64,000 nucleotides of DNA from Antedon mediterranea (Eukaryota; Echinodermata; Crinoidea; Comatulida; Antedonidae), in the NCBI RefSeq assembly GCF_964355755.1, contig NC_092676.1, positions 22,302,288 to 22,366,287 of the forward strand, read 5' to 3'. Positions 1 to 64,000 of this stretch are shown here, in pieces; position 1 is the stretch's first letter, and every line of letters starts with the position of its first letter. The notes under the pieces were generated by a model that saw only the letters and a list, made by a program, of their open reading frames with translations, made no database searches and was not told the origin of the DNA. The translations under genes and the position numbers were made by a program.

Positions 1-1350
1 TGTTGTTGCGCGCTCTTTTTGCCCGATTTCTGTTTTCTTGACTTACTTTTCAACTCGAAATTAGGTTATACGAGCACGTCAAAAGTGACAGGCTACGCAC
101 GTGTAAATTAAAAAAATATAAATGTTTTGAAACATTTCAACATTTTTAAACATGTTCAGTAATTTCGGTCAGTTGGTAGGTTGGTCGGTCGGTCGGTAAA
201 CACTAATGAGCACGCGACTGCAGCCATCTATATGGCCTTGTTTTCTAACCCATACCTTTCTTCAATTGTCTGTAATGCTGATTTTCTTTGACTAGTGATA
301 TTCTACTACTTCTGATGTATTATGTCTATGACAGTTTTTTTCTAAAACCATATCTTCCTATTGTCTGTAACTAACATTGATTGTCTTTGCCTACTGATAT
401 CTAACACTACGAAAGGTATAACATTTCTTCCCATTAAAGTTTCTGTTACAGAGTGCAGTCACTGTGTCTGTGGATGTTGTGAAATCTAGCAAACCAATCT
501 AGCACTATATATTATAGCTGGCATAAATCTGAAAACCCAATTGCCATGCATATTTCCCTATATTCAGCACTTTTTCTAACTTTTGGTTGGAAAAGTCTAG
601 AGAATATTGTGTATAGCTTCAGCTGGCATAATTTTTTTATTTCCTTTAGCCATCTTGTGTGTGGGCGAGTCAAAACTTGATTAAAGAAATAGTACGGCGC
701 TCTAAGCTTATGATTTCCAAGAATGCTGTTACAGTTGAAAAGCAATTACATGTCCGAGAAGAATAAGGGTTTTGTTCAGCGTTCAAATTGTTGAGTTGAA
801 AACAAATGTTTTATATACTATAGATTTCAAAATAGAACACTCCGATTTGGAAAAAGTCAAATTATCTTTTATATTATTGTCATCTATAATATCATTCCTT
901 ACCTTCTAGCATTTTCATTCTCTCTTATTTGTCAAATTTGAATTATAATAAGTTTTTCAATATTTATTGATGTCATATCTTCATTTAGTTGTCCTAATCT
1001 TATTTCAATGTATTAAAACACCAATTTATTTTGTAAGTTTTCTTTTTTTAACATATTAAACATAAAACTCCGTTAAGTAGGCATATTATTAAAAGCCTTT
1101 TAATGGTTTTAATCGCCGATTTGACTGCCTAACCATAAGGTAATCTAATTTAAATGAAATTCAATTTAATTATTAGATTTACAATTATCCCAAAAGTATA
1201 GTTTATTCCTTGATTCTCTTCAGTTTGAAGTAAATAAGTATCATGTTGAAGGAAATCAATGTAATTAAATATAAACATTATAAACATATGCTATAATATA
1301 GAGGTAAAGTCAAAATACATGAGTAACATGTTTATTGGCCGATCACAATA
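1..1350. other. Intergenic AT-rich DNA, no gene seen
   Basis: No reading frame here looks coding and no exon continues into the first receptor gene. A short GGTC/GGTT simple repeat lies near 165-199. The remainder is AT-rich and gives no recognisable family. Confidence 0.6.
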
Positions 1351-1383
1351 TATATAAAGCTATTCGACGATATTCTCAGTAGA
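1334..1383 (+). promoter_or_regulatory. Putative TATA promoter of the first receptor gene
   Basis: A TATATAAAG box at 1351-1359 lies about 25-30 bases before an initiator-like CTCAGT (1375-1380) and about 100 bases before the start codon at 1453. A reversed CCAAT-type word (ATTGG) is at 1334-1338. The spacing is that of a classical TATA promoter. The transcription start is inferred. Confidence 0.45.
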
Positions 1384-1452
1384 GTGACAGACTTATAACG
1401 GTTTGGGCGCTAAACTCTGTTTAAAGAAAACGATTGCCATTTAATACACAGT

Positions 1453-1531
1453 ATGACGTTTTTAAAACGTGTTGAGTTATTGTTATTGGTAACAGTCTTG
1501 TTTTCATGCCAATATGTGGAATCCAGTGAAG
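1453..1531 (+). CDS. Receptor 1, exon 1 (signal peptide)
   Basis: Start codon at 1453; 26 codons plus one base, then donor GTAAGT at 1532. The hydrophobic core is LLLLVTVLFS. The left-over G joins AT of exon 2 to make Asp27. The same phase and design recur in the neighbouring paralog at 6698-6800, which supports the start choice. Confidence 0.75.
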
Positions 1532-4500
1532 GTAAGTTACCAGAGTATTATCATCAGATGGTTCATCTCGGCGTATTTATAAAGACCGGTAAGAGCGATA
1601 ATAATATAGGCTGGAATTTATAAAGATCACGATAGTTACCAACTAAAGGTACAAAAAAAACAGTTTATGGCATGGACGTTTCTGTTAGGATAATTTAACA
1701 CACCTAACTTGCGCCCATGAGCAAAATTAAATATTTATCATTACTAGACACAGAACCGTAAGCTGGATTGATTTTAGGTAGCAAACTTTAAGCTCAAGTC
1801 GTTATTATGACGTCTTACAGAATGTATGCTCCTTTGACCTCTACGTGATATACATAATTATAATAGAACATTTCCTGCCTCATTAGCAATACAGAGTAAC
1901 TGCATTTCATAATAATTATGTTGTTTATGTTTATTAATCCACTCAGATTTAATGTCAGAAATTACAATTGATTACATAAGTTGGTGTTACCCTTGCAATG
2001 AAAATAACACATTATTCAGCTTTTACGAGGTCAAATGTTACTGTGATGACAAATGCATCATCTATGGAGACTGTTGCAAGGAAAAGTACGACACATTTAA
2101 CAAAACACAAATTAAGGAAACTATTATGTCCACCGCTACTTGCCAAAATATATCATACATTGACTACTATATTATTGGAAGTTGCGATTCATCTTGGAAC
2201 AATGAGTACATACGGAACCTTTGCGAAACTGCAACTGGAGACATATTAAACATTCTTCCAGTTTTTGACTCGAACGGAGACCACTATAGAAACATATACT
2301 GTGCTGTTTGTAATAGTGTTCCTAAGGAGGACATGACCATGTGGAGTGTAAGAGAACACGACATGAGACGATTTCAGTTCGTTGTACCTGACGATATATC
2401 AAGCGATTTACGTCCCAGACACTGTAGACCTCGGAAAATTGGTTTTTGTGGTCATACCTCAAACGAAAAATGTCCTGGATACTTTGCAACTGTAAGCCAT
2501 AAAACTTATTCATCTACCTTTGTAAATGTTCAGTATTATAACAATCCAGAATGTGCTGCTTGTAATGGATTGAGATTTGATGTTAGAAAATGTACTTCCA
2601 CCGATGTATACATGCCACCACACCGTGCTCCTCCTTTCGGTGGTTTACATAAACTATTTTCTTATGGAGTTCCAGTGTCCGCATTGCCTAAGAAATGCAG
2701 AGGTGGTGAAATATTTGATAAGTATAGAGATATTTGTGTCCTCATATTCTGTCCTGAAGGATATAAACTATTCCAAAACCAATGTGTGTCTGTCTTGTGT
2801 GAGATGTGGAAAGTACAATTGAAGGTAATTGCCAAAATCTCTCAGAATTACACATCCCATGATACATTTTCGTGCATTCTTTCGAATCTTCCAACCATTA
2901 GTGGATCAAGAGAATCATACTCAATGTCTTCTGAAGTATATAGCCGGCCTCTCAACAATCAACTACAACAACTCCTATTTGAATTACTTAGTTATAGAGA
3001 TTACTCATTGTTACGCAGTGACCTCTCAGAAATGTTTCCACCAAACAAATCTGGGATCTGCGATGTAGCATCAGTACAAGTTGATCAATTCTGTGCAAAC
3101 GTTGCTAAACCAGAAAACTGCAGTTCGGTTGGAATCAACATTGATACAAATGTGTTTCCAGTAAACGTTGAAAAACAGACAATGTTATTTATAAACCAAT
3201 CAGACTCCTACCATTCGATGGATGCTTCCTTATTTAGTCATCATTACACACAACACCAAAATGGATTTAATTCGACTACTTTATTAATTCCATGTTTCCT
3301 CGGCCTACAATGTCCGTATATTATTGATAATTTAACAGATTACTTATCAGTAAATAATACATTACAACACAAACATACACACGTTGTGTATTCATTTGAA
3401 AGCTATAAAGTAGTAAATGACACTGTTAAAATTTGCTTGACATCTGTGGAAAATGAAATCTCGTATGATGTTCAAACAATTATAAGCGTTGTAGGATGTA
3501 TTCTCTCACTTTTTGCACTTGCTTTAACCTTTATTGTGTACTCTTTGCTACCTTCACTTAGAACTTTACCCGGAAAGTCTATCATGAGTCTTACTGTTGC
3601 TTTGTTTGCTGCGCAATTTATCCTAACATTCGGAGCAGGCCAAACTAATAACTCAATTTTCTGCACACTTATCGCAGTCACGATGCATTTCTTTTGGTTA
3701 GCTTCTTTCTTTTGGATGAGTGTGTTAGCGTATGACGTCAGTAAAACTTTTAATAACACTCACAACCGAAATGCAAGCGACGACAGAAAGAGTTTTACCA
3801 AATACTCTGTTAAAGCTTGGGGAATACCTTTTGCAATAGTCGTAATATGTTTTATCTTGTCACTGAATGTGAAGAGTCTGGACTTCGAGTACGGATCGAC
3901 TTCTTCCTGCTGGATCAGCAATTATGTGGTTAGTCTTATTATCTTTGGAGGCCCTGTTTTATCAGCCGTGTGTCTGAATATGTTTTTCTTTGCACGGATG
4001 GTACATGGCGTCAGAGGCACAATGAAGACTTCTGCTACCCTACGAAAACGTGTGTCAACTGCCCAGTCGTATTCGGAACTGAAAATCTATCTGAAGGTAA
4101 GTTGTCAATCAATTTGTTTATGATATTTTACAAAAGCAAAGAATTACTGTACATTGTTACATTTTACAATATGTTTCTTAAACATAATTATTATTTCCCT
4201 ACAGGACGATATCCTCAATATATTCGCATCCCAATTCTAAAATATCCCTATCTACCCATTCATCTATGATATTAATGCATGTGGCAGATCGAAAATTGAG
4301 ATTTTTACCACGGGAGGTTGTTGAATGATCCGCGTTCGAAATCAACCTGTGATGTGCGCCGTCTGTTCTACTCTGGGTCCAAAGTTGGTCCAGATTTATG
4401 ATGACTATAAATTTAATGAAAGTTTATTTTAGATGAGTAGGTGTCAACAAATAAAAATGCCAAATTTATATAGTGGTTTTAAAAATCAATATAGGCCCTA

Positions 4501-5339
4501 TTGTCCCAAAGAGCTTAAAAAATAAAAATACAGATGACAGAAAAACAGTTTGAATTACAAATAACAAAAAAGATCGGTTTTTAAAATGGTTTTGAAAACT
4601 ATAGGCCTATAGCAAGATTGTTCCAACGTTTCTATAAATAGCTGTTTCGTCGAATGAAATATTCTAATTATTCAACTCATTTATTATTTGTATACCAACA
4701 TTTTTATATAACAAATTATAGAAAACGGCAGAAAACATGGACTTTTTTGTCTCAAGACAAGATCCTCAATCAATTTTTTCTTTCTTTGTCGACTAATTAT
4801 AATTGTATTTTACAGATAGCCGACGATGAGAGTTCTATTTTAGTATAAAACAAATACATAACGATCCATTCTAAAGATTCATTCTATTATATTCCATTCC
4901 TATCATCGTTGACTAAATTCTAAAATATCCTCCATAATTCAAACAATACAAATACATTTTCGCAGCACAGTTTAGAAAAAAATATTATGAAATATTGCAT
5001 TGTATGATCTACAGAAATATTTTGCCCACGTCTGACCTTTATGTTTATGGCATAATTTCTGAGAATACATGATTGTTATACCATGTGTTTTTATTACAGA
5101 TAACTTCCTTGATGGGATTTTCGTGGATCTTTGGTTTCATCGCAACATTTACTGGAGCTGAGATTCTTTGGTACTTTTTCATTGTACTGTGCTCACTACA
5201 GGGTGTTTTCATTTTTATGTCGTTTGTTTGTAATGCTCGTGTTTACGGCCTACTGCGTGAAAAATACCAAATTCATCGTCAGCCTCCTACCAGTAGTGGC
5301 AGCCTAGCTATGAATCAGAGAGCAACAAATTCACCATAG
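1453..5339 (+). CDS. SMB-containing seven-helix receptor, paralog 1 (three exons, 822 aa)
   Basis: Exons 1453-1531, 1947-4096 and 5100-5339 join in phase to 822 aa. Exon 1 encodes a signal peptide (LLLLVTVLFS core). Exon 2 opens with a Cys cluster (C40, C43, C57, C59, C63, C69, C70) whose spacing C-x-C-x3-C...DCC fits a somatomedin B domain. A long Cys- and N-glycosylation-rich ectodomain follows, then TM1-5 from about residue 535. Exon 3 encodes TM6-7; the TM7 segment SLQGVFIFMSF matches the LQG-x-F-I-F signature of secretin/adhesion-type receptors. I see no GPCR proteolysis site (C-x-W...C then HL/T) before TM1, so it resembles Methuselah-like receptors more than classical adhesion receptors. 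It probably acts at the plasma membrane; the ligand is unknown. All junctions are GT-AG (donors GTAAGT). The next gene is its tandem paralog. Confidence 0.85.
1947..4096 (+). CDS. Receptor 1, exon 2 (ectodomain and TM1-5)
   Basis: Acceptor CTCAG ends at 1946; donor AAG|GTAAGT follows 4096, phase 0. It encodes residues 27-743. It runs from the somatomedin-B-like Cys cluster through a repeated-Cys ectodomain with many N-x-S/T sites to the first five membrane helices and the third intracellular loop. Confidence 0.85.
5100..5339 (+). CDS. Receptor 1, exon 3 (TM6-7 and tail)
   Basis: Acceptor TTATTACAG ends at 5099; phase 0. It encodes 79 residues (744-822): TM6 (ITSLMGFSWIFGF), TM7 (LWYFFIVLCSLQGVFIFMSF), a basic juxtamembrane segment and a Ser-rich tail ending at TAG 5337-5339. 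It is nearly identical to the last exon of the paralog at 10297-10539. Confidence 0.85.
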   Translation: MTSLMGFSWIFGFIATFTGAEILWYFFIVLCSLQGVFIFMSFVCNARVYGLLREKYQIHRQPPTSSGSLAMNQRATNSP

Positions 5340-6697
5340 CTTATATTATTTTGTAAATATACAGGTATTGCTTATATTGTTCACAACAATGGTAAGTTAA
5401 TATATAAACTTGCATATAAATACAACGAACACAAGTAGTTCAGTTATGTGGGGGAGAGTCAGATTTGTCAGAAAGACTTAAAATTTGACACCCACCCCAA
5501 AATATAACATTAATATGGAAGGAAAAAAAACATTACATCAAATTTTTTTTAAATGAGAAAACAAATTTATATTTAATTACTTTACGTGGTCTTATCCTCT
5601 TCTTAGATATAAATAGTCTTTGTATTCTTAAATTTTGAAGTTGTAGATGCAGTTTTAAAATCTGCATGAATTCCTTGATTTAGCTCCATGGTATTATAGC
5701 CTAGGCCTACTAGATATATAATAGTATAGGCCTAATAATATAATAGAGTTCTTGATCAATTTGGACATTTATGTAGAAGATAATCATTTGTCAACATAGC
5801 TTAATATTGTTTGCCATCATAACTTATTGTGGCCAAGGATTACCAATTAGTCAAATAATCACTGTCCTACAGATATGTGGTTCTGACGTAGGCCTACACG
5901 TGTGCTATTTTGTGAACCAGTTCATCGGGGTAATCCCCAATTTATATATTCGTCTCGAATGATCAACGAACTGTGCACACATGACCCACGATAGTCCTTA
6001 TCCGAGTTCCATCACCAGAACTATACTAGGAGTCGACCTCTAACTACCGTTTCTTGGCTTTTTAGGCACAGAGTAAACGGCGCCTTTGGACTTGCTCGAA
6101 TAGCGTATGTTACCATTTGTCGCCATAGATTACATTTGTCACAATAGCTATTTAGAATTAGTCTTGTAAACAGTGCCAATAAGAAGTTTAAGTTTACAAA
6201 TGTGAATACTTATTAAAAAAATTATAGTAAGAACATTAATAATATGTTCATTTAGCTCCAAGATCTTCCGACACCTAAAGTAGATATTAAAACACATAGC
6301 AGTTTAAACACAAAATAGTTTAAATTTAAGTTACAAGCTGAGTCGAAGTTATTTGCATAACAAAGAAACATAGCGTATAGGCATGTGCAAAACTAATTTC
6401 GATGTAAATTGTTGTCTCAGTATTGATTGATGTAGGCCCTACTTGTAGACACGATCACACCCTGATCTCTTCATTTTTAGAAATCGCACTGTTTTACTTT
6501 CTAGGTCTATAGTGTTTTTAAAATATCAATAAGGATGTCCAAATGTTAAAGGTCAACATTCTCAGATATACAATACAACCTGATTTATAATACCAGCAGA
6601 AAAAATACATTATCATGGTTAGCAACGGAACTTGATGAAGCACTGTTTAGCACGGCGGAACACTCCTCAACCCCACAAACTCTTGTAATCGTTTAAA
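5340..6697. other. Spacer between the paralogous receptor genes
   Basis: This is about 1.36 kb of AT-rich spacer with several TAGGCCTA words and a degraded SINE (listed separately near 5885-6040). No coding exon is evident. A weak TATA-like ATTTATAATA near 6582-6591 precedes the second receptor gene but is not convincing as a promoter. Confidence 0.5.
5885..6040 (-). repeat. Degraded SINE-like element
   Basis: Read on the minus strand it carries CTCGGATAAGGAC and, further on, GGGGATTACCCCG...ACTGGTTCAC. The better preserved copy at 56062-56410 has the same words in the same order (CTCGGATAAGGAC, then GGGGTTACCCCGGTGTACCAG). The tRNA-like head is not recognisable here. Confidence 0.45.
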
Positions 6698-6800
6698 ATG
6701 ACTGCACATGAGTTTATTTCTTCGAGAAACTATAGGCCAACTTGTAAACTGTTGTTGATAATATTTGTGTTTTCATCTCAGTATGTAGAGTGCATTAAAG
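6698..6800 (+). CDS. Receptor 2, exon 1 (signal peptide)
   Basis: Start at 6698; 34 codons plus one base; donor GTAAGC at 6801. It encodes a basic N-terminus and a hydrophobic core (LLLIIFVFSS). Its last base joins GT of exon 2 as Gly35. Confidence 0.72.
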
Positions 6801-9800
6801 GTAAGCTAGTCTGTTATTGGTCGTGTTATTTTTATTGGCCTGGATCTTGTTTTCAGCCTCATTAAATTTAACTATCTTTCAACCCTTATTCTCACTAATC
6901 AAGTATTATTTGTATACTAAGCCTACTAATGTGCACTGTAGGGTAAACATAAAATATGCGCTAATATTATAGATGTACAGTATTGTCCCCCAAACATTGA
7001 AATTATTTAAATCAGACTTGTACTAATAGGTTATTTCGTTTTTTAATAAAGTTATTAAAAAAATTTTTTCACTTAAAAAATGACAACAAAAATGGTTAAC
7101 TGGTAGACTATTTTTTGCTTTAATTCCAGGTAAGTAAATTATTTCTCGATTCAATTTTTGGTCAAAGTAGATAACTATTATTTGATATTAAAATGGCATA
7201 TTTAGCAAAAACATTTTTTAAGAATTAATTTTTCAGGGGGACAATACATATAAGCGTAAATTGTAGATCCTGTTTCCCACAACATTGAAGATTATAAAAA
7301 ATGTTCATCAGTTAAATTTAAAAACTTCATGAATGTTTTGAAAATGATAAATAGGTCAAACACACAAACAAATATTTTTAAAACATAAATCTACGCTATA
7401 TTGCGTTATCATCAGCCTATACGTGATAATGTCCACATATTGACAATTAAGTTAATTCACGCATTATTTATGTATAAATTAATTGATCGTATGATTTTAG
7501 AAAATCTCTGTACTAAGGTGTGGAAACCTTTTCAAAAAGAATGACAAATGAACCATTTTGTTCGTATTCTTTTTTTTTTCTTCTCTTTTGTGGCCTAAAC
7601 AACACTTTTATTCACATATCCTCTTTCATGTCATCACCATAAAATCATCATACTATTTTAATTATTATCACATTTTTTATGAACTTCATCAGTAACATTA
7701 GTTGATGATTACAGTGGCGCATTTTGAAACGTTTTTATTTTGAGAGTGATTTTTTGAGGATATATATAATATGAAATATTTGAAACAATACATTTCTGCA
7801 ACTTATTAAACATTATTAATTATTATTAGTGCATGTCATCTTAGTGATACTTTGGTATACTCGTACAGGTATGTCGTCAGAAGGAGAAGTAGATTACACA
7901 ATAATGTGTGCCTCTTGCGATAGTGGGGACGATATCGTAGACTGTCGTTGCGACGACAAATGCATATTGTACGGAGACTGTTGCAAGGAAAAGTACGACA
8001 CGTTCAATCAAAAACAAATTAAGGAAACTGTTATGTCCACCGCTACTTGCCAATATATATCGGACATGGCATACTATATTATTGGAAGTTGCGATTCATC
8101 TTGGAACAATGAGTACATACGGGATCTTTGCGAAATTGAGGCTGATGACATATTAAACAATCTTCCAGTGTTTGACTCGAATGGCGACCACTACGGAAAC
8201 ATATACTGTGCTGTTTGTAATAGTATTCCTATGGAAGACATGACCACGTGGATTGTGTTTGAAGTTAATAGTTCTTTTCCAATTTCCAGTGAAATAATTG
8301 ACGCTATCACCTACGGTCTGCCTGCTGATTTAACAGAGCATTTACTACCAAGACCATGTCGAGATATGTTCATTGATAAATGTGATTATACACCAGATGG
8401 GTATGGAAAGAAATGTCCGGGATATTTCGCACCTTCATACAATCAGAAGTATAAAAACCCGGAATGCGCTGCTTGCAATGGGTTTCCACTTGCTGTTGAA
8501 AATTGTTCTTCTCTTCTGCCACCCGATTACGACAGCTATATTTATAGTGATGGTTCTGGGTGGTATGGCTCCTCTTACAAAGCACCAAAAACAGGTTTAA
8601 TTCCTTTAACAATACTATTTGGTACATCTGACAATGGAGTTAAAGTAACAGAATTAACAAAACTCTGTAAAAATGGAGAAGTGTTTGATAGTTTTCGAGA
8701 GATTTGCATCGTTATCTTCTGTTCAAATGGTTATGAACTCATCAATGGCCGGTGTCAGTCTGTCATTTGTAAACGTTGGGTTTTACAATTTATGGTAAAC
8801 ACTACAATCTATCAGAATCACGAAGCAAACGAGACGCTGTCATGCATTCTATCAAATCTTCAAAACGTTGGTGGTTCGAGTGCGTTGTACCAATTCAGTC
8901 AATTTTATTCTGAGTTGCATATCAACGATCAACTGCAATTCGAATTGATCAGTAACAGAGATTACTCAATGTTGCGTCATGATCTTTTAACATTATTTCC
9001 ATCTAATGAGATAAGAACGAAGAACCAATATGGAATATGCAACGTGTCGTCATTACAAGTTGATCAGTTCTGCGCGGACTTCGATAAACCAGAAAACTGC
9101 AGTTCAATTGGAGTCAGCATTGAGGAAAATGTCTTTCCAATAATTATTCGAAATCAGACAATGCTACACATAAACCAATCAGACTCATACCATTCGATGG
9201 ATGCTTCCTTATTTAATCATCATTACAAACGTGATAGCAGTGGATTTGCTTCAACTACTTTGTTATTTCCATGTTCACATGAAAATAGTGACCTTACTTG
9301 TCCGTATATTATCGATAATTTAGTTAATTACTTTTCAATAAATAATACGTTACAACACAAAGAGACAGAAGATGTATATAACTATGGAAGCTATACAGTT
9401 TTAGACAATGAAACTGTTAAAATTTGTTCGAAATTTAACCAGAGTGGAACAACCAGTATGGTTTATTATTTTGTTCCGTATAATGACGCTCAAACAATTC
9501 TAAGCGTTGTAGGATGTATTCTCTCGCTTATTGCACTTGCTTTAACTTTTATTGTGTACTCTTTGCTACCTTCACTTAGAACTTTACCCGGAAAGTCTAT
9601 CATGAGTCTTACTGTTGCTTTGTTTGCTGCGCAATTTATCCTAACATTCGGAGCAGGCCAAACTAATAATTCAATTATCTGCACACTTATCGCAGTTGCA
9701 ATGCATTTCTTTTGGTTGGCTTCTTTCTTTTGGATGAGTGTCTTAGCGTATGACATCAGTAAGACCTTTAATAACACTCATAATCGAAGTAAAGAGATCA

Positions 9801-10539
9801 ACAGAAAGAGTTTTACTAATTACTCTACAACAGCATGGGGAACACCTTTTGTAATAGTCACAATATGTTTTGTTTTTTCCTTGAATGTGAAGAGTCTGGA
9901 CTTCGATTACGGGTCGCCTTTTGTCTGCTGGATCAGCAATAATGTAGCTAGTCTGATTATCTTTGGAGGCCCTGTTTTATCATCCGTGTGTCTGAATATA
10001 ATTCTCTTTGGATTGACTGTACATGGGGTCAGAGGCACAATGAAGACTTCTTCTACACTAAGAAGTAGTAGATCAACTTCACATTCAACGTGTTCGGAGA
10101 TAAAAATATATGTTAAGGTTGGCTTTCTATTATTTCTTACTATTATTTAAGCAAAGGCAAAATGACAACTATTACAGAATGGCAACACATGCTTTATGTA
10201 TCCACATTGAGCACTTTTTTAGAGCAGTATAAATGAAAATATCTTGAAAATAATACATTTTTCAATATCAGACCTACAATATCTTTATTTTGACAGATAA
10301 CTTCCTTGATGGGATTTTCGTGGTTCTTTGGGTTCGTCGCAACATTTACTGGAGCTGAGATTCTTTGGTACTTTTTCATTGTACTGTGCTCACTACAAGG
10401 TGTTTTCATTTTTATGTCGTTTGTTTGTAATGCTCGTGTTTTCGGGCTACTGCGTGAAAAATACCAAATTCATCGTCAGCCTACCAGTAGTGGTAGCCTA
10501 GCTATGACACACACATCATCTACAATAATGCCAATATAG
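6698..10539 (+). CDS. SMB-containing seven-helix receptor, paralog 2 (three exons, 864 aa)
   Basis: Exons 6698-6800, 7869-10117 and 10297-10539 join in phase to 864 aa, with the same exon phases as paralog 1. Exon 1 encodes a 34-codon signal region (LLLIIFVFSS core). Exon 2 encodes the somatomedin-B-like cluster (CRCDDKC...GDCC), the ectodomain and TM1-5; exon 3 encodes TM6-7. The membrane domain is almost the same as in paralog 1, including long identical nucleotide runs over TM1-TM3. The middle ectodomain (about 8230-8640 against 2330-2690) has many replacements and indels. Intron 2 is only 179 bp, against 1003 bp in paralog 1. The exon 2 donor is AAG|GTTGGC, weaker than the GTAAGT of paralog 1. 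Ligand and signalling partner are unknown. Confidence 0.85.
6971..7250. repeat. Degraded copy of a TTAA-type miniature inverted-repeat element
   Basis: It starts AGATGTA...TATTGTCCCC and ends GGGGGACAATACAT. The interior shares long stretches with the intact copy at 45979-46316 (for example TTTTTGGTCAAAGT and AAAATGG near the 3' half). It sits in intron 1 of receptor 2; the ends are eroded. Confidence 0.65.
7869..10117 (+). CDS. Receptor 2, exon 2 (ectodomain and TM1-5)
   Basis: Acceptor CGTACAG ends at 7868; donor AAG|GTTGGC follows 10117, phase 0. It encodes residues 35-784. The frame stays open upstream of the acceptor to an ATG at 7829, but the conserved phase with exon 1 and the paralog argue for splicing at 7869. 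Confidence 0.85.
10297..10539 (+). CDS. Receptor 2, exon 3 (TM6-7 and tail)
   Basis: Acceptor TTTGACAG ends at 10296. It encodes 80 residues with the same TM6-TM7 as paralog 1 and a different last eleven or so residues (THTSSTIMPI), ending at TAG. Confidence 0.85.
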   Translation: MTSLMGFSWFFGFVATFTGAEILWYFFIVLCSLQGVFIFMSFVCNARVFGLLREKYQIHRQPTSSGSLAMTHTSSTIMPI

Positions 10540-10787
10540 ATATCTTTGCTTATTTATTGTATATAAAGGTTAGAAATGGGTACAAAACAATAATAATCAG
10601 CTAAATTCATTCGTACTTGTTTTACCCATATCTAGTTTAATATGACAATAGCATGCAATCGTTCGCCAATAGTCCGTTCTTGTAATGAACGACTAGTACA
10701 TGGTAATTTATCAATTACGTCATTAATTAATACTAGTCAAGCATAGCGGATTGTAACCAGTGCCACCCACAGTCATTATTTGAAAAC

Positions 10788-10958
10788 ATTTCGAAAGATG
10801 GCCAAATTTCAACCCTTTTATTTGTTGACATAAATGATTACTATGACCCTATAAGATGATGGTAACGCAATATATATGCATGTATGGCAATATTATTGCA
10901 TAATAATTGAATTTTTTTTTAAAACCTCTACACTATAGTAAAGGAAAATTTTCGAAAA
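10788..10958. repeat. CCCTGTAC-family element fragment, copy 1
   Basis: It shares with 11785-11938 and 11968-12112 a run from the CATTTTCGAAAAATGACC-type end through GATAACGCAATATATGTGC to TGCATAATAATTGAATTTT. The same outer segment (TGACCAA..., CCTTTTTATT, GGTTACTAT) also begins each unit of the hairpin array at 18775-21773. Confidence 0.6.
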
Positions 10959-11787
10959 ATGAATCGCACCGACGGAATAGGATCGGAGAAAGGTTTTCCT
11001 CGTCCAACCCTCCTGGTTGAAGCCACCACTGAACGTGAGAAGCTACGAATGTATTTAGCGGGACCTGGCCCAGAATGTTTCTGGAGGAAGGGGAAAATGA
11101 TAAAGGAGGTGGAGTTGCATCGTACGCATGTGAAGTCGGCAGTCCGGAACTAAATCTACGAAACTCGCAAGGTACCCCAGAACTTTCAGCCAGGGCTGGA
11201 GATGATGGTCGGGACAACAGGAGTTTTATCGCTGCCCGACAGGTCTCTATGCGAGCTTGTGATGGGAACGCCAGGGACCGAATCAGATCTAGACGGGCCC
11301 CAAGAAACAGTGGGGACTGAGACGGGGTGAGAACTGATTTTTGATAATTGATAATGAAACCTGGGGCTTCTGTAATCTTCAATACAAGGCCGACGTGGTT
11401 TACGATAGCCTGTTTGGAATTTGCGAGAATTAGCCAATCGTCCAGGTACATGAAGACTCTTACCCCCATCGAGTGGAATACTTCCCCCAGTGCCTTGACT
11501 ATCCGAGTGAAGACCCATGGGGCAGTGGACAGGCCAAACGGAAGGGCTCTGAACTGGTATAGTTCCTCGTCCAGGAGAAACCGTAGCCAATGACGGTCCT
11601 CTTGGGAAATGGGCATGTGGAAATAGGCGTCTTTTAAGTCTAGAGATGCTGCCCAGTCCCTGGGACACAGGCCACGTAGGACCATGACCAGCGTGTCTGA
11701 ACCTTATCGGGATGATAAACTGATTTAAACTTCGGAGGTTGAGAATAGAACGCCAACCTCCCGATGCCTTTTCTGTGAGAAATAGTG
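10925..11787 (-). mobile_element. DIRS-like reverse transcriptase fragment inside inverted termini
   Basis: On the minus strand two frames cover a reverse transcriptase: GGWRSILNLRSLN upstream (near 11775-11715), then SLDLKDAYFHMPI, FRALPFGLSTAPWVFT and the catalytic YLDDWL, ending with a QWWL segment near an RNase H region. ALPFGLS and YLDDWL are typical of DIRS/tyrosine-recombinase retrotransposons. A frameshift near 11690 and later frame breaks make it dead. The fragment is bounded by inverted TCTACACTAT (10926-10935) and ATAGTGTAGA (11777-11786), which resemble the CCCTGTACTAT termini of the neighbouring repeat family. Confidence 0.75.
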
Positions 11788-11938
11788 TAGACATTTTCGA
11801 AAAATGACCAAATTTAGACCCTTTTATTTTTTGACATAACTGGTTACTATGACTCTCTAAAATGATGATAACGCAATATATGTGCATATATGGCAATATT
11901 ATTGCATACTAATTGAATTTTAAAAAGTCGATATTTGG
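11785..11938. repeat. CCCTGTAC-family element fragment, copy 2
   Basis: It starts ACATTTTCGAAAAATGACC and carries GATAACGCAATATATGTGC and TGCATACTAATTGAATTTT. A CCCTGTACTATAGGCCTAGT junction to the next copy lies at about 11951-11970. Confidence 0.6.
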
Positions 11939-11967
11939 GAAAAAAAATCCCTGTACTATAGGCCTAG

Positions 11968-12112
11968 TACAGAAACATTTTCGAAAAATGACCAAATTTC
12001 AACCCTTTTATTAGTTGACATAACTGGTTACTATGACTTTCTAAGACGATGATAACGCAATATATGTGCATATGTGGCAATATTATTGCATAATAATTGA
12101 ATTTTAAAAAGT
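11968..12112. repeat. CCCTGTAC-family element fragment, copy 3
   Basis: Near-identical to copy 2. It ends AAAAAGTCGATATTT and passes directly into a LINE fragment at about 12130. Confidence 0.6.
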
Positions 12113-12129
12113 CGATATTTTTGCAATTT

Positions 12130-13676
12130 TTGAAAAAAAAAGGGATAGACAGAAGATTAGTAGTAGATCAAGTAAAGAATATAAAGATCTAGATAGAGAA
12201 ATTAAGCAAAACTGCAGGGAGGCAAAAGAAAAGTGGCTCAACACCCAGTGTGAGGAGATTGAGAGTGGACTAGAGAACAACAACCACAAGATTTATCAGA
12301 GACTTAATGAGATCACTGGAAAGAAGTCTGGCTGCTCAAACTCTGGATGCATTAAGGCAAAGAATGGAACAATGCTTGTTGAAAAGACTGATATTTTGAA
12401 AAGATGGACAGAGTATAGAGGGGAGCTGTTTTTTTATGTTAGACAAGCAATGCCAAGCCTTCCTGACTCTCAGAAGAAGGACCAAAGATCTTGAAAGCAG
12501 AAGTACGAACATCAATCAAGATGTGGAGGAAGAATAAGGCGGCAGGACCGGATGGTGTAGTCATTGAGATGATTGGGGCATTAGAAGAATATGGAGTGGA
12601 AAAGTTAACTGAAGTGATCAATAAGATATATGAGGATGGAAGCTTCCCTGAGGACTTGAGTAAGTCCATTTTTATTGCCCATTCCGAAGAAACCAGGTGC
12701 TGTAGAGTGTGAAAACATCGTACAATCAGCCTCATGAGTCATGTCACCAAGGTTATTCTGAGGATACTACTTATGAGAGCAAGAAGTAGATTAAACCTAG
12801 AGATTGGGAGTGGGCAGTTTGGTTTTGTAAAGGATTCAGGCACCAGGAATGCCATCTTTGTGACAAGAATGATAACTGAAAGGGCAGTGGAGATGCAGAA
12901 AGATGTATACATGTGTTTCATAGACTACACCAATGCATTTGACAAAGTAAGGCATGAGCAGCTATTTCAAGAACTTAACAAGCTTGACCTACATGGGAAA
13001 GGATCTTCGATTGTTGTAAAATTTGTACTGGAAACAGACTGCATGCATGAGGGTAGATGGGGAGTGCAGTGACTACACAAGTATTGGAAGAGGAGTGAGA
13101 CAGGGCTGTGTAATGTCACCAGACTTGTTTAACTACTATAGCGAGTTGATCTTAAGGGAGCTAGAGAATGAGAAGGGTTTGAGAGTTTGTGGTAGAAATA
13201 TTACAAACATCAGATATGCAGATGACACAGTTCTACCAGCAGAGTCAGCTGAAGATCTTCAAAGGTTGCTGGATGTGGTTGTAGTAGAGAGCGAAAATAT
13301 GGGTCTGTCTATAAATTGTAGTAAGACAAGACAAGAGTGTTTAGTAGTGTCAAAAAAGGAGAGTCCAACGTGTAACCTTCGAGAAGGAGACCAGTTAATT
13401 CAGCAGGTGTCCTCTTTTAACTATCTTGGGAGCAAAATAACCGATGATGCCAGGTGTGTAACGGAGATAAAGAGAAGGATAGTCCTTGCGAAATCCGCAT
13501 TTGGAGAAATGGAGAATATCTTGAAGAACTGTGCGATGACTATGGAAACCAGATTGCGTGTATTAAACTGCTACATCTATCCTGTGCTGATGTATGGAAG
13601 TGAAGCAACATGATCGCCAAAGTCTCAAGATATGGCACTTCAAGAGAGAGAACTATTTATATATAAACATTTTTTT
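12130..13676 (+). mobile_element. LINE reverse transcriptase fragment, copy A (broken, RTE-like)
   Basis: Pieces in several frames encode a non-LTR reverse transcriptase: AAGPDGV near 12540, FIDYTNAFDKVRH near 12920, GVRQGCVMSPDLFNY near 13095, the catalytic YADDT near 13215, and YLGSKITDDARCVTEIKRR, which recalls RTE-type elements (clade uncertain). Frameshifts fall near 12680-12725 and near 13060. The homology stops at YGSEAT followed by TGA, so the normal LINE 3' end is missing. From about 12384 onward it is duplicated at 17473-18768. Confidence 0.8.
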
Positions 13677-13679
13677 TTT

Positions 13680-14075
13680 TTAAATGAAAGGGTCGAAAAA
13701 TGGTCATTTTTTTAAATTTTGACGAATTTGTTGTTGTTTTAAAAAAATGACCAATTTTCGATCTTTTTATTTTTCGATAAAACTGATTAATATAGCATAA
13801 TTGACATGCGCAGAACCTAATATTCGACTCTGCGCATTTTCATTTTGCTATAGTAACCATTTGTGTCAAAAAATAGTTAAAACTGGTTACTATAGCATGA
13901 TTGACATGCGCAGAACCTAATATTCGACTCTGCGCATGTTCATTAGGCTATAGTAACTAATTTTATCAAAAAATGAAAGGGTCGAAAAATGGTCATTTTT
14001 CGAAATTTTCCCGGTACTATAATACAGGGATTTTTTCAAAAAATGACAAATTTTCGACCTTTTTATTTTTCGATG
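13680..14075. repeat. One hairpin unit of the CCCTGTAC family, cut by a LINE
   Basis: It contains both hairpins of the array unit: two copies of GACATGCGCAGAACC...TTCGACTCTGCGCAT, bracketed by CCTTTTTATTTTTCGATAAAAC-type arms. It ends with a CCCGGTACTATAATACAGGG junction. The next unit breaks off after CTTTTTATTTTTCGAT, where the LINE starts. Confidence 0.8.
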
Positions 14076-17000
14076 TGATTTCGATGTAATATGTTTGGTT
14101 GAAACTTGGACAACTTATAGTGATGACTACTACATTAAGGGATATAATTGTATAAGTAAAATGCAAGAAAATTTACAACACCGTGGTAGAAATATAGGTG
14201 GAATTATGATATATTATAAAACTAATATCAAAGTTAAAGAATTACCTAGCTTATCTAAGTATATTATGTGGTTACGAATCAAAACGGAGAACGATTCTAT
14301 AATAATGGCTGTAGTTTACAGACCACCACAAAACTCCCCATATGCTAATAATAACAATTTATATGAAATACTTACAAACGAATACGCTGAATATTTATAT
14401 AAATATAAATATAATAATAAAAATCAAATATTCATTGTTGGAGACTTCAATGGTAGAACAGGAGATTTATTGGATTATATCAACAACGATGTATACCCAA
14501 TAGATTGGGATAATGAATTATATATTGAAGATGATGAAGATAATGTAAAAATTAGAATTAATGAAGATGACGTCACGAATAATTATGGCATAGATCTTCT
14601 CAATTTTTGTAAAGAAACGAATTTAAGAATTGCTAATGGCAGAATTAACCCAATGTATAGTAAAAGCTACACTTTCATAGGACAACAAGGCAAAAGCGTA
14701 GTCGATTATATATTGACAAAAGCTGATAACTTCAGGTACATAGCAGATTTGAAAGTAGAAAATAGAATAGAATCTGATCATATACCAATTACGTTTCAAT
14801 TAGGCCTACTAACTAAAGATAATATAAAAATAAAAAAATTAAATATTGAAAATTGTCCTAATCCTAAATTAAGATTACAGCATAATAAAATCGATGAACT
14901 TAAAAATGAAATAACTAACTTGATTAATGATAACCTAATTGATGAAGCTGTTTCAACTGTAGGTAGATTGTATGAATATGCATGTAAAGGAATTATCCAT
15001 AGGAAATCCAACAATAAAACAACTAAAGCTAAAGACACATGGTATGACAATCAATGTCTTGCACTTAAAAACAAAGTTCGAAGAAGTTTAAATAGATTCC
15101 GACACAATCGTACACAAACATTGCTTAATGCTTACCTGGAAATGAAAAAAGAATATAAAACATTAATAAAAAATAAGAAATACAGCTATATTAAAAGATC
15201 ACGTACAGAATTGATTAGATCATTAGGAGAAAAAAACTCCAAATCATTTTGGATTAAACTAAAACAAACAAAACCAAATTTTCCAAGTAACATATGTATT
15301 AATACATGGTGCACTCACTTCGAATCCTTATTTCATAATGATAAAAATAGAGATAATCAAAATGTAGAAAGTATCATTAATGATGAACCTGCTGTAAATG
15401 AAAACGAACCTAACCTAAATAATGACATTACAGTAGATGAGGTAATTCATGCCATTAAATCCCAAAAAAACAGGTAAATCACCTGGAATCGATGGATTAT
15501 TACCAGAACTTTTTATACACTCATCTCAAAATATAATCAATCTAATAACAAAATTGTATAATATAATTTATAATACAGGACAGTTTCCACAGCAATGGGC
15601 AACCAGCCTTATTGTCCCAATATTTTAAAAAGGTGACAAAGAACAACCAGAGAATTATAGAGGAATATCACTTATTCCTGTTTTTGCTAAAATTTTCTTA
15701 CATATTATCAATAAAAGATTACAATTTTGGGCAGAAGATAATAACATTCTACATCAGGAACAAGCCGGTTTTAGAAAGGGGTTCAGAACATCGGATAATG
15801 TATTTATTCTTAACACAATCATTAATAAATACCTAGGGAAAAAAACGTGGGAAAGTATATGTTGCTTTCATTGATTTTAAACGAGCCTTTGACTCCGTAG
15901 GACATCAATATCTTCACATAAAACTAAAAAATTCAGGAGTAAAAGGAAAAATGTTAAACGTTATTAATTCAATGTACAATAAGTTATCAGCACATGTTAA
16001 GGTCGACGGCAATATTAGTAATTCTTTCAAATGTCTAATAGGTATACAACAGGGTTCGCCACTCTCGTCCTTTTTATTTAATGTTTTTATTAATGATTTG
16101 AGTGAAACATTAAATGAGGAAGGCGACGAACATAGAATCCAAATATGAAATCTAAAAATTAATCATTTACTCTATGCAGATGACCTTATGTTATTTGGTG
16201 ATACCGTTTATGGTCTACAATATTATTTAAACAAGTTATCTACCTATTGTACAAGATGGGATGTAACTGTCAATGTTAACAAGAGTAATATTATAGTGTT
16301 TAAGAATGGTGGTAATCTTAACAAATTTGAAAAATGGAATTACAATGGAAATACAGTTGACATTGTCAAATCCTTTAAATATTTAGGAGTTGTTTTCAAC
16401 TCAAATGGTAATTGGAATAAAGCCAAAGAATACAATTGTCAACAAGCTAATAAGGCTTTGTTCACATTAAAAGGATTGACCCATAGACGTTTTGGTAACC
16501 TCCAAGTTAATATATGGAACCATATATTTGATGTTAAGATTATGCCAATCTTACTTTATGGTAGCGAAATATGGGGTTTAAATGATATATCAGTATTAGA
16601 GAAAGTTCATCTAAGATTCTGTAAATACATTCTAGGAATAGGTAATTCTGCACCAAGTGTTGCAGTGAGAGGAGAATGTGGAAGATTCACTATCCGAATT
16701 CAAATTATCATTAATATAATTCGTTATTGGCTAAGAGTAATCCAAATGGATAATGACAAATTTATTAAACAATGTTATGATTTTCAATATAGAAAAAGCT
16801 CAAAGAAATGAGCAATGTTGGGCCAATGACGTAAAACAAATACTATGCATAAATGGATTTGGTAACATATGGTACTCACAACAGGTTAATAATATATATA
16901 CTTTTATTTCAAATTTTAAACAAAGGCTTACAGACATTGAACGACAGAAATTCTACGAAGATACTAGGCTACACTCTAAGCTCCAATATTACAAGCACGT

Positions 17001-17471
17001 TAAATATAAGTTTGGAATTGAAGAATATCTAACAAAAGTAACAAATTACAAACATAGACAAATTATGACTAAGATACGACTAGGAATTTTAGAATTAGAA
17101 ATTGAAAAAGGAAGATGGAATTTATAAATAGAAATGAAAGATTATGCAAATTATGTGCTTTACAATCAATTGAAGATGAATATCATTTCACTTTAGTTTG
17201 TCCATTTTATTCAGATATTAGAACTAAATATATGTTTTTCTTTTATACAAACAACCCAACTAAATTAAAATATATTTATCTTATGTCTGCCACAAATACT
17301 GATCTTATTGTTAAACTTGGAAAATATTTATTCTTTTCATTTAAACGTAGAACAGAATTTCTAAACGCACTCAACTGATATTTATTTAATATTCTATTAC
17401 ATTGTATATTATTTGGGCCAAAGGCCATATATAATAAATGTTTCTTGGATCTCCAAGAAAGAAGAAGAAGA
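14076..17471 (+). mobile_element. 5'-truncated LINE with endonuclease, RT and zinc-knuckle end (broken)
   Basis: The 5' end is missing: reading begins inside the apurinic-type endonuclease at VETW (14095). It continues with VYRPPQNSPY, IVGDFNGRTG and ESDHIPITF (to about 14790), then the RT: SPGIDGLLPELF near 15480, ENYRGISLIPVFAKI, IDFKRAFDSVGHQYL near 15880, IQQGSPLSSFLFNVF and YADDLMLFG near 16180. The C-terminal end has a CxxC...H...C knuckle (LCKLCALQSIEDEYHF, then C). Frameshifts near 15465, 15840 and 17110 and stops near 15628 and 16146 show it is dead. The tail is GAAGAAGAAGAA-type. The clade looks CR1/Daphne-like but is uncertain. It sits exactly between two duplicated blocks. Confidence 0.85.
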
Positions 17472-17472
17472 A

Positions 17473-18768
17473 AAGACTGATATTTTGAAAAGATGGACAG
17501 AGTATAGAGGGGAGCTGTTTTTTTATGTTAGACAAGCAATGCCAAGCCTTCCTGACTCTCAGAAGAAGGACCAAAGATCTTGAAAGCAGAAGTACGAACA
17601 TCAATCAAGATGTGGAGGAAGAATAAGGCGGCAGGACCGGATGGTGTAGTCATTGAGATGATTGGGGCATTAGAAGAGTATGGAGTGGAAAAGTTAACTG
17701 AAGTGATCAATAAGATATATGAGGATGGAAGTTTCCCTGAGGACTTGAGTAAGTCCATTTTTATTGCCCATTCCGAAGAAACCAGGTGCTGTAGAGTGTG
17801 AAAACATCGTACAATCAGCCTCATGAGTCATGTCACCAAGGTTATTCTGAGGATACTACTTATGAGAGCAAGAAGTAGATTAAACCCAGAGATTGGGAGT
17901 GGGCAGTTTGGTTTTGTAAAGGATTCAGGCACCAGGAATGCCATCTTTGTGACAAGAATGATAACTGAAAGGTCAGTGGAGATGCAGAAAGATGTATACA
18001 TGTGTTTCATAGACTACACCAATGCATTTGACAAAGTAAGGCATGAGCAGCTATTTCAAGAACTTAGGAAGCTTGACCTACATGGGAAAGGATCTTCGAT
18101 TGTTGCAAAATTTGTACTGGAAACAGACTGCATGCATGAGGGTAGATGGGGAGTGCAGTGACTACACAAGTATTGGAAGAGGAGTGAGACAGGGCTGTGT
18201 AATGTCACCAGACTTGTTTAACTACTATAGCGAGTTGATCTTAAGGGAGCTAGAGAATGAGAAGGGTTTGAGAGTTTGTGGTAGAAATATTACAAACATC
18301 AGATATGCAGATGACACAGTTCTACTGGCAGAGTCAGCTGAAGATCTTCAAAGGTTGCTGGATGTGGTTGTAGTAGAGAGCGAAAAGATGGGTCTGTCTA
18401 TAAATTGTAGTAAGACAAGACAAGAGTGTTTAGTAGTGTCAAAAAAGGAGAGTCCAACGTGTAACCTTCGAGAAGGAGACCAGTTAATTCAGCAGGTGTC
18501 CTCTTTTAACTATCTTGGGAGCAAAATAACCGATGATGCCAGGTGTGTAACGGAGATAAAGAGAAGGATAGTCCTTGCGAAATCCGCATTTGGAGAAATG
18601 GAGAATATCTTGAAGAACTGTGCGATGACTATGGAAACCAGGTTGCGTGTATTAAACTGCTACATCTATCCTGTGCTGATGTATGGAAGTGAAGCAACAT
18701 GATCGCCAAAGTCTCATGATATGGCACTTCAAGAGAGAGATCTATTTATATATAAACATTTTTTTTTT
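17473..18768 (+). mobile_element. LINE reverse transcriptase fragment, copy B (duplicate of copy A)
   Basis: It matches 12384-13676 at a constant offset of 5089 through the coding part, with roughly a dozen substitutions seen by eye and the same two frame breaks and stops. Catalytic YADDT is near 18305. It starts directly after the GAAGAAGAAG tail of the intervening LINE and runs into the hairpin array. Confidence 0.85.
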
Positions 18769-18774
18769 TTAATG

Positions 18775-21773
18775 AAAAAAATGACCAATTTTCGATCTTT
18801 TTATTTTTCGATAAAACAGGTTACTATAGTATAATTGACATGCGCAGAACCCAACATTCGACTCTGCGCATGTTTATTTTGCTATAGTAACCATTTATGT
18901 CAAAAAATAGTTAAAACTGGTTACTATAGCATGATTGACATGCGCAGAACCTAATATTCGACTCTGCGCATGTTCATTAGGCTATAGTAACTAATTTTAT
19001 CAAAAAATGAAAGGGTCGAAAAATGGTCATTTTTCGAAATTTTCCCTGTACTATAGTACAGGGAATTTTTCAAAATGGTCATTTTACAACCTTTTTATTT
19101 TTCGATAAAACTGGTTACTATAGCATAATTGACATGCGCAGAACCCAATATTCGACTCTGTGCATGTTCATTAGGCTATAGTAACTAATTTTATCAAAAA
19201 ATGAAAGGGTCGAAAAATGGTCATTTTTCGAAATTTTCAAAAAATGGTCATTTTACGACCTTTTTATTTTTCGATAAAACTGGTTACTATAGCATAATTG
19301 ACATGCGCAGAACCCAATATTCGACTCTGCGCATGTTTATTTTGCTATAGTAACCATTTATGTCAAAAAATAGTTTAAACTGGTTACTATAGCATAATTG
19401 ACATGCGCAGAACCTAATATTCGACTCTGCGCATGTTCATTAGGCTATAGTAACTAATTTTATCAAAAAATGAAAGGGTCGAAAAATGGTCATTTTTCTA
19501 AATTTTCCCTGTACTATAGTACAGGGAATTTTTTAAAAAATGGTCATTTTACGACCTTTTTATTTTTCGATAAAACTGGTTACTATAGCATAATTGACAT
19601 GCGCAGAACCCAATATTCGACTCTGCGAATGTTTATTTTTCTATAGTAACCATTTATGTTAAAAAATAGTTTAAACTGGTTACTATAGCATAATTGACAT
19701 GCGCAGAACCTAATATTCGACTCTGCGCATGTTCATTAGGCTATAGTAACTAATTTTATCAAAAAATGAAAGGGTCGAAAAATGGTCATTTTTCTAAATT
19801 TTCCCTGTACTATAGTACAGTGATTTTTTCAAAAAATTGTCATTTTACGACCTTTTTATTTTTCGATAAAACAGGTTACTATAGTATAATTGACATGCGC
19901 AGAACCCAATATTCGACTCTGCGCATGTTCATTTTGCTATAGTAACCATTCATGTCAAAAAATAGTTAAAACTGGTTACTATAGCATGATTGACATGCGC
20001 AGAACCTAATATTCGACTCTGCGCATGTTCATTAGGCTATAGTATCTAATTTTATCAAAAAATGAAAGGGTCGAAAAATGGTCATTTTTCGAAATTTTCC
20101 CTGTAGTACAGGGAATTTTTCAAAAAATTGTCATTTTACGACCTTTTTATTTTTCGATAAAACAGGTTACTATAGTATAATTGACATGCGCAGAACCCAA
20201 TATTCGACTCTGCGCATGTTTATTTTGCTATAGTAACCATTTATGTCAAAAAATAGTTAAAACTGGTTACTATAGCATGATTGACATGCGCAGAACCTAA
20301 TATTCGACTCTGCGCATGTTCATTAGGATATAGTAACTAATTTTATCAAAAAATGAAAGGGTCGAAAAATGGTCATTTTTCGAAATTTTCACTGTACTAT
20401 AGTACAGGGAATTTTTCAAAAAATGGTCATTTTACGACCTTTTTATTTTTCGATAAAACTGGTTACTATAGCATAATTGACATGCGCAGAACCCAATATT
20501 CGACTCTGCGCATGTTTATTTTGCTATAGTAACCATTTATGTCAAAAAATAGTTTAAACTGGTTACTATAGCATAATTGACATGCGCAGAACCTAATATT
20601 CGACTCTGCGCATGTTCATTAGGCTATAGTAACTAATTTTATCAAAAAATGAAAGGGTCGAAAAATGGTCATTTTTCTAAATTTTCCCTGTACTATAGTA
20701 CAGTGATTTTTTCAAAAAATTGTCATTTTACGACCTTTTTATTTTTCGATAAAACAGGTTACTATAGTATAATTGACATGCGCAGAACCCAATATTCGAC
20801 TCTGCGCATGTTTATTTTGCTATAGTAACCATTTATGTCAAAAAATAGTTAAAACTGGTTACTATAGCATGATTGACATGCGCAGAACCTGATATTCGAC
20901 TCTGCGCATGTTCATTAGGCTATAGTAACTAATTTTATCAAAAAATGAAAGGGTCGAAAAATGGTCATTTTTCGAAATTTTCCCTGTACTATATAGTACA
21001 GGGATTTTTTCAAAAAATGACAAATTTTCGACCTTTTTATTTTTCGATAAAACAGGTTACTATAGTATAATTGACATGCGCAGAACCCAATATTCGACTC
21101 TGCGCATGTTTATTTTGCTATAGTAACCATTTATGTCAAAAAATAGTTTAAACTGGTTACTATAGCATAATTGACATGCGCAGAACCTAATATTCGACTC
21201 TGCGCATGTTCATTAGGCTATAGTAACTAATTTTATCAAAAAATGAAAGGGTCGAAAAATGGTCATTTTTCTAAATTTTCCCTGTACAGTGATTTTTTCA
21301 AAAAATTGTCATTTTACGACCTTTTTATTTTTCGTTAAAACTGGTTACTATAGCATAATTGACATGCGCAGAACCTAATATTCGACTCTGCGCATGTTTT
21401 TTATGCTGTAGTAACGATTTATATATAAACAGTTTTAAAAATGGTTAATATAGCATAATTGACATGCGCAGAACCTAATATTCGTCTCTGCGCATGTCAA
21501 TTATACTATAGTAACTAATTATATCAAAAAATAAAAGGGTCGAAAAATGGTCATTTTTCGAAATTTTCCCTGTATAGGAATTTTTTCAAAAAATGACCAA
21601 TTTTCGACCTTTTTATTTTTCGATAAAACAGGTTACTATAGTATAATTGACATGCGCAGAACCTAATATTCGTCTCTGCGCATGTTTATTACGCTATGGT
21701 AACTAATTATATCAAAAAATGAAAGGGTCGAAAAATGGTCATTTTTTTAAATTTTCCCTGTACTAAAGTACAC
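18775..21773. repeat. Tandem array of ~295-bp hairpin-rich units (about ten)
   Basis: The landmark CTTTTTATTTTTCG recurs near 18796, 19091, 19258, 19553, 19850, 20140, 20437, 20731, 21030, 21319 and 21609. This gives full units of about 289-299 bp and two half units of about 167 bp. Each full unit has two short hairpins (GGTTACTATAGC...TGACATGCGCAGA, then TCTGCGCATG...GCTATAGTAACC) nested in a longer inverted repeat whose arms read AATGACCATTTT...GACC and back. Units meet at CCCTGTACTATAGTACAGGG, a perfect 20-bp palindrome. It is a tandemly arrayed miniature inverted-repeat element and has no coding capacity. Confidence 0.9.
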
Positions 21774-23327
21774 GTTCCTGTTCTATTGTTAGTCAACAGA
21801 ATCTATTGTTAGTTGAAAGGCTGGTTATAACCATTACACCAAATTCGCATACACATGATTGTAGTGAAATTAGCCTAATTACAAACATATTTTTATTCCC
21901 GGTGAAATCTTATTCTTATGTAGAAGAATTTTACAGTAGGCGGAGGATGCACACTCGGAGTGCAGTTCTAGTTTTCTAGGTATCTTTGTACTATATCGTA
22001 ATTTTAGTGTTTAACGTATAACAGTAGTATTTAGCAGGGTACATTTACAAAAGTAATTTTATTAAAAATATCTTATGGTTTTGTCATCATCTATGAATTA
22101 ATTACAATAATCAAAAAAACAATCTAAAATTTGTTGAATACACTTAAACCTTTCCACATTTCCATTAATAAAATGTTAACGTATTTTATAACTTAGACCT
22201 ATTTGTCTATTGAACAATAGTATAAAAGTGTTTTATTTTTTATGTTAAATTTAGAAAGCAATTAACATCTAAACACCTAAACCTATTTTCAAACAAGTAC
22301 TTTGAATACTTAGTTTCATTTGAAATTCTATGGTACAAAAACCACACCTGTAGTCCTCTATTATATTTATTATATTTGATGAAGACTCAACCTTTATTTT
22401 GAGCTGTTTAAAAAAAACTTAAACCCACCCTGTAAGTGCAAATTATTTATAGAGAAATAATTTAAGGAAATAATGAAAGAAAAATTTAAAACAAAACTTT
22501 AAAAGTCGTATATAATAGAACCATAAAATCTCTAAAGCACATTATTTTATATAAATATTCTCATTAACTACCCTGAGAGTAAAAAAGCTATTTATAAAGT
22601 AGATTGTATATTTTGTATACCATTTGTTGTAAAATATTCCTACACTATCTTGACTTTGATCAAAATCGTTAAATCTCAAGACTTTTGGCAAAAAGTTTCG
22701 AGAAAAGTTTCAGTATAGCTAAACAATGACCTTAGCCAATCAAATTCATAGAAAATCTTTTAAAAAAATGATTGCTGCCGCTAGGTGACGTATCATCTAC
22801 CTAGAATAAATTTCTTTACACAATTTTATATATATTTTTGTTGCTGCATTGCGAAAAGTGGAAGGTTTAGCCTACGGAGCAATACACATCTTGATCATGG
22901 TTTTTTTTAAGCTAGCTGACGTACATATTTTTCTTTTCTTCCTTAAAAAATGTGTACACCCCTGTTAAATTACAATAATAAACTACACCCTATTTTTCTT
23001 ATATGTGCAAGAAGCATGACATTGTGGTTGTTAATGCTTATTAGTGCCAAAAAACTAAAATGCAGCATAACTAGTGGGTAAGCTCAGCTTTCATAAACTA
23101 AGGGTTAACTCAGTTTAGGGCATGGTAAAAAAAATGAAAAATAGGGCTGGCTTTTATGTCAGTTTTTCTTTCTTACCTAAATTAAAAATGTATAATATAA
23201 AACAATAAGACTTTCAAATTCTTAAAATATCTTTGATAGATATGTTTTTGTTCATAGCAATAAAAAGACATAAAACTATTTTGTTTATGTATGTTTTTGT
23301 GTAAAATTAGGAATTTGTAAAACTTTT
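21774..23327. other. AT-rich DNA, includes the hydroxylase 3' flank
   Basis: No exon is recognisable. On the minus strand this is the 3' untranslated region and flank of the prolyl 3-hydroxylase gene. Possible AATAAA signals (TTTATT on the plus strand) occur near 22232 and 22391, but I could not choose the real one. Confidence 0.45.
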
Positions 23328-23537
23328 TCATAATTCTGTTTTTCGATTCTTCTCTTCCAACATATTTGAAAGCATTTTCTGTGCTTTGTAGCGATTTAAT
23401 TCCATGTAACGTAAATCGTGTGTGAACCACAATGCCATTGCACAGCGCCGTCCACTTAGAACTGGTAAAACGCCATGTAGATTTTCCTTGCCTGCAGAAA
23501 ATGCTACGATACGTCCACATTTAGGTTTAACTTGAGA
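23328..23537 (-). CDS. P3H: P3H last coding exon (second iron His, Arg, KTEL)
   Basis: Acceptor CCTTACAG; phase 0; 69 codons and TGA. It encodes CGRIVAFSAGKENLHGV, with the second iron-binding His (H742), and GRRCAMALWFTHD, with the 2-oxoglutarate Arg. The C-terminus is KTEL. Family members usually end in KDEL or a close variant, so ER retention is expected. Confidence 0.93.
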   Translation of the reverse strand, partial: SQVKPKCGRIVAFSAGKENLHGVLPVLSGRRCAMALWFTHDLRYMELNRYKAQKMLSNMLEEKNRKTEL

Positions 23538-26500
23538 CTGTAAGGAAATATTATATATATTAGATCCAGCTGACATATTAATGTGTAGGTCATACTGTAG
23601 GTCATCGCAAATTAAAAGCCTCCTAGTGACTTACCTGAACCTGCAATTTGTTATTTGAAAATATAAATTCCCCTCCTTCAAAATTATCTCCCAGGTACAT
23701 GATAGCACTCCAGTCCCTCCAGACAAATGCTGGTGGAACTTTGTGGCAGTTACCATCTTCATCCAATTGACAATTATCAGCATGTACTGGGTGACTTAAA
23801 TCTTGACGATCTGCTGGAGCACCTGAAAGAACAATTAAATTGGTGACTGAAGTGTGGAAGAAATGCCCCTAAATTAAGAGTATAAAACGCATGTTTGTAT
23901 TAAAAGTATCAGGGTGTATCACTTCAACCTGATCACTTTTTGACAAAGGGTTTTGACAACTTTGTGGCCTGTACAAGGATTGTTTCCACTACGCACCACT
24001 TTATGGTTTATGGTTACTTTATTGTCTTTGCTATTACATATTGTGACTTAACTAATTTCTTAAGGGTCTTTCACACCTGTCCCTGCATGGTTCCGATTGA
24101 CGCCGGCAAATTAAATCGAATATCAATGTTTTGTTTTCACAACGCTATGCACCAATCGGTATCCCACGCGAAAATGAAACATTGACGTTTGATTTGATTG
24201 CCGCCACCAGACCAGAACCATGCCGGAACAGGTGAGACAGAACCTTTACACAACCAAGATATTTGTATTCATTTTGTAAACTTTTAGAAGATTTAAATTC
24301 TACTAACCTGGCTCTGTTGTGCGACATGCAAGATGAGTGTACGAATGATATAAAGGTCTTGTTAAATTAAAATATGATTCTGTAAACGCCCTAGCACGTT
24401 CACTCAGGTCTAAATAAGCTTGAGCCATAGAATGTGGAATCTTCCTTGCCCTAGCATTCTGGAAAATAAATTGAAATTTATTATTGTATTATTAGTTGCT
24501 CTATACTCTGAAATAATGATGTACTTGGGTGGGACTCAAACTCATGACCTCCAAATCACTACAGTAGCCTGGTGTTCATACCACTAGACCATCATGCTTG
24601 CTCTGATGACTTGTGTTGGATTAAAACCAAGGAAGCAGCGGATACTGCACCAAAATGGAACGAGGTCCCTGAAATTGGAAGGCAAACATCAAACATGCCA
24701 AGTTACAACATTATTTTACGCAATGAATGGAGTTCAATTTTGTTTTTTAAAAAAAAGCCCAGCTCAACACAGGGCAGTTCTTTCACATGGATGTTTATGG
24801 ATCAAACACAAAATTTTGCAAAAAATGTTTTAGCAATGGAGAGGAATAGTGACATGGAAATATCTTGCTTTACAATTATGCAAATTATAATAAATATTAT
24901 TTGTATTGAATATTTCATTTGAAGAAGTTGAATGAGAAATAATTTATCTCATTTCAAGTTAGTTGGAGAAGCGAACACCAATCGAAAAATTTATTATATC
25001 AAAATTATAATATTGCAATGTTATAATAGAAATAAAAATACCATGGCAACAATATATGAAGTAAAAACATTCAATAAATTAATTTATTAGCAATCAATAT
25101 GATGATAGCAGAAATGTAAAAATTATTTATATAATAATTTTTCTCTTGACTAATTTAAATAATTTAAAACACAAAGTACTTACCTTCAATTTGCCAAGAA
25201 AAGACTACTTTCACAAATTTAATAATATGACCATAAGTTTTAGTATACAGTTTTACACATTTTTGGAGGCTGAATTTCTTAAGAATTTGAGCAAGGCAAT
25301 AGCAGATAAATTTCTTTTACATAGTTAATTCTGTTTTTATTCAGTCGTGATTTCCAATATGTCTAAGAACGTTCTCTTCAAAAACTTGTTGTTCCCATTG
25401 TGTTTTTGTTATTTTATAGCTATCCCTGGTTCAAACTACATTGATTCACACATGCCAAGTACAATATTTACTCGAATAAAAGCCCTGCTTTGAACATGTG
25501 CCCTTCATGAAATATTGTTTGGAATAAACGGAAACCTTAAATAACTGTAACTCTCGATTAAACGCCCCTTAAAAACCCACCTAAACAATATTTATTTATT
25601 AATAACAACACAAATTTACAGGGCCAACTTGTAGTCATAATAAAATTCAATAATAGACCTAAAACTAAAGTTAACCTTGGTTTTGACAAAATCTAGTCAC
25701 TTCTGCAAACATAAAAACATCTTTTACGAGTACAAATATACTTACGAGGACCACCTCCAAAACATCGATACCTTTAAAATTTTCATTTTCAGTGTGAGGG
25801 TGTGGATTGCCTTCATACCCATCACCGGGGTAGGCGTGGCCCTGGAAAGGAAATAATGTCAACCTGGTTATTAACAGCTGCCTATTATTCTACGCATCTG
25901 ACTACCTGAAGGAAGAAATGTTTAATTAGTAACCTCTCACCTCATCGGCCCTCCATAGACGATAGAAAACCAACTGCCAAAAAATCTGTTACCTAATCTG
26001 CAATATAAAACTCTGACAATTTATTCAAAAGTGTTTAAATACCATACCTTTTTTCCACAGGAAAAAAATATTCTTTTCCCAGTTGAACAAAGAAAGTTAT
26101 TAAAAACTTATTTTGTTATTACAAATTTTCAACCAACTTGAATAGAATATGAATTTCTTGGGGATTATATCTATTTTGCTTACAACTTAAATTAACCAAA
26201 AGATCTAAAAATGGTACCTACCGCGCACCCAAAGGGGTAAAACTTTACACCTTTTATCTAAGCATTTTACTCACCATGGCCACCAGTAGCACAGACAATC
26301 CCTCAAACTTTTCAAATGGGGTATGAGGATTGGGGTCATCATCGTATCCATCACCGAGAATAGTATTCATCTGGGGGTAAGTCAATGGAGCATTTTTTGG
26401 TTAAGAGTTCAAAGGTGAGGATGTGCAATCAACCATGCAATAGTACGTTTTACTTTAATACTGACAGATGTTAGTTTGTTACGATGGATGATAGAAATTA

Positions 26501-29500
26501 ATTGTATTATACGATGAAAATGAATTGATGATATTAGTAATGAGTCTATCCGCTTGCAATACAATATTAATATAATATTTAATATAACAATGATAAGATG
26601 ATGGTAACAGCAAATAAATAGATAATGATGGTAATGAATAATGATTATTGTAATAATGAATATAATTGATGATAAAGCTGATGTTGGTCGTAATACAACA
26701 AAATTATTGTTAAATTAATTTTTAATATCTTATGTGATAATTAAATTCATTTTACCAATTACTATAATATACTAGAAAAATGTACGTAAATAACAAACAA
26801 AAAGAGCAAAATTAATTTTTTATTATTAAAATTCATAAAATGATTATGTTCATATTTGCTGCATTAGATGAGAAGTTTAACACAGAAATGGGAAATAATC
26901 TTGTTTACTATGACCTATATCTAAAAATACTGAGGTAATTCTCAAATGTTGCCATCATTTTTCATTTTCATTATAAACAATTTTAATAAAGGAAATCACA
27001 TATTAACAATATGCGATGACATCACCTTCATCAGTAATATATACACATAAACGTCATGTCATAGTAGTATACAGTACATAAAAATGTTTACGCACATGAA
27101 TATTACGGTTTCTGGTTTCTAGCTATTTTCAAAGTACTTTTAGGTATCATGTCAAAATTATTCTACTGCAGTAACTACATGTTTTACTGCAATAATGTAT
27201 GATTTTAATTTGTTTCAATATTGAAGTTTATGAGGCATCACTGTAATAATAACAATGTGTATAATGTTTACCAAAAAAACTTGCTAAATAATTACATGAA
27301 CAGGTAAATAGTAAACAAAATGTAGTTACTGCAGTAACTGCAGCAGAATAATGTTGACATGATCCTATGCCCCTTTTACATGAAAAATAATCTACTCTAT
27401 ATTCTATCACTATTCAACTACGAGGCCTACTATACTCTTGTAAATGCATAGTAAATGCTATATATAGTTTAAACATGCACAAATGCTATATAAAATTTAG
27501 TTTGAATTATTGCCAAGTGTTGTGTTGTGCTGCTCTCCATAAATAAATCCAGCTAGCCTCTTAAAATGAAACCTAAACAATTTATTAAAGTCAATTACTG
27601 AAGAAATTACACCGTTGTGGGTATCAGAGATGGAGAGAATAAAGTAAGCAGAAAGCTAAATCAAAACAGTTAAAAAGTAAAAACAGCCAGAAACTTAGAT
27701 TAGAAATAAAGTGCCAAACTTTTCAAAGTAATTAGTAACTTGATGCTTGGCTACCAATTTCAGAGTTCTGGGTTTAAATCCGATCACATTTTTTTTTTCT
27801 GGCAACAGAAAAAATAAATTCAAGTGGAATTATCATTTTGCCAGAGTATAAATTTAAATTAAAGATGTAAAAGTCTTGGTTTAAAAAGCAAATGATAATA
27901 ATTGTTCGTATAATTAATACTTAATACCATAATTGAAAACTGACGGCAAGGTTCACCAGTAACAAGTACTGTTTTTCACTTGACTTTAGTTAATCCTTTA
28001 CAAAGAACAGCACAACACTTAGTATTTGACATGTTTTTACATGGATTGAAATTCAATTTGCGGTTAATGTTTATCTACATGTTGAAGAAAAGTTGAAATG
28101 TTGCACGGAAGAAGGCAAATGAGAAGGGATATGATTTTAATAACATTTTGCCAAGTTGCTTTCTGACACATGATAGGGTACTCTCTCTCTCTCTCTGCAA
28201 GATGTGTCACATTTACTGTTATTAAACTCAAATTTCAAGCCTCAGGCCGAAAACAGAAGCAGTGAAGTGACTAAATACAGGCCTACAATAAAAAGTGGAC
28301 TTGTTTTACAGTTAGTTCAACTATACCTCCATGGTTCAAAACACAATATATATCAGTAAAATAACCAAGAATTTAAGAAATTTTGCGATATAATGTTCCA
28401 AAGCAAGAACGTATTATGAATTAGGAATTCAGATCATTTTAAAAGAACATGTCACCATCAAGTTTTTATAAGTACTGTATTTGTTTCACAAAGGAGAAAA
28501 AAGAAGTTTGTTTTTTTCCTTGTAAGATGGAGATGGAATGTGATAAAAAGTCACAAAATTTATGACCTCCAAAATGTCTGGTTACATGCTTCCCATTCCT
28601 GGTTTCCTTAACCCCTTCCTGCATTCCTGAAATTCCATGTTTACTTTTGATGGGAGCATGTTGCTTACAAAATTGTTCACTTGGCAACATAGCCCCCAAG
28701 ACGATTACAGTACTCTCCATTTTCCGCCAATGCATATGTCTATCATATTTAAAAATAAAAGTGGGGAAATGTCTGCAAACAGCAAGTGAGAACCCATCTA
28801 TACCAAGATTCAAACTAATGTTCACCAACAAAAACAACTTATATTCAAGAAAACCATAAATAATAAAAGTGTGCGAAATACTTTCACTGTAACAATAATA
28901 GCCTACAGTACTGTAAATAAATGGAGAAAACCTGTATAATTTTATGAAAATAAACAATTTTGCTTATAAAATATTACATAGATATATTGACATCATATTG
29001 AATATATTTTCATTAATAAAAAAACATCACATTAAAATTACTTACAGCTATCTACAAAAATGTCAAAATATTGCATCTGGTATAAAACAATAGTATATAA
29101 GGTTTTAAAAATATATGTAATTTATGAGGTATTAATTAATAAGAAAAATGCACATTAAAATAAACATCATTCATTATGTATGTTAATAATACCTGTACTT
29201 GATGCTATGTATGAAAAAATAAAATGTTGAAATTAATACTAACATACACTTGTCAGTTTGTGTTGAAATCATTAAAATTGAAATGAATATGTAGAAGATA
29301 CCAGTGGGAGAAACAAAGGAGAAAAAAGAAGAGGTAGGACGTATTATATGTATATATATTATAAACTATTATTATCACAACTTTTTTACTTTGTATGTAT
29401 CCAAATTATAAAAGTTATTATTTTCTTAAAATTTATTTTATATTCTAGTATTTGCTTTGCTTTGGGACTGTCCATTAAATCTTAAACCAGCCAACAAATT

Positions 29501-32500
29501 GGGTTTTTTTTGGTATGAATTTGAATGTTTTAAATGAGGCTTTGTGACCTTCATATGGTTTCCTGATAATATATTGTCTAATAAAATTGAATGGTGATAT
29601 ATTGATTTTCTGTTATTGTCTGTTAATAGAATGAGTTTAAATCTATATAAAAAAAAGTTATATAAATGCAACGAAAGGATGATAAATTATTAATATCAAT
29701 TAATAATTGATTTTTACAATTAATAGAATAATATACAGAAGGGGTTAACTTTATTATCAGCACACTGTCTCTGGAATAGTATAATATGAAATTGGGTGAA
29801 ATTTCAGATGGGCTATTTAAGAAGACCAAATTTATGTCACAGTCAACATTCTATTTTGTGAAAAATACTCAACTGTGCTACAAAAAAAAAATTATGACGA
29901 TGCCAGGTAGGTGTATCGCAGAATATACCATTATCTAACAGCGGTGTCATTTAAAGTTCTTCTTTTTGTAAATATACCTCTCTTTGGAGAGATAGAGGCT
30001 ATTGCTGGTTTATCGAGGGAAGCTAGGCACAATATATTCTGTAGGTACAAACTTGCACCAATACAGTATTCAAAAGTGTGGTAGTAGGGAAAATTACAAC
30101 AAAGTCAGTATGGTGATAAAAACCAAAAACACTTTTTTTCTTGCATTGAAATAGTTTGCACTAGTAAAGGGATCATGTCAAAATTCTACTGCATTTACTG
30201 CAGTAAATACTTTTTTTACTGTAATAACCTATTATGATTTTAGTTTGTTTCAATGAAGAAATTGATGAGGCAAGGAATGCTCCCTAAATAATTGCATGAA
30301 CAGGTTCAAGACGGAGTAAACAACATGTAGTTATTGCAGTAACTGCAGTAGATGATGTTTGACATTATCTATAATGATGGATTGAGAAATGATGTAACAT
30401 TCAATATTAGGAATGAAAATAAAACAAAAATGATGAATGATGACATACATGCTATGCAAAATAAAAATAAGAATGGTTATGAAAAATGATGAAATAATAT
30501 TTACATATCAAAAGGTATGATTTAACAATGTTGACAATATTTTATTCCAAGACAATTAAATCATAAAACATTATAAATTTATAAAATATTTGAAAAATTC
30601 TTTCTGAATTTTCTCAATTTCAATCTAATTAACATAAAATAGATTGATGTTTTGGTTGATTATAATAGTGTCAACATTAAATAATAAACTTTAAAATAAT
30701 ACATGTTAAAAATACCTCAAATTGTTAATATAATCATTGCAACATTTTATTCGAGTTGAAGACAGTAAAATTTGCATTTTAAAAACAGATTTAATAAATA
30801 TAACATTATCCTTTTGTTGCTATCAAACAATAATTTTGTTTAATTGACATGACATACATTTTTGTTAATCATAAATTTCAATGTCTTCGGTTTTTCTACA
30901 TAAAATGTATACAATATGCAATCTCTTTGAAGTTATAAGATAAATGTGTCCATAATGTAGATATTACAATGAAAATGAGGGATTGGTGGCTCACTTCAAG
31001 CATGCCTACTGCTGAATAAATCAGCTCTTCCTATAAAAATTCTTTTTTTAAGGGATTGGAGCTGGCCCTGTTTTATGTTTTATATTCATGTTTTACACAA
31101 CACACCCAACCACATCCCCACAGCGGATGCACATTAAGGTTTTATTTAAAGCAGTTTGATACAAAGAGGGCCTACAGATAGGAACCCTGATTGAAACAAC
31201 AGGCTTTCCTTCCTATAACAAAGAAGACAAAACCAAATCATCTGTATTTTTGCATCAAGACATATTTATATTACCACTTCAAAGAGAGATCAATGAATAC
31301 AAGAACAGAGAAAAGACCCACCTGTGCAAGATCCATTAACATCTGACACTCATCTACAGTCGTTAAGCTGTCCGCTACGACACGATTTTCCCCTTTTAAT
31401 GACGCACCATTCTCGACAATCTTCAAACCTTGCAGCAGTGCAGCAGCCTTCTTCAACTTTTTAGCTTTCCTACTGCTGACTTTTTTCTCTGCATCTTCTT
31501 TTCCACCATTTTTATCATCAACCGCTCCGTTTTGTTTGTTTTTAGTTCTTTCGCCCGTTTTCTCTTCCCCGGGGGACTGAGATGGGCGCTCACCTAAAAA
31601 ATGACCATTATCTTCTGAATCTTTATCTGAGATATCAACAACTACATTGTCTTCTTCTTTTCCAATATCTTTTTTATTATCTTCACTCTTCTTTTCTTTT
31701 TCATCAGCTTTATTCTCCTTACTTTCTTCTTTAATGTTATCTTCCTTCTTTTCATTATCATCCTCCTCATCATCTTCGTCATCCTCCTCATCCAGGTCTT
31801 CACTATATTTGTCTCTTGCATTTTCCAATTCTTTGCCTCGTTCTATTAGTTCTTCTATTTCCTTGTTATTGTCATCTTCCTCCATGTATTCGTCTACAGT
31901 GGGTTTCTCATATGGGTCATCATACATCTGTATATACAGTATATAGGATTATATTGGAAACTGAACAAAACATGTCAAAATGTGATCATCTATAACATAA
32001 CAGCAGTAGTGCCAATAATAATTGTAATATCTCTACCTAAACAGTCAGGCTGATACTCATAGTTTTAAAAAGAGTTAGCTACCTTTATTATGGATATACA
32101 GTAGTGCCATGCCAAACCTTACTCTTATACTATTCCTAAACCATGAATGTCAACATTTTGTACAATGTTTTGTACTTTTTGGGGCCAATACCCATGTCGT
32201 TCTCGCACCTTCATTCCCCTAAAATATCAAGGCTATGTTTCACTGTAGAACTGACAGAAGACTGAACATTTTTATGAGCACTTTGGAAATTATAGGCCAT
32301 CTTTCATACATAAGGTTAATATTAACAGTGGTTGTGGTGCTATTTAGGTTTTCATACAATCCTGGTATTACACCAAAGCCAGGACTGGTAACTGTTACTA
32401 ATTTTCACTGAATACTTACATCACCATCCTCCCCCCAGAATTTCATACGAGCATAAGCAAGCATTTTCTTTTCCATTAGAATTTGATTATAATATAAATC

Positions 32501-35500
32501 CGCATCCTCACGGGGTTGGATGTCCTGTTTGTCGTCTGCTCCCACGTGTAAGTAGTACCTCATGTTAGACTTCATTACTTCGTCCTCCGGAGAAAACAAC
32601 AAATAGGTGAGAGCGTTTTGTGCAGCATTTATCAAATCTTCAACTGAAAAGAAAAGATTTTAAAGCAATAACTTGTATTATTAGATAGTGAAAAAAATGA
32701 TAGTGACAAAAATGATAGTGACAAAAATGATGGTGACAAAAATGAAGGTGACAAAGATGATGGTGACAAAGATGATGGTTACAAAGATTATGGTGACAAA
32801 GAGGAATGTGACAAAGATGATGTTGATAAAAATGTTGAAAAAGATGAAGGTGACAAAGATGAAGGTGAAATTGATGATGGTGACAAAGAGGATGGTGAAA
32901 AAGATGATGGGTCACAAAGAGGATGGTGACAAAGAAGATGACTTGACGATGAAGCTGATAAAGATGATGGTAATGTCAATGGTGACAAAGATGATGGGAC
33001 AAAGGAAATGGTGACATGACAAATATGATGGTGACAATAATGGTGACAAATTGAGGAGCTTATTGGATATTTGGTTTTTAACAATAAATAATGTTTAATA
33101 TTGAATAAACACAAACCTTTGAAATATGCAAACTGTAAGAAGTGAAAATGTTGTGGTAAATACTTTTCATATTCTGCACCTTCAAAATTAGCTAACACTG
33201 ATTCACAGCCTTCTTTACAATGTAACGTTGATGCATAATGATCTGAAGTTAAACATTCATATCATAAATTTTAAATGTTCACCTGAATGAACTGTGTTCT
33301 ATCGCCAGTATTCTTAAACCGAACATTACAGTATATGAAGTCACCTACTGTACGAATCTAAATCTTAATTCTATAAGATTTACTGTTTTTGCTTGTTTAA
33401 AAAAAATATAATTTAAATTCATACAAAAATTTGTATCCACTTTTTTAATCTTCATTAAAATACATTAAACACAATTTTATATGTAATACTAAAAAATGGT
33501 CTATGATTTTTGTGTTTTCGTTTTTATGTGCACATCCATTGATATTTATCATTAATTATTAATATAATTATTTTTAACTATATACTATAAGGCTATTCAA
33601 ATTTCTAAATGTCAGTCTTTGATGGTCTTTTTGTAATGTATATTTTTATATATTTTATACCAAATTTATTTGTAATAAAAAATGTCCATTGAATAGATTT
33701 TTTTATCTGTTGAACATCTGTTCAGTTTTACTAACAATTGATTATTTAATTGAGAAGAAAAAAAACCATATTACATACATTAAAAACTATACTTTGGGAC
33801 ACTCCTATTCAGTGGACACTTTCTTGTGAAACCAACAAAAGGAACTATATGTTTAACCCTTCGGCCAATCACTATTCAGGGTTCACCTCTATTAACGGGA
33901 CACTCTGTTTGGTCCTAAAGGTTTCAACTTAATAGGGGTTCAACTGTATTAGACAGAATCTAAAAAAAAAACTGGGAAAATGAGTCAGATGAATTCTAAA
34001 ACTGACTATAATAACCAACAACTTTTATTATTCAATTTAATTATAATGATATGCATTAACAACAGGAAGAGGGGAAGGTCAGGTAATAAATGGAGCAAAA
34101 ATTAAATACTCATTATAATATATTATAGTATTACTTCCACTCTACTGGACAGAAAAGTATTTTTAGAAACCAGCCTTGGGGTAGTTCTTCAATGAAAGTG
34201 TGACCATAGTACTATTTCATGAAGATCAGAGTTCTTGGTTGATTGATTGATGATTGATAGTCTAGACTATTGAACAAGAAGTATACTAAACTGAAAACCT
34301 CCCAAAAAAATAACCTGCAATTTTCCCTATAGTTTGGATTGACAATGTGTATAGTGGTGTTTGGCATTCATATCTACCAACCATTTTAGTAAATCGGAAA
34401 TAAAAGAAACTATAGCTAATGACCATAGAAATGTATTTTAAGAAAAACGAAAATTACAAGAGAATCACTTTAAAAATTAGGAATTTATAATTTTAAGAGA
34501 TCCTGATTATTATGGTATATTTGTAATAGTGTTGGGAAATTGAAGTTGAAACACTTTTTTCTACCCACGGGTCTATTTGTTTTATCTAAAAATTAAATAA
34601 AACAAAAATAAAAAATAAAACTTGGTTTCTCTGCAGGCTCCAAAATTAATGGTTAGCTTTAAATTAGAAAATCTCCCTTGATTTTAGACAATAACAAATT
34701 TGGAATTTAAGAGCAATTAAAAACAAGAAAAAAGTTTTACAGTAACTTAATCTTACTAGATATTGCTTCGTAAAGATCTAGAAAATCTCTATCGTCGTAT
34801 TTTCCTTCGCACAGTGCACGGCACTCTAAATCAGCTACCCAGTAAGCCTTGAGGGACTCTTCCATCTCATAAATAACACCTGTCCAGTTCTGTGCTTGAT
34901 AATAGTCCAAACCTTTCCTAAAATGTGCCTGCAGAAAATTATATAAAAATTGTAAAATAATGTTTGATTTGAGGTTGATCAACTTGATGTGATGTATTTG
35001 GTGGATTTTATTTACAACTTGTACTCTGACAGCTGTATGCAAAAATATGTTGTTTCAAACATTGAACCCAGTGGGTCAATCTCATGTCATCTGAATATGA
35101 TATCACCTTAGAACAAATCGAGTGTGGCTAAATTGGTTGCATTTGAAATGGCTATAAATCATCAGGTAAAGTTGCTGAGTGTTGAAGTACTTTTACCTTT
35201 TTACTATGAATACTGTAAACCTGGTGATCCATTGACTTTTACCACATGGTATCAATGTATCTGATGTGGTCAAAAATTAACTTACTTACTAGGAGAGGAG
35301 GACTGCACAAAGTCAACTGTCTCAAAACCAGACAGCAGATCCAAAATAGTCTGGTCTAGGTTTTCAGAATAAAGTAGAAAAGAATTTGGGATATTTGAGA
35401 TCTTTTGGAAATTTGTCTTCATTGAGACAGTACTTGATGCAATTCTTACTCAACTTTTTACCAAACCAGTACATACGGTACCTTATGCAGCTCTTAATCT

Positions 35501-38500
35501 ACTTCAATACCAAGTCAGTACTTACTTGATGCAACTCTTACTCCACTTTTTTACCAAGTCAGTACTTTACTTGATGCAACTCTTACTCCACTTTTTTACC
35601 AAGTCAGTACTTTACTTGATGCAACTCTTACTCCACTTTTTTACCAAGTCAGTACTTACTTGATGCAACTCTTACTCCACTTTTTTACCAAGTCAGTACT
35701 TTACTTGATGCAACTCTTACTCCACTTTTTTACCAAGTCAGTACTTTACTTGATGCAACTCTTACTCCACTTTTTTACCAAGTCAGTACTTACTTGATGC
35801 AACTCTTACTCCACTTTTTTACCAAGTCAGTACTTTACTTGATGCAACTCTTACTCCACTTTTTTGCCAAGTCAGTACTTTACTTGATGCAACTCTTACT
35901 CCACTTTTTTACCAAGTCAGTACTTTACTTGATGCAACTCTTACTCCACTTTTTTACCAAGTCAGTACTTTACTTGATGCAACTCTTACTCCACTTTTTT
36001 ACCAAGTCAGTACTTACTTGATGCAACTCTTACTCAACTTTTTTGCCAAGTCAGTACTTTACTTGATGCAACTCTTACTCAACTTTTTTACCAAACCAGT
36101 ACTTAATTGATGCAACTCAATACTCCACTTTTTTTAGTAAGTCAGTCCTTACTTGATCCAACTCTTACTCCACTTCTTTACCAAGTCAGTACCTACTTTA
36201 TCCAACTCCCTCCACTTCTTTACCAAACCAGAACTTACCTGATGTAGCTCTTACTCTACTTCCGAGTCTGAGCCAGTACTTACTTGATGTAACTCTTGCT
36301 CCAAATCTACAAATGCTTCTTTACTTGCTGAAATTGACTCATAATATTCCAGATTACTTTTCATAATGTCATCTTGCGGGTTGCCTTGTAGATATGTATA
36401 AGCAGCTGACATGGCTTTATCATACTGGAAATCCTGTAAAGAAGAAATAAAAACAAAACGTTAAAACTTTGACTACAAATACAATGAAATTACTAACAAT
36501 CAGTTGTTTTTTTGAGTATAAAAGAAATTCAATATTTTGTGTTTGAAGGAAAGATAAATTTAATTTGATTTATTTTACATGTGTCAAAAATTGTTAATCT
36601 CATGTTTTCAGTCTTCATACATTATGTCTAGAATGCTGGTTTTTACATCCTCATTTTAGCTGACTTAAAATAACAAGGAATAAATGGGGGAAAATTCATC
36701 AGAAATTTCATTCATCCTAGTCGAATAAACATCAACAAGAAGCAATGCCCTATCAAATGAATGTTATGTTGGTTCATTTTCTTGTACACACTACTAATCT
36801 ATTGAAAGTGCAAGACAAATCATTTCATAACTGTCAAATACAAACAGCAAAAGAAAAAAAAACACCATCCTTTATTTTTCATAATAATTTAATTTGAATA
36901 TTGGAAATTGGCTGTGAAACCATTAGGGACATCGTACATTAACAGCATGACTATGTCTTCAAACATGTAAAAAATATCCAGACCTATTACACTTGTCTCC
37001 TGAGAATGTCCTTATGTCTTCATATCAAAACAAGCTAAGTGAATTTCAGGACGATTTGCATGGAATTATTGACTGCTACGATAAGCATGTACAATTTTCA
37101 GAATCATAATCATGCCAAGTTGATCATAAAACAAAACTAAACGTTATAAGGTGCACACATTTTATCTAATATGTTACAGTCCAAAAAATTGTGTTTTTTT
37201 ATGAATAAAACAATTGGTAAACAACAAAATTTATTGTAAATTATAATGGAAATCGGTTTGAAAACCCCAATTTGATAAGGTCAGTGACTGGCACGAACAT
37301 TTGACTACTTTCTGTGGAATTTAGCTGACCAGTTCGTGAACGGTATCGTGTCTAGCTAGTAATAATAAACGTCATGCAGTAACAGGCCCATATCATAGTA
37401 ACTAAACTCCTATATTAACTTTATTTTAAATAAAATTATACTGTAGATTGATAATTAAACAGTTTTAGGGTTTTTAGTTAGTTTTTACAATTATGAGAAT
37501 TACATTAAGAATCACATGTGACTTTTTTTGAATTAAGTTTTCTTTACCTACAGTATAGATCTAAAATATTACACTTACTTCACTTTAGAATGTCCTTTGG
37601 TAATAGAAATAAAAAGTCACATCAATAAAATTTGAGAAAAAAAAGTTGTAATTCATAACCTATTGTAACTAATGATTTACATCCGTTGTTATGGATATTT
37701 TCCAAAAACTCTAAAGCTTGGTTTCCACTTACACGTAATACAAGCTAAGTAAGTAATATCACCAATCACTGTGCGATAGCTGCTCATCCAAATTGTCGCT
37801 TATGATTGGTCAACTCACTTGCATTGGGGTTATGGCTACATTGCATCGTAGTGGGAACCAAAGTTGACAACAACAAAATTGGGTCAGTAAAAGTTTGGTT
37901 TATGCTAATCATAAGGGTATGGCTGATGGATTCCACAGTGTCTTATGGTATTAAGCAATAGGAAACATCTGCCAGTGTTTTACTACTGTATGTTAGCACA
38001 CTATATGATTGTTTATAAATGGAAACAACCCTGATGGTCAGCAACATTTGTTGTTGTTTCGGTTGGTGAGCAAACAACTGATTATAAAGCTCTGTCTACA
38101 CTATCAAACTTCATGTGGCGAAAAAAAATGTGATGTGCCTATATACAGTATGGACATGATGATGTCATATCACTACCACATTTGGCCACGTCACACTTTT
38201 TTTGTCAAATTAGTTTGATAGTGTAGACAGAGCTTAAGTAAGGTTAATCCAATGACATAGAAAGACTGCAACATGTTCATGCAGGTCTGGTTCACAGTGA
38301 GGAAATATATCTAATGGAGAATAAAATAATGAACAGCTAGGTTAATTACTGTAGCACATATTCACACACACTGGACAACACGCTTGTGTGTGATAATGGA
38401 CAGAACTGCTCCTCACTATCATGTATTGGTCTGTATAGTCGTGCCCAAAGATGCTCAAAAGTCAATAACTTTTAAGCGAATATAATGTGCTATCTTAAAA

Positions 38501-41500
38501 AATATATATTTAAATTAGTGTCCTGGTCTTTACCATTGTTGACAGGATGCCTGATGATAAAGGTTAATCCACAATTAATTCCTTAACTTTCCTTACATGA
38601 ACCTATACACATACAGTGCAAAATAAGCACAGTCGAATGTGTCAAAATGTCTACAATGGCTAGTTGTTTTTTCACTTGGGATTTAAATATTTCTTGCACT
38701 AAATAATTTAAAAATCTTTCTGCACATTTTCTACTTACAGTATCTCAGCTTCCATTAGATAGTAGTCTATGATTCATGTGTTGCATGTATATGACTTTTT
38801 ATAATTTAATTCAACCATGGATGAATTAACAATTAATTAAATAATTCCTCCATAAGTTAACTCAGTCATTCTTACTTACGTGTTTACTGTACTTGTTGAC
38901 ATAAATTCATTGTGTTAATTATCATTTTTACTGATTGAACTCCCTTTTTATTAAACATAAGATATTAATAATTTAAACTACAGTAAGTTTCCTATGCACC
39001 ATTACATTTAATCACAATAAAAGGTAATTATTATAGGTATATTAATATAGTGAACTATAAGAATATCTCTATGGTTATTTAATACACATTTTAATACATA
39101 CAGTTAGATCCAATTTGAAACATGAGCTAAGCAAAATCTATTTACATATACTGTAAGCCTACTGAAATTGAAAGGAATGTTCATGCTGAACTTCAGAGGT
39201 ATTAATTCAATGACTTGTCACAACCTACAGAATTAGTTTAAAGACAGCTGAGCTTTGTTGCTGTAATTATGGGATACTATAAGGCTAATGGCTCATTTGA
39301 TTACTTTAGGAACTAGAATTAACTGTGTGGTTAACAAGTGAAGCAGGTCAGAGGAATTGATTAACCCTCTGTATATAAAAACCTGTCTGACTGGCTGATT
39401 GTTTTGATTATTTCTATAATATTAATGTTGTACAGTATTTGGTTTAAAGTTTGACAGGTAAAAAATGATTTGATAGAAAAATTGAATTCATATGATGGAA
39501 ATTCATGCATTTAATGTCGAAATTTGTTACCTTGTTGTTTAAATTGGGGAAATAGTGTGGTGCAAGGTTATTGTTTAATCTGGGGGTGGATGGATATAAT
39601 AAACCTTGTTGTTTAATTGTTGGGGGGGGGGGGGAGTAAATGTAATGTCTAATTTGGGGGTGGAGGCCGAGGGATATAATGTACTGTTCTGTAAGCTTGT
39701 TGTTTTGGATAAATACAGCTTGAATTATTTGCCCAGTAATATGTGGATCAAAACATGAAAAATAAATGGGGTACAAAGAACCCTAAATCACATTTATCTT
39801 TCTTTAAATTTACATTTATAATGACTAATAATATAGATTAAATACTGTACTCAGAAGAAGAAGAATGTGATAAATGTTCCCTTATTTGTAGTTGATTTGA
39901 TACAGTACCAAATCAGGTAACACTAAGTTTACTACAATATACTATTGTATATTTCAGTGTACAATTCTCAGTAAAGTAAATGTATGTTTTATTAAAATTC
40001 ATACTTGTCAATTATACTCGATAACCAAAGCAAAATCACAATTAATTATTCGGTGAATTATTATATTACAATTTATTATTATTATCATATACTGTAAAGT
40101 ACTGTATTATACAAACTATTGTTACTAGTATTACTGTTACATGGAATTCTATAGTAAATACAGGATTTCTCCAGGCTTAGAGGGATGCACTCCCCATGGG
40201 CATGAACCAGGAATTAAGACTACATATTTCATAACATAGACAGAAGAACATTATCTTTATTTCACTACTATACTAACATCCCTATTTAAAGCATAAGACA
40301 GACATGCATGGCAATTAAAGTGGAATCATGTTTTGGATTATCTAATTGCATATGTATTAACACTAACAAGCAAATCCGTGTCTGACATTTGTATGACCTA
40401 GTTTCTATTTCTTTGTAGGATAAAAATAACTTTAAAAAACTTATCTTAATAGTAAATCGATTTGGTGTTATTATTCATAATTTAATAACATAAAAATAGC
40501 AGAGACATCAATAATTGCACCATTTCTCCTCCTAACCCACATTGACGGCAATCCCATCATTTATGCTGGAGTACCTTTTAAGTCTCTATAATTGTTTTTA
40601 GTGATCTTTTCATGATTTAGGTCAGTACATGAAATGTTTGCATATACATTTTTAATAAAAGTAGTACTAGTAGTAGGGCAAAACTGACGTAACAAAATGA
40701 CAATTTAATGAAATGACGACTTCCCCTTTTTACACATACAGTACTTTACAAATATAAAACATTTAAATTTGTGTAAATTTGTTTTACAGAAGAAAAAAAC
40801 TATTTATACGTTTACACAACCTTTTATAAATTAAATAAGTTGAAAGTTGTAAATGACCTCTTGACCTTTACCTAAATAAAGACACAATAAACTTACTCAA
40901 GCATATAGTTGGGAGTAAACAAAACCTAGCAGGTATAATAAGCTGAATCCCTTGTGTACTTAGCAAATGTTTTGTTCACTTTTATCCAATGAGATGGCAC
41001 TATTTAAGCTTCTTAAAATGTGTAATAATTCTTAAACTTTCACTTTGTAAATTTGCTTTGTTGCCAACAAAGTTAATAATTATATTTAGATATTATTATT
41101 TTAAAATATAAATTCTATTATTTAGAACTATTTTAAAACAAAAACTTTCTCCTCCTTTTCTCATTAGTAATATTAAGTAAATATTTGAATTACTTATTTA
41201 GTCATATTTAATACTAAGAAAAACAATTTTTAAAACATATGTAGAACTGGACATAAGAATGCATACGGTCGGCTAGACCCCATACTTGTCTGGTGCTGTG
41301 AGTTCAATCTAATACGTGGCAGACAAATCTTAGACAGCGGAAGCTAACAACGTGACAACATACAAACAAACTCCGTCTTGTTTACTATCAGCAAAACATG
41401 TTAAACACCTGGTTTAATGTGCGTGTCATTCCTTTAAAATAAGTAATTCAAATAAAGGAATTATTACCTTAAAATAAGCAAACTGTAAATAGCTATAAGG

Positions 41501-41917
41501 TATTCTTCCCAAGAACTTTTCAGTAACTTCTTGATTCATAGTTTCGGGCCGATTTCCAAGATTTTGAAACTTGCATCTCCGTAAACATTCCGCTTGGAAA
41601 AACACGCTTTCAAAGAAAGTTAGCTCCGTTAGTTCATTCGCATTTGTGAATGATACTCTAGAAATATTGTTGCATTTTATACGACATGAAGTTAGTTGAT
41701 AACGGTAAAATTTAAATTCACTTATTGCCTTTTCAAGTAGGTTTATCGTATCCTTCCAGCCCTCCCGCGAGTAGGCTTTCATGCCTTCTTGGTACAACTC
41801 ATCGTAAGTCTTTTCGAAGGCTAGGTACGATTGAACTGGAGTAACGCCTAGAATTAAAATGTAATACGAAATTGTAACCGTAAAAACTATTGAAATTGAA
41901 GATATAAACTGAGCCAT
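23328..41917 (-). CDS. P3H: Prolyl 3-hydroxylase (leprecan family), complete, 790 aa
   Basis: Coding exons on the minus strand: 41468-41917, 36284-36433, 34757-34928, 33117-33242, 32420-32643, 31322-31927, then either 26275-26370 or 25746-25841, then 24308-24458, 23635-23822 and 23328-23537. All phases close, giving 790 aa with one of the two alternative exons. The family hydroxylates the 3-position of proline in procollagen in the ER, using Fe(II), 2-oxoglutarate and O2. Seen: a signal peptide; four CxxxC motifs (C78-C82, C111-C115, C236-C240, C266-C270) in the TPR-like N-terminal half; an acidic Lys/Glu/Asp-rich insert at about 405-470; GDGY in the alternative exon; HPVHADNC with iron ligands H672 and D674; LHG with H742; the 2-oxoglutarate Arg in RRCAMALWF (R752); and C-terminal KTEL, a KDEL-like ER retention signal. 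Which vertebrate paralog (P3H1, 2 or 3) it equals cannot be decided here. Confidence 0.95.
23635..23822 (-). CDS. P3H: P3H exon with H-x-D iron motif
   Basis: Acceptor TTCTTTCAG, donor GTAAGT. It encodes SHPVHADNC (iron ligands H672 and D674), an AFVWRDWSAIMYLGDNF strand and EGGEFIFSN. It aligns position by position with the catalytic core of vertebrate prolyl 3-hydroxylases. Confidence 0.94.
24061..24252. repeat. Miniature inverted-repeat element in a P3H intron
   Basis: The left end TTTCACACCTGTCCCTGCAT...GGTTCCG is answered on the right by CAGAACCATGCCGGAACAGG, then TGAGA. That is an inverted repeat of about 28 bp with mismatches around a short AT-rich core. No coding potential. Confidence 0.55.
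24308..24458 (-). CDS. P3H: P3H exon preceding the H-x-D exon
   Basis: Acceptor TTTTCCAG, donor GTTAGT, phase 0 to phase 1. It encodes about 50 residues including SERARAFTESYFNLTRPLY and HSYTHLACRT, matching the family segment just before the iron motif (SYFRLDTPLYFSYSHLVCRT in the human enzyme). Confidence 0.93.
24528..24600 (-). repeat. tRNA-derived SINE head (fragment)
   Basis: On the minus strand it reads GATGGTCTAGTGGTATGAAC (A-box-like) and GAGTTTGAGTCCCACC (B-box-like) at tRNA spacing, but the sequence does not fold into a clean tRNA. It is probably a SINE remnant in a P3H intron. Confidence 0.4.
25746..25841 (-). CDS. P3H: P3H alternative exon 7b (96 nt, phase 0)
   Basis: Acceptor TTTCCTTTCCAG, donor CTC|GTAAGT. 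It encodes 32 residues: GHAYPGDGYEGNPHPHTENE then NFKGIDVLEVVL. It has the family landmarks GDGY and PHT. It has exactly the same length and phase as exon 7a 433 bp upstream, and both correspond to the same stretch of human P3H1 (GDGYRGQTSPHTPNEKF). Either can join exons 6 and 8; inclusion of both would also stay in frame. Confidence 0.9.
26275..26370 (-). CDS. P3H: P3H alternative exon 7a (96 nt, phase 0)
   Basis: Acceptor CTTACCCCCAG, donor ATG|GTGAGT. It encodes 32 residues: MNTILGDGYDDDPNPHTPFE then KFEGLSVLLVAM. It keeps GDGY and the PHTPxEKFxG pattern of vertebrate enzymes better than 7b. Its charge pattern around GDGY differs (YDDDPN against YEGNPH). It appears to be a tandem duplicate of 7b; mutually exclusive use is inferred. 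Confidence 0.9.
27141..27367. repeat. Inverted-repeat element (ATCATGTCAAAAT family), copy 1
   Basis: The left end GGTATCATGTCAAAATTATT, followed by CTACTGCAGTAACTACATG, is mirrored at the right by CATGTAGTTACTGCAG-type sequence and TGTTGACATGATCC. The arms are about 40 bp and the whole is about 227 bp. Confidence 0.65.
30167..30370. repeat. Inverted-repeat element (ATCATGTCAAAAT family), copy 2
   Basis: It starts AAGGGATCATGTCAAAATTC and ends TTGCAGTAACTGCAGTAG, then ATGTTTGACATTATC. The interior shares GATTTTAGTTTGTTTCAAT and ATAATTGCATGAACAGGT with copy 1. A left-end fragment of the same family is near 60298-60345. Confidence 0.6.
31322..31927 (-). CDS. P3H: P3H exon 6 with acidic low-complexity insert
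   Basis: Acceptor ATATACAG, donor CAG|GTGGGT; 202 codons, phase 0-0. It encodes residues 375-576. The first half contains a run dominated by Glu, Asp and Lys (DLDEEDDEDDEEDDNEKKED and what follows, about residues 405-470). The end, NRVVADSLTTVDECQMLMDL, matches the start of the catalytic region in family members (VVMDGVISDHECQELQRL in human P3H1). The acidic stretch is much longer than in vertebrate enzymes. Confidence 0.9.
32420..32643 (-). CDS. P3H: P3H exon 5
   Basis: Acceptor CTTTTCAG, donor GAT|GTAAGT. It encodes ALTYLLFSPEDEVMKSNMRY and a Y-rich linker up to KFWGEDGD, the family's TYLLFFPNDEVMNQNLAYY segment that closes the TPR-like half. Confidence 0.92.
32690..33055. repeat. Degenerate 15-bp (and 12-bp) minisatellite, GATGGTGACAAA type
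   Basis: More than twenty variants of GATGGTGACAAA(GAT) lie in the intron between P3H exons 4 and 5. Because the unit is mostly a multiple of three and stop-poor, long but meaningless frames open on both strands. Confidence 0.85.
33117..33242 (-). CDS. P3H: P3H exon 4 (fourth CxxxC)
   Basis: Acceptor ACTTCAG, donor AAAG|GTTTGT. It encodes NHYASTLHCKEGCESVLANF, with the fourth CxxxC (C266-C270), then YLPQHFHFLQFAYFK, the family's SHYNYLQFAYY segment. Confidence 0.92.
33775..33950. repeat. Pogo-like miniature element fragment
   Basis: It carries GTGGACACTTTCTTGTGAAA, ACGGGACACTCTGTTTGG and TTAATAGGGGTTCAACTGTA. These words recur in fragments near 59429-59471, 59738-59872 and 60520-60560. It lies in P3H intron 3. 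Confidence 0.45.
34757..34928 (-). CDS. P3H: P3H exon 3 (third CxxxC)
   Basis: Acceptor TTTCTGCAG, donor CTA|GTAAGA, phase 0 to 1. It encodes AHFRKGLDYYQAQNWTGVIY and ESLKAYWVADLECRALCEG, with the third CxxxC (C236-C240), matching YEECRALCEG of vertebrate enzymes. Confidence 0.93.
35430..36280. repeat. ~45-bp minisatellite derived from the P3H exon 2 splice donor
   Basis: About 16 units of 43-46 bp (35516-36240), with degenerate flanks, read TACTTGATGCAACTCTTACT CC... on the plus strand. On the minus strand each unit contains GGAGTAAGAGTTGCATCAA followed by GTAAGTACTG or GTAAAGTACTG. The real exon 2 ends GGAGCAAGAGTTACATCAA followed by GTAAGTACTG, so the authentic exon end is effectively the first unit of the array. 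Several units keep an intact GTAAGT. Confidence 0.92.
36284..36433 (-). CDS. P3H: P3H exon 2
   Basis: Acceptor TTCTTTACAG, donor CAA|GTAAGT; exactly 50 codons, phase 0-0. It encodes DFQYDKAMSAAYTYLQGNPQ and DIMKSNLEYYESI, the first TPR-like repeat (HTFFVGNPEHMEMQQNLDYY in the human enzyme). Its last 20 nt are the seed of the downstream minisatellite. Confidence 0.93.
37713..37864. repeat. TTCCCACT-type miniature inverted-repeat element
   Basis: It starts AAAGCTTGGTTTCCACTTAC and ends GCATCGTAGTGGGAACCAAA. An internal CACCAATCAC / TGATTGGTCAA pair is shared with the other members at 43853-44041, 49455-49630 and 55712-55852. Confidence 0.7.
38085..38235. repeat. CTCTGTCTACAC-type miniature inverted-repeat element
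   Basis: The left end AAAGCTCTGTCTACACTATC and the right end GATAGTGTAGACAGAGCTTA are near-perfect inverted termini of about 20 bp. The core has GGACATGATGATGTCATATC. A right-half copy lies at 61989-62091. Confidence 0.8.
41468..41917 (-). CDS. P3H: P3H exon 1 (signal peptide, CxxxC pair)
   Basis: Start codon at 41917, the first in-frame ATG after upstream stops. 150 codons, donor AAG|GTAATA, phase 0. It encodes a hydrophobic signal sequence (residues 1-30), YDELYQEGMKAYSREGWKD (the family's first TPR-like helix), C78-RIK-C82, AECLRRC (C111-C115) and PYSYLQFAYFK. Confidence 0.94.
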
Positions 41918-42147
41918 AATAATCTTATAAAGTGTCCTCTTCCTTGCTTTAGAGTCTTGAAAACGTAGTGACCAAATTAAGCACGTACTTAACGTCGCCG
42001 TGTGGGAAAATCATTGAATCGACCATGCATGATAACGAACAATTGGTGGCGCTATTGTAAACAATAGTTTTATTTTATAGACTCAATAAAAATAGAAGAA
42101 GAACCTAATAAAGCTAGTCCTACAGAGTTTTAATTTTAATATGCTTA

Positions 42148-42408
42148 TTATTTATTTAATGTGAGTCTGCTAAATTCGATTTCCAGAACCTTCAAACCTT
42201 CAGGGCCAACAAAGTTTACCTTGAATATGGGCCGACTACAAAACATATATTGCTCCTCGTGACCCGTCTGTTCATGACAAAGTATTGAATATTTAATTAA
42301 AATAGAGGTGTCATTGAGGAGAGGTCCACTTATAAGTTGTATACATAGGCTACTACTGTATGTACTTTCATTGTAGCTCAGGCTAGTGCAGTCCTCTTTC
42401 TTCCACAT
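42148..42408 (-). CDS. Unrecognised small reading frame (86 codons)
   Basis: The frame ends FVGPEGLKVLEIEFSRLTLN then K and stop, with AATAAATAATAA over the stop, so it could be a last exon or a single-exon gene. I do not recognise a family. It lies between the P3H start (41917) and a divergent candidate gene (42576). Confidence 0.3.
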   Translation of the reverse strand: MWKKEDCTSLSYNESTYSSSLCIQLISGPLLNDTSILIKYSILCHEQTGHEEQYMFCSRPIFKVNFVGPEGLKVLEIEFSRLTLNK

Positions 42409-42575
42409 ACTTTTTTAACTATTCAGTACGATAGCGTCTTGCAGATCGTTTGCCGTTTTCTAAATTTGAATTAATACCATCTACTGATTTTTAAATCAGT
42501 TAAAACTGTTGAAGTATGTAGGCCTACGGAAGAGTAGGCCAACAACCCAGCAGTCATATTAGTGAATAAACAACA

Positions 42576-43154
42576 ATGTTGTATGGAGTATCGTTTACCC
42601 GCGAAATTCAAACGCTATTAGAAAATCGTGGAACCAGTGAAGCGAATTTTATTATGCAAAAAAAAAATCCGGAATCAAAGTACATACTAGAATTCGTCTT
42701 GGATTTAGTAGTAAACTCTTGTTCAGTTGCTTCTCCCATTTGCTTTGCCTTTTCTTTTTTAATTCAAAGACGAACTACTAACCAGTGTTTAAAAGATTGT
42801 TAAATATTTAGGCCTACTTGATCAAGACTCTACTCTTACTTATAACAATCAACTTGTATGCAATATTTTTAATTTTGGATCAACTACCCCTTTAAATAAG
42901 CAAAATATCATTTTATTTAATTGTGTTCAGAAATATTTAGTTGATACCAAAAGATTTACTATTTACATGTTGTTGTTATATATTTCCACCTTTTGTTGCA
43001 GAGCCTCCTCGAGACAAAGGAGACTGTGCCTTGTGAGGAGCTTTTGAGTGAAAACAAATTATGCAAAAAACTGAATTATTATTTGGAAACTATTTCTGTA
43101 GTAAACATTAAAAAAAAAAAAACTTCTACAAATGTGTTATCTTCTTTCATATAA
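42576..43154 (+). CDS. Candidate two-exon gene, unknown function (95 aa)
   Basis: Possible exons 42576-42710 and 43002-43154 join in phase (donor GTA|GTAAAC; acceptor TTTTGTTGCAG). They give about 95 aa with helical, Leu-rich character: YILEFVLDLV before the junction, then SLLETKETVPCEELLSENKL and CKKLNYYLE, ending in a Lys run coded by 13 A residues. Without splicing the first frame runs only to 42803. No family recognised; the donor is weak, so this is tentative. Confidence 0.35.
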
Positions 43155-43471
43155 ACAGTTTATTCAAAATTCTATCAAATTATCTAAATTACAACCTGAT
43201 TCTCTCTAAAGCTTTATATACAAAATGGAACCTATTAAAGTGATGATAGCAACATAAATAAACTAAAGTAATCATTGTAATGATTTATAACATTACAATA
43301 ACAGACAAGGGTCATTTAATTGAAGAATCATTGTTTTAGGTTCTATTATAGTCCTACTTTGATGCTTAATCGCGAGAAGACGAGTATGCTTGCTATTTGT
43401 ATAATTTTTCGAGTCGAGCACACTGCAGAAACTCGCGAATTTTTATATTTTTCCGTTTTATATGAATTTAT

Positions 43472-43587
43472 AGCTTAATTCTCACTAGAGACGCAACGCA
43501 ATAAAAGGCGGCTGATCTAATAATCAATCGCGTATATACGTTGCGTTTTACGTTCTTATGTTGCGTCTCTAGTGGGGGAAACCAAGC
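43472..43587. repeat. TTCCCACT-type element, short copy
   Basis: TTCTCACTAGAGACGCAACG at the left is mirrored by CGTTGCG...GTTGCGTCTCTAGTGGG and AAACCAAGC at the right. Confidence 0.65.
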
Positions 43588-43852
43588 ATATAACACTACT
43601 AGTGCCATATCTACAAATAGGTTTTTAGAAAAAAAAACATCCCAAACTGCAAATGATATTGGGTTATTAAAGTTTCGTTGCTATATTATGGCGCAAGCAA
43701 ATCGCAAAGCAATGGTTCATCCGGACTGTGATTGGTTGCGTTACGGTACGCGTATGTTCGTAAGTTGCGTCATAGTGGGAACCAGACCAAAGGAAGATCG
43801 TCATTTTTTTAAATACCACCGTGGGACATGGCACCTGTTTGGGTCCACCGAT

Positions 43853-44041
43853 AAAGCTTGGTTCCTACTAGAACGTAACGCAAGGACGTAAACGCAACGC
43901 AAGCGTTTTAACCAATGACAAGCGAAGTTATAGGCAGTTATCAATCACAAGCGAATAAGCCATCGGTTGTGATTGGTCAATTCACTTGCGTTGCGTTACG
44001 TCCTTGCGTTGCGTTGCGTCGCTAGTGGGAACCATGCTTAA
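43853..44041. repeat. TTCCCACT-type miniature inverted-repeat element
   Basis: The left end AAAGCTTGGTTCCTACTAGA and the right end GTCGCTAGTGGGAACCATGC enclose CGTAACGCAAGGACG / CGTCCTTGCGTTGCG inverted blocks and a CCAATGACAAGC core. Confidence 0.75.
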
Positions 44042-45128
44042 CCACGATTATGCCTGTCATTGCATACCTAAAATTCCCATGTTGAGCCCTCTACACGTGT
44101 TAATATTGTTACGTTTTGTATGAACAATATGACATGCTATTTTAAAATTTGGCACAAAATATAGATTTAAGATAATAATAATGAAAAAAGAATATACATA
44201 CCGTATAAAATTATTAACTAACAAAACATTTGCATATGTAATTTTAGAGATCATTATGAGGTAATCTCTAATAAATTGATTAATATCGAAAGAGTATTTA
44301 GTATTACTGTAATATAATTAACATATTTTTGTAATAATTATAAATAGCAGCAATATTACAATAAAATCAAAGCATTAAACTAATAAAAATAATACTGTTA
44401 TAGTAATAAAAAAATTTAATATATAAAAACATATTTAGAAAAAAAAACCGGACAAATAAAAAATGTTTACGGTATATCTAATAATAATAATGGTAATTTA
44501 ATCTTGTAGTTACATGATATAAAATTAAAATATTTCCATTTCATATACTAATCAATTAGGATATTTCTATTCCATATACTAATCAATTACAATATTTCAT
44601 CCCAAAATGTATTAATATATCAAATTAAAATATCTCAAAAATGTTGTAAAATATTAATATTTCATGAATCAAATTCCACAATAATTTATATCTTTCGTTT
44701 TTATCACGATTGTGTCGAAAAGTTATTCTGCAGATGCTGAGAAACATTTGAGCATGCACAGAATGACTTTTGGACTAAACAGCTGTCACAAAAACATACT
44801 ACTGGTTGCTATCTATTTTGGTCACTTCAAAATAATTGGTCTTCCCACAAAAATTGAATTTGCTTGTATAAAAAAAGTAAAAGTATAAAAGAAAATGTAG
44901 GATTATTAATTTGTAACATGAATTGAGTGATTAGATTGGTGCAATAACTAGGGGTCAGAACTGACCCTGCAAAATATATTAAAGAGTTAACTTTGTGACA
45001 CTTTGATATCCCTCTACCAACAACAAAAATCGTTCAAACATGTTTTAGAGGCACATATTAATATTTTTTACCACCAGATTCTCTGTACTGTATCACCACA
45101 TATGGTATTATATTTCCAGTGTCATAGG

Positions 45129-45259
45129 CAAATTCCATAATACAGCGTCACATAAGTATCACATGTAGCACTTGTTTTATGTTATGGTTAAATTAGACTT
45201 ATGCTTTTTGACACAAGTTTCACATGTGATACTTATGTTACACTGTATTACGGGATTTA
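45129..45259. repeat. Palindromic miniature element
   Basis: AAATTCCATAATACAGCGTC then ACATAAGTATCACATGT at the left is mirrored by ACATGTGATACTTATGT...ACTGTATTACGGGATTT at the right. It is about 130 bp with arms of about 38 bp. A degenerate relative is at 52736-52800. Confidence 0.7.
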
Positions 45260-45978
45260 ACTGTGATACTGTACACATGCTAGATACAATACCAACAACT
45301 TGGTAGCAAAGTGGGAATTAGGTCTACTACAATTAGTCAATTCAAACTCCTAACTGCATGGTAAAGAGAACAGGCCTAAACTGGCCTAGTCACATTTTAT
45401 TTTATCGGTTTTAAAATCTAAAATTCCTGCTAAATTATTTTTCATTATCATCAATGCAATATATTGCCGGTTTGCACCAGTTACTTAATGAACTAAATAG
45501 ATAATAAAAGAATATATTAATAAAGAAAAAATGTATAATATATCATGCTAAACAAAGTTTATTAATGAAATATAGTAATGTACAGTTTTATTTACAAGTA
45601 GCTATGTACACGCTATTTAGAAGCTCGTTCAAAATATAATGATCAGAAAAATATTTTTTGTATACAAAATTATGTTTTAGCATTTTTATAAATACAATAA
45701 TTTGTTTATATCTAGCTGTTGTTTCAATTGTTTTTGTTAAAATGGTTTTAAGAGTGGACATAATTTTTCCATTATGTACGGTTGTGTAAAGTAAATTTTT
45801 CAAAACCAGATCTAACTTAGACTGCAACATTAGTATGCCAATTTTAAAAGGCTTTCAATTGTTTTTTTTTTAAAATAAATTGGGGAAGTCCTTCAACAAC
45901 ATCTTATTTAGGAGGATTTTTATTTTTTCTTGTTTCCTGGGAACAAAAAAATGTACTACTGTATTTTATATTGTTTAA

Positions 45979-46316
45979 AGATGTATTGTCCCCAAAAACA
46001 TGAAAAATGAAGATTAATTAAATCAGACTTTGAATATGTTATTTTGTAATTTTAATAAAGTTAATCACTTCTATAGAAAAAAAAATAATTATGTTTTCAC
46101 TAGTAAAATGACAAAATAAATGGTTAAATTCAACCAAAAATGCATTGGCTGGCAGTCAATTTGACCATTTTTTGCCTTCAATTAAATTTTTTCAGGTAAA
46201 TACATATTTTTTCAATCCAATTTTTGGTCAAAGTGGATAACTATTATGTTGCATTAAAATGGAATATTCAACAAAAATTTTTTTAAGAATTATTTTTTCA
46301 GGGGGACAATACATCT
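45979..46316. repeat. Intact TTAA-flanked miniature inverted-repeat element
   Basis: The element AGATGTATTGTCCCC...GGGGACAATACATCT has perfect 15-bp inverted termini and is directly flanked on both sides by TTAA (45975-45978 and 46317-46320). TTAA target duplication is characteristic of piggyBac-type transposition. It is about 338 bp and non-coding. A decayed relative is at 6971-7250. Confidence 0.82.
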
Positions 46317-47910
46317 TTAAAAGTTTGCATGGCTATTAAACACTAGCCAATTCAAGTTTATGATTCCAAAAGGAAATAGTTGAAAATGTCTACTACTGTA
46401 TCCATTCATGTTGTGTTTATTTATTCAATTAAGGACCACTACTGTAGGACCAATGGTTTTATGTCTTGATTGTATTCACTCAAATGCCTAGGCTAATAAT
46501 TGGAATTATTTTATTGTGAAAAGCAAAAAAAAAAAATTGTGGAAGAGAATAAATCATAATAGTCTTCCTATATATAATTGTTAAGATTCTTTAAATTAGG
46601 TGATTTCCTATCAAAACAATTAATGTTAAAGTTTGTCTTTTTATATAATTGGTTTTTTTTTAAATAAGCATTATTAAAAACATTTATTGCATATTTTATT
46701 GAATTTAGTTTATAAAATTTAGGTGTACTGTACAATCAACACCAATAGAGTTTGTGTAACTGTTCTGTTTTGGGTTTTTGAATTTTAGGAAGATATTGAA
46801 TAAGATTTAGCATTAGTGTTTACATTTATCATTTGGAATGATCAGAAAATCGTGTCATATATTAGGAATGTTGTGACAATAATTTTCAATATGTTTTTTC
46901 TTTGTGCGATAATTATTTTACTAATACAATCAGTTAAATAATGATTATGTCACTTATTTCATCAAATTTTGAAGCTAGGATTACTGCAGTAACTCTGGGA
47001 TAATAATAATAATTTATTCTTATATAGCGCATATAAGCAAGCTTTCAATGCGCTGTAAACATTTTTACCACAGTTGGATCAAACATGCATGGAAACATAT
47101 TTTCATAATGTTTCAGCTAGTAATGCGCGTACCAAGTAAATGGACTCAAACTCTCGATCCCGAAGTCCATGCCACACGCTCTCACAGTTTAAAGAGAAGT
47201 CCACAGATGTAAAGTTTATGTAAGAGGGCGCTATTATAGTTACTTGCTAGACACTAAACTATTAATTTAACAATGTTTCTAAAAAGGTATTAAAGTTTTA
47301 GATTCAAATAGATGAATGTTTAGTTTGCACTTATAAATATTAATAATTAATAACTTCTTTAGAAATTAAAATTTAGAATAAATAGGTATATTAACTGAAT
47401 ACAGATTTCATGGGTTCTCATTAGCAATCAAAATCACCCAAAACCAACAATCAAATCCGAGTCTACTCCAATTGCCTAATAAACCGTTTAAACAGTTTTG
47501 AAACGCTTGAATTTGTTCGTTAGATTGCCAGTGAGAACCTGCTAATAGCGACTTTTCATGTTCATGATGTGCAACGCAAGTACACGCTTCAAGTTAAATA
47601 TACATGCTCATGTTTCTAAGCATGTGTATAGTGGCGCTTTATGAAAACGAAAAGTTACTAATAGCGCACACCTAAAACTTCCTCTTATTACATTAACTGG
47701 CAGTGTCAGTGGAAAAAAAAATGTAAAAAAAAAAATCTTAATCAAAATTTAGTTTCATTAAAGTCAGTAAATTCTTTGTTAGAGCAAGGCCTTAATGCAA
47801 TAAGCAAATGATGTTGAATAGTAACTGATTTATCAAAAATTTACATCAAAAATATATCGTTATAAACTACTTTACATATCTAACAAACTTGTTCGGATCG
47901 ACATATATAT

Positions 47911-47916
47911 TTTATT
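47911..47916 (-). promoter_or_regulatory. Putative polyadenylation signal of RBPJ
   Basis: AATAAA on the minus strand, about 245 bases past the RBPJ stop codon. It is the first canonical signal I see downstream. Confidence 0.4.
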
Positions 47917-48159
47917 GGTCCTCAGCAGTTTGACGTTATTGGCCTCTGTATAAACAGCAGCTCGGATATCCACATAGTTGAGGAGATGTATTCGCTGCAA
48001 GAAAAATATTTGGTTGAAGAAAATTATCCCGTTCTCCGCAGTTTGTTAAAATACACTGATTGATTCCTCCTCCTCCTACTAAAACAGATGACAATATTGT
48101 TTTGTTTGTTTTCAAATACAAATTTTCCCGAGTAACAACACACTCGTATGAAGCCTGAA

Positions 48160-63709
<15,550 letters not shown>

Positions 63710-64000
63710 CTTATTTCGAGAGTTTGCTTGCAGAGAACCTCTAACATGGACCTAACTAACGTGAGCATTAATAATAATATGCATGATACGGTAAGGCTGG
63801 CAAACAATATATAAAGAGATGATAAGCGACTGCCTTGTTCAAAGCTACCCAGCTGTTCTTTCAAAGATATCTCTCACGCTCAATGAATTGTTAAACATGT
63901 TTGGGGCAGTGTGGCAACCAGTTGCGGCAAGCTGCGCAAATAGCACAAGGCCCCTGAACATGCATAACACATCCTGTTACCAATTGATTGCATGTGTATT
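63710..64000. other. RBPJ 5' flank
   Basis: This is the 5' untranslated region or promoter side of RBPJ. No TATA box or other motif stands out. Confidence 0.4.

Follow-up and report, generated by a model that had tools for sequence, protein, structure and literature searches.

Homologous exons are known to be swapped in a collagen prolyl hydroxylase of vertebrates. Exons 9a and 9b of human and mouse P4HA1 are mutually exclusive (PMC11868403, PMC6821156) and are termed homologous exons in the title of a 1994 paper cited in the available text of PMC9676403. The hairpin loop, which is one of the two substrate-binding loops of P4HA1 and encloses the peptide together with the betaII-betaIII loop, is altered by the splice variants of C-P4H-I (PMC9676403). 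In mouse P4ha1, the choice between 9a and 9b involves U2AF1 isoforms, PTBP1, and SRSF7 (PMC6821156), and regulation of P4HA1 has also been studied via ATF3/CTCF (PMC11868403, PMC6821156). Substitutions in the beta2/beta3 loop of PHD2/EGLN1 shift its substrate selectivity (PMC5007464).

The vertebrate prolyl 3-hydroxylases P3H1, P3H2, and P3H3 arose by gene duplication (PMC3973637). Little is understood of what selects collagen prolines for 3-hydroxylation, a question that in vertebrates is complicated by the existence of three enzymes and of partner proteins. The analysis presented here concerns a prolyl 3-hydroxylase gene of the crinoid Antedon mediterranea that carries two copies (7A and 7B) of a 96-nt catalytic-domain exon, for which mutually exclusive use is quite probable. 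The window is the whole 64,000-nt stretch of contig NC_092676.1 that was analyzed, and positions refer to it unless given in Mb.

The prolyl 3-hydroxylase gene and its family

The gene comprises 11 exons on the minus strand, from 41917 to 23328, and the joined open reading frame is complete, with the C terminus KTEL, a KDEL-like tail that is an ER retention signal. Exon 1 (41468 to 41917) contains the ATG, a hydrophobic N terminus, and the first half of the leprecan TPR region and is followed by exon 2 (36284 to 36433), exon 3 (34757 to 34928), exon 4 (33117 to 33242), and exon 5 (32420 to 32643). Exon 6 (31322 to 31927) encodes an acidic/lysine-rich linker and then the start of the catalytic domain, and ends in phase 0 at CAG/GTGGGT. 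Beyond the exon pair, exon 8 (24308 to 24458) connects the duplicated segment to exon 9 (23635 to 23822), which contains the His-x-Asp motif as His-Ala-Asp, by alignment the first two iron ligands. Exon 10 (23328 to 23537) encodes the distal His (ENLHG), the Arg (SGRRC), and KTEL, followed by the stop codon.

Identification as a prolyl 3-hydroxylase, proposed in the initial annotation, is borne out by both domain and structure matches. Joined exons 1 to 5 match PF23557 (TPR_leprecan) with 267.9 bits against a cutoff of 27 (residues 38 to 331), and the catalytic part matches PF13640 with 49.0 and 48.6 bits. The closest solved structure is 8k0e_A (human P3H1), with E values of 4.7e-63 for the 7B form and 3.3e-62 for the 7A form, and the next matches are much weaker (5e-06 and 7.3e-06). 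HAD, ENLHG, and GRRC of the catalytic exons align with His-Ala-Asp, His, and Arg of human P3H1; we take HAD and the distal His to be the iron ligands and the Arg to be the 2OG-binding residue. Judged by its sequence, this is a full-length gene of the leprecan type of prolyl 3-hydroxylase, and its product would be predicted to 3-hydroxylate collagen prolines.

Other features of the gene lie outside the exon pair. The exon 6 linker, which separates the TPR region from the catalytic domain, is long, acidic, and lysine-rich (DEEDDEDDEEDDNEKKED...). Exon 9 ends in CAG/GTTCAG/GTAAGT (23635 to 23641), which provides two possible donors 6 nt apart and would add or omit Val-Gln in the catalytic core. 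Just 3' of exon 2, intron 2 contains a 45-base minisatellite of approximately 18.6 copies with 89% matches (35431 to 36261).

When the genome was searched with the catalytic domain encoded by this gene, human P3H1, the leprecan TPR model, and pieces of human CRTAP, there were 6, 4, 5, and 3 matches, respectively, all of them in this prolyl 3-hydroxylase gene. No CRTAP, P3H4/SC65, or second P3H was found genome-wide by these exon-by-exon searches, in which weak matches could be missed. The genome likely contains a single leprecan gene and neither CRTAP nor a further P3H gene. Eight matches were obtained with PF13640, one of which is this gene, and a P4HA-like gene is present on contig C6, where residues 31 to 90 of the P4HA1 query fall within a single match with one TAG inside. 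Searches beyond animals are uninformative on animals: catalytic-domain and alignment queries of prokaryotic genome contigs gave 31 and 45 pattern stretches, none of which was confirmed, and viral contigs gave 51 pattern stretches and no confirmed relatives.

Elsewhere in the window, two related secretin 7TM receptor genes (PF00002) are located on the plus strand at 1916 to 4123 (86.6 bits) and 7820 to 10150 (86.4 bits), the first of which also carries a subthreshold somatomedin B match; their sequences suggest that they are probably a tandem duplicate. Between 19.6 and 25.1 Mb on contig C3, the same myosin-head exon (approximately profile positions 342 to 408) is listed in 19 places over 5.5 Mb, a pattern suggestive of a large expansion of myosins specific to the lineage.

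The exon pair and its age

Exons 7A (26275 to 26370) and 7B (25746 to 25841) are consecutive on the minus strand, and each is 96 nt long with phase 0-0. The first copy of the segment, in 7A, reads MNTILGDGYDDDPNPHTPFEKFEGLSVLLVAM and is bordered by the acceptor TTACCCCCAG and the donor GTGAGT; the second, in 7B, reads GHAYPGDGYEGNPHPHTENENFKGIDVLEVVL and is bordered by the acceptor TTTCCTTTCCAG and the donor GTAAGT. An intron of 433 nt with GT-AG borders (25842 to 26274) separates the two exons, intron 6 (26371 to 31321; 4951 nt; donor GTGGGT) precedes 7A, and an intron of 1287 nt (24459 to 25745; donor GTAAGT) follows 7B. Both flanking joins are in phase 0, with exon 6 ending in CAG at 31322 and exon 8 starting with AAT at 24458, and GT-AG sites are found at every join that involves 7A or 7B. 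When all sites on the minus strand of the window were ranked with rough matrices set from general knowledge, 7A and 7B both had acceptors among the best 1.4% of AG sites and donors among the best 3.4% of GT sites. In the frame imposed by the adjacent exons, 7A and 7B are free of stops; of the two alternative frames, both contain stops in 7A and one does in 7B. The initial annotation was correct in the positions of both exons and in their lengths, phases, and splice sites.

That annotation had also proposed that both exons encode the same family segment (GDGY...PHT...F.G), and comparison of the two copies upholds this. They are identical at 14/32 residues and 53/96 nt, with 14, 9, and 20 differences at codon positions 1, 2, and 3, respectively, and their ungapped BLOSUM62 score of 76 was reached by none of 200,000 shuffles of 7B. 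Eleven of the 32 columns are common to 7A, 7B, and human P3H1. A genome-wide search with 7A (E up to 10) matched 7A and 7B and nothing else, the match to 7B having an E value of 0.0045, and a search with 7B (E up to 0.001) matched 7B alone, with 7A not listed. This pairwise similarity is modest, so that homology of the two exons is argued from their position, phase, and length and from the family columns they have in common, in addition to their identity, and a tandem exon duplication is supported by these sequence features. When positions 43000 to 22500 of the minus strand were scanned for GDGY-, PHT-, and related motifs, no third copy was found.

It is highly improbable that the pair reflects an assembly error or collapsed paralogous genes, for which no supporting evidence was found. 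The copies differ at 43/96 nt, which is too divergent for haplotypes, and they stand in order within a single gene, after exon 6 and before exon 8; no other leprecan gene was found in the assembly.

Comparison with human P3H1 places the segment within the catalytic domain of the family. Without gaps, 7A is identical to human P3H1 at 13/32 residues and 7B at 14/32; of the 14 columns common to 7B and the human protein, 7A retains 11, and of the 13 common to 7A and the human protein, 7B retains 11. Both forms align gap-free with 8k0e_A from the start through the segment to His-x-Asp. The segment precedes this motif in the alignment, in agreement with its proposed position N-terminal to the iron-ligand strand. 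The proposal that the segment is single and conserved in vertebrates holds for human P3H1, in which the alignment is gap-free and the junction is the same, and is narrowed here to that protein.

The exon structures can also be compared. Human P3H1 exon 9 ends at c.1473, as given in the available text of PMC9522810, i.e., after codon 491, and codons 491/492 (Asn/Val) are aligned with the join of exons 6 and 7. The chain letters of 8k0e_A agree with all seven of the codons listed in the available text of PMC3865588, namely, Lys464, Phe519, Tyr552, Phe627, Arg666, Ile672, and Arg681. The human exon 9/10 junction is thus at the same codon boundary as the exon 6/7 junction here, so that the duplicated unit is a preexisting exon with a 5' boundary common to human P3H1. 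Because the reverse primer of a minigene of exons 9 and 10 encodes VTVFKAL (PMC9522810), human exon 10 must extend to the first base of codon 523 or beyond, and this codon is the last one in the matching segment. Human exon 10 is expected to end at c.1569 and hence also to be 96 nt long.

The duplication is old, since the introns flanking 7A and 7B are unrelated (19/60 nt identical upstream and 20/60 nt downstream) and third codon positions have diverged, differing in 20/32 codons. Of the 14 residues that are identical in 7A and 7B, 8 are encoded by different codons. By the NG86 method, dN was 0.47 and dS was not estimable, so that no ratio is given.

One copy might be a relic with little or no use, and each of 7A and 7B does deviate from human P3H1 at positions where the other matches it. 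Neither copy is degenerate, however: human identities are 13/32 and 14/32, stops are absent, and the splice sites are good. In a simulation of drift that serves as a yardstick only (43 changes from 7B, uniform mutation, 20,000 runs), a stop arose in 68% of runs, 0.08% were stop-free with at least 14/32 identities, and none was stop-free while retaining 11 or more of the 14 columns that match human P3H1. Because neutral change almost never yields the observed state in this simulation, 7A and 7B both look constrained, and a relic copy is very unlikely.

Probable splice choice between 7A and 7B

Mutually exclusive exons have been searched for by the criteria of length, phase and splice sites, and homology (Pillmann et al. 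2011, PMC3228551), and 7A and 7B agree in all three, with the same length and phase, compatible sites, and homology. In the available text of PMC3228551, 65 internal fly exons were flagged by these criteria, 26 of which the annotation then listed as mutually exclusive, and in a control on the fly X chromosome, the features were found in 90 of the 16,180 exons (0.56%) whose annotation was not mutually exclusive. The criteria are predictive of mutual exclusivity and are not proof of it. On the basis of sequence features, 7A and 7B are probable mutually exclusive homologous exons, and we are reasonably confident that they would be used in this way. The spliceosome would join exon 6 to either 7A or 7B and then to exon 8, yielding two enzymes of 790 residues that would differ solely in the 32-residue stretch encoded by exon 7.

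All four combinations (7A, 7B, both, or neither) stay in frame and end in KTEL, giving proteins of 790 residues with 7A or 7B, 822 with both, and 758 with neither. The 32 additional in-frame residues predicted in the initial annotation for inclusion of both exons were thus recovered (822 versus 790 residues). In this respect, nothing in the sequence enforces exclusivity, because the products with both exons and with neither are also in frame. The four in-frame combinations, all with KTEL, and a spacer that is a normal GT-AG intron would suit alternative but not strictly exclusive use, with single and double inclusion (or skipping) coexisting in tissue-dependent ratios. Double inclusion, however, would place a second GDGY...PHT...F.G unit within a nonrepeat region, and tandem similar exons that are not repeats are unlikely in a folded protein according to an argument in the available text of Hatje et al. 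2017 (PMC5740500). A doubled segment of the catalytic domain would by this argument be unlikely to fold, and nonstrict use is considered unlikely.

Constitutive inclusion of both exons, giving a protein with a 64-residue double segment, is less likely still, although the frame is open and the splice sites are complete. Single copies align gap-free with human P3H1 up to His-x-Asp, whereas the double segment would insert 32 residues before the active-site strands, and look-alikes of this type are rare in flies (PMC3228551). Mutually exclusive use of 7A and 7B remains the preferred reading.

Several devices that could impose exclusivity were considered. The donors GTGGGT, GTGAGT, and GTAAGT are of the U2 type. 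Steric hindrance was rejected because the spacer, at 433 nt, is too long for a simple steric model, and U2/U12 incompatibility was rejected because all of the sites are U2-like GT-AG; spacer length and site type together exclude both of these mechanisms in their simple form. Decay of double-inclusion transcripts through frame loss was likewise discarded, as the exons are multiples of three and every combination is in frame. Intron complementarity was assessed by an ungapped pairing scan of the whole 433-nt intron and both 600-nt ends of each outer intron, with first-order Markov resamples as controls. No pairing above chance was found in these segments: for each of the 10 segment pairs, the observed score was matched by no fewer than 9 of the 50 resamples. 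Because spacer length, U2-type sites, reading frame, and the pairing examined provide no enforcing device, competition between factors at the two acceptors would be the most likely mode of control. Exclusivity may then be achieved by regulated competition of the two 3' splice sites through trans-acting factors, as for mouse P4ha1.

The repeats found in a search of 24459 to 27500, namely, 10 direct families and 22 inverted pairs, are for the most part short or rich in AT. The longest of them is an inverted repeat located in intron 6 (27146 to 27363), approximately 0.8 kb upstream of 7A, and consists of arms of 34 nt that are 88% complementary and 150 nt apart.

Place in the fold and comparison with known systems

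Exon 7 comes after a predicted helix, the first in the catalytic domain, and before the region leading to His-Ala-Asp, so that it lies ahead of the double-stranded beta-helix core. Placement in the fold was based on the order of elements in the sequence and on the topology of P4H and PHD2, in which, by element order, we take the place of exon 7 to be that of the P4H hairpin loop and the PHD2 beta2/beta3 loop. Alignment with P4H by hhalign was limited to the C-terminal core. With MAFFT, the P4H loops fell inside exon 7 in two of three modes and the third mode disagreed, and the PHD2 loop was wholly within exon 7 in two of three modes and overlapped the start of exon 7 in the third. Exon 7 is a plausible counterpart of the P4H hairpin loop, and the 7A and 7B forms, which the initial annotation proposed might serve different collagen sequences or partners, would most likely differ in the collagen sequences held over the active site and not in chemistry.

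Substrate choice may also lie outside the exon 7 segment, because the cryo-EM structure of the human P3H1 complex, as described in the available text of PMC12433258, has the procollagen-binding site on CRTAP, away from the catalytic site. A counterpoint is that a CRTAP gene was undetected in this genome. If the two forms are made, one gene would supply two enzymes that differ in 32 residues near the active site, a natural swap experiment on collagen peptides.

A broader reading is tentative, and we regard it as possible rather than probable: an animal with a single P3H, and in which no other leprecan gene was detected, may have independently evolved mutually exclusive homologous exons of the P4HA1 type that swap the hairpin loop, exon duplication replacing the gene duplications that gave rise to P3H1 to P3H3. 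No comparable exon pair in a P3H gene was found described in the accessible portion of the open-licence literature. Homologous exon swaps as such are already known, and what is new is the enzyme family, P3H, in which none was found described in that literature.

Vertebrate P3H1, P3H2, and P3H3 resemble the gene described here in family and domain order, and the human P3H1 exon 9/10 junction is the same, but the vertebrate enzymes diversified by gene duplication, whereas here one gene has a duplicated exon. PHD2/EGLN1 shares with exon 7 a selectivity loop N-terminal to the beta-helix core, the equivalence being by element order; its variation is among genes and mutants and not among exons. P4HA1 shares the swap of homologous exons in a collagen prolyl hydroxylase, at a corresponding place by element order, but belongs to the 4-hydroxylase family and not to the leprecans, and a different exon is involved. 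If exclusive use of 7A and 7B is confirmed, prolyl 3-hydroxylases would be a second family of collagen prolyl hydroxylases with swapped exons, located near the place that the swap occupies in the fold of P4HA1.
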